DNA of 38,007 nucleotides, taken from contig CAMBAL010000020.1 in assembly GCA_945864225.1 (NCBI GenBank), forward strand, positions 1 to 38,007, written 5' to 3'. The notes below the pieces were generated by a model. The model searched no databases, was not told the DNA's origin, and was given only the letters and a program-made list of their open reading frames with translations. Position numbers and translations under genes: made by a program. Below are positions 1 through 38,007 of the stretch, piece by piece. This DNA is from an uncultured Blautia sp. GTDB taxonomy: Bacteria; Bacillota; Clostridia; Lachnospirales; Lachnospiraceae. Each line of letters begins with the position of its first letter. Within the stretch, counting starts at the first letter, position 1.

Positions 1-35
1 TAGTAAAACTCGAAGAATTCTCACATACAGTTGCT

Positions 36-82
36 GAACTAAAGCACTCTTTAGTTCACAAAAGCCCCCTTTAATTAATAAA
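36..82. repeat. Hairpin repeat pair at left window end
   Basis: Positions 36-57 form a perfect 9-bp stem (GAACTAAAG / CTTTAGTTC) with a CACT loop. A weaker relative (AAAG-cccc-CTTT) follows at 61-72. The same two-hairpin unit occurs at 37944-38003 in the opposite orientation. No gene is seen in 1-237 apart from this and the promoter at 148-176. Confidence 0.6.
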
Positions 83-147
83 TGAAAGCGGTTTGTTCAT
101 ATGAGAAAATACCCGATTTTATTCAGAAACAATTTAGATTCTCTTAA

Positions 148-176
148 TTGACTTTGTGGGAGAAGACCTGTATACT
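148..176 (+). promoter_or_regulatory. SigA-type promoter for the VOC gene
   Basis: TTGACT, 17-nt spacer, TATACT; 61 bp upstream of the start at 238. Close to consensus; predicted from sequence only. Confidence 0.65.
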
Positions 177-237
177 GAAAAACCACAATGGTTTCGAAAT
201 TTGAAGAGAAACGAAAAGACAGGGAGGGGAAGCGCGT

Positions 238-618
238 ATGAACTTGAAGCAGGTACATCATATTGCAATCATTGGAAGCAACTATGAAGCATCCAGACAT
301 TTTTATGTGGATCTGCTGGGATTTGAAGTGATCAGGGAGAACTTTCGGGAAGAACGGAGGGATTACAAGATCGATCTGCAGCTGGACGGATGTGAAATCG
401 AATTATTTATCATTAAAGATCGTCCGAAACGTCCAAGCTATCCGGAAGCGCTGGGACTGCGTCATCTGGCATTTCGTGTGGAAAGTGTGGATGATACGGT
501 CAGAGAATTGAATGCACTGGGAATTGAGACAGAGCCGGTGCGTCTGGACGAGTTTACAGAGAAAAAGATGACCTTCTTTTTTGATCCGGATGGACAGCCT
601 CTGGAAATTCATGAATGA
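238..618 (+). CDS. VOC/glyoxalase superfamily protein (YaeR-like)
   Basis: This 126-residue protein is a single vicinal-oxygen-chelate domain and closely resembles the E. coli YaeR type of glyoxalase-I relative. The four expected metal ligands can be placed: His8 (or His7) in VHHIAI, Glu55 in IELF, His76 in LRHLAF and Glu123 in PLEIHE. The FDPDGQPLE signature ends the second beta-alpha-beta-beta-beta module. The family includes lactoylglutathione lyases and related cytoplasmic metalloenzymes that handle reactive aldehydes; the substrate here cannot be deduced. The start at 238 follows AGGGAGGGGAAG at a suitable distance. The gene stands alone: the next gene has its own promoter at 651-680. 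Confidence 0.88.
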   Translation: MNLKQVHHIAIIGSNYEASRHFYVDLLGFEVIRENFREERRDYKIDLQLDGCEIELFIIKDRPKRPSYPEALGLRHLAFRVESVDDTVRELNALGIETEPVRLDEFTEKKMTFFFDPDGQPLEIHE

Positions 619-650
619 ATACAAAAAAATACAGCAAATTTAAGTGAAAA

Positions 651-680
651 TTACAAATGTGCGGAAAAGTATGTTATAAT
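651..680 (+). promoter_or_regulatory. SigA-type promoter for the DUF1002 gene
   Basis: TTACAA, 18-nt spacer, TATAAT, about 260 bp upstream of the start at 940. The predicted transcript would carry the 17-bp tandem repeat in its leader. Confidence 0.55.
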
Positions 681-729
681 AAGCACATATCCGGGCACTG
701 TTCGCACTGTATACAGGAAGAATATCCAG

Positions 730-848
730 CAGAGCGGAAATTCCTGCAGAGCAGAAATTCCAACAGAGAAGAAACTACAGCAGAGCAGAGATTCCAACAA
801 ATAAGAAACTCCAATAAATTAGGAATTTCAATAAGTTAGGAATTTCAA
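730..848 (+). repeat. 17-bp tandem repeat, seven copies, in a 5' leader
   Basis: Seven consecutive 17-bp units begin at 730, 747, 764, 781, 798, 815 and 832. The best unit is CAGAGCAGAAATTCCAA; later copies drift to TAAATTAGGAATTTCAA but keep the period exactly, without indels. A partial eighth unit begins at 849. The units are purine-rich. A period of 17 is not a multiple of three, so the array is not a translated repeat. It fills most of the 321-bp gap before the gene at 940. Confidence 0.85.
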
Positions 849-939
849 CAGAGCAGAACAGAGGCTATTTGATCATAACGGCAGAAACTCATCTCTGCCG
901 GATAATCAGGAAAAGAAAAATGAATGGAGGATGAAGATT

Positions 940-2589
940 ATGAAAAAAAGAGGAATCATCAGTGCTATCGTGTGCAGTATCTGCCTGATCGCATCCAATG
1001 CGGTTCCAGCTATGGCAGATGCAGTAAAAGTAGTAACCCTCGGTGCAGACCTGACAGATGATCAGAAGAACACCATGATGAGATATTTTAAGGTTGACAG
1101 CAGCCAGGTGCAGGTTCTTACAATCACCAATCAGGATGAACGTGATCATTTAAGTGCCTATGTTCCGCTTGAACAGATCGGAACCAGAACTGTCAGCTGT
1201 GCTTATGTAAAACCGACCCAGTCCGGCGGTATTAAAGTTCGTACAGCGAACCTTAACTGGGTAACCTGCAATATGATCGCAACCACACTTTCCACGTCCG
1301 GTGTTACCAACTGTGAAGTAGTTGCTGCCTGCCCGTTTGAAGTATCCGGTACAGGAGCACTGACAGGTATTCTGATGGCATATGAGACAGCCAGCGGAGA
1401 GAAACTGGATGAAACTAAGAAAGATCTTGCTACCCAGGAAATGGTTGTAACCGGTGAAGTTGCACAGGATGTCGGACAGGACGATGCAACAAGTGTGATC
1501 AACGAAGCCAAGATGCAGGTGCTTTCCGGCAATGTGCAGGATGCCAATGAAATTTATAATATTGTTGTGAACATTGCAGAACAGAATAACACCAGTTTAA
1601 GCAGTGAACAGCTTGACCGGATCGTAGAACTTCTGGAGCAGATCGCACAGCAGGATTACGATTATGAAGAGATGAAAGAAACCCTGGAAACAGTTGAAGA
1701 GAATGTTTCCGGAGAACCTGTGACAGATGATGGCGATGAGTTTGTGGAAGACAGCGGTGATGATGCCAGTGATGGAGACAGCATTGTAGAAGATCTGGAT
1801 GAAAGCATCCTTGGTGATGATGTCATTGCCGGTTCTACAGAAGATCCTTCTCTTGCAGAAGAAACTCAGAGTGCATCTGCAGAAGAAGAGTGGGATTATA
1901 CAGAAGAAACAGATGACGGTGCCGGTGAAATAGCAGAAGATGACTGGGATTACACAGAAGAATCTGTCGATGGCGGAGAAGAAGTCGTTGATACGGATGG
2001 AGAGAGTGAAGAGATTCCTGTTGATGAGGGAACAGATACATTAGAAGTTGCAGAATCTTCCGGCGATGAAATGACTGCAGAGAGTGGTGAAGAGACTCTG
2101 ACTCCTGATTCTCTTGATGCAGATTCCAGAACTCTTTATGACCGGGCAGAGAAATTCTGTAAGGGTGAATACGAAGGCGATGCAGAAGCTCTTCAGGAAG
2201 CAATGGACGGAGCAGTTGCTATTGTAGCACTTGAGGATGAAACAGGTTCCAAACTGACAGAAAGAGTTCTGAAAGAATACCTGCAGATTCTTTTAGATAA
2301 TGGAGCATCTTATGTACCTTCTGATACAGATCTTTATATTACACCACAGCTGAATCAGCTGAATAATAAGATGATGCAGATCTTTGGCCTGACTGTTGAT
2401 GAATCGGGTGCAGAAGATATTCTTGCCAGTGTTTCAGCAGAAGATAAACAGACGCTTTATGATGATACGATGATTTTCTTTGAGAGCCTTTATGGAGAGA
2501 GCGTAAAATCATATGATGAGGTAGTGGAGACCGAAGGAGAAATGCCTGAAGAAACCTCAGAAGAAGCGGTAGAAGAAGTTTACGAATAA
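940..2589 (+). CDS. Secreted DUF1002 (YpuA-like) protein with long acidic region
   Basis: The 549-residue product starts with a signal peptide (MKKR, then a hydrophobic core ending AMADA near residue 27). Residues about 28-245 match the DUF1002 family, of which Bacillus YpuA is a member: ATTLSTSGVTNCEV and PFEVSGTGALTGI are recognisable. Residues about 255-395 are very rich in Glu, Asp and Ser and contain two imperfect copies of a WDYTEE motif. A helical segment follows. There is no LPXTG or other wall anchor, so the protein is probably released or loosely attached. The ATG at 931 directly abuts the GGAGG, so the ATG at 940 (spacer 9) is the better start. DUF1002 function is unknown; an envelope role is likely from the export signal. 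A terminator follows at 2595. Confidence 0.82.
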   Translation: MKKRGIISAIVCSICLIASNAVPAMADAVKVVTLGADLTDDQKNTMMRYFKVDSSQVQVLTITNQDERDHLSAYVPLEQIGTRTVSCAYVKPTQSGGIKVRTANLNWVTCNMIATTLSTSGVTNCEVVAACPFEVSGTGALTGILMAYETASGEKLDETKKDLATQEMVVTGEVAQDVGQDDATSVINEAKMQVLSGNVQDANEIYNIVVNIAEQNNTSLSSEQLDRIVELLEQIAQQDYDYEEMKETLETVEENVSGEPVTDDGDEFVEDSGDDASDGDSIVEDLDESILGDDVIAGSTEDPSLAEETQSASAEEEWDYTEETDDGAGEIAEDDWDYTEESVDGGEEVVDTDGESEEIPVDEGTDTLEVAESSGDEMTAESGEETLTPDSLDADSRTLYDRAEKFCKGEYEGDAEALQEAMDGAVAIVALEDETGSKLTERVLKEYLQILLDNGASYVPSDTDLYITPQLNQLNNKMMQIFGLTVDESGAEDILASVSAEDKQTLYDDTMIFFESLYGESVKSYDEVVETEGEMPEETSEEAVEEVYE

Positions 2590-2594
2590 AATTT

Positions 2595-2634
2595 GCAAAA
2601 AAAGGACTATGTGTGGTGCATAGTCCTTTTTTGC
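2595..2634 (+). terminator. Rho-independent terminator after DUF1002 gene
   Basis: GCAAAAAAAGGACTATG pairs with CATAGTCCTTTTTTGC around a 6-7-nt loop. The U-rich right arm closes 5 bp after the stop codon region. Confidence 0.88.
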
Positions 2635-2654
2635 GTTATAGGATGCTCTATGCA

Positions 2655-2701
2655 TTTTCCTGTAGTATAAAAACTATTTTTCCTGTAGTATAAAAAACTA
2701 T
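2655..2701. repeat. Two tandem copies of a ~23-bp intergenic sequence
   Basis: TTTCCTGTAGTATAAAAACTAT is followed at once by a near-identical copy with one extra A. Each copy contains TAGT...ACTA dyad symmetry. It lies between the DUF1002 terminator and the methyltransferase gene and could influence that gene's promoter; function unknown. Confidence 0.7.
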
Positions 2702-2822
2702 GGGCAGGTAGCTTTCCTGTGAATTTTTTGTGATTTAGATGCGACGGAAACGGTAAGCACTGGAAATCGTATGTATTCTGTGATAAAATGTAGTAATATT
2801 GTAAAGACCTGGAGGGATAAAC

Positions 2823-4025
2823 ATGAGTTTGGCAGTGGTGACACTGAAAAAAGGAGAAGGACGACTTCTGAAATCCGGCGGAATGTGGATTTTTGATAAT
2901 GAAATTGCAAGCATTATGGGAAGTTTTGTGAACGGTGATATTGTTCTGATCAGGGATTTTGACGGATATCCGCTGGGAAGAGGATATATCAATACCAATT
3001 CCAGAATTACAGTACGTCTGCTTACGAGAGAAGAACATCAGGAGATCGACAGTGATTTTTTTGAAAAACGTGTGCGTGATGCATGGGAGTACAGAAAGAA
3101 AGTAGTAGATACCAGCAGCTGCAGAGTGATTTTCGGAGAAGCGGATTTTCTTCCCGGACTTGTGGTTGATAAATTTTCCGACGTAATGGTAGTACAGTCT
3201 CTGGCTCTTGGAATTGACCGCTGGAAAGAAATGATCGTAGATCTTCTGAAAAAAGTTCTTTTGGAAGATGGAATCCAGGTCCGTGGTGTTTATGAACGAA
3301 GTGATGCGAAGGTCCGTCGCCAGGAGGGCATGGAACTGCAGAAAGGTTTTATTGGTCCGGAATTTCCTACACTTGTGGAGATTATAGAGAATGGCGTGAA
3401 ATATCAGGTGGATGTAAAAGATGGTCAGAAAACCGGATTTTTCCTGGATCAGAAATATAACCGCCTTGCGATTCAGAAACTGTGCAGAAATGCGAAAGTA
3501 TTGGACTGCTTTACCCATACCGGTTCTTTTGCGCTGAATGCGGGGATTGCCGGAGCAGAAAGTGTACTTGGTGTGGATGCTTCTCAGCTGGCTGTGGATC
3601 AGGCGACTGCAAATGCAAAGTTGAATGGTATGGATGACAGAGTGAAATTTATCTGCGAGGATGTATTTGAACTTCTTCCTGAGCTGGAGGAGAGGGGAGA
3701 GAAGTTTGATGTGGTAATTCTGGATCCTCCTGCCTTTACGAAATCCAGAAGTTCTGTAAAAAATGCGGTAAAAGGATACCGCGAGATTAATCTCAGAGCG
3801 ATGAAACTCGTGAAAGACGGAGGATTTCTGGCTACCTGTTCCTGTTCGCATTTTATGACATATGAATTGTTTACCCAGACCATCGGACAGGCTGCACGAA
3901 ATGTGCATAAGCGTCTCCGTCAGGTGGAATACAGAACACAGGCACCGGATCACCCGATTCTCTGGGCGAATGAAGAATCCTATTATTTGAAGTTTTATAT
4001 TTTTCAGGTATGCAGTGAACGATGA
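2823..4025 (+). CDS. rlmI: RlmI-family 23S rRNA (cytosine-C5) methyltransferase
   Basis: The 400-residue protein has the RlmI layout. The N-terminal PUA-type RNA-binding domain covers residues 1-75 (LKKGEGRLLKSGGMWIF). An EEHQ-type linker domain follows, then a class I methyltransferase domain with its SAM loop VLDCFTHTGSFALNAG at about 226-241, LDPPAFTKS near 300, and a TCSCS segment whose Cys339/Cys341 would hold the catalytic nucleophile. The family methylates 23S rRNA (C1962 in E. coli) on ribosomes; the exact base in this organism is inferred from homology. Start: ATG 2823 follows CTGGAGGGATAAAC. The reverse strand contains a long shadow frame that is not a gene. Confidence 0.9.
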   Translation: MSLAVVTLKKGEGRLLKSGGMWIFDNEIASIMGSFVNGDIVLIRDFDGYPLGRGYINTNSRITVRLLTREEHQEIDSDFFEKRVRDAWEYRKKVVDTSSCRVIFGEADFLPGLVVDKFSDVMVVQSLALGIDRWKEMIVDLLKKVLLEDGIQVRGVYERSDAKVRRQEGMELQKGFIGPEFPTLVEIIENGVKYQVDVKDGQKTGFFLDQKYNRLAIQKLCRNAKVLDCFTHTGSFALNAGIAGAESVLGVDASQLAVDQATANAKLNGMDDRVKFICEDVFELLPELEERGEKFDVVILDPPAFTKSRSSVKNAVKGYREINLRAMKLVKDGGFLATCSCSHFMTYELFTQTIGQAARNVHKRLRQVEYRTQAPDHPILWANEESYYLKFYIFQVCSER

Positions 4026-4162
4026 AAGAACCGGAAAATCGGAATCTACAGGAAAGTGAAGAGAATCGTTGATTTGAAACTGAGATAACCGGCTCATACG
4101 GAGTTTCTATATTGTAAGTCAGTAAAACAGAAAAATAAACAAGTGTAAGAAAGTGAGGAATC

Positions 4163-4672
4163 ATGATGAGTTTTCGTGAAGTAAAAGTAGAAGAACTGAG
4201 TTTTAATCCGTTTACCAAGATCGGGAAGGAATGGCTTCTGATCACAGCAGGTACAGAGGAGAAATGTAATACCATGACGGCAAGCTGGGGAGCCATGGGA
4301 GTTATGTGGGGCAAAAATGCGGTAACCGTATACATTCGTCCGCAGAGATATACCAAGGAATTTGTAGATCAGGAAGAGTTGTTTACCCTTTCTGTACTTG
4401 GATCTGAGTACAGAAAGGCATTAAATTATTGCGGTACTGTTTCCGGAAAGGGAATTGACAAGATCAAAGAAGCTGGTCTGACCCCATATTCCGTAGATGG
4501 AACAGAGGGAATTGCAGAGGCTGATATGATCATGGTATGCAAAAAGATGTATCATGATACGATTAAGCCGGAATGTTTTATTGCGACAGAAAATGACACG
4601 AAATGGTATCCGGAAAAAGACTATCATACCATGTATATCGCAGAAGTACAGAAAGTACTGGTGAAAGAATAA
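4163..4672 (+). CDS. Flavin reductase-like (FMN-binding split barrel) protein
   Basis: About 168 residues, the usual length of the DIM6/NTAB flavin reductase family. NTMTASWGAMGVMWGKNAVTVYIRP is the characteristic FMN-binding stretch, broken here only for description; FTLSVLG and the KIKEAGLTP segment also fit. Members bind FMN and either reduce flavins with NAD(P)H or act as small flavoproteins; the substrate is unknown. Two adjacent ATG codons occur. GAGG at 4155-4158 gives spacer 4 to the first and 7 to the second (4166), so the second may be used. The gene is monocistronic by appearance; an intergenic palindromic repeat follows. Confidence 0.82.
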   Translation: MMSFREVKVEELSFNPFTKIGKEWLLITAGTEEKCNTMTASWGAMGVMWGKNAVTVYIRPQRYTKEFVDQEELFTLSVLGSEYRKALNYCGTVSGKGIDKIKEAGLTPYSVDGTEGIAEADMIMVCKKMYHDTIKPECFIATENDTKWYPEKDYHTMYIAEVQKVLVKE

Positions 4673-4689
4673 AAGTTCTCCTTGCAGCA

Positions 4690-4765
4690 AGAGCGCGTGT
4701 TTGAAAATTCATTCCTGCCATCTGCACGCCTCAGTTTTCGGGAAAGCAATTTTCAAACATGCTCT
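4690..4765. repeat. Palindromic intergenic repeat, copy 1 (short form)
   Basis: Left end AGAGCGCGTGTTTGAAAATT and right end AATTTTCAAACATGCTCT are inverted repeats of each other with a 2-nt indel. About 36 bp lie between. The same termini recur at 10018, 14579, 14743, 26103 and 27499. The element ends only 47 bp before the next start codon. Confidence 0.8.
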
Positions 4766-4812
4766 ATACTGTAGCGAACAGAAACAGTATTGAAAGAGAA
4801 AGAAGGAATTTC

Positions 4813-5223
4813 ATGAGAGAAAAGTTTATCAGATTCATGCAGGGACGTAATGGAGTAGACCAATTGTCCAGATTTACTATGGGTGTGGCATTCGTATCGA
4901 TCATTCTGGCGATTTTTGCAGGAAGCGGGAGCCTGATCGGTGCGCTGCTGGACACACTTGGACTTTTGGCGATTATTTACACATATTACAGAATTTTGTC
5001 AAAGGATCTGTCAAAACGCTATCAGGAGAATCAGAAATATCTGCAGATGACAGAAAAACTGCGCAGACGATTTCAGCGTGAAAAAAATATGATGCAGCAG
5101 AGAAAAACACACCACATCTACACATGTCCGGGATGCGGTCAGAAGATCCGTGTACCAAGAGGCAAGGGAAAAATTGAAATTGACTGCCCGAAATGTCACA
5201 CAAAGTTTGTAAAAAACAGCTGA
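4813..5223 (+). CDS. Small membrane protein with C-terminal zinc ribbon
   Basis: I do not recognise a named family. The 136-residue product has a basic N-terminus, two hydrophobic segments (roughly residues 21-37 and 40-60), a charged helical stretch rich in Lys, Arg and Gln (residues 63-98), and a C-terminal zinc ribbon with CPGC at 105-108 and CPKC at 125-128. The ribbon knuckles are joined by a short basic loop (KIRVPRGKGK). The layout suggests a membrane-anchored cytoplasmic zinc-binding tail. The ATG at 4813 follows AGAAGGAATTTC. An upstream in-frame ATG at 4759 lies inside the palindromic repeat and is unlikely to be used. It is the first gene of a three-gene operon with the DUF5685 and J-domain genes. 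Confidence 0.8.
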   Translation: MREKFIRFMQGRNGVDQLSRFTMGVAFVSIILAIFAGSGSLIGALLDTLGLLAIIYTYYRILSKDLSKRYQENQKYLQMTEKLRRRFQREKNMMQQRKTHHIYTCPGCGQKIRVPRGKGKIEIDCPKCHTKFVKNS

Positions 5224-5254
5224 GGACAGGAAATCGTATCTGAGTGGAGGGAAT

Positions 5255-6109
5255 ATGTTCGGTTACGTAGTGGTAAATAAGCCGGAGATGAAGGTAAAAG
5301 ACTTTGATCTTTACCGTTCCTATTACTGCGGCTTGTGTCGGGAACTCCGTGAAAAATATGGGATTGCAGGGCAGATCAGTCTGAATTACGATATGACTTT
5401 TGTGATTTTGCTCCTCAGTGGACTGTATGAGCCGCCTGTGAAAAAGGGAACAACAAGATGTATTGTTCATCCGGTAATGAAACAGGTGGTAAGAAAGAAC
5501 GAGATTACTGAGTATGCGGCTGATATGAATCTGCTTCTTACCTATTATAAATGTATGGATGACTGGGCGGATGAAAAAAAGATTCTCAGGTTGATCTATG
5601 CAAAATTCCTGGAAAAAGGTGATAAAAAGGCGGAAACTGCTTATTTTGAAAAGTCACAGAAAATCCTGTCTCTTCTGAAACAGCTTTCTGAATGGGAAAA
5701 AGCCGGTGAAAAAGATATCGACCGGATGTCCGGATGTTTTGGCAGGATTATGGAAGAAATCTTTGTGTACAGAAAGGATAACTGGGAGCCGGTTCTTCGC
5801 AGAATGGGATTTTATCTTGGAAAATTTATCTACCTGCTGGATGCCTATGATGACGTGGAAAAAGATGCAGAAACTGGAAATTACAATCCATTTTCAGAAG
5901 AATATACAATGGAAGGGTTTGAGGAACATGTGCGTCAGCTTTTGCTCATGATGCTGTCAGAGGCATGTCGGGAATTTGAGAAGCTTCCTATTATAAGATA
6001 TGCAGATATTCTGCGTAACATTTTATACTCCGGCGTATGGAGCCGTTTTCAGGCGGTGTCCGTGAAACGCAGGGAAGAACAGGAGAAAAATCATGTTAGA
6101 TCCATATAG
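5255..6109 (+). CDS. DUF5685 family protein with isoprenoid-synthase-like Asp motifs
   Basis: The 284-residue product matches the DUF5685 type by its start ([12 protein letters not shown], then CGLC at residues 25-28). It has no signal peptide. Two features stand out. Residues 97-107 read [11 protein letters not shown], and residues 188-208 contain [11 protein letters not shown] then GNYNPF. In squalene/phytoene synthases the first aspartate motif has the form CRxxDDxVDE and the second the form LRDVxED followed by GRxYLP. Spacing and helical context agree, so I infer a related all-alpha fold; catalysis is unproven. Other Cys are at 69, 100 and 161. The start follows GGAGGGAAT. Its last 17 bp overlap the J-domain gene, so the two are translationally coupled. 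Confidence 0.8.
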
Positions 6110-6719
6110 CATACTGGGGGTATCCAGAGATGCCACTGATGAAGAAATCAAAAAAGCATACAGGCGCCTGAGCAGAAAATACCATCCGGATGCCAATATC
6201 AACAATCCCAATAAAGCACAGGCTGAGGAGAAGTTTAAAGAAATCCAGCAGGCCTATGATCAGATTATGAAGGAACGGGAATATGGTACAGGATCAGGAA
6301 ACTATGGCGGTTTCGGCGGTGCACAGAACAGCAGCACTTATCAGGATGAAGAAGCGATGCGCAGACAGGCTGCAGCTAACTATGTGCAGAGCGGTCATTA
6401 TCAGGAAGCGCTGAATGTGCTTTCCTCACTGAGTCAGCGGAACGGACAGTGGTATTATCTTTCTGCAATGGCAAATATGGGAATTGGAAATAATGTAAAA
6501 GCACTGAACGATATCAGGGAAGCAGTACGTCTGGAACCGAACAATTCCCAGTATCGGATGCTTCTTCAGAGAATGGAGGGCGGCGGAACCTGGTATCAGG
6601 AAATGCAGAGTCCTTTTGGCGGTATGCCGTCACAGGGCGGTGATTTCTGTATGAAGCTGTGCCTGGCGAATATGGCATGCAATCTTTGCTGTCCGGGCGG
6701 AGGATTTTTTTGTATCTGA
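6093..6719 (+). CDS. J-domain protein with TPR-like segment and cysteine-rich tail
   Basis: The 208-residue product begins with a J domain (residues 3-65) with the HPD triad at 31-33, needed to stimulate the ATPase of DnaK. A Gly-rich stretch (about 70-82) follows, then a TPR-like helical region (about 95-165: [16 protein letters not shown] and [17 protein letters not shown]). The last 23 residues carry six cysteines (186, 190, 196, 199, 200, 207) and end [10 protein letters not shown]. It lacks the DnaJ zinc fingers and substrate-binding barrels, so it is a specialised co-chaperone, probably for one of its operon partners. The start follows AGGAGAAAAATC inside the end of the DUF5685 gene. 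Confidence 0.87.
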
Positions 6720-6772
6720 TTGTCTGTAAAAATATAACTGTAAACGAGCAAATATAAATAATTGTACAATAA

Positions 6773-6812
6773 AATCGGTTATATGCGGACAATAAGGAGC
6801 ATATAACCGATT
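6773..6812. terminator. Strong 14-bp hairpin after the zinc-ribbon/DUF5685/J-domain operon
   Basis: AATCGGTTATATGC pairs perfectly with GCATATAACCGATT around a 12-nt loop. The U-tract is weak (TTAATGTTTGTATAG), so termination is probable rather than certain. Confidence 0.6.
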
Positions 6813-6913
6813 AATGTTTGTATAGTGTGCAGAATTAATTATGAATTCTGTCTAGAGTTTATAAGAAGAATGCTAAAAAAGAAAGAATATAGGGCATTTT
6901 TTATTAGGAAGAA

Positions 6914-6942
6914 TTGACATTTTTCTCCGAAAATAATAAGAT
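6914..6942 (+). promoter_or_regulatory. Promoter for ddh
   Basis: TTGACA, 17-nt spacer, TAAGAT. It lies 92 bp before the start at 7034. The 314-bp gap before ddh otherwise holds only the operon-end hairpin. Confidence 0.55.
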
Positions 6943-7033
6943 AATAAAGGCTGTATTTGTTTAAGACTGCATAACGGCAAAGCGGCAGATACAGAAAGGT
7001 TATATCAGACAGAAGAAACAGGAGGAAATGATA

Positions 7034-8020
7034 ATGAGTATTCGTATTGGTATTATGGGATACGGCAATCTTGGACGTGGAATCGAGTGTGCAATCAAGC
7101 ATAATCCGGATCTGGAACTGGTTGCTGTTTTTACCCGCCGTGCACCGGAAACGGTGAAAATTCTTACAGAAACTGCAAAGGTCTGCCATGTTGATGAAGC
7201 AGAAAACATGAAAGATCAGATTGATGTTATGATTATGTGCGGAGGAAGCGCAACAGATCTTCCGGTACAGACCCCGAAATTTGCACAGTGGTTTAACGTT
7301 GTGGACAGCTTTGATACCCATGCCAAAATTCCGCAGCACTTTGCAAATGTGGATAAGGCAGCTTCTGAAAGCGGTCATGTGGGAATTATTTCTGTCGGCT
7401 GGGATCCGGGAATGTTCTCCCTCAACCGTATGTATGCAAATGCCATTCTGACCAACGGCAAAGATTACACATTCTGGGGCAAAGGTGTCAGCCAGGGACA
7501 TTCGGATGCTATCCGCCGTATTGAAGGAGTAAAAGACGGCAAACAGTACACCATTCCTGTGGAATCTGCTCTTGAGTCTGTGAGAAGAGGAGAAAATCCG
7601 GAGCTGACAACACGTGAGAAACATACCAGAGAGTGTTTTGTTGTTGCAGAGGAAGGCGCAGATCTGGCACGTATTGAGCAGGAAATCAAAACTATGCCGA
7701 ACTATTTTGATGAATATGACACAACGGTTCACTTTATCTCAGAAGAAGAGCTGAAACGTGATCACAGCGGAATTCCTCACGGCGGTTTTGTCATTCGTAC
7801 CGGTAAGACTGGCTGGAACGATGAGAACAGTCATGTGATTGAGTACAGTCTGAAGCTGGATTCCAATCCGGAGTTCACTTCTTCTGTGATCGTAGCTTAT
7901 GCAAGAGCTGCCTATAAGATGAGTCAGGAAGGCCAGAAGGGATGCAAGACTGTATTTGACGTGGCTCCGGCATATTTAAGCGCCCTTGACGGAGCAGAAC
8001 TGAGAAAACATCTGTTGTAA
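7034..8020 (+). CDS. ddh: meso-Diaminopimelate dehydrogenase
   Basis: The 328-residue protein aligns along its length with Corynebacterium Ddh. It has the Rossmann motif GYGNLG near residue 9, CGGSATDLPVQTPKFAQ, GWDPGMFSLNR, TFWGKGVSQGHSDA(I)RRI, TMPNYF and PHGGFVI. The enzyme converts tetrahydrodipicolinate, ammonia and NADPH directly to meso-diaminopimelate for lysine and peptidoglycan synthesis, bypassing the acylated intermediates. This indicates a meso-DAP cell wall, consistent with the NlpC/P60 hydrolases next door. GGAGG at 7021-7025 is 2 nt from the ATG at 7028 but 8 nt from the ATG at 7034, so I chose the latter. The gene has its own promoter and terminator and appears monocistronic. 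Confidence 0.95.
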   Translation: MSIRIGIMGYGNLGRGIECAIKHNPDLELVAVFTRRAPETVKILTETAKVCHVDEAENMKDQIDVMIMCGGSATDLPVQTPKFAQWFNVVDSFDTHAKIPQHFANVDKAASESGHVGIISVGWDPGMFSLNRMYANAILTNGKDYTFWGKGVSQGHSDAIRRIEGVKDGKQYTIPVESALESVRRGENPELTTREKHTRECFVVAEEGADLARIEQEIKTMPNYFDEYDTTVHFISEEELKRDHSGIPHGGFVIRTGKTGWNDENSHVIEYSLKLDSNPEFTSSVIVAYARAAYKMSQEGQKGCKTVFDVAPAYLSALDGAELRKHLL

Positions 8021-8060
8021 TTCATTGGTAAAATGTTACAAAAAAATAAATAGAATTTTG

Positions 8061-8102
8061 AAAGGATGAAGATGCTGTTTGCATAATCATCCTTTTTTTT
8101 AT
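8061..8102 (+). terminator. Rho-independent terminator after ddh
   Basis: AAAGGATGA pairs with TCATCCTTT around a 17-nt loop and is followed by a run of T to 8102. Confidence 0.85.
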
Positions 8103-8123
8103 TGCAGAAATAAGACTTTACTG

Positions 8124-8152
8124 TTGACGGAGAATAGCAATTGATATATAAT
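8124..8152 (+). promoter_or_regulatory. Promoter for the repeat-containing NlpC/P60 protein
   Basis: TTGACG, 17-nt spacer, TATAAT. The predicted transcription start near 8159 places the WalR-like box immediately downstream. Confidence 0.7.
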
Positions 8153-8165
8153 GTGGTCATAAAGT

Positions 8166-8182
8166 TGTAACAGGATTGTAAA
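8166..8182 (+). promoter_or_regulatory. WalR (YycF)-like binding site
   Basis: TGTAAC-aggat-TGTAAA fits the published WalR consensus TGTWAH-N5-TGTWAH at every defined position. WalRK controls peptidoglycan hydrolases in Firmicutes, and the downstream gene encodes one. The site lies just past the predicted start of transcription, a position that would favour repression. Confidence 0.45.
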
Positions 8183-8207
8183 AAATAACTTTAAATTGTA
8201 ATTGTCG

Positions 8208-8238
8208 GCAGCCGTTTCTGTTGGGAGAAACTGGCTGC
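8208..8238 (+). other. Leader hairpin in the 5' UTR
   Basis: GCAGCC pairs with GGCTGC and GTTTCT with AGAAAC, separated by a single bulge, with a TTGGG-containing loop. It lies 37 bp upstream of the start codon at 8276. Role unknown; no U-tract follows. Confidence 0.5.
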
Positions 8239-8275
8239 TGTACTCATGAAACCAAAAATGAAAAGGAAGGTATGT

Positions 8276-9961
8276 ATGCGGAACGTAGGTAAGAAGCTTA
8301 GAAACTGGGGGATACTGCTGCTGATGGTTCTTTGTGTGGCAGGAGCTGCCACCGCTGTTTCTTCTAAGAATGTACAGGCGGCAACCAAGACCGGATTCCA
8401 AACGATTAACGGAAAAACATACTACATCAGATCAGACGGGACTAAACAAAAAGGCTGGCTGACCTTAAAGGGAAAGAAATATTATTTTAATACCAAAACC
8501 GGTGTTCAGCAGAAAGGCTGGCTGACAGACAGTAAGGGAAGAAAGTATTATTTCACCAGCAAGGCAGGCGTTATGGTGACCGGCTGGTTGGCGAACAGTA
8601 AGGGACAGAGACGTTATTTTGATAAAACAACCGGAGTTATGAAAACCGGCTGGCTGACTCTGAGCGGAAAGAAATATTATTTATACAGCAAGTCCGGCGT
8701 AGCAGCGACCAGCTGGCTGACAGACAGCAAAAAACAGAAGCGCTATTTTAATAAATCGACCGGCGCTATGACTACTGGCTGGGCAACGATAAGTAAGAAG
8801 AAGTATTATTTCAATACAAGCACCGGTGCAGCGAAGACCGGCTGGATGACATTAAGCGGCAAGAAGTACTATTTTGATTCTGCCGGAGTTATGAAGACCG
8901 GATGGATGACATTAAGCGGCAAGAAATATTATTTCTACAGCGGTTCCGGAGCTGCGGCGACCGGCTGGCTGAAAGACAGCAAGGGAAATAAACGTTATTT
9001 TGATTCTTCCACCTGCGTGATGGCAACAGGATTTAAGACGTTAAGCGGTGCGACTTATTACTTCTATTCAGGCAGCGGAGTCATGGCAACGGGCTGGCTG
9101 ACGGACAGCAAGGGCAATAAACGTTATTTCGGAACAGACGGCAAGATGGCAACAGGTGATAAAACAATTGATGGAAAGGAATATACCTTCGGAAGTGATG
9201 GAATCATGATTGTAAACACCAATACCGGTGGAAACATCACACAGCCGTCCTCTGCAAGAACCATCAAGAATTATCTTTTAGGTGCTCTTCAGCCGGTAGG
9301 ACGTGCCCTGTATGTATGGGGCGGCGGCTGGAATGATTCCACAAGGAAGGGTGTGAGCCCGACCTGGCAGGAGTGGTATAACAGCCAGACCAGCAGTTAT
9401 GATTACAATAATTATCGCGATCTGAGTACTGCAAACAGGGCAAAAGGACTTGACTGTTCCGGCTTTGTAGGATGGGCCGCATATCAGGTTATGCAGACGA
9501 AGTCCGGTGTCGGAAGCGGATATACCGTTGTATCGGGTGAAGTAGGTTCTTATTATAAATCACTTGGATGGGGAACGACACTGACACAGTCTACATTATC
9601 CGGCAGCGGATGGAAGCTCCAGCCGGGTGATGTGGGATATAACAGCGGACATACCTGGATTGTTCTTGGACAGTGTGCGGATAAGAGTGTTGTGATTGTT
9701 CATTCTACTCCGCAGGCAGGATGCCAGATTTCCGGTACACCGACTCCGAGCGGTGATTACTCCAGTCAGGCGATCACACTTGCCAAACAGTATATGTCTA
9801 AATTCTCGGGATATACCAAATATGATTATCATCCGTCCAGCGGTAATTATATTCGTAACGGTAATTACTTCCGGTGGAACAGAAGTACACTGGCAGATCC
9901 GGATGGATATACCAATATGACAGCAGACCAGATTCTTCGTGATCTGTTCAGTGGAAATTAA
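8276..9961 (+). CDS. Secreted NlpC/P60-type wall hydrolase with choline-binding-like repeats
   Basis: The 561-residue protein has a signal peptide ending near VQAAT (residue about 36). Residues 38-320 hold about fourteen repeats of roughly 20 residues with the glucan/choline-binding pattern (GWLTLKGKKYYFNTKTG, GWLTDSKG..RYF). These Trp/Tyr/Phe-rich units normally bind wall teichoic acid choline or glucan. The C-terminal third is an NlpC/P60-like catalytic domain: LDCSGF with Cys394, GHTWIVLG with His459 and His476 complete the expected Cys-His-His set. It carries a large insertion between YVWGGG and the Cys motif. AAGGAAGG at 8263-8270 supports the ATG at 8276 over upstream in-frame ATGs at 8246 and 8258. 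The likely role is cleavage of peptidoglycan stem peptides; the physical ligand of the repeats is not known. Confidence 0.88.
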   Translation: MRNVGKKLRNWGILLLMVLCVAGAATAVSSKNVQAATKTGFQTINGKTYYIRSDGTKQKGWLTLKGKKYYFNTKTGVQQKGWLTDSKGRKYYFTSKAGVMVTGWLANSKGQRRYFDKTTGVMKTGWLTLSGKKYYLYSKSGVAATSWLTDSKKQKRYFNKSTGAMTTGWATISKKKYYFNTSTGAAKTGWMTLSGKKYYFDSAGVMKTGWMTLSGKKYYFYSGSGAAATGWLKDSKGNKRYFDSSTCVMATGFKTLSGATYYFYSGSGVMATGWLTDSKGNKRYFGTDGKMATGDKTIDGKEYTFGSDGIMIVNTNTGGNITQPSSARTIKNYLLGALQPVGRALYVWGGGWNDSTRKGVSPTWQEWYNSQTSSYDYNNYRDLSTANRAKGLDCSGFVGWAAYQVMQTKSGVGSGYTVVSGEVGSYYKSLGWGTTLTQSTLSGSGWKLQPGDVGYNSGHTWIVLGQCADKSVVIVHSTPQAGCQISGTPTPSGDYSSQAITLAKQYMSKFSGYTKYDYHPSSGNYIRNGNYFRWNRSTLADPDGYTNMTADQILRDLFSGN

Positions 9962-9966
9962 TACAT

Positions 9967-10003
9967 AAGAGGATTGTCAGGAATATTGGCAATCCTCTTT
10001 GTT
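9967..10003 (+). terminator. Rho-independent terminator
   Basis: AAGAGGATTG pairs perfectly with CAATCCTCTT and runs into TTGTTATT, starting 6 bp after the stop codon. Confidence 0.85.
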
Positions 10004-10017
10004 ATTATGGATAATTC

Positions 10018-10089
10018 AGAGCGCGTTTGAAAGCTGCGTTGTATCGAATTGTGACGTGCATTAGTTGGAAAGCAATTTTTAATACGCTC
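10018..10089. repeat. Palindromic intergenic repeat, copy 2
   Basis: It begins AGAGCGCGTTTGAAAG and ends GGAAAGCAATTTTTAATACGCTC. The inner segment ATTGTGACGT is shared with copies at 14579 and 27499. The surrounding 338-bp gap also holds a terminator and a promoter. Confidence 0.75.
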
Positions 10090-10201
10090 AAATATTTAAC
10101 AGATCTGTTGGTATAAGCCGGTGTTATATACTTGAAAAACGGATATAAAAACGAACAATAACATAAATGTTACAAAATATTAAACTTTTAAAGATTTATG
10201 C

Positions 10202-10230
10202 TTGCATTCTTTGTAATCATGTGTTAATAT
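10202..10230 (+). promoter_or_regulatory. Promoter for the coiled-coil NlpC/P60 gene
   Basis: TTGCAT, 17-nt spacer, TAATAT. TGTAAT, TGTTAA and TGTAAA half-site-like hexamers overlap this region (10212-10235), but their spacing does not fit the WalR consensus exactly. Confidence 0.5.
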
Positions 10231-10299
10231 GTAAAAGAACTTGAAAAGAATATTTCGAAAATGTTACATAATAAACACGAAATTATGAGGGTGATAAAC

Positions 10300-11775
10300 A
10301 TGAAAAAAAGAGTTGTATGTTTGACATTAGCATTTATGATGAGCGCAGCACAGATTGTAAGCGTCAGTGCGGCCAGAGGAGAAGAGGAGATCATGGAAGA
10401 TCAGGCATGGACCTACTCACAGCTCCAGGATGCCAGCGCACAGCTTGATGCTACTTATGCTCAGATTGATAATTTATATTATGCGAAATCACAGCTTGAG
10501 AGCGAAATTGCGACTCTGGATGCGAACCTTGTAAACGTGATGGTTTCCATTCAGACTCTGGAAGGTGACATTTCCAATAAAGAAGCAGACATCGCTCAGA
10601 CCAAGGAGGATCTGGCCAAAGCTGAGAAGGCACGTGATAAACAGTACGAGGCTATGAAACAGCGTATCCAGTACCTTTACGAAAAAGGCGGCAGTGATGC
10701 ATGGTTTCAGATGATGATGAACGCAGACAACCTGTCAGACCTTCTGACCAAGGCTGAATATACACAGAAGATGTATGATTATGACAGAGAAAGCCTTGAG
10801 AAATATGCGAATACCATTGAGCAGGTTCAGCAGCTCAGTGACAGATATACACAGGAGAAGGCAGAACTGGAAGCCATGAAGCAGGAATACGAAGCAGAAT
10901 CTGTAAATCTGCAGAATATGATTGATCAGAAACAGGCAGAATCCGCAAATTGCGCAGATGAAATTGCTTACGCACAGCAGATGGCTACCGAGTATTCCAA
11001 TCTGATCGTAGAGTATCAGGCAGAGATCGAACGTCTGGAAGTTGAGAGAGCAGAAGCTGAGGCAGAGAGAATTGCTGCTGAGGAAGCTGCAAGGGCACAG
11101 GCTGAGGCAGAAGCAGCGGCTGCAGCTGCGGCAGAGTCCGATGAGACAGAAGCACAGAGTGATTATGAAGCTGAAACATTTTATGATGAAGACGGCGATC
11201 CTGTAGATCTTGCATATGCAGCAGCAAATGGAATTACCGTATATGATATCGACGGTGATGTACGTGATGCCAATTATCTCTTAGGTAATACGACATCTTC
11301 CGAGTCCGGAAGCTCTGAATCCGCAGACAGTGAGTCAGGCAGCTCCGAGAGCTATGATACCGATGAATATGGCAATGTGATCGACACTGCGAATACCGTA
11401 GATGCGTCTTCCTACACCAGCAGCGGATCCGGATCCGGATCTTCTGTAGTAGATTATGCGACACAGTTTGTTGGTAACCCATATGTGTGGGGCGGCACAA
11501 GTCTTACCAACGGTGCTGACTGTTCCGGTTTTGTACAGAGTGTATATGCAAACTTTGGGGTAAGCCTGCCGAGAACTTCTTATGAGCAGCAGAATGCCGG
11601 TTATGAAGTTTCTTATGCAGATGCACAGCCTGGTGACCTGATCTGCTATGGCGGACATGTTGCTATTTACATGGGTAACGGACAGATTGTTCATGCATCC
11701 AATTCCGTAGACGGAATTAAGATCAGCAATGATGCTACCTACAGAACCATTCTTTCTGTAAGACGTCTTGTATAA
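10300..11775 (+). CDS. Secreted coiled-coil NlpC/P60 endopeptidase (CwlO/PcsB-like)
   Basis: The 491-residue protein starts with a signal peptide ending near SVSAA. Residues about 30-245 form a long coiled coil (AQLDATYAQIDNLYYAKSQLE, ending in an Ala/Glu-rich helix of AEAEAAAAAA type). A Ser/Gly-rich linker follows (residues about 330-385). The C-terminal NlpC/P60 domain has Cys408 in ADCSGF, His453 in YGGHVAIYMG and His465 in IVHASN, the intact catalytic triad. This is the CwlO/PcsB arrangement: D,L-endopeptidases held inactive by the coiled coil and activated through FtsEX during growth or division. The ATG at 10300 follows GAGGGTGATAAAC. A terminator follows at 11800. The partner FtsEX is not in the window. 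Confidence 0.9.
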   Translation: MKKRVVCLTLAFMMSAAQIVSVSAARGEEEIMEDQAWTYSQLQDASAQLDATYAQIDNLYYAKSQLESEIATLDANLVNVMVSIQTLEGDISNKEADIAQTKEDLAKAEKARDKQYEAMKQRIQYLYEKGGSDAWFQMMMNADNLSDLLTKAEYTQKMYDYDRESLEKYANTIEQVQQLSDRYTQEKAELEAMKQEYEAESVNLQNMIDQKQAESANCADEIAYAQQMATEYSNLIVEYQAEIERLEVERAEAEAERIAAEEAARAQAEAEAAAAAAAESDETEAQSDYEAETFYDEDGDPVDLAYAAANGITVYDIDGDVRDANYLLGNTTSSESGSSESADSESGSSESYDTDEYGNVIDTANTVDASSYTSSGSGSGSSVVDYATQFVGNPYVWGGTSLTNGADCSGFVQSVYANFGVSLPRTSYEQQNAGYEVSYADAQPGDLICYGGHVAIYMGNGQIVHASNSVDGIKISNDATYRTILSVRRLV

Positions 11776-11799
11776 TAAGAGTCATATGATAAAATTTTC

Positions 11800-11830
11800 A
11801 GGAGCTATCCATAGCGGGTGGCTCCTTTTT
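11800..11830 (+). terminator. Rho-independent terminator
   Basis: AGGAGCTATCC pairs with GGGTGGCTCCT (one wobble) around ATAGC, followed by TTTTT. Confidence 0.82.
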
Positions 11831-12077
11831 AGTATCATAGGAAAGTGATTTGCATGATATTAAAAAGTCCTCAGGAATTGTACTGCAGCGGAAAGGAAAT
11901 ACATGGATGAAGCAATCCGCAGCAGGAGGTGAATCCTGCAAAAACAGAATCCTTTCGTGATTTTATCCCCCCGGGGGGCTTGTATGAAGAGGGGAAGGTT
12001 TTTATAATTGGCTGTGAAACAGGAGCATATCAGGCAGGGAACAGCCTGAATGATTTTGACTGAACGGAGAAGACGAA
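11831..12077 (+). other. Dyad-rich untranslated leader of the 825-residue fusion gene
   Basis: No credible gene lies here. Three inverted repeats stand out: GCAGGA/TCCTGC around GGTGAA near 11924-11941, the self-complementary CCCCCCGGGGGG at 11967-11978, and GGCTGT/ACAGCC bracketing about 25 nt near 12010-12050. This could be a structured regulatory RNA. It does not match any riboswitch consensus that I can recognise. Confidence 0.35.
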
Positions 12078-14555
12078 ATGAATTTAAAAGAAGAAATCCA
12101 TGAGTACTGGACCAGACGTGCGTCTGGTTATTCAGAATATAATCAGCAGGAAATGGGGGATGCCAGACGTTCCATGTGGAAAACGAAGCTCCTTGCACTT
12201 CTTACGGAAAATTTCCCGGGAAAAGAGCCGGCAGATATCAGGATACTGGATGTTGGAACCGGCCCAGGATTTTTTGCCATTCTGCTTGCAGAAGCAGGAT
12301 ATCAGGTGACTGCTGTGGACTATACCGAAGAAATGCTGAAAGAAGCCCGTCAGAATGCAGGAGAACTGGCAGAAAACATTTGCTGGATGGTGGGAGATGC
12401 ACAGAAGCTGGAACTGGATGAGGAAGATTTTGACGCAGTTGTGACGCGTAATGTTACCTGGAATCTGCCGGATCCGGCCAGGGCCTATCAGGAATGGTAC
12501 CGTGTACTGAAAAAAGATGGAATTTTATTGAATTTTGATGCGGACTGGTATGGACATCTGTTTGATGAACAGAAGAGAGAGGCCTATGAGGCAGATCGCC
12601 GGAATGTGGCAGACGAGCAGTTTGAAGATTATTATGGCGACACGGATAATGAGAAAATGGAGGAAATTGCCCGACAGGTCCCGTTAAGCCGTCTGAAAAG
12701 GCCGGAGTGGGATCTGAAAGCCATGAGTGAGGCCGGTTTTAATGAGGTGGATTGTGACAGAAATGTGTGGAAAGAAGTCTGGACAGAGGAAGAAATTGTG
12801 AATAACTCTTCCACACCTGTATTTTTATTGAAAGGCAGAAAAACGAATGGTATTTTCCGTCTGTGCGGGATGGAAGCGACTCCCGGAGAACGGGTCAGCG
12901 GTTTTCTGAAACTCGGAAATGGAGAATTCCAGCTGCCGGCAACGATTCTTCATGGAAAGAAACCGGGAAAAACCGCCCTGATCATGGCAGGTGTTCATGC
13001 CGGGGAATATGTGGGAATTCAGTCTGCAATCGAACTGTCTCAGAAATTGAAAACAGAAAAGGTAACAGGAACGGTCATTCTGGTCAAAGTGGTGAACCGC
13101 CCTGCTTTTGAGGCAAGAACCGGAAGTATGGGAAAAAGTGACCATAAGAATCTGAACCGTGTATTTCCGGGCAGAGCAGATGGAACAGAGATGGAACGTC
13201 TGGCGTATGCGATGGTTCAGGAATTGTATCCTTCGGCAGATTACTGTATTGATCTGCACAGCGGAGATGATTATGAGGAGCTGACTCCTTATGTATATTA
13301 TGCGGGAAAAGCATCACCGGAGGTGACAGCGATGTCCCGGCAGATGGCGGAACAGGTAGATGTTCCCTACATGGTAAAATCCAATGTGGAATCCGGGGGT
13401 GCCTATAATTATGCTGCCTCTGTGGGGATTCCCAGTATTCTGATCGAACGGGGCGGAATGGGAGACTGGAACAGTGAGGAGTCGCGTTCTACCAGACGTG
13501 ATGTACGCAATATTCTCTGTCACCTGGGAATTTATCAGGGAATGAAAGACTACCGCACGTATTATCCACTGGATGTGGCAGATGTGCGTTATCAGGATGC
13601 GTCTCAGGGAGGTCTTTGGTATCCGTATAAAAAGGCCGGTGATATTGTCCGCAGGGGGGAACTTCTTGGAGAAGTACGTGATTATGAGGGGAATGTGCTG
13701 GAAATCAGTACGGCAGAATATGATGGCGTGATTCTTTATCAGACCGGTTCCCTTCAGGTGCTGGAAGATGGTCCGATGGTTGCTTATGGAAGGATTGTCC
13801 GGGAACGGGACGAGCGGAAAGAAAGAATCGTGAAATACTGGGGAAAACGCAGTGAGAGCTTTCTTTCTCAGCGCCGTCAGGAGCTTCACAGTGCCATGGC
13901 AAAACGGTGGCTTGAGGAAATCCAGGGGCAGCTTTGTAAAGTGCATTCCAGAAGCCAGGAAGGCCCTCTGAAGATTCTTGACGTGGGATGCGGAACCGGA
14001 TTTTTTACGATTCTTCTGGCAAAACAGGGATATGAGGTTACAGGAACAGACCTGACTCCGGAAATGGTGGAAAACTCCAGAAAACTTGCCATGGAGGAGG
14101 GGATATCCTGTGAATTTCGTGAGATGGACGCCGAGCATCTGGCATTTCCAGAGGAAACATTTGATGTGGTGATTTCCAGAAATCTGACGTGGACACTGCC
14201 GGATGCTGCGCAGGCTTACCGGGAATGGTTCCGGGTATTGAAAAAGGGTGGAATCCTCCTGAATTTTGATGCAAATTATGGACTCAGTGATTTTGCAGAT
14301 ACCACCGGTCTTCCTGAGACCCATGCTCATCATACGGTCGGGGATGAGATGATGCGGGAATGTGAGGAAATTAAGAGACAGCTTCCAATCAGTTCCTACA
14401 GCCGTCCGGCCTGGGATCTGGAAACCCTGGGCAAAATGAAAATAGAAAAATTTGATATCGATCTTGGAATCAGTTCGAGAATTTATCTGGAGAAAGACGA
14501 GTTTTACAATCCGACGCCCATGTTTCGGATCTGTGCAGAAAAACCTCATGCGTAA
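12078..14555 (+). CDS. Methyltransferase - AstE/AspA-type zinc hydrolase - methyltransferase fusion
   Basis: The 825-residue protein has three parts. Residues 1-257 are a class I SAM methyltransferase (ILDVGTGPG at 56-64; RNVTWNLPDP and LLNFDADW). Residues about 258-575 are an M14-type hydrolase of the succinylglutamate desuccinylase/aspartoacylase group: zinc ligands His307 and Glu310 in GVHAGEY and His394 in DLHSG, catalytic-type Glu457 in ILIERGG, and a C-terminal beta domain. Residues about 578-825 are a second methyltransferase (ILDVGCGTG at 633-641; RNLTWTLPD, LLNFDAN), clearly related to the first. There is no signal peptide, so it acts in the cytoplasm. No ribosome-binding site lies at either junction, so it is a true fusion. 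The substrate is unknown. It is convergent with the cobalt operon; a small-molecule or metallophore-modifying role is conceivable but only from position. Confidence 0.88.
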   Translation: MNLKEEIHEYWTRRASGYSEYNQQEMGDARRSMWKTKLLALLTENFPGKEPADIRILDVGTGPGFFAILLAEAGYQVTAVDYTEEMLKEARQNAGELAENICWMVGDAQKLELDEEDFDAVVTRNVTWNLPDPARAYQEWYRVLKKDGILLNFDADWYGHLFDEQKREAYEADRRNVADEQFEDYYGDTDNEKMEEIARQVPLSRLKRPEWDLKAMSEAGFNEVDCDRNVWKEVWTEEEIVNNSSTPVFLLKGRKTNGIFRLCGMEATPGERVSGFLKLGNGEFQLPATILHGKKPGKTALIMAGVHAGEYVGIQSAIELSQKLKTEKVTGTVILVKVVNRPAFEARTGSMGKSDHKNLNRVFPGRADGTEMERLAYAMVQELYPSADYCIDLHSGDDYEELTPYVYYAGKASPEVTAMSRQMAEQVDVPYMVKSNVESGGAYNYAASVGIPSILIERGGMGDWNSEESRSTRRDVRNILCHLGIYQGMKDYRTYYPLDVADVRYQDASQGGLWYPYKKAGDIVRRGELLGEVRDYEGNVLEISTAEYDGVILYQTGSLQVLEDGPMVAYGRIVRERDERKERIVKYWGKRSESFLSQRRQELHSAMAKRWLEEIQGQLCKVHSRSQEGPLKILDVGCGTGFFTILLAKQGYEVTGTDLTPEMVENSRKLAMEEGISCEFREMDAEHLAFPEETFDVVISRNLTWTLPDAAQAYREWFRVLKKGGILLNFDANYGLSDFADTTGLPETHAHHTVGDEMMRECEEIKRQLPISSYSRPAWDLETLGKMKIEKFDIDLGISSRIYLEKDEFYNPTPMFRICAEKPHA

Positions 14556-14571
14556 GCAGGAGGTTTTTCTG
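14536..14571 (+). terminator. Terminator overlapping the end of the fusion gene
   Basis: CAGAAAAACCTC pairs perfectly with GAGGTTTTTCTG. The left arm includes the last codons, and the stop codon is in the loop. Confidence 0.75.
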
Positions 14572-14578
14572 TAGTCTG

Positions 14579-14672
14579 GAGTGTGGTTGAAAATTTATTA
14601 CCGCCATCTGCAAGCCCTGCTTTGCTGGAAATTGTGACGTATATCTGTCAGAAAGCAATTTTTAAACACACT
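14579..14672. repeat. Palindromic intergenic repeat, copy 3
   Basis: It begins GAGTGTGGTTGAAAATT and ends CAGAAAGCAATTTTTAAACACAC. The inner AAATTGTGACGTATATCTG segment matches copies 2 and 5. Confidence 0.78.
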
Positions 14673-14698
14673 TTAATACATCGGATTTCCCTGGGAAC

Positions 14699-14716
14699 AA
14701 AAAAAGCCCTCCGGGC
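14699..14716 (-). terminator. Candidate terminator of the cobalt operon
   Basis: On the minus strand GCCC-gga-GGGC is followed by seven T. The stem is only 4 bp, but the U-tract is good and it lies downstream of cbiK. Confidence 0.45.
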
Positions 14717-14742
14717 AGGATCGCACTGCGGCGGAGTGGAAT

Positions 14743-14761
14743 GAATTTTCAAACACGCTCT
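14743..14761. repeat. Solo right end of the palindromic intergenic repeat
   Basis: AATTTTCAAACACGCTCT is the best-preserved right terminus of the family. It lies 70 bp beyond copy 3, so two insertions or a nested copy may be present. Confidence 0.65.
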
Positions 14762-14777
14762 AAAGCGATCCACCCCT

Positions 14778-14808
14778 GGAAAGAATCCTGCAGAGCAGGA
14801 TTCTTTCC
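14778..14808. terminator. Perfect 14-bp hairpin downstream of cbiK
   Basis: GGAAAGAATCCTGC pairs perfectly with GCAGGATTCTTTCC around AGA, just past the stop codon of the cbiO-cbiK frame. No U-tract follows on the minus strand; it may protect the mRNA end or act together with the hairpin at 14699. Confidence 0.55.
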
Positions 14809-14810
14809 AA

Positions 14811-16475
14811 TCATTGAATTGCTCTGAGATGATCTACAAATATTTTGCGGATTCCCGGATATTCGCCAAGACCCTTGATGACTGTTTCTGTGGAAAAACC
14901 GGCTGCTTTGAACTGGCTGTACCAGGACTGTGGATCATCTCCAGCCATATCATTCTTTGCGTGGTCTCCTGCCACGATCATGAAAGGAGCAAGAATCACT
15001 TTCTTTGGCTGATAGTTTCGAACCATTTTCATCAGAGTTTCCATAGAAGGATAGGCCTCTACGGTTCCAAGAAAAATATTGGGATATCCTTTGTCTTTAA
15101 AGGTATAATCCAGTGCTGCATAAATCGCGTTGGCATAATGCGTGGTTCCGTGTCCCATAAGAACCAGTGCTTCGTCTGACTTCAGATCTGAAAATTCTTC
15201 TGCAACTGCACGGATTACGTCAAGATTGTCCTGTTCTGTAGTAAGCAGAGGATCCCCAAATGAAATGGAATGGAAATCATCGCGATAGGCGAGAGCATCT
15301 TCTTTCATCAGATCATTTTCGATACCATTGATCACGTGGGTAGGCTGGATCAGAATGTCGGTGATTCCGTCTGCGCGCATCTGTTCCATGGCTTCTTTGA
15401 CAGTATTCACATGAATATTATCCCGGCTTTTCAGTTTGCGGATGATCATTTTACTGGTCCATGCACGGTAGAGTGCATAATCCGGAAATGCAGCCTGAAT
15501 ATCCTGTTCAATGGCATCAATGGTTACCTTTCTTGTATCCTCATGGCTTGTCCCGAAACTGACTGCCAGAATGGCCTTTTTGGCGTTTGTTGACATGGTA
15601 TTTTTTCCTCCGTAACATGGGTTTAGATGAATATCGGAAATATATTTTTCCAGTGTTTTTAAATTTCTGGGGAGCGGAAGTGAGGTTTTCAGAATCTGTT
15701 TCTGGCAGAGACTTTCGAAAAGCTCCAGAACCACCGGCGGCTCCAGATTCGTCTGTTTCAGTGCGGCGCGGTTGGAAAATACCTGCTCCGGTGTTCCGTG
15801 TATCAGAACTTTTCCCTCGTGAAACAGTACCACTTCGTCAGCCCATTCATAAGCGTAATTGACATCATGGGTGGCCATCATCACAGTAATTCCCTGTTCA
15901 GTCATCCGATTGACAATCTGATTTACCATGGTGGTATGTCTGGGATCCAGTGCAGCAGAAGGCTCGTCCAGAATAATGATATCCGGATGCATCACCAGGA
16001 TATCCGCAATGGAAACCTGTTTTTTCTGACCGCCGCTTAAGGCATGAGTAGGCTTGTGCCGGAAGGGTGTGATCTCCAGCGTATCGATGACTTCTTCCAC
16101 TTCCTGTCGGGCCTGTTCCTGTGGCACGCCGAGGTTCAGGATACCGAAAGAAATCTCCTGATAAACACTGGCAGAAAAAAGCTGATTGTCAGGATCCTGA
16201 AAAACGATTCCGATTTTACTTCGCAATTCCAGAAGATCTTTTTTGGAATAGGAGTATTCTTTTCCTTTGTAATAAAGTTTTCCTGACTGCGGGCGGCAGA
16301 TACCGGTGCAGCAGAGGAAAAAAGTGGATTTTCCGCTTCCGTTGGCACCCATAAAAGCAATTTTCTTTTTGCGGCGGATCTCCAGGGAAAGTCCGTTGAG
16401 AGAATGGGATGCATCGTCATCATAGGAAAAATACAGATTTTCTGCTTTCAGGATAACGTCGTCGTGTGTGTTCAT
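14811..16475 (-). CDS. cbiO-cbiK: CbiO-CbiK fused frame: cobalt ABC ATPase plus sirohydrochlorin cobaltochelatase
   Basis: One frame of 554 residues. Residues 1-293 are CbiO, the ATPase of the energy-coupling-factor cobalt importer: Walker A GANGSGKS (43-50), LSGGQ (146-150), Walker B IIILDEP, and the H-loop in MATHD. Residues 294-554 are CbiK, the anaerobic cobaltochelatase of early B12 synthesis: numbered from its own Met, His149 (MGHGTTH), Glu180 and His212 (DHAKNDMAGDD) correspond to the active-site residues of Salmonella CbiK. Each half has full normal length. No stop codon separates them, yet GGAGG at 15607-15611 precedes the cbiK ATG at 15596. The ATG at 16475 overlaps the cbiQ stop (ATGA) and has GGAGG at spacer 11; the ATG at 16493 overlaps that site. 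The product may be a fusion, a separate CbiK, or both. Confidence 0.88.
   Translation of the reverse strand: MNTHDDVILKAENLYFSYDDDASHSLNGLSLEIRRKKKIAFMGANGSGKSTFFLCCTGICRPQSGKLYYKGKEYSYSKKDLLELRSKIGIVFQDPDNQLFSASVYQEISFGILNLGVPQEQARQEVEEVIDTLEITPFRHKPTHALSGGQKKQVSIADILVMHPDIIILDEPSAALDPRHTTMVNQIVNRMTEQGITVMMATHDVNYAYEWADEVVLFHEGKVLIHGTPEQVFSNRAALKQTNLEPPVVLELFESLCQKQILKTSLPLPRNLKTLEKYISDIHLNPCYGGKNTMSTNAKKAILAVSFGTSHEDTRKVTIDAIEQDIQAAFPDYALYRAWTSKMIIRKLKSRDNIHVNTVKEAMEQMRADGITDILIQPTHVINGIENDLMKEDALAYRDDFHSISFGDPLLTTEQDNLDVIRAVAEEFSDLKSDEALVLMGHGTTHYANAIYAALDYTFKDKGYPNIFLGTVEAYPSMETLMKMVRNYQPKKVILAPFMIVAGDHAKNDMAGDDPQSWYSQFKAAGFSTETVIKGLGEYPGIRKIFVDHLRAIQ
15597..15612 (-). promoter_or_regulatory. 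Internal ribosome-binding site for cbiK
   Basis: GGAGG with a 10-nt spacer precedes an ATG at 15596-15594 inside the cbiO-cbiK frame. It would start a 261-residue CbiK of normal size, so independent translation is likely. Confidence 0.65.
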
Positions 16476-17248
16476 ATAAAAAATTTCCTCCATAGGGCAA
16501 ATAAAAACAAAGCCGTGTCAAATAAGATAATTGCCGCAACGATTTTTTTTCTGGGCGGACGGCTTTCTGACAGAACACGGATCGTTCCGTCATAACATCT
16601 GGCTTCCATGGCATCATACAATTTATTGGAGCGCTGTACTGCCCGGATCATCAGTGCAGAACCCAGCATTCCGAAAGACCGGATGGATGTTTTGTAGTCC
16701 CTGTTTCCGAGACGGCAGTTCTGTGAAGTAGTGAGTGCAGAAGCTGTGTCAAGCAGAACAAAGATGAAACGGTAGATCAGAAGCATCAGTTCAATCAGAA
16801 GTTTCGGACAGTGGAGTTTCCTTAAGACTTCCAGAATGTCAGGCATTGGTGTGGTAAAAGAAAGAAAGTACAGACAGGAAACGGAAGCCAGAGCTGTAAG
16901 AATCAGCTGAATGCCATAAAGCAGGGAATGCATATTTGTGGTGAAATACCAGCTGCCAAGAGGAACTGCAAACAGATCCATGGGGCTTCGCCGGATATGG
17001 AACATGACAGCGGCTGTACTGAGCAGCATAAATGCCAGAGGTACGGTCATATAGTGAAGGTATCTGGAAAAGGGAACGCTTCCCTTCCAGACGGTAAGAA
17101 TTCCCATAACCGGCAGTACGATACAGGCTACTGCAATAGAACGGCTGGCAACACAGATACAGAGTGTGGCTATGGAGAAAGCAAATTTTTCTCCGGCATT
17201 TTCATACTGGAGACCGGAACGGTAGCAGAGTTTATCGATTGTGATCAT
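16472..17248 (-). CDS. cbiQ: CbiQ, transmembrane T-component of the cobalt ECF transporter
   Basis: The 258-residue protein has several hydrophobic segments (SIATLCICVASRSIAVACIVL, FMLLSTAAVMF, LILTALASVSCLYFL) and the cytoplasmic coupling helices expected of EcfT/CbiQ proteins: the first near LEVLRKLHCPKLLIELMLLIYRF and the Ala-Arg-Gly-like segment replaced here by AMEARCYDG. It links CbiO to the CbiMN core in the membrane. Its start overlaps the cbiN stop by 4 bp, and its stop overlaps the cbiO start by 4 bp, so translation is tightly coupled. Confidence 0.88.
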   Translation of the reverse strand: MITIDKLCYRSGLQYENAGEKFAFSIATLCICVASRSIAVACIVLPVMGILTVWKGSVPFSRYLHYMTVPLAFMLLSTAAVMFHIRRSPMDLFAVPLGSWYFTTNMHSLLYGIQLILTALASVSCLYFLSFTTPMPDILEVLRKLHCPKLLIELMLLIYRFIFVLLDTASALTTSQNCRLGNRDYKTSIRSFGMLGSALMIRAVQRSNKLYDAMEARCYDGTIRVLSESRPPRKKIVAAIILFDTALFLFALWRKFFI

Positions 17249-17565
17249 GATTCGCTCCCATTCGGATTATCATCTTTCATCCATTTCTTCCGTTCTACAA
17301 AGCGCCCCATGAAAAAGGCAATGATTCCAACACCGATTCCCGTCTGGATGCAGAAGAAGAGACTTTCCACTTCCCCCGGAAGTTCTCTTCCCAGAAGCTT
17401 TTCCAGAACAGGGGCAGCCCATGGTTCATAGGAAGAATCGACTTCTTCTACAACCGTGCTGCCGGCATCGTCCGAACCGCCGAAATCGGCATCTTTTAAT
17501 ACAAATAAAGGAACAAGTGCAATCAGAAAAACAGCAATGACAGCAATGAAAACAGTTTTTTTCAT
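17245..17565 (-). CDS. cbiN: CbiN, small membrane subunit of the cobalt transporter
   Basis: The 106-residue protein has two transmembrane segments (MKKTVFIAVIAVFLIALVPL and FFCIQTGIGVGIIAFFMG) around an extracytoplasmic loop that contains SSYEPWAAP, a typical CbiN feature. CbiN helps load cobalt into CbiM. The ATG at 17565 starts 1 bp after the cbiM stop, and its ribosome-binding site (AAGGAGAA) lies in the last codons of cbiM. A longer frame beginning at 17637 would overlap cbiM and is rejected. Confidence 0.88.
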   Translation of the reverse strand: MKKTVFIAVIAVFLIALVPLFVLKDADFGGSDDAGSTVVEEVDSSYEPWAAPVLEKLLGRELPGEVESLFFCIQTGIGVGIIAFFMGRFVERKKWMKDDNPNGSES

Positions 17566-17566
17566 A

Positions 17567-18313
17567 TTATTGATTCTCCTTAAAATATCCGACAGCCCTA
17601 AGCTCCGGTCTGGCATAGGATTCCAGTCCCATAACAATTACCATGGTAATGATTCCTTCGATTACTGCAAGAGGAATCTGGGTAGGTGCAAAAACAAGCA
17701 TAAATTTGCCCAAGGCAGCACCAAAGGTAGTATCTGTGTTGTGGGCAAGAGCCAGCTGGAAAGCGGTGATGCAATAGGTGAAAAGATCCCCGATGGCTGC
17801 AGCAAGAAAGACCGTTACTTTCCGGTTGAGCCGCGCTTTTTTGCAGAGAAGATAAATGCCGTAGGAGACAAAAGGACCTGCAATAGCCATGGAAAACGTG
17901 TTGGCACCGATGGTGGTCAGTCCGCCGTGAGCCAAAAGGATTGCCTGGAACAGCAATACGATCAGCCCAAGGATGGAAACAGCGGAAGGTCCGAAAAGAA
18001 TCGCACCAAGCCCGGTTCCTGTCATATGTGAGCAGCTTCCTGTCACAGAAGGAATCTTCAGTGAGGAAATCACAAAGATGAAGGCACCGGACATAGCAAG
18101 CAGAGTGATCAGATTCCGGTATTCATCCAATGTTTTTTTGATGGAAAGAAATCCTGCAAAAAGAAACGGGATGCATAATGTGCCCCATGCGATGCAGTAT
18201 CCTGCCGGAAGATAACCTTCCATAATGTGCATGGCGTTAGCTGTCCGGACGATTCCGAAAGAGAGGGACAGGATGCACAGAACAATCAGCAGTTGTTTTT
18301 GACGTTTATTCAT
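17567..18313 (-). CDS. cbiM: CbiM, substrate-specific component of the cobalt transporter
   Basis: The 248-residue membrane protein starts with a signal sequence that ends just before MHIMEGYLP, the invariant mature N-terminus of CbiM/NikM proteins, where the Met-His pair helps coordinate Co2+ or Ni2+. Further family marks are GSCSHMTGTGLGAILFGP and AHGGLTTIGANTFSMAIAGPF. It forms the metal path of the CbiMNQO importer. It is the first gene of the operon. The start at 18313 follows AAGGGAG. Expression is predicted to be repressed by cobalamin through the riboswitch and terminator upstream. Confidence 0.93.
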   Translation of the reverse strand: MNKRQKQLLIVLCILSLSFGIVRTANAMHIMEGYLPAGYCIAWGTLCIPFLFAGFLSIKKTLDEYRNLITLLAMSGAFIFVISSLKIPSVTGSCSHMTGTGLGAILFGPSAVSILGLIVLLFQAILLAHGGLTTIGANTFSMAIAGPFVSYGIYLLCKKARLNRKVTVFLAAAIGDLFTYCITAFQLALAHNTDTTFGAALGKFMLVFAPTQIPLAVIEGIITMVIVMGLESYARPELRAVGYFKENQ

Positions 18314-18332
18314 AGAAACTCCCTTCTGATGG

Positions 18333-18370
18333 CAAAAAAAATGCCTGCAGGGTTCTGGATCCCGACAGGC
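18333..18370 (-). terminator. Riboswitch-controlled terminator upstream of cbiM
   Basis: On the minus strand GCCTGTCGGG pairs with CCCTGCAGGC (two imperfect pairs) and is followed by eight T. It sits between the cobalamin aptamer and cbiM, so it is the likely expression platform. Confidence 0.8.
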
Positions 18371-18439
18371 TGCTAAAAGAACAGATACGGAATTTGTGAA
18401 TATGATTCAGAAGAAAGATATCATAAGCCAATCTGTTCT

Positions 18440-18625
18440 CACACAAGGCCATCGTTCGTAACCTGTGTAAATTCTGTATACAGGGCAGGTTTTCTGACTC
18501 GGGCATCCATGCTGCAGTCAGCCTTCCCGGATGATTCCAGTGGCATTGCAGACTGCGGCTCTTCCCATACAGCGGCGTGACCGTGTAAGCATTTCACTTA
18601 CTTCCCTTTTGCAGTTCCCTGTACG
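18440..18625 (-). promoter_or_regulatory. Cobalamin (B12) riboswitch
   Basis: Read on the minus strand it begins near ACAGGGAACTGC, contains the B12-box-like GCCACTGG (plus-strand 18537-18544), GGGAAGGC and the 3' conserved GATGCCCGAGTCAG followed by ACCTGCC. These are the hallmarks of the cobalamin riboswitch aptamer. It precedes a terminator and the cbiMNQOK operon. Boundaries are approximate. Confidence 0.92.
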
Positions 18626-18642
18626 TTTATTTTTCTTCATTA

Positions 18643-18670
18643 ATAGTAACATATTTTGATGTTTTGTCAA
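18643..18670 (-). promoter_or_regulatory. Promoter of the cobalt operon
   Basis: On the minus strand TTGACA, 16-nt spacer, TACTAT, placing the transcript start just before the riboswitch. The 536-bp gap between cbiM and the DnaJ-like gene holds this promoter, the riboswitch and the terminator. Confidence 0.65.
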
Positions 18671-18849
18671 TTCTCTTCCATAAATGAAATCAACAAATTC
18701 TCTGCTGTAAAAAGTAAAAATCCTATTAAAAAACTATGGATTTTGTGGTATTGTATAGGTAAAGCAAATACCCTCAGGGGAAACAACAGACTGGAACGGC
18801 TGCATCTGATGTGCATTGGTGTGATTCATCAGGGAAAAGGAGGAATTGC

Positions 18850-19785
18850 ATGAAGAGTTATTATGATATACTGGGCGTGGGAAGAGATGCTTCGCAGGCT
18901 GAGATCAAAGCTGCCTTCCGAAAACTTGCAAAGAAATATCATCCGGATTCTTCTTCCGGAGCAGAGGAAGATAAGGAGCGTTTTCAGGAAATACAGGAAG
19001 CTTATGCAGTATTGTCAGATCCGGAAAAAAGAAAAATGTATCATTATTACGGGCATGAAACTTATCGGAAGAGTTATTATGCGCAGCATTCGTCCGTACA
19101 TGAAGACGAAGAGGGAAGTCAGGCGAAAGAGGGACACTGCGGGGCATGTGCGCAGGGCCGCAAACCTTCCGAGGAAGAAGGCCCGCCTCCTCAGTCTGTA
19201 AGAATTGCCGTATGGCTGGAACTGGAGGAAACTTTGCAGACGGTGGTCAAAGATGCCTACTACACAGAACAGATTCCGAATCAGGATCAGACATCCAGGC
19301 TGAAATATACAGAAAAAAACTGGAAACTTCAGGTAAAGATTCCGGAAGGTTCCTATGATCATCAGTTTTTCATTCTGGAGGATATTCTGTGCAGCGGCAG
19401 TGAATTCCTTGAGGAACAGAAAATAAGAAATCCCAATAAACTGTATGTAATCGTTGTGCTGCTGCGTGACAAGCCGGGAATTATCCGGCAGGGGTATCAC
19501 CTGTATATGGACTGCACAGTGGATTATCATACACTGGTACTTGGCGGAACTGTCAAAATTCCTGTTCTCGATGGAGAAGTTCTTTTTGAGATTCCTGCAG
19601 GAACCACACCGGAAAAGAAACTCAGACTGGTGAATCAGGGCCTGATCCGGCCGAAGAAGATGGGCGGACGGGGAGATCTGTATGTGTCGCTTCATATTCG
19701 GATCCCTGTAGAATTGACGATACCTCAGCTTTCTGCCATGCTGAAACTGCGTGATGCAATAGAGGCGGAAGACGGGATACGGTAA
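18850..19785 (+). CDS. DnaJ/CbpA-like co-chaperone without zinc fingers
   Basis: The 311-residue protein has a J domain at residues 3-68 with HPD at 31-33. A charged linker contains only one CxxC (CGAC), not the four CxxCxGxG repeats of true DnaJ. The C-terminal part resembles DnaJ substrate-binding domains: VKIPVLDGEVLFEIPAGTTPEKKLRLVNQGL and GGRGDLYVSLHIRIP, divided here for description. A central domain (about 120-200) is atypical. It is therefore a type II, CbpA-like J protein that would work with DnaK on selected clients. The ATG at 18850 follows AAAGGAGGAATTGC. It is transcribed away from the cobalt operon; the LysR gene follows 66 bp later and might share its transcript. Confidence 0.85.
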   Translation: MKSYYDILGVGRDASQAEIKAAFRKLAKKYHPDSSSGAEEDKERFQEIQEAYAVLSDPEKRKMYHYYGHETYRKSYYAQHSSVHEDEEGSQAKEGHCGACAQGRKPSEEEGPPPQSVRIAVWLELEETLQTVVKDAYYTEQIPNQDQTSRLKYTEKNWKLQVKIPEGSYDHQFFILEDILCSGSEFLEEQKIRNPNKLYVIVVLLRDKPGIIRQGYHLYMDCTVDYHTLVLGGTVKIPVLDGEVLFEIPAGTTPEKKLRLVNQGLIRPKKMGGRGDLYVSLHIRIPVELTIPQLSAMLKLRDAIEAEDGIR

Positions 19786-19851
19786 GCAAAGCGGTGGTTA
19801 ACAAAGATACAGCACAGCGAATGGTGATGAAAATAGCAGATACATGAGGCA

Positions 19852-20784
19852 GTGAAACAAATGATTGATATAAAACAACTGAAATATTTTGAGGAATGTG
19901 CCAGGACGGAATCCTTCAGCAAAGCTGCGGAAGCATTGTATACGACACAGTCCAGTGTGAGCAAAGTAATCAAATCCATGGAAGATTCTCTGGGAATCCG
20001 TTTGTTTGAGCGGTACACAAGAGGAATCCGTCTGACCAGAGAAGGCGAACATGTCTATCAGTATGCGAAGACAGTGCTTGAAAATCTGGAGAAGATCGAA
20101 TCCTTTCAGGAACAAAAAGAAACCGAAGTGCTTTCTGTTTCCTGTAATCCCAGTTCCTGGTTTGCGGATATGTTTGTGAAATTTTATCAGATGCATCAGA
20201 AAGAAGACATCCATTATCAGATTTATTCTGCAAGCTGCCGGGAAATCGTGGATCGTGTCAGGGAGCGGATGGATGCTATGGGGTTTGTCTATATAATGAA
20301 AAACCAGCTTGCAGCTTTTCAGTATTTTCTTGGCAGAAATTATCTGGAATTCGAAATTCTGAAAACAACAGATATTATGCTGTATCCGGGAGCCGGACAT
20401 TCCTGCCGCAGAGAAGAAGGAGGCCGGGAAGTTTTTGACGGAATGAAACTGATCCAGCGCTTCCCTGACGAATTTTCTCCGGATAATTACTGGGATATTC
20501 TGGATCAGGACCAAAAATCTGCTGCAGATGCGGAAACGGTGATCACGACCAACAGTGATTATATTATGGAAAGAATTCTTCAAGTAAGTGATCTGGTAAA
20601 CATCAGCGGAGGATATCTTTCCGGGAAACCCTGGAGAAAATATACAAAGGATGTTCTGCTGCCCGGTAACGAAAATCAGGTATTGTTCGGCTGTGTGAAG
20701 AGGCAGAATGAGGAATTGTCCAACTGGGCAGAGGTATTTCTTGCTTTTCTGAAGGAAAGATTGCAAGATGGGGAAAACAAATAG
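19852..20784 (+). CDS. LysR-family transcriptional regulator
   Basis: About 310 residues. The N-terminal winged helix-turn-helix is typical of LysR proteins: IKQLKYFEECARTESFSKAAEALYTTQSSVSKVIKSMED.. then GIRLFERYTRGIRLTREGE (residues about 6-66), split here for length. The effector domain (about 95-300) is divergent. The GTG at 19852 has GAGG 5 nt upstream; an ATG at 19861 is the alternative. It lies directly upstream of, and in the same direction as, the Nik/Opp-type transporter, with a terminator between them. It is therefore a plausible regulator of that operon, but neither ligand nor target is shown by the sequence. Confidence 0.86.
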   Translation: MKQMIDIKQLKYFEECARTESFSKAAEALYTTQSSVSKVIKSMEDSLGIRLFERYTRGIRLTREGEHVYQYAKTVLENLEKIESFQEQKETEVLSVSCNPSSWFADMFVKFYQMHQKEDIHYQIYSASCREIVDRVRERMDAMGFVYIMKNQLAAFQYFLGRNYLEFEILKTTDIMLYPGAGHSCRREEGGREVFDGMKLIQRFPDEFSPDNYWDILDQDQKSAADAETVITTNSDYIMERILQVSDLVNISGGYLSGKPWRKYTKDVLLPGNENQVLFGCVKRQNEELSNWAEVFLAFLKERLQDGENK

Positions 20785-20850
20785 GCAGATATTTCTTGTT
20801 TGTGATTTTGAAAACTGATTCAGAATGCGCTCTTTTATAATTGTGAAAAA

Positions 20851-20870
20851 TGGAATGGATATCCATGCCA
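20851..20870. promoter_or_regulatory. Candidate operator palindrome upstream of the ABC operon
   Basis: A 20-bp imperfect palindrome with a perfect core ATGGATATCCAT; 18 of 20 positions are symmetric. An adjacent repeat of AAAATGGAATGG (20846 and 20870) and TGCCA-N8-TGGCA (20866-20883) add to it. It may be a regulator site or part of a transcribed leader. Confidence 0.35.
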
Positions 20871-20880
20871 AAATGGAATG

Positions 20881-20920
20881 GCACGATAACCCCATAGAGG
20901 GGTTGTGGTGCTTTTTCTTT
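20881..20920 (+). terminator. Terminator between LysR gene and ABC operon
   Basis: GCACGATAACCCC pairs with GGGGTTGTGGTGC (one mismatch, one wobble) and is followed by TTTTTCTTT. Confidence 0.8.
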
Positions 20921-21048
20921 ACTGTTAAAATATAAACAATTAGATGAGATAGTACCCCATGTGCATGAAAAAGAAATCGTTCCTGTGAGCAGAGCAAACC
21001 GTAACAGGAAATGACGGGTGCATGGGGAAAGAAATACAGAGGATAATT

Positions 21049-21993
21049 ATGGGGAAATATTTGTTCAAAAGATTGCTGCAGCTGATTCCGGTTTTGCTTG
21101 GGATTACCTTTCTGTCTTTTGCCATGATGAGACTGGCAGGCGGAGATGCAGTGACCTATATGTATGAAAACGCCGGAGCGGCTGTTTCGCAGGAGATTAT
21201 TGATGAAACAAAAGCAGAATACGGACTGGATCAGCCATTTCTGGTGCAGTATATGAAATGGCTTGGCGGTATGCTGACAGGAGATATGGGAGAAAGTTAC
21301 GTATCCCACAGAGATGTTTTTGACATTTTTATTTCAAAACTTCCGGCTACGCTGCTGCTCACGGTTTCGTCTATTCTCCTGACGGTACTGATTGCGCTGC
21401 CGCTTGGGATTCTGTCAGCCGTGAGACAGAACAAATGGATAGATTATCTGATCCGGTTTTTCAGCTTTATCGGAAATTCCATGCCGAATTTTTTTGCCGC
21501 GCTTGTACTGATGTATTTTTTGTCAGTTCGCTGGAATCTGCTTCCTGTGGTCACGACCGATGATATGGCAAAGAGCCTGATTCTTCCGACACTGACCTTG
21601 GCGGTTTCTATGGTTTCCAAATATACCAGGCAGATCAGGGCAACGGTTCTGGAAGAACTGGACAAGGATTATGTGACCGGAGCCAGGGCAAGAGGAGTCA
21701 GGGGAAGTGTGATTATCTGGAAAAGTGTAATGAAGTCATCCATGCTGACGATTATTACACTTCTTGCGCTTTCTATTGGAAATCTGCTGGGTGGAACTGC
21801 CATTGTAGAAAATATTTTTATGTGGGACGGCGTTGGAAAGATGGCGGTAGATGCCATAAATATGCGGGACTATCCTGTGATCCAGGCATATGTTGAATGG
21901 ATGGCGATCATTTATGTACTGGTGAATCTGGTGACAGATATGATTTATCATTATCTGGATCCCCGTGTACGGCTGAGAGGTGAAAGCGCATGA
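21049..21993 (+). CDS. ABC transporter permease 1, NikB/OppB/DppB type
   Basis: The 314-residue membrane protein opens with YLFKRLLQLIPVLLGITFLSF, the usual first helix of this permease family, and has about six transmembrane segments. The ATPase-docking EAA-like loop reads DYVTGARARGVRGS near residues 205-218. Length equals that of E. coli NikB. An ATG at 21022 exists, but GAGGAT directly before the ATG at 21049 makes the latter the better start. It pairs with the next permease, whose start overlaps its stop (ATGA). Substrate: nickel, another metal complex, or a peptide. Confidence 0.88.
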   Translation: MGKYLFKRLLQLIPVLLGITFLSFAMMRLAGGDAVTYMYENAGAAVSQEIIDETKAEYGLDQPFLVQYMKWLGGMLTGDMGESYVSHRDVFDIFISKLPATLLLTVSSILLTVLIALPLGILSAVRQNKWIDYLIRFFSFIGNSMPNFFAALVLMYFLSVRWNLLPVVTTDDMAKSLILPTLTLAVSMVSKYTRQIRATVLEELDKDYVTGARARGVRGSVIIWKSVMKSSMLTIITLLALSIGNLLGGTAIVENIFMWDGVGKMAVDAINMRDYPVIQAYVEWMAIIYVLVNLVTDMIYHYLDPRVRLRGESA

Positions 21994-22862
21994 ATAAAGA
22001 GAAAAAAGTGACGATTCGCAGGCAAAAGCTCAGAAATAATCATATCAGAGGAAAATTACTGTTTTTTCTTGCGCTGGCGGTGCTGCTTCTGATGATTGCC
22101 GCGTTTGCTGAACGTCTTTGTCCCTATGATCCCTATGCGCAGAATCTGCTGGAAGCACAGCAGCCTCCCGGTATTTCTCATCCGCTGGGGACAGACCGCT
22201 ATGGGCGTGATATGCTCTCGCGGGTGATCATCGGAAGTACTGCCAGTATTTATGCAGCCCTTCTTCTGGTTGCCATCATTACTGTGGCGGGAACTGCTGT
22301 AGGAATGGTCTGTGGATGGTTCGGAGGAAAAGTGGATGCGCTTCTGATGCGTATTTCAGATATTTTCCTGGCATTTCCCGGTCTGGTATTTGCGTTGGCG
22401 GTTGCCGGAGTTCTGGGCGGCGGTGTGCAGAATGCCATGATTGCTCTGGGTGTGATCAGCTGGCCGAAATTTGCCCGGCTTGCCAGAAGTCTGACACTTG
22501 CACAGAAAGAATCGGATTATCTGATGGCAGCCAGGCTTGCCGGAAGCAGCACCCCGAAACTTCTGATCAGACATATCCTTCCCAATATTGCGGGACCGAT
22601 TCTGGTTACGTCGGTACTGGATATTGGAACCATGATCATGGAACTTGCCGGACTTTCCTTTCTGGGACTGGGAGTCAAGCCTCCGATGGCAGAATGGGGA
22701 AGTATGATCAGCGATGGACGGGTGATGCTTCAGACCGCACCATGGATGGTCCTTGCCCCCGGAGGTGCAATTTTTATTGCTGTTATGATTTTTAACCTGC
22801 TTGGTGACGCCATTCGTGATTACATGGATCCAAAGCAGAGAAACAGAGAACAATGCGAATAA
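21990..22862 (+). CDS. ABC transporter permease 2, NikC/OppC/DppC type
   Basis: The 290-residue protein begins with a basic cytoplasmic segment and a first transmembrane helix (LLFFLALAVLLLMIAAFAE). HPLGTDRYGRDMLSRVIIG is the family signature of NikC/DppC/OppC proteins, and SDYLMAARLAGSS is the EAA-like docking loop. GLSFLGLGVKPPMAEWGSMI near residue 225 is also typical. It forms a heterodimeric channel with the preceding permease. Its start overlaps the previous stop by 4 bp, and the binding protein follows after 21 bp, so all five genes are probably one operon. Confidence 0.88.
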   Translation: MNKEKKVTIRRQKLRNNHIRGKLLFFLALAVLLLMIAAFAERLCPYDPYAQNLLEAQQPPGISHPLGTDRYGRDMLSRVIIGSTASIYAALLLVAIITVAGTAVGMVCGWFGGKVDALLMRISDIFLAFPGLVFALAVAGVLGGGVQNAMIALGVISWPKFARLARSLTLAQKESDYLMAARLAGSSTPKLLIRHILPNIAGPILVTSVLDIGTMIMELAGLSFLGLGVKPPMAEWGSMISDGRVMLQTAPWMVLAPGGAIFIAVMIFNLLGDAIRDYMDPKQRNREQCE

Positions 22863-22883
22863 AAGAAAAGGAGAAACCAGACG

Positions 22884-24437
22884 ATGAAAAAGAAAATTCT
22901 TGCAGCATGTCTTATGTGTGTGATGACTGTTTCCATGACCGCATTTCCGGTTCAGGCCGAGGATGAGAAATCTTTCGTTTACGGTACCACCGGTTATGGT
23001 GTGGAAATGGGAGATGAAGGATTGAATCCGCATAATAATTACTCCGGATGGAGTGCCCTGCGCTATGGAGTGGGGGAAACTCTTTTTCGGTATAATGACA
23101 ATATGGAGATTGAACCGTGGCTGGCAACAGATTATGAATTTGTGGATGATACAACGGTAAAGATCACGCTCCGGGATGGGGTGCAGTTTTCCAGCGGGCG
23201 TACCATGGATGCAGAGGCAGTGAAAGAATGTCTGGATCATCTTCTTGCTGTTCATGACAGGGCACCGTCCGATATGAAAATCGACCATATTGATGCGGAC
23301 GGAATGACGGTTACGATTTATACAACGGAACCATGTCCGGCAATTATCAATTATCTGGGCGACCCCTATGGCGCGATCATTGATATGGATTACGGTGTGG
23401 ACGGAGTGGAAGGGACGACCACAGGAACTGCCAATGTAGCCGGAACCGGTCCGTATATTGCAGTGAATGTCACAGAAACGCAGATCGATCTTGTGAAGAA
23501 CGAAAATTACTGGGGCAAAGAAGCAAACGTAGACAAAGTGACTGTCAAAACCTTCAGTGATGCCAGCTCTCTTGCAGCGGCTCTTCAGACAGGAGATATA
23601 CAGGGAACTTACGGGCTTTCCTATGACAGCTATGCATTATTTGAAAATAACCCGGATTATACCATTCATTCCTGCGCGACAAGCAGGTGCTTTTTCGGAC
23701 AGTTTCATTATGAGTCTGAGATCATGCAGGAGGAAGCGGTGCGTAAAGCCGTGTGTATGGGAATTGATAAAGAAGGATTCTGCGCTGTTCTGATGGAAGG
23801 AAGGGGAATTCCGGCAAAAGCGGCATTTCCAGACAGTTTTAGTTATGGAAATGAGGCAGTGACAGCACCGGAATATGATCCGGAAGGAGCCAGAGCGCTT
23901 CTCGAGGAAGCCGGATGGTCGGATTCAGATGATGACGGATATCTGGATAAAAACGGCCAGAAGCTGAAAATCCGCTGGCTGACGTATCCTGGGCGTCTGG
24001 AACAGCCGAAGCTTGCAGAATATGCGCAGGCAACACTGAAAGAAATTGGTATCGAAGTGGATGTAAACTGTACACAGGATCATCTGAGTGTGCTGGAAAC
24101 AGGGGCTTATGATGTGTACGTCAGTTCGCTGACGACTGCTCCCACGGGAGATCCGGAATACTTTTTTGCAGGCACATGCCTGGAAAATTCTGCCAAAAAC
24201 CGATCTCATCATAAGATTGAGGAAGTAGAAACTCTGTTTGAGCAGCTTCATCAGGAGTTTGACCAGGAGAAGAGAGGAGAACTGGCTGTACAGATGCAGC
24301 AGGCTATTCTGGATGAAAGTGCCATGTTCTTTGTATCTCATCTGAATATGGGAATTGTGACAAAATCCAATGTGACCGGTATGGCGGCTCATCCATGCGA
24401 TTATTACGAAATTACAGCAGAATTGAATGTGGAATAA
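22884..24437 (+). CDS. Substrate-binding protein, SBP_bac_5 (NikA/OppA) family
   Basis: The 517-residue protein has a signal sequence (MKKKILAACLMCVMTVSMTAFPVQA, cleavage near residue 26, written here as a range: residues 1-25). An LAAC tetrapeptide occurs at 6-9 but is too close to the N-terminus for a classical lipobox, so anchoring is uncertain. The family signature appears as LFRYNDNMEIEPWLATDYEF and DGVQFSSGRTMDAEAV. GTGPYIAV and NENYWGK are also family landmarks. It captures the substrate outside the cell for the two permeases. The start follows AAAAGGAGAAACCAGACG. NikA-like nickel or metal-chelate binding is suggested by similarity in length and by the cobalt genes nearby, but peptide transport cannot be excluded. 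Confidence 0.86.
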   Translation: MKKKILAACLMCVMTVSMTAFPVQAEDEKSFVYGTTGYGVEMGDEGLNPHNNYSGWSALRYGVGETLFRYNDNMEIEPWLATDYEFVDDTTVKITLRDGVQFSSGRTMDAEAVKECLDHLLAVHDRAPSDMKIDHIDADGMTVTIYTTEPCPAIINYLGDPYGAIIDMDYGVDGVEGTTTGTANVAGTGPYIAVNVTETQIDLVKNENYWGKEANVDKVTVKTFSDASSLAAALQTGDIQGTYGLSYDSYALFENNPDYTIHSCATSRCFFGQFHYESEIMQEEAVRKAVCMGIDKEGFCAVLMEGRGIPAKAAFPDSFSYGNEAVTAPEYDPEGARALLEEAGWSDSDDDGYLDKNGQKLKIRWLTYPGRLEQPKLAEYAQATLKEIGIEVDVNCTQDHLSVLETGAYDVYVSSLTTAPTGDPEYFFAGTCLENSAKNRSHHKIEEVETLFEQLHQEFDQEKRGELAVQMQQAILDESAMFFVSHLNMGIVTKSNVTGMAAHPCDYYEITAELNVE

Positions 24438-24521
24438 CCATGATTTGGCGGATACAGCTCCGGACTGTGTGAAAACAGGGCGGGGCTGAACCTGTTCCAT
24501 GGGGAAAAAGGAGATATATTT

Positions 24522-25328
24522 GTGATGGAACCATTACTGCGCGCAGAGAATGTTACGGTATGCTATAACGGAAAGCCTGTGGTTGAGGATGTGAGTTTTG
24601 AACTGCAAAAAGGAGAGATTCTTGGTGTGGTAGGGGAGTCCGGCAGCGGCAAAAGTACTGTGATGAAAGCGGTTATGGGGCTTCTGGGCAGAGACGGACT
24701 GGTGACCCGGGGTGATATTTATTATAAAGGAAACAATGTAACAGACATGCCGGAGAAGAAGCGAAGAAAACTTCGGGGGCCTGAGATGGGAATGGTATTT
24801 CAGGACTGCAGGGCAGCCCTGTGTCCTATAAGGAAGGTGGGTGTGCAGATCTACGAGTGTCTTGCAGAGCATGAGAAGATTACAAAAGCGGAAGCATTCC
24901 GTCGGGCAGAATTTCTGATGAAAAAAATCGGTCTGGAAGATGCGGAGAGAATCCTGAACAGTTATCCGTTTGAGTTGTCCGGAGGTATGAATCAGCGGAT
25001 TGGAATCTGTACAGCCATGCTGATGAATCCTTCGCTGCTTCTGGCTGATGAACCGACCAGCGCTCTGGATGTGACAGTGCAGAAACGGGTGATGGAGGAA
25101 TTGCTGCAGATGCGCAGGGAATACGGAACCGCTATGATTCTGGTTACTCATAACATCGGTCTGGCATCTGCCATGGCTGATCAGATACTGGTGATGAAAA
25201 GCGGGAAAATGATGGATTATGGTCCGACGGACTATGTTCTGCATCATTCGGATAATCCGTATACACGTAATCTGATGAATTCCGTGATGCATTTGAACCG
25301 TGTAAAAGTGGGAGAAGACGATGACTGA
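24522..25328 (+). CDS. ABC transporter ATPase 1, NikD/DppD/OppD type
   Basis: About 268 residues with Walker A GESGSGKST (near residue 36), the Q-loop in MVFQDC, ABC signature LSGGMNQR and Walker [13 protein letters not shown], followed by the switch His in VTHNIG. AAGGAG at 24508-24513 serves either GTG 24522 (spacer 8) or the adjacent ATG 24525 (spacer 11). It lacks the long C-terminal oligopeptide-type extension with conserved cysteines seen in OppD, which fits the shorter NikD length. Its end overlaps the next ATPase by 8 bp. Confidence 0.88.
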   Translation: MMEPLLRAENVTVCYNGKPVVEDVSFELQKGEILGVVGESGSGKSTVMKAVMGLLGRDGLVTRGDIYYKGNNVTDMPEKKRRKLRGPEMGMVFQDCRAALCPIRKVGVQIYECLAEHEKITKAEAFRRAEFLMKKIGLEDAERILNSYPFELSGGMNQRIGICTAMLMNPSLLLADEPTSALDVTVQKRVMEELLQMRREYGTAMILVTHNIGLASAMADQILVMKSGKMMDYGPTDYVLHHSDNPYTRNLMNSVMHLNRVKVGEDDD

Positions 25329-26079
25329 AATATTACTGGAGGCAGAACATTTAAAAAAGATTTTTCTTTCCGGAAAAACATCCCTGACTGCAGTGGATGA
25401 TGTGAGTTTTTCCCTCAGAGAGGGAGAGTGCCTTGGAATCGTAGGGGAATCCGGTTCCGGAAAGAGTACCATAGCGAGACTGCTCACGCGCCTTCTGGAG
25501 CCAACAGAGGGGAAAATCCGGCTTCTTGGTGAAGATATCACGCACATGTCCGGAAAAAAACTGCGCAGCGTTTATCAGAAAATGCAGATGGTTTTTCAGA
25601 TGCCGGCGGAGTCTTTTGATCCACGCCGTACGCTGGGGAACGGAATCGGGGAAAGTCTCAGAAATATGGGAATCAGCAGAAAAGAAACAGGGAAAAAAGT
25701 GGAGGAGCTGCTTGTACTGTGCGGACTTACTCCGGAATATGCCGGACGTTATCCCCATGAAATCAGCGGCGGTGAGTGTCAGAGGGCTGCAATCGCCAGA
25801 GCACTGGCTGTGGATCCGCTGCTTCTGATCTGCGATGAAGCGACAAGTGCTCTGGATGTAACAGTGCAGAAGCAGATACTGGAATTGCTGACAGAACTAA
25901 AAGAAAAAAAGAAGCTTTCGTTTGTGTTTATCTGCCACGATCTTGCACTCGTACAGCGGTTCTGCGACCGGGTACTGGTGATGCATCAGGGAAAAGTGGA
26001 AGAAACCGGAACTCCGGATGAAATCATCAATCATCCGAAGAGGGAGTATACAAAAATATTGATTGATTCTGTATTATAG
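25321..26079 (+). CDS. ABC transporter ATPase 2, NikE/DppF/OppF type
   Basis: The 252-residue partner ATPase has Walker A GESGSGKST (near 42), Q-loop MVFQMP, signature ISGGECQR, Walker B LLICDEATSALD and the switch His in ICHDLALV. The usual Pro after the Walker B Glu is Ala here, a tolerated variant. QMPAESFDPRRTLG is the family motif for the F-type subunit. It is the last gene of the importer operon; a remnant of the palindromic repeat and a promoter-sized gap follow. Confidence 0.88.
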   Translation: MTEILLEAEHLKKIFLSGKTSLTAVDDVSFSLREGECLGIVGESGSGKSTIARLLTRLLEPTEGKIRLLGEDITHMSGKKLRSVYQKMQMVFQMPAESFDPRRTLGNGIGESLRNMGISRKETGKKVEELLVLCGLTPEYAGRYPHEISGGECQRAAIARALAVDPLLLICDEATSALDVTVQKQILELLTELKEKKKLSFVFICHDLALVQRFCDRVLVMHQGKVEETGTPDEIINHPKREYTKILIDSVL

Positions 26080-26102
26080 ATTTCGTGTATTGACTGTCAT
26101 AA

Positions 26103-26119
26103 AGCATGTTTGAAAATTC
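26103..26119. repeat. Degenerate left end of the palindromic repeat, copy 4
   Basis: AGCATGTTTGAAAATTC matches the left terminus of copies 1 and 5. No matching right end was found nearby. The rest of the 244-bp gap to the next gene shows no clear feature. Confidence 0.5.
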
Positions 26120-26323
26120 ATAAATGTATGAAATCACCTTGCGGGATATTTCCAGTGAACAGTAATATCACAGGATTTCCTTCTGGAATTTAATGGAAAT
26201 AATACTCCTGTTTTCACTGATTCTATGTTACAATAATATTATATAAGGCTGTTTCCAAGAGACATGAACAATGTACAATATGCAGTCACCTGACAAGAAG
26301 CAGAACTGAAGGAGGATAAAACC

Positions 26324-27436
26324 ATGTACTATAAACAGTACGGCAATACAGACATGAAAGTTTCAGCAGTAGGGCTTGGAACGATGCGTTATGATGAAGA
26401 AGATATCAAAGCAGGACGTTTGGAAAAATGTGCGGAAATTCCGTTATATGCTTTGGAGAAAGGCATCAATTACTGGGATACGGCTCCGTTTTACTGCGAT
26501 GACAAAAGTGAGATCGTGACAGGAATCGCACTTTCCCAGGTGGATCGTAAAAAAGTTTACGTTACATCGAAGACCAATTTTAATACATTAAAAACAGAAA
26601 AACCGGATAAAGACATTTTCAGACGCCGTCTGGAGACTTCCCTTGATCGTTTGAAAACAGACTACATCGATTTCTATCACATGTGGTGTATGCTGAATCT
26701 GGAGTCCTGGGAAAAACATATGGAAGCTCTGTATGGATTTTTTGAGGATGCAAAATCGGAAGGTCTGATCCGTAATATTGTTTTTTCCTCACATATGCAG
26801 GGAAATGATATCGAAAAGGTTGTGGAAACCGGTAAGTTCAAGGGTATGCTGATCGGCTATAATGCTCTGAATTATCAATTCCGTCAGAGTGGTATCCGCA
26901 AAGCATACGAAAACGGTATGGGCGTTGTTGTTATGAATCCGCTTGGCGGCGGTCTGATCCCGCAGAACCCGGAAGCGTTTTCTTATCTGACAGAAGGAAC
27001 AGATCTTACTGTAGCACAGGCTGCACTGCGTTTTGTTGCATCTCATCGGGAAATCACAGTCACTCTGGCCGGCTGTACGACTAAAGAGCATGTGGATGAT
27101 GCAGTAAAAGCGGTTGAGAATCTGGTAGAAGAACCGGCGGAAGTGGTTGCAGAGAAATACAACAGAAAAGGTGTGGCTCTGAATAACCTCTGTACCGGCT
27201 GTTCTTACTGTAAAGGATGTCCGAAAGGAATCGAGATTCCGAAATTTATGGATGCATACAATCAGATGATCCTTACCGGAAAGAAGAAGGAAATGGCGGA
27301 TCGACTGAACAATCACTGGTGTATCCCGAGAAGCATGGCGGAAGAATGCATTGCGTGCGGAAGCTGTGAAAAGAAATGTACCCAGCATCTTCCGATCATT
27401 GAGCGCCTGAAGGAGATTGCCGAGTATCAGGATTGA
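26324..27436 (+). CDS. Aldo/keto reductase with C-terminal double 4Fe-4S domain (AKR-1)
   Basis: The 370-residue protein combines a TIM-barrel aldo/keto reductase (residues about 1-275) with a ferredoxin-like tail. The tail has CTGCSYCKGCP and CIACGSCEKKCTQHLP, enough for two 4Fe-4S clusters. Of the catalytic tetrad, Asp52, Tyr57 and Lys83 are present. The expected His position after DYIDFY is Trp121, with His119 two residues earlier. Such enzymes, common in anaerobes, are thought to link carbonyl reduction to ferredoxin-like electron transfer; the substrate is unknown. The start follows GAAGGAGGATAAAACC. It is a single-gene unit and a paralogue of the gene at 30534. Confidence 0.9.
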   Translation: MYYKQYGNTDMKVSAVGLGTMRYDEEDIKAGRLEKCAEIPLYALEKGINYWDTAPFYCDDKSEIVTGIALSQVDRKKVYVTSKTNFNTLKTEKPDKDIFRRRLETSLDRLKTDYIDFYHMWCMLNLESWEKHMEALYGFFEDAKSEGLIRNIVFSSHMQGNDIEKVVETGKFKGMLIGYNALNYQFRQSGIRKAYENGMGVVVMNPLGGGLIPQNPEAFSYLTEGTDLTVAQAALRFVASHREITVTLAGCTTKEHVDDAVKAVENLVEEPAEVVAEKYNRKGVALNNLCTGCSYCKGCPKGIEIPKFMDAYNQMILTGKKKEMADRLNNHWCIPRSMAEECIACGSCEKKCTQHLPIIERLKEIAEYQD

Positions 27437-27498
27437 TACGAATTGCTAAGCACGTGTTCCTGAAGGAAGCTGTGTAAAAGTGAATGCAATCAGTTGTA

Positions 27499-27661
27499 GG
27501 AGCGTGTTTGACGATTGCCTTCTGACAGATGTGCGCCATAATTTGTGGGAGATTTGTTCCAAATGAGTGAGACATAGCGGGCTATGTTTTGACAGAATGC
27601 GATATATTTGTTTTGTAAATAGTGACGTACGTCTGCCGGAACGATATTTTTAACACGTTTT
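27499..27661. repeat. Palindromic intergenic repeat, copy 5 (long form)
   Basis: The longest copy, about 163 bp. The left arm (GGAGCGTGTTTGACGATTGC, CTGACAGATGTGCGCC) is an imperfect inverted repeat of the right arm (GTGACGTACGTCTGCC, CGATATTTTTAACACG). The right arm resembles the right half of copies 2 and 3. The core between the arms (about 60 bp) is unique to this copy. Confidence 0.75.
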
Positions 27662-27666
27662 TATAC

Positions 27667-27749
27667 ATCAAAAAAATAAATGACCAGCTATATCATGAGC
27701 ATATGAGAAAATCATTATGCGTGATATAGCTGGTTATTTGTTTTTTGAT
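27667..27749. terminator. Long near-perfect hairpin, bidirectional terminator-like
   Basis: ATCAAAAAAATAAATGACCAGC at the left pairs with GCTGGTTATTTGTTTTTTGAT at the right, and the inner ATATCATGAGCATATGA pairs with TCATTATGCGTGATAT around GAAAA. The stem is about 38 bp and is flanked by A- and T-tracts on the two sides, so it could terminate transcription either way. Confidence 0.65.
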
Positions 27750-27820
27750 ATGCAGGAAGCTTGCCAGAAAACAAAGTAGTTTTAAATACCAGATTTAGTG
27801 ATGATTATTTCTATAATATA

Positions 27821-27849
27821 TTGACTTCGTAACGAAAATGGTGTATAAA
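27821..27849 (+). promoter_or_regulatory. Promoter for the nitronate monooxygenase-like gene
   Basis: TTGACT, 17-nt spacer, TATAAA. The predicted leader is about 180 nt and contains the A-rich tandem repeat. The 602-bp gap from 27437 also holds repeat copy 5 and the long hairpin. Confidence 0.7.
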
Positions 27850-27916
27850 ATAGAATAAACATTTTGATAATCAAAATATTTGAAACATAATATAAATTTA
27901 AAGGAATAAGAAGAGG

Positions 27917-28004
27917 AAGAAAAACAATAGCGTAAGAAAACAATAAGTGTAAGAAAAACAATGAGAGCAAGAAAAACAATAAGAACAAGAAAAACAATAA
28001 GAAC
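27917..28004 (+). repeat. 17-18-bp A-rich tandem repeat in a 5' leader
   Basis: Five units begin at 27917, 27934, 27951, 27969 and 27987. The best form is AAGAAAAACAATAAGAAC; the last two are identical. Two units are 17 bp and three are 18 bp. The leader has almost no C or T apart from the CAAT core, so it should stay unfolded. The Shine-Dalgarno AAGGAG follows at 28022. Confidence 0.85.
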
Positions 28005-28038
28005 AACAATACGATAACAACAAGGAGAAGATGAAGTT

Positions 28039-29109
28039 ATGAAGTCATTGGTGATTGGTAATAAAACAGCACGTATTCCTGTTATTCAGGGAGGAATGGG
28101 AGTTGGAGTCAGTCTTTCCGGGCTTGCCGGAGCTGTTGCGGCATCCGGTGGAGTTGGTGTGATATCCGCAGCGCAGATTGGATTTGAGGAACCGGATTTT
28201 TACACTAACTGCCATGAAGCGAATCTGCGTGCATTAAAAAAGCATATCAAAAAGGCGAAAGAGCAGGCAAAAGACGGACTGGTCGGTGTAAATATCATGG
28301 TTGCAACCAAAGAATATGCGGCACAGGTTCATGCAGCCTGTGAAGCAGGAGCTGATCTGATCATCAGTGGAGCCGGACTTCCCGCAGAACTTCCGGAACT
28401 GGTAAAAGGATACGAAGAGCAGACGAAAATAGCTCCGATTGTTTCCTCTGTAAAATCTGCAAGAGTTATCCTGAAACTCTGGGACAGACATCATCACAGA
28501 ACTGCTGATATGGTGGTCATTGAAGGACCGAAAGCAGGAGGACATCTGGGATTTTCCCGTGATCAGCTGGATACCATAACTACGGAAGAATATGACCGCG
28601 AGATTCAGGAGATCATTGCCGTTGTGAAGGAATATGGAGAAAAATACGGATGTACGATTCCGGTGGTGGCTGCAGGAGGCATTTTTGACAGACAGGACAT
28701 TCTGCATGCACTGGAACTGGGTGCAGATGGAGTACAGATGGCGACCAGGTTCGTAGTAACAGAAGAGTGTGATGCATCTTTGGCATTTAAACAGGCATAT
28801 CTGGATGCAGATGCCTCCTCCATTGAGATAATCAAAAGCCCGGTGGGAATGCCGGGACGTGCAGTCCATAATACATTTCTGGAAAAAGTGGCGCGGGGAC
28901 AGGTTCCGGTAAAGCGCTGCCTTTCCTGCCTGAGTGCCTGCAATCCTGCAAAAGCACCGTATTGCATTACGCAGGCTTTGATTGCGGCAGTACAGGGAGA
29001 TACAGAAAACGGCCTGATTTTCTGCGGAAGCAATGCTTCCCGTCTGAAACAGTTGACGACCGTACCGGAACTGATGAAAGAGCTGACAGAAGAGCTGCCA
29101 ACAGCTTGA
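28039..29109 (+). CDS. Nitronate monooxygenase / FabK-like FMN protein
   Basis: The 356-residue TIM-barrel flavoprotein matches the nitronate monooxygenase (2-nitropropane dioxygenase) family. Recognisable parts are PVIQGGMGVGVS near residue 13, VGVNIMVATKEY, EGPKAGGHLGF (with the active-site-type His), PVVAAGGIFD for phosphate binding of FMN, and GVQMATRFV. A cysteine group CLSCLSACNPAKAPYC near residues 294-309 is typical of the clostridial subgroup. Members oxidise nitronates or, as FabK, reduce enoyl-ACP; without fatty-acid genes nearby the first is more likely. The ATG at 28039 follows AAGGAG with an 11-nt spacer. An ATG at 28031 is out of frame. Confidence 0.87.
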   Translation: MKSLVIGNKTARIPVIQGGMGVGVSLSGLAGAVAASGGVGVISAAQIGFEEPDFYTNCHEANLRALKKHIKKAKEQAKDGLVGVNIMVATKEYAAQVHAACEAGADLIISGAGLPAELPELVKGYEEQTKIAPIVSSVKSARVILKLWDRHHHRTADMVVIEGPKAGGHLGFSRDQLDTITTEEYDREIQEIIAVVKEYGEKYGCTIPVVAAGGIFDRQDILHALELGADGVQMATRFVVTEECDASLAFKQAYLDADASSIEIIKSPVGMPGRAVHNTFLEKVARGQVPVKRCLSCLSACNPAKAPYCITQALIAAVQGDTENGLIFCGSNASRLKQLTTVPELMKELTEELPTA

Positions 29110-29157
29110 TGGATAAAAAGCAACATAGATAAAGAAACAATACAGATAAAATACTTT

Positions 29158-29186
29158 TTGACCCGTCCGTAAGAGAATGGTATAAT
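29158..29186 (+). promoter_or_regulatory. Promoter for the ROK gene
   Basis: TTGACC, 17-nt spacer, TATAAT, 38 bp upstream of the start at 29224. Confidence 0.7.
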
Positions 29187-29223
29187 AATGTGTAAGTCAG
29201 TTTTGTAAAATGAGGAATTTGGG

Positions 29224-30351
29224 ATGAAGAAAGATACGAGCATTTTTCAGAATCTGAAAGAAGAGAACCGAAACAGAATTTATAACACTATTCGGGAGAA
29301 AAAATGTATCTCCGGTCCGGCACTGATTTATGAACTGAAGCTCAGCAGACCAACAGTGACACAGAATATCAATGAACTTCTGGAGGAAGGTCTGATCTGT
29401 GAGAATGGCACCATCGGTAATACCGGCGGGAGAAGAGCCAGAGGCTATTCTATTTCGGAGATGTTTCAAATTGCGGCTGGACTGGATATTACGAGAAATC
29501 ATATTACCGTCCTTCTTGTGAATCTGAATGGAGAAATCATTTACGAGAAAAGAATCCGTTATCCGTTTTCGATTACAGATGAGTACAAAAAGAAACTTGG
29601 AGAACTGATTTCTGAAGCAATGGAAGAAAAAGCAATCCATGAAGAACAGATGCTGGGTGTCGGAATTGCTGTTCCGGGCCTGGTGACAAAGGATTATCGT
29701 ACCATTTTTTACGGAAAAATTCTGGATTTTGAAGGGATGACAGCAGAAGAATTCGGGAAATATATTCCGTTTCCGTGCAGACTGTATAATGATGCGGATG
29801 CTGGAGGTTATGCGGAAATTTCCCAGAACAGTGAGTTGAAAGATGCTTTTTACATCAGTCTGAGCAATAATATCGGGGGCTCGATTTTGATTGATCATAA
29901 GGTTTATCATGGAGAGGGACAACGAAGCGGAGAAGTGGGACATATGACACTGATTCCGAACGGACGGGAATGTTACTGCGGAAAAAGGGGCTGTTTTGAG
30001 ACATACTGCAATGCTTCGATTCTTTCAGATGTCTGTGATGGGAATCTTCAGGATTTTTTTCAAAAGCTGGAACAGGGTGATCGGGAATGTATGGAGCTGT
30101 GGCGGGATTATCTGTATTATCTTTCGATTGCTGTGAATAATGTTCGAATGCTTTTTGATTGTAAAGTAATTCTGGGCGGATATGTGGGTGCCTATATGAG
30201 TGATTATATGCATCAGATTCGAACGCTGGCAAGAGAAAGAAATACATTTGAAACGAATGCGGATTTTCTTCAGCCCTGTCAGGTAAAAAGAGAAGCGCTT
30301 GCACTTGGAAGTGCCCTTCCTTTTATCCATGAGTTCTGGGAGAAAGTCTGA
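29224..30351 (+). CDS. ROK-family transcriptional regulator
   Basis: The 375-residue protein has an N-terminal winged helix (residues about 8-70: NRNRIYNTIREKKCISGPALI, LSRPTVTQNINELLEEGLI) and a ROK sugar-kinase-like domain. GEVGHMTL and the zinc motif CYCGKRGCFETYC near residues 252-264 are diagnostic. GVGIAVPGLV marks the sugar-binding core. The normal kinase Asp region reads YNDADAGGYAE rather than NDANAAAxGE, so sugar sensing rather than phosphorylation is expected. ROK repressors usually control carbohydrate genes. The neighbouring reductase and polyol dehydrogenase genes are possible targets. No operator was identified. The start follows GAGGAATTTGGG. Confidence 0.92.
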   Translation: MKKDTSIFQNLKEENRNRIYNTIREKKCISGPALIYELKLSRPTVTQNINELLEEGLICENGTIGNTGGRRARGYSISEMFQIAAGLDITRNHITVLLVNLNGEIIYEKRIRYPFSITDEYKKKLGELISEAMEEKAIHEEQMLGVGIAVPGLVTKDYRTIFYGKILDFEGMTAEEFGKYIPFPCRLYNDADAGGYAEISQNSELKDAFYISLSNNIGGSILIDHKVYHGEGQRSGEVGHMTLIPNGRECYCGKRGCFETYCNASILSDVCDGNLQDFFQKLEQGDRECMELWRDYLYYLSIAVNNVRMLFDCKVILGGYVGAYMSDYMHQIRTLARERNTFETNADFLQPCQVKREALALGSALPFIHEFWEKV

Positions 30352-30533
30352 TGTTTGATAAATAACATCACTTTACAGCTTTTTCATAAAAAATATCGTA
30401 CAGGGCTTTCTGATGTATAATGAGTTTCAAAATTGTTTGATCATGCTGCGTATAATGATTCCTGCTATCCGTATTGATAAACGATTTGCGGGGGCAGGAA
30501 ATGTAAAAAAGAAAGGTCATGGGGGTAACACAG

Positions 30534-31679
30534 ATGGTTATGAGAAGATTAGGAAAAACGGGACTTCAGGTAAGTGAAATAGGGTTTGGCGGCGAATGGC
30601 TGGAACGTCACCCGGAGGAAGAAAGCATTGAGCTGATAAAATATGCATCTTCGAAAGGCATTAATATTCTGGACTGCTGGATGCCGGATCCAAAGTCCAG
30701 GAATATTATTGGAGAAGGAATTAAGGAAAATCGGAAACAGTGGTTTATCCAGGGACATCTTGGTTCCACATGGAAAGATGGACAGTATTACAGAACCAGA
30801 GAATTGGAGTATGTGCGTCCGGCATTTGAGGATCTGCTGAAAAGGCTGCAGACAGATTACATAGACCTGGGAATGATCCATTATGTGGATTCCGTGGAAG
30901 AATGGGACCAGATTCAGCATTCGGATTATCTGAAATATGTGATGGAACTGAAAAATAGTGGTGTTATCCGACATATCGGGTTGAGTTCCCATAATCCCAG
31001 GGTTGCGGTAAAAGCAGCACAATCCGGATATGTGGAAATGATTCTTTTCAGCATTAACCCTGCGTTTGATATGCTTCCGGCCAGCGAAGATATTAATACA
31101 ATGTTTGCCGAGGAATTTGACGCAGGACTGAAAGGAATTGATCCGGACAGAGCGCTGCTTTATAAGGTATGTGAGCAGAATGATGTGGGAATTACAGTTA
31201 TGAAGGGCTTTGCCGGCGGGCGGCTGTTTGATGAAAAGCGGTCTCCCTTTGGAGTAAGTCTGACGCCGGTGCAGTGCATTCATTATGCATTGACAAGACC
31301 TGCCGTGGCTTCTATTTTGTGCGGATATGATACAAAGGAGCAGATAGAGGCAGCCGTGGCTTATGAGGAGGCGTCTGAGGAAGAGAAGGATTATGCATCG
31401 GTGATTGCAAATGCGCCGTTCCATTCTTACCGCGGAGAATGTACATATTGCGGTCATTGCAAGCCGTGTGTTTCCAACCTTGATATTGCAATGATCAATA
31501 AGTTCTATGATCTCGCAGTGATGCAGCCGGAAGTGCCGGCTACCGTGAAATCACATTATGAACTTCTGGAGCACAAGGCATCGGAGTGTATTGCCTGTCA
31601 TGCATGTGAAACACGCTGTCCGTTTGGCGTACCAATTGCGGAACGGATGGAGAAGACAGCGAAGCTATTTGGCTTCTGA
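30534..31679 (+). CDS. Aldo/keto reductase-like protein with two 4Fe-4S motifs and degenerate active site (AKR-2)
   Basis: The 381-residue protein shares the layout of the gene at 26324: TIM barrel, then CTYCGHCKPC and CIACHACETRCPFGVP for two 4Fe-4S clusters. The catalytic tetrad is altered. Asp47 and His116 remain, but the Tyr position is Asp52 (LDCWMPDPKS) and the Lys position is His75 (WFIQGH). Normal NADPH-dependent carbonyl reduction is therefore doubtful. GGGGGT at 30521-30526 gives a 7-nt spacer to the ATG at 30534; the ATG at 30519 would lie too near its own upstream AAAGG. A terminator follows. The upstream gap of about 180 bp shows a TATAAT near 30450 without a good -35. Confidence 0.88.
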   Translation: MVMRRLGKTGLQVSEIGFGGEWLERHPEEESIELIKYASSKGINILDCWMPDPKSRNIIGEGIKENRKQWFIQGHLGSTWKDGQYYRTRELEYVRPAFEDLLKRLQTDYIDLGMIHYVDSVEEWDQIQHSDYLKYVMELKNSGVIRHIGLSSHNPRVAVKAAQSGYVEMILFSINPAFDMLPASEDINTMFAEEFDAGLKGIDPDRALLYKVCEQNDVGITVMKGFAGGRLFDEKRSPFGVSLTPVQCIHYALTRPAVASILCGYDTKEQIEAAVAYEEASEEEKDYASVIANAPFHSYRGECTYCGHCKPCVSNLDIAMINKFYDLAVMQPEVPATVKSHYELLEHKASECIACHACETRCPFGVPIAERMEKTAKLFGF

Positions 31680-31721
31680 ATGAAGCGAAAGTGGAATTGA
31701 TATAGCAAAAGTTTTGCAGAG

Positions 31722-31752
31722 AATAGCACTGAGGAATTCAGTGCTATTTTTT
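31722..31752 (+). terminator. Rho-independent terminator after AKR-2
   Basis: AATAGCACTGA pairs perfectly with TCAGTGCTATT around GGAAT and runs into TTTT. Confidence 0.9.
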
Positions 31753-31904
31753 GTAGGATTATCATTGCTTTGGGATAGCATGGAAGCAGTGCAAAGATTC
31801 CGATGGTTTGTCAAGAAAAATGTGTAAGGTGTATAAATCGCGGAAATTGGATGGAGTACTGTAATTATAAGAATTACTGAATTTTAAATTTATCTTTTTC
31901 ATCA

Positions 31905-31933
31905 TTGACATATAAATAAAAGAAAAGTATAAT
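31905..31933 (+). promoter_or_regulatory. Perfect-consensus SigA promoter
   Basis: TTGACA, 17-nt spacer, TATAAT: every hexamer base and the spacing are consensus. It drives the dehydrogenase at 32031 with a roughly 90-nt AT-rich leader. The 351-bp gap contains nothing else apart from the terminator at 31722. Confidence 0.88.
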
Positions 31934-32030
31934 TGATATGTAAAATAGAATTACAAAATAAAAATACATAATAAACATTATCAGATCAGAAAGATCATAT
32001 TCAAGTAAAAAAGAAAAGGAGAGATTAAAA

Positions 32031-33107
32031 ATGAAAAACATTCCTGAAACAATGAAGGCACTTGTGGCGTATGGCAAGGGGGATTACCGGCTGGAACTGA
32101 ATTATCCCACACCGGAATGCGGACCGGATGATATTATTATCAAAACAGAAGGATGCGGTGTCTGTGCCGGTGATCTGAAATGCTATCACGGGGCAGCGAT
32201 GTTCTGGGGAGATGAAGTGCAGCCGTCGTGGGTGGAACCACCCTTTATTCCTGGACATGAGTTTCTGGGACATATTGTGGAGCTTGGGGAAAATGTAAAA
32301 GATTTTAAGATTGGACAGAGGATAACTGCAGATCAGATTGTTCCCTGCGGAGAGTGTAAGTTCTGTAAGAGCGGCAGATACTGGATGTGCCAGCCGCATG
32401 CTACCTTTGGATTTCAGAAGGGAAATAATGGCGGTATGGCAGAGTATGTCCGCTATCCGAAGACTGCAGTGATCTCAGAAGTTCCGGAAGATATGGAATT
32501 AAAGAAAGCGCTTCTGATCGAGCCTTACGGATGTTCCAAACATGCCGTTGACCGTGCGCAGATTACGAATGATGATGTCGTTGTAATCGCTGGTGCCGGT
32601 ACTCTGGGACTTGGTATGATCACCTATGCAAGAATGAAAAATCCTACAAAGCTGATTGTTCTGGATATGCTGGATAATCGTCTGGAAAAAGCAAAAGAAT
32701 TCGGTGCAGACCTTGTGATGAATCCTGGAAAAGAAGATGTCGTTGCAAAGGTTCTGGAACTTACGGACGGATATGGATGTGATATTTACATTGAAGCAAC
32801 CGGTCATCCGGCAAGCGTGCAACAGGGTCTGAACATGGTGCGCAAACTGGGAAGATTTGTAGAATTCAGTGTATTTGGACAGCCTGCAACGATTGACTGG
32901 TCCATCATCGGTGACCGCAAAGAACTGGATGTCCTTGGCTCTCATCTGAGTCCGTACTGCTATCCGTTTGTGATTAGAAATATTTGCAATGGAAACCTGA
33001 AAACAGAGGGAGTTGTTTCCAAAACTTTCCCGATTGAGGAATGGGAAAAAGCGTTTGAATACGCAACCGGGAAATATGGAGATTTTAAAGTTGCCATAAC
33101 TTTCTGA
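32031..33107 (+). CDS. Zinc-dependent medium-chain dehydrogenase (polyol dehydrogenase-like)
   Basis: The 358-residue protein is a medium-chain dehydrogenase. Catalytic zinc ligands are in GCGVCAGD (Cys near 45) and PGHEFLG; the structural zinc is held by CGECKFCKSGRYWMC (four Cys). The NAD-binding loop is GAGTLGLGM near 187. HGAAMFWGDE and the IEPYGCSKHAVDRA stretch resemble erythritol/L-threitol and related polyol dehydrogenases, so oxidation of a sugar alcohol is the best guess. The start follows AAAGGAGAGATTAAAA. It has its own strong promoter and converges on the amino acid transporter operon, sharing a terminator with it. Confidence 0.88.
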   Translation: MKNIPETMKALVAYGKGDYRLELNYPTPECGPDDIIIKTEGCGVCAGDLKCYHGAAMFWGDEVQPSWVEPPFIPGHEFLGHIVELGENVKDFKIGQRITADQIVPCGECKFCKSGRYWMCQPHATFGFQKGNNGGMAEYVRYPKTAVISEVPEDMELKKALLIEPYGCSKHAVDRAQITNDDVVVIAGAGTLGLGMITYARMKNPTKLIVLDMLDNRLEKAKEFGADLVMNPGKEDVVAKVLELTDGYGCDIYIEATGHPASVQQGLNMVRKLGRFVEFSVFGQPATIDWSIIGDRKELDVLGSHLSPYCYPFVIRNICNGNLKTEGVVSKTFPIEEWEKAFEYATGKYGDFKVAITF

Positions 33108-33174
33108 TGAGTGTAGTCTATTATAGGACTGTCTGGCAGTCATGAAATAGGATGTGCTGACGGGATTTTTACAT

Positions 33175-33269
33175 AAAAAATGCCTTCGGGTAAAGAATAA
33201 TTTCCAAAAAAGATAATCGGAATAACCGCGTTCTGATTCAGGAAATTATTCATTTCCGAAGGCTTTTTT
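33175..33269. terminator. Bidirectional terminator between convergent units
   Basis: A ~30-bp near-perfect inverted repeat: AAAAAATGCCTTCGGG and GAATAATTTCC at left, GGAAATTATTC and CCGAAGGCTTTTTTT at right, around a 35-nt loop. A- and T-tracts let it work on both strands. Confidence 0.82.
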
Positions 33270-33307
33270 TGTCTGTCCGACAGATAATTCGAAATGCTTT
33301 ATCAGGC

Positions 33308-34054
33308 TCAGGAATTCCTGAATCTGCTTAAAAACTCTTTTGTCTGCTGCTGTTTCGGATGTACAAAAATATCATCCGGAGTTCCTTCTTCCGCAATGAC
33401 ACCGTCTGCCATAAAGATTACATGGCTGGATACATCTCTTGCAAAAGCCATTTCATGAGTAACCACCAGCATAGTGAGTCCTTCTCTTGCAAGGGCTTCC
33501 ATAACACTCAAAACTTCCCCTACCATCTGCGGGTCCAGCGCGGAGGTCGGTTCGTCAAAAAGCAGGATTTCCGGTTCCATAGCCAGAGCTCTTGCAATGG
33601 CAACACGCTGTTTCTGACCGCCGGAAAGCTGACGGGGTTTGGCGTTTACATAGGGTTCCATTCCCACTTTTTGAAGAAATTTCATCGCCTGTGCACGGGC
33701 GGTTTCTTTGTCTTTTTTGGCAACTTTGATCTGACCGACCATACAGTTTTCCAGAACCGTCATATTATTGAAGAGGTTAAAATTCTGGAATACCATGCCT
33801 ACCTTTTCGCGGTAAGCGGGTACATTGATTTTCGGGTCAGTGATGTCTTTGTCGTGAAAAAGAATCTGGCCGCTTCCAGGTGTTTCCAGAAGATTGATGC
33901 AGCGGAGCATGGTGGATTTGCCGGAACCGGACGCACCGATAATGGAAACCACGTCTCCTCTTCGTACCTGAAAATCAATATCTTTCAGTACTTCGTGTTT
34001 TCCGAAGCTCTTACCGAGATGAGAAACCTGAAGAATCGTTTCTGCATTGCTCAT
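33308..34054 (-). CDS. Polar amino acid ABC transporter ATPase (GlnQ/HisP type)
   Basis: The 248-residue ATPase has Walker [10 protein letters not shown] (near 37), Q-loop MVFQNFNLF, signature LSGGQKQR, Walker [13 protein letters not shown] and the switch His in [22 protein letters not shown] is typical of the polar amino acid subfamily. GGAGG lies 3 nt from a GTG at 34060 but 9 nt from the ATG at 34054, which I chose. It starts 2 bp after the permease stop, so translation is coupled. The substrate is a polar or charged amino acid, not further defined. Confidence 0.9.
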
Positions 34055-34056
34055 GA

Positions 34057-34836
34057 TCACCTGCCTCCTTTCTTGCGAAGCTGGTCGCCGATGTCCATGA
34101 CATCCACCAGTTCATAATTGTCATCACCGTCCATTTTTTTCTCCCAGAAATTGAGAAGTCTGGATGTGACAAGTGTCATGGTCAGGTAAATGAGCATGAC
34201 GATCGTTGCAGATTCAAAGTAAGTATACAGTGCACCGGCAACGCTTTTATGTACAAAGAACAGGTCTACGATGCTGATGACGGAAAGAACAGAAGTGTCC
34301 TTAATATTGATGATCAGGTTATTTCCAATCTGCGGCATGATATTACGAAATGCCTGAGGAAGGATGACGTTGGACATGGCCTGCACGTGAGTCATACCAA
34401 TTGCCTTGGCACCTTCCATCTGTCCGGGATCAACGGAAATAATACCGCCTCGCACGGATTCAGCCATATAGGCACCTGTGTTGATGGAAACAATTAAGAA
34501 CGCTGATTCCCACATGCCAAGCTGAATATGGAATACCTGAGACATTCCATAGTAGATAAATACAGCCTGAACAATCATGGGAGTTCCGCGGAAAACTTCC
34601 ACGTAAGCCCGGAGGAGAATTTTTACAAAACCCAGAAGGCCACGTTTCGCTGCGCTGTCTTTCTTCTTATCTACTGGGATTGTCTGTACGATTCCTACCA
34701 GAAAACCAATGATGCATCCGATCGCTGTGGAAACAATTGCAATAAGCAGGGTGGTTCCGGCGCCTTTCAGGTAGGATATTCCATATTGCTGGAGAAGATA
34801 AATGATCCTCTCCAGAAAGTTCATTTCGGATATCAC
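34057..34836 (-). CDS. Polar amino acid ABC transporter permease (HisM/GlnP type)
   Basis: The 259-residue membrane protein has the HisMQ family pattern: [19 protein letters not shown] as first transmembrane helix, [20 protein letters not shown], and the EAA-like docking motif [27 protein letters not shown], divided here for description. [14 protein letters not shown] is also standard. GTG at 34836 has AAGGA 11 nt upstream; the in-frame ATG at 34824 is the alternative. It is the only permease, so it probably forms a homodimer. A 83-bp gap separates it from the binding protein gene. Confidence 0.88.
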
Positions 34837-34919
34837 GATGATCAGATTCCTTTCTATCTTTTATAATAGTGTCCTTTCGAGTAATTATAAATACAATACT
34901 TTTCAGTTGATTTCAAAAC

Positions 34920-35768
34920 TTATTCGGAAAGAGGCTGTACGGCAATTGCATCATCCATCATGGCATTGTAGTCATCTGTAGTCATTTCAGAAAGAACGCT
35001 GTTGATGCCGTCCAGAAGTTCTGTGTTGCCTTTCTGTACAGAAATACCGATGTTGATTTCTTCTTCGGAAACTTCGAAATCATCGTCTGTTCCGGAGAAG
35101 TCAAGGAGTTTCAGATCCGGATAAGCAACACATGCAGCCATTGCGGTAGGCATATCTGTTACAATCAGGTCCGTACGGCCGCTCTCCAGTGCTACCAGCA
35201 TAGCCGGTGCAGATTCCTGTGCAGGCTGGATGTTGGCATCTTTGATCTGCGGCAGGCAGACATCATACCAGATGGTTCCAAGCTGGGATGTGCAGGTTGC
35301 GCCTTCAAGATCGGCTAATCCTGCAGCATCGGCATAATCGCCGTCACCTTTGACAAGGCCTACAACGGATGCATAGTAATAGGGTTCAGAGAAATCTACC
35401 ATCTGAAGTCTTTCAGAAGTAATGGACTGACCTGCGATGACACAGTCTACAGTACCGGACATAACTGCAGGAACAAGGGAATCCCAGTCAAGCTTTACGA
35501 TCTGAAGTTCATAACCGAGTTCGTCTGCAATTTTTTTGGCAATCATAACATCATATCCATATGCATAATCGTTGCTGTCAGCAATGGGAACGGCACCGTT
35601 GGAATCATCTGACTGAGTCCAGTTGTAAGGAGCATATCCACATTCCATGGCAACTTTCAGTACATTTGTGTCATCAGCGCTAACTGTCTGTGCACCCAAA
35701 GCTGTGCAGACCATAGCTGCGGCAGCGAGAGATGCAGTTGTCATTTTCCACATTTTGTTTTTTCTCAT
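34920..35768 (-). CDS. Polar amino acid-binding protein (SBP_bac_3)
   Basis: The 282-residue protein has a signal peptide (MRKNKMWKMTTASL then an Ala-rich core ending TVSAD). There is no lipobox Cys. The mature part shows the SBP_bac_3 pattern: MECGYAPYNW at the start, YAYGYDVMIAKKIADELGYEL, WDSLVPAVMSGTVDCVIAG and DFSEPYYYA. It captures an amino acid outside the cell for the permease and ATPase downstream. GAGGAGG precedes both ATG 35774 and ATG 35768; spacing of 8 favours the latter. Upstream in-frame ATGs up to 35852 lie beyond this site. Expression may be limited by the hairpin at 35831-35874. Confidence 0.9.
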   Translation of the reverse strand: MRKNKMWKMTTASLAAAAMVCTALGAQTVSADDTNVLKVAMECGYAPYNWTQSDDSNGAVPIADSNDYAYGYDVMIAKKIADELGYELQIVKLDWDSLVPAVMSGTVDCVIAGQSITSERLQMVDFSEPYYYASVVGLVKGDGDYADAAGLADLEGATCTSQLGTIWYDVCLPQIKDANIQPAQESAPAMLVALESGRTDLIVTDMPTAMAACVAYPDLKLLDFSGTDDDFEVSEEEINIGISVQKGNTELLDGINSVLSEMTTDDYNAMMDDAIAVQPLSE

Positions 35769-35830
35769 TTTCATTTCCTCCTCATAATGTATGTTTATTA
35801 TTATATAATTTGTTCCCGGGCGATTCCCGC

Positions 35831-35874
35831 GAAAAAAAGCGCAAAAAGACACATGAAGTGCCCCTTTGCGCTTT
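35831..35874 (-). terminator. Terminator/attenuator-like hairpin at the head of the amino acid ABC operon
   Basis: On the minus strand AAAGCGCAAAGGGGCAC pairs with GTGTCTTTTTGCGCTTT (17 bp with three G-U pairs) around TTCAT and continues into T7. It starts within a few bases of the predicted transcription start, well before the coding region. Confidence 0.7.
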
Positions 35875-35879
35875 ATAAT

Positions 35880-35908
35880 ATTTTAATACTTTGTCGCAGG
35901 AAAGTCAA
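35880..35908 (-). promoter_or_regulatory. Promoter of the amino acid ABC operon
   Basis: On the minus strand TTGACT, 17-nt spacer, TAAAAT. The IS630 element ends 46 bp upstream of the -35 box and leaves it intact. Confidence 0.6.
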
Positions 35909-35953
35909 TGAATATACCATATTTTGTGGATTTTGTATAAGCCACTTATGCTA

Positions 35954-37221
35954 GTATAACATAAATTAAATAAGTACCATATATTTTAAACTAAATATGT
36001 GATATACTATTCTCATCAACGAAAGGATGGTTGTTATGAAAAATACGTTTCTTCCTTTATCTGATGAGGATAAAAAATATCTTAAATCATTATCTAAAAC
36101 CAGAACGATTCAAGCACAGGTGGTAGATCGTGCAAGAATTCTTTTGTATAAAGCTGATGGTGTATCTTTTGATGATATCGCTGCCAGATTGAATATCAGC
36201 AAAAGAACTGTTCGCTTATGTATTTCAAAGTTTAATAATGGAGGCCTTGATGCTGCATTGTTTGATGCTAAGCGTTCCGGAAGACCTTCCGAAGTATCAG
36301 ATGATGCTAAAGCATGGATTATTAATCTTGCATGCCAAAGACCTGCGGATTTAGGATATTCTCAAGAACTTTGGACATTAGCCAAACTCCATAAACACAT
36401 ACAACAGCACGCACAACAGGCTGGATTCCCAAGACTTACAACTATCACTAAGGCGTATGTGCAAAAACTTTTACAGGATAATCAGATTAAACCGTTTAAA
36501 ATCAAGTATTATTGTGAAAAGCGAGATCCTGATTTCGAATCAAAAATGCATGAGGTTCTTGTTGTTTATAAACAGGTTGAAATGCAGTTTGATGAAAACG
36601 GTAACATTATTGTGCCTGATGATTATAAGCTCACTATAACTGTATCCTATGATGAAAAACCAGGAATCCAGGCAATTGCTAATACATCCAAGGATTTGCG
36701 TCCAACCGGAGATAATGGTGAGGTGTATCGCGATTATGAGTATAAACGTCTTGGGACAGTTTCCCTACTGGCTGGAATTGATTTGCTTACAGGAGAAGCA
36801 ATTCCTTTAGTGAGAGATACCCACAAAAGTTCTGATTTTATTGACTTCCTAAAAATACTGGATAAAAAATATCCATCACAAGATACAATCAGAATTATAT
36901 TAGATAATCACTCAGCCCATACATCCAAAGAGACGAAACGATTTCTTGCAACAATGCCCAAAGACCGCTTTGCGTTTGTATTTACCCCAAAGCATGGTTC
37001 GTGGCTGAATATGATAGAAGGTTTCTTTGGAAAAATGACAAAACAAATGTTACGTGGTATCAGAGTAAATTCAAAACAGGAACTTGTGGATCGAATCTAC
37101 CAGTATTTCGATGAAATCAACAAGGAACCAGTTGTTTACCACTGGAAATATAAAATGGATGATATTGAAGAGACTGAGTCTGCATCTGTTTAATATGGTA
37201 CTTATTAAATGGTCGATGTAC
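35954..37221. mobile_element. Complete IS630-family insertion sequence
   Basis: About 1.27 kb. The outer 32 bp at each end (counted from CTAGTA, which includes the TA target) match at 25 positions as inverted repeats, with AATAAGTACCATAT identical. A TA dinucleotide flanks each end (35952-35953 and 37222-37223), the target duplication expected for IS630. One intact transposase gene is inside, so the element may still be mobile. Confidence 0.85.
36036..37193 (+). CDS. IS630-family transposase
   Basis: The 385-residue protein has an N-terminal helix-turn-helix (DIAARLNISKRTVRLCISKFNNGG, residues about 47-70, followed by FDAKRSGRPSE) and a DDE catalytic domain: Asp206 in YDEKPG, Asp290 in ILDNHSAH and Glu328 in NMIEGFFGK. 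GSWLNMIE is the classic IS630 motif. The frame is uninterrupted. AAAGG immediately precedes the ATG at 36027 but has a 9-nt spacer to the ATG at 36036, which I prefer. Its codon use looks more AT-rich than that of its neighbours, in line with acquisition by transfer. Confidence 0.93.
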   Translation: MKNTFLPLSDEDKKYLKSLSKTRTIQAQVVDRARILLYKADGVSFDDIAARLNISKRTVRLCISKFNNGGLDAALFDAKRSGRPSEVSDDAKAWIINLACQRPADLGYSQELWTLAKLHKHIQQHAQQAGFPRLTTITKAYVQKLLQDNQIKPFKIKYYCEKRDPDFESKMHEVLVVYKQVEMQFDENGNIIVPDDYKLTITVSYDEKPGIQAIANTSKDLRPTGDNGEVYRDYEYKRLGTVSLLAGIDLLTGEAIPLVRDTHKSSDFIDFLKILDKKYPSQDTIRIILDNHSAHTSKETKRFLATMPKDRFAFVFTPKHGSWLNMIEGFFGKMTKQMLRGIRVNSKQELVDRIYQYFDEINKEPVVYHWKYKMDDIEETESASV

Positions 37222-37267
37222 TAGAGTGTGTTTTACCGGTTTATGAGTAAGGAATTGCTTCGCTTTT

Positions 37268-37786
37268 TCATGGGATTCTTTTTATGGTTTCCGAGGTGAG
37301 GATTCCTATAAGAAAACCGGTAACAACTCCGGAGACCAGAAGGGCAGGAGCGTAATACATGAGACTTGTATTTTCTACAATGAGCATAGCGACAAGGAGC
37401 TGGCCGATGTTATGGCTGACTCCGCCTGCAATACTGATACCCATGATACTGAATCCCTGTCGGCGTCTTAACAGTGTCATGACCAGAAGACTCAGAGAGG
37501 CTCCGGCCAGGCTGTATGCAATGCTGAAAAGGTTGCCGAACAGGAAGCCGATTACCAGGATACGGATCAGAGATACCAGAGCGGCATCTTTCCAGCTGTA
37601 TCGTTCCAGTATGAAAAGAACGGCCAGATTTGCCAGTCCCAGTTTAATGCCCGGGATGCCTGCGAAAACGGGAATTAAGGTTTCGATGTATCCGAAAATA
37701 ATAGCCACTGCTGAAAAAAGTCCGAGATATGCGATTTTTTTGTTCATATACGTCAGCTTCATCAAAAGGGTGGCAGGATGAAGCAT
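37268..37786 (-). CDS. Gx transporter / heptaprenyl diphosphate synthase component I family membrane protein
   Basis: Up to 172 residues, with about five transmembrane segments and the family landmarks GYIETLIPVFAGIPGIKLGLANLAVLF and YSLAGASLSLLVM, split here for length. Proteins of this family are annotated as heptaprenyl diphosphate synthase component I but look like small substrate-specific transport components (the 'Gx transporter' name). Its job here is uncertain. The start is not settled: GAGGAGGA abuts the ATG at 37786, and the more usual family start MNKKIAYLG would be at 37747. The IS630 element sits directly downstream, separating it from whatever gene followed. Confidence 0.82.
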   Translation of the reverse strand: MLHPATLLMKLTYMNKKIAYLGLFSAVAIIFGYIETLIPVFAGIPGIKLGLANLAVLFILERYSWKDAALVSLIRILVIGFLFGNLFSIAYSLAGASLSLLVMTLLRRRQGFSIMGISIAGGVSHNIGQLLVAMLIVENTSLMYYAPALLVSGVVTGFLIGILTSETIKRIP

Positions 37787-37811
37787 TCCTCCTCTGCGAT
37801 TTATGTATTTA

Positions 37812-37840
37812 AATATAACCTGTTTCGTGGAGAGTGTAAA
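37812..37840 (-). promoter_or_regulatory. Promoter of the Gx transporter-family gene
   Basis: On the minus strand TTTACA, 17-nt spacer, TATATT, about 26 bp upstream of the ATG at 37786. Confidence 0.6.
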
Positions 37841-37943
37841 GCTGGAAAAATATGAAACATAAATGTTGTTTGAAATAAGTTTGTCATAATCCAGAGGGGG
37901 CCAGGATGTGGAGAGTTTGCTAAGTGCTTCAGGTGTTTGTGGG

Positions 37944-38003
37944 TTAAAGAGTGCTTTAGTTAATAAAAATGTTTTTGGTGAATTAAAGAAGGCTTTAGTT
38001 AAT
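37944..38003. repeat. Hairpin repeat pair at right window end
   Basis: Two units, TTAAAGAGTGCTTTAGTTAA at 37944 and ATTAAAGAAGGCTTTAGTTAA at 37982, each fold into a small stem around a 4-nt loop. They match the complement of positions 36-82, with a shared exact 17-mer (AACTAAAGCACTCTTTA at 37-53). Confidence 0.65.
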
Positions 38004-38007
38004 TACA

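Follow-up and report, generated by a model that had tools for sequence, protein, structure and literature searches.

We describe a protein in which two methyltransferases (MTases) flank an AstE/AspA-type zinc amidohydrolase (AspA), encoded by one gene in the window, that is, the whole 38,007-nucleotide stretch of DNA from an uncultured Blautia sp. that was analyzed (Table 1). In our assessment, the chances are about even that this fusion supplies the enzymes of a module for acquiring nickel (or nickel/cobalt), where it would produce or process a small ligand for the metal. That assessment draws on linkage to a Nik-type importer, enrichment of a promoter element ahead of the enzyme genes, co-occurrence of a candidate sensor with the element, fusion of one sensor relative to LarC, nearby cobalamin riboswitches, MATE exporters adjoining the same genes, and the best fold matches of the enzymes. 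It is tempered by related loci that have no importer, core ORFs and enzyme-bearing genomes that lack the element or a sensor relative, respectively, the missing AT-rich inverted repeat, a metal-ligand spacing that copper sensors share, exporters that are not enriched at the 20-kb scale, and SBP scores below the nickel cut-offs. We consider the putative regulon, composed of the element, the candidate sensor, and uptake operons that include the enzyme, to be the most valuable result.

Table 1. Positions of the fusion gene, its promoter, and neighboring features within the window.
Feature	Position	Strand	Basis or remark
Element ATCCCCCCGGGGGGCTTG, candidate CsoR/RcnR-type operator	11965..11982	+	Aligned upstream regions; last three bases start the -35 box
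-35 box TTGTAT	11980..11985	+	Read from sequence; 17-bp spacer
-10 box TATAAT	12003..12008	+	Read from sequence
Fusion gene MTase1-AspA-MTase2	12078..14555	+	ATG-to-stop open frame, 825 aa
MTase domain 1, class I SAM methyltransferase, residues 1-257	12078..12848	+	Pfam, fold match
AstE/AspA zinc amidohydrolase domain, residues 263-576	12864..13805	+	Pfam; nearest solved fold EutE/DoeB
MTase domain 2, class I SAM methyltransferase, residues 577-825	13806..14552	+	Pfam, fold match
Cobalt operon CbiM, CbiN, CbiQ, fused CbiO-CbiK	14811..18313	-	Neighbor, same theme
Cobalamin riboswitch ahead of CbiM operon	18467..18636	-	Rfam RF00174, 83.2 bits, cut-off 31.5
LysR-family regulator adjoining importer	19852..20784	+	PF00126
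Weak element copy, 4 mismatches, ahead of Nik operon	20888..20905	+	
NikB-type permease	21022..21993	+	PF00528
NikC-type permease	21990..22862	+	PF00528
SBP_bac_5 substrate-binding protein (SBP), nearest Opp5A/NikA nickel-binding proteins, below curated cut-offs	22884..24437	+	
NikD/CntD/CntF-like ATPase	24522..25328	+	No equivalog cut-off reached among matches listed
Second importer ATPase, NikE by position	25321..26079	+	PF00005

Domain organization of the fusion protein

An earlier note, made from the letters alone, described a single MTase-hydrolase-MTase frame of 825 residues with two SAM loops and intact zinc ligands, and Pfam matches and the residues themselves confirm this description. 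Read from the translation, the SAM loops are ILDVGTGPG (residues 56 to 64) and ILDVGCGTG (residues 633 to 641), and the zinc-site residues of the AspA domain, His307, Glu310, His394, and Glu457, are all intact; we take the HxxE...H pattern to supply the zinc ligands, which are accompanied by a catalytic Glu. Methyltransf_11 matched two stretches of the protein (183 bits in all; cut-off, 21.2), and residues 296 to 482 passed the AstE_AspA_cat family profile (PF24827; 101 bits, cut-off 25). Both MTase domains combine a SAM loop with a profile match, our criterion for a class I SAM methyltransferase. The SAM-loop and zinc-site residues are invariant in an alignment of nine sequences (the window protein and eight fused homologues that are 61 to 87% identical). 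The two MTases are related to each other, as the note had also claimed, with 37% identity across 254 residues. The fusion occurs once in its own genome, where the sole further match covers 71 residues at 37%.

By both sequence and fold, the AspA domain lies nearest to bacterial enzymes of the EutE/DoeB type; the fusion missed the DoeB equivalog cut-off (TIGR02994; 116.5 versus 402.7 bits), and among the best 25 of 80 matched NCBIfam models none was at its cut-off. The best fold match of MTase 1 was glycine/sarcosine N-methyltransferase, and that of MTase 2 was CouO/UbiG-type enzymes. The AlphaFold model of the fusion (mean pLDDT, 78.9; pTM, 0.43) was used for the folds of the domains and not for their arrangement. 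The idea of an aminocarboxypropyl-transferase of the nicotianamine-like kind was unsupported, as no such enzyme appeared among the PDB matches listed for the MTases.

Conservation and packaging of the enzyme parts

Assembly error, which the earlier note had named as a possible refutation of its three-part protein, is excluded because 8 of 13 related contigs, taken from the named genome collection, carry the triple in one frame. Four of the others have a split form, in which a separate MTase 1 gene lies ahead of an AspA-MTase 2 fusion (L033, L037, L040, and L042), and one is cut by a contig end. Matches at E <= 1e-20 were found in 44 of 250 genomes of the window's family (a sample drawn from a larger group), packaged as the triple fusion, as an MTase plus an AspA-MTase, as an MTase-MTase fusion (L057 and L058), or as separate neighbors (L056). 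AspA is missing from many related loci.

In a tree of 83 MTase domains, fused copies of MTase 1 and fused copies of MTase 2 were parted by a branch with support values of 100/99. One MTase of each kind, encoded by two separate genes, is present at L056, L062, L065, L067, L068, L069, L074, L075, and L079, and both kinds are also paired in the two MTase-MTase fusions. Since the parts are found paired in so many packagings, we interpret the fusion as one packaging of a standing MTase pair with or without AspA. The three-part layout proposed earlier is thus real and conserved, but judging from these gene arrangements it is not essential to the enzyme set, the parts of which also occur separately or in two-part fusions. 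The earlier note knew of no described enzyme with this layout, and the literature searched yielded none: neither the architecture nor the element is described in the available portions of papers that included PMC7055735, PMC3902906, PMC3766115, and PMC4285132, with subscription papers mostly outside the search.

Beyond the family, a scan at the class level found matches in 22 of 291 genomes, 4 of them from the window's family (its own genome included) and 18 from other families.

Linkage to a Nik-type importer

NikA-type importers were detected at 27 of 40 related 20-kb loci and at 1 of 40 control regions (Fisher p 3e-10), a repeated linkage to nickel/cobalt uptake genes of the kind that, according to the earlier note, would support its idea. 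The related loci were the first 40 fetched of 59 core places, and the controls came from genomes that likewise carry the enzymes (31 by random draw, one of them shortened, and 9 set by hand to avoid overlap or to fill up the number); genes were labeled via BLAST to the window proteins, on ORFs called by a simple longest-ORF script. At 13 of the 40 related loci the same BLAST-label test did not detect the importer, which counts against a metal module. Relatives of the LysR regulator were found at 9 of 40 related loci and 0 of 40 controls. In these gene maps, the Nik operon is the conserved partner of the enzymes.

The SBP of the window scored 315.5 bits against Opp5A_nikA (NF045468; cut-off, 600) and 202.3 bits against nikA (TIGR02294; cut-off, 393); neither cut-off was reached, which counts against a metal module. 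The solved structures nearest to this SBP are nickel-binding proteins. Among ten SBPs from related loci, Opp5A_nikA was the top model for nine and nikA for one; only the SBP of L077, a locus with AspA alone, passed a nickel cut-off (TIGR02294, 602.3 bits).

These scores bear on the suggestion that the system uses an Opp-type importer to scavenge N-acyl amino acids or peptides, its metal control mirroring the metal requirement of the enzymes themselves. N-acyl amino acids are substrates of AspA-type enzymes, and peptides are a frequent cargo of SBP5 importers; both facts, together with an SBP below the nickel cut-offs, fit such a role. We nevertheless find it improbable, given the nickel-binding proteins among the nearest solved SBPs, the occurrence of the promoter element described below ahead of cbiM-type operons, and the cobalamin riboswitches that head some operons.

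Exporters and the direction of ligand traffic

MATE exporters were not enriched at the 20-kb scale (4/40 related loci versus 3/40 controls). Directly adjacent to genes of the system, they were found in 8 of 101 cases, versus 17 of 1,580 elsewhere, and 3 of the 8 adjacent matches are not independent, since L035, L056, L060, and L077 supplied the four MATE probes and the last three of these loci are themselves among the matches. Exporter genes adjoin MTase or AspA genes in four relatives (L056, L060, L077, and L125), and two ABC half-exporters close the gene run of genome G148. The window holds no MATE relative, and the ABC-exporter probes matched only importer-type ATPases there.

The strongest rival to ligand synthesis is intracellular processing of an imported ligand, because the window has no MATE relative and exporter linkage appears by direct adjacency only. 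The enzyme would then hydrolyze and methylate an incoming histidine- or peptide-like metal ligand, freeing the metal and blocking its rebinding; siderophore hydrolases release iron in comparable fashion. The gene context, importer linkage and element included, would look the same for an enzyme that modifies an imported ligand as for one that makes a ligand, and a hydrolase domain is present. Consistent with import, loci L061, L077, and L082 encode AspA next to NikA-type importers with no MTase match inside 20 kb. Against it, exporters adjoin the enzymes in the four relatives named above, and two conserved methylation domains exceed what release alone would need. On balance, we consider processing after import unlikely, though it ranks first among the alternatives.

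A promoter element shared with uptake operons

Aligned upstream regions of the fusion genes share a conserved block, ATCCCCCnnGGGGGCTTG, followed by TATAAT. The element occurs once in the window (0.14 matches expected), and its centre would lie at about -42 if transcription starts about seven bases past the -10 box. With two or fewer mismatches, and within the roughly 350 bp upstream that the test reached, it precedes 34 of 86 MTase/AspA ORFs versus 2 of 969 other ORFs, as well as 5/51 SBP, 7/51 NikB, and 2/3 CbiM ORFs. The element was discovered in the fusion loci themselves; a recount, made by hand, that left out the discovery loci and one duplicate locus gave 22 of 70 MTase/AspA ORFs versus 2 of 969 (p 1e-25). 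At this threshold the element is absent at 52 of the 86 core ORFs, some of which are second genes of operons.

Together with the importer linkage (p 3e-10) and the same single frame in independent genomes, this enrichment leaves a negligible chance that we are looking at accidental neighbors or an assembly artifact, an explanation for which the split of the fusion in the close relatives L033, L037, L040, and L042 might be cited.

When the 250 family genomes were scanned at one or fewer mismatches, 61 sites were found in 40 genomes, versus 2 for the reversed pattern. Forty regions around element sites were mapped, all but one outside the loci already analyzed; the next gene or operon downstream was cbiM-type in ten and SBP5/nik in about fourteen. 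Other genes follow the remaining sites, among them FecCD-type transport genes plus an MTase (L172) and genes with no evident metal role, such as those for LUD-domain proteins in L203 and ApbE in L190. A -10-like hexamer (at least 4/6 match) was found at a fixed offset in 68 of 99 distinct sites, versus 10% at other offsets. In the window's own genome, only the site at the fusion gene has fewer than three mismatches; four other places have three, versus one for the reversed pattern. CbiM in the window has no element (best, six mismatches), and exact-match searches of the window with two NikR-like and two Fur-like patterns found nothing. Among the class-level loci (L251 to L279), 5 of 29 carry the element at two or fewer mismatches (L256 and L278 overlap), and only L262 and L268 of these are from outside the window's family, so control by the element seems to be centered on that family.

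Type 2 operators of the CsoR/RcnR family have two G/C tracts separated by 2 to 4 bases (PMC3902906), and CCCCCnnGGGGG has two such tracts. Outside the tracts the element is flanked by AT and CTTG, with no AT-rich inverted repeat, and we therefore call it CsoR/RcnR-like rather than filing it as a type 2 operator. From its sequence, the element resembles CsoR/RcnR-type operators.

Cobalt genes and cobalamin riboswitches

Metal-related neighbors were a main argument of the earlier note, and the part that concerns the Nik-type importer is upheld by its conservation. The cobalt genes are a local feature, on the opposite strand and with a cobalamin riboswitch of their own; because the genes CbiM-N-Q-O/K are missing at most of the related loci mapped, they do not belong to the conserved unit. 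CbiK and CbiM/Q were each found at 3 of 40 related loci versus 0 of 40 controls, and this linkage is not significant. There is a very remote chance, in our view, that the enzymes instead serve a cobalt/corrinoid pathway in which a tetrapyrrole or corrinoid passed on by CbiK is the substrate of the MTases; CbiK at those three loci and in the window would fit it, as would the riboswitches.

Of the 59 core places, 6 (counting the window) have a cobalamin riboswitch within 12 kb, where 1.2 would be expected (p 0.001; riboswitches and core places were copied by hand for this test). In genomes G223 and G148, a Nik operon headed by a riboswitch extends into the enzyme genes. The riboswitch of G121 precedes a CbiK that has an apparent signal peptide, with two MTases and the Nik genes coming next. 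The element additionally sits directly ahead of an MTase gene in G223 and G121. To judge from these arrangements, a few relatives are governed also, or instead, by cobalamin riboswitches. Enzymes placed under both nickel-type and cobalt-type control argue for a ligand, or a ligand-processing role, common to both metals.

A candidate CsoR/RcnR-family sensor

The window's own genome encodes a protein (L212, 1541-1891; G000:C80:6440-6820) that passes the CsoR/RcnR-family profile PF02583 (96.1 bits; cut-off, 22.8). Of the 250 genomes, 68 have a relative of it at E <= 1e-22. Such relatives, a group defined solely by that E value to the own copy, occur in 34 of the 40 element-bearing genomes versus 34 of the 210 others (p 4e-17, on genome lists copied by hand). 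PF02583 genes numbered 63 in 24 element genomes and 23 in 24 element-free genomes, the search having covered 24 of the 40 and 24 of the 210. A relative is present in all 11 of 11 genomes carrying an AspA-MTase fusion; at E <= 1e-22 it is missing in 14 of 44 enzyme-bearing genomes and in 6 element genomes, one of which, G230, has a LarC-fused copy at E 1e-20. PF02583 genes adjoin the element in L173, L177, and L198. From this co-occurrence and adjacency, we consider the protein a candidate for binding the element.

Of 15 sensor proteins read, 14 have a His-rich N terminus, the exception being L203. The own copy keeps the C-x24-H-x3-C spacing, which is not found in all relatives (e.g., L173 and L203). 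The metal ligands of InrS and CsoR are spaced in this way (PMC7055735). Copper sensors share the spacing, and on its own it does not separate nickel from copper. One P-loop NTPase family lies downstream of the sensor in the own genome and five others, and the own copy is of the NUBPL/Mrp type.

In G230, the sole PF02583 protein found forms the C-terminal part of LarC, a nickel-insertion protein; this LarC-sensor fusion adjoins larB, MTase 2, and a gene that we presume to be larE-like (it is named from its sequence, and Pfam gives only PP-loop-type matches). In G139, the sensor gene comes after larB and larC. These arrangements, and a larC in the window's own genome on another contig, could mean that the enzyme modifies the nickel-pincer nucleotide or another nickel cofactor. 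We regard such a role as highly improbable, since lar genes were found at only three of the loci searched (L062, L129, and L185), the frequent partner of the enzymes is the importer rather than lar, and some enzyme operons are under cobalamin riboswitches.

Proposed function

Returning to a nickel (or nickel/cobalt) acquisition module as the preferred interpretation, we propose the following sequence of events. Under metal shortage, the metal-free CsoR/RcnR-family protein would occupy CCCCCnnGGGGG upstream of the -35 box and activate the promoter; once metal is bound, the sensor would release the DNA and the fusion gene would fall silent. The AspA domain would strip an acyl group from an amino-acid-like precursor, and the deacylated compound would be methylated by MTases 1 and 2, at two steps or sites and probably on nitrogen. 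The outcome would be a small ligand carrying nickel or cobalt, for the neighboring Nik-type importer to handle; where relatives have a MATE or ABC exporter next to these genes, as some do, the ligand might leave the cell that way.

CsoR-family proteins usually leave DNA upon metal binding. Simple repression would thus turn uptake on when metal is plentiful, a contradiction that activation by the apo form would remove. A precedent is reported for the Synechocystis nik operon, which InrS enhances from an upstream binding site (PMC7055735).

More tentatively, and with the balance of probability somewhat against it, we speculate that these genes represent a new class of nickel/cobalt metallophore in gut Lachnospiraceae, made by one deacylase and two methyltransferases, neither NRPS nor opine in origin, and controlled by an apo-CsoR/RcnR-family activator. 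Should the small molecule prove to be secreted as a ligand, competition for metals in the gut would involve a new chemical class. Under this proposal, unassigned methyltransferases and AspA-like enzymes of gut bacteria gain a role, open to testing, in the supply of nickel and cobalt. Acetogenesis, hydrogenases, LarA-type enzymes, and B12 all rely on that supply. The promoter element, the candidate sensor, and the operons can be examined in named relatives; Lactonifactor longoviformis DSM 17459 (L042) and Blautia sp. XA-2221 (L036) have both the enzymes and the element.

Comparison with known systems

Among AstE/AspA amidohydrolases, the nearest to the AspA domain is EutE/DoeB, an N-acetyl-2,4-diaminobutyrate deacetylase (PDB 6twm). 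Unlike that enzyme, the AspA domain described here is flanked by two MTases and encoded in nickel/cobalt loci, and it falls below the DoeB cut-off. What sets the MTases apart from known class I SAM methyltransferases is that two paralogous groups are kept as a pair at many loci.

The candidate sensor belongs to the same family (PF02583) as InrS, RcnR, and CsoR and is paired with an element of two G/C tracts; a nik operon is also the target of InrS, which acts upstream of it (PMC7055735). The sensor differs in that it mostly has a His-rich N terminus and in one copy is fused to LarC, and its binding to the element is a prediction. The element differs in that it abuts the -35 box and has no clear AT-rich inverted repeat, with uptake genes downstream.

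NikABCDE/Opp5 and Cnt importers, together with the opine metallophores staphylopine and pseudopaline, offer the closest parallel at the level of the locus: the transporter family is the same, enzymes lie beside the importer, and exporters are present in part of the loci. The opine dehydrogenase profile Staph_opine_DH (PF10100) had no match in 16 genomes and likewise none in 14 control genomes, in a search run with no positive control. The enzymes in the loci described here are MTases and AspA.

Variant and neighboring genes

CbiK, a cobaltochelatase, was found in several arrangements. The window's CbiO-CbiK fusion gene, which joins the chelatase to an ATPase, belongs to an operon that is preceded by a cobalamin riboswitch. 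Mapping of the related loci showed that L032 also carries a CbiO-CbiK fusion. Among these mapped loci, the choline-binding-repeat and NlpC/P60 protein genes were labelled only in L032 and L033. The two lipoprotein-like genes next to NikE are related to each other, and neither had a Pfam match at an E value of 1e-6.

Relatives of the CsoR/RcnR-family metal sensors (PF02583) were also detected. In the LarC-sensor fusion, a His-rich stretch connects the LarC nickel-insertion part to the sensor domain. The contig of the window's own genome that encodes a second PF02583 paralogue contains two cobalamin riboswitches, and a copy of the conserved promoter element, with 3 mismatches, lies directly 3' of that paralogue.

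Features of the window and of related loci
Feature	Position	Strand	Remarks
Choline-binding-repeat and NlpC/P60 protein genes	window 8246-11775	+	immediately 5' of the methyltransferase-AspA-methyltransferase fusion gene
CbiO-CbiK fusion	window 14811-16493	-	one 560-aa frame
HemC (porphobilinogen deaminase)-CbiK fusion	L074 16738-18462	+	3' of NikE
CbiK	L070 10817-12010	-	apparent signal peptide; cobalamin riboswitch ahead
Lipoprotein-like gene	L060 1478-2704	+	409 aa; adjoins NikE gene
Lipoprotein-like gene	L064 914-2185	-	424 aa; adjoins NikE gene
LarC-CsoR/RcnR-family sensor fusion	L062 16494-17744	-	
Second PF02583 paralogue	G000:C15:20347-20589 (L214)	-	without His-rich N-terminus
Broken second copy of methyltransferase/AspA genes	G102:C1:1438847-1441030 (L055)		adjoins Nik operon
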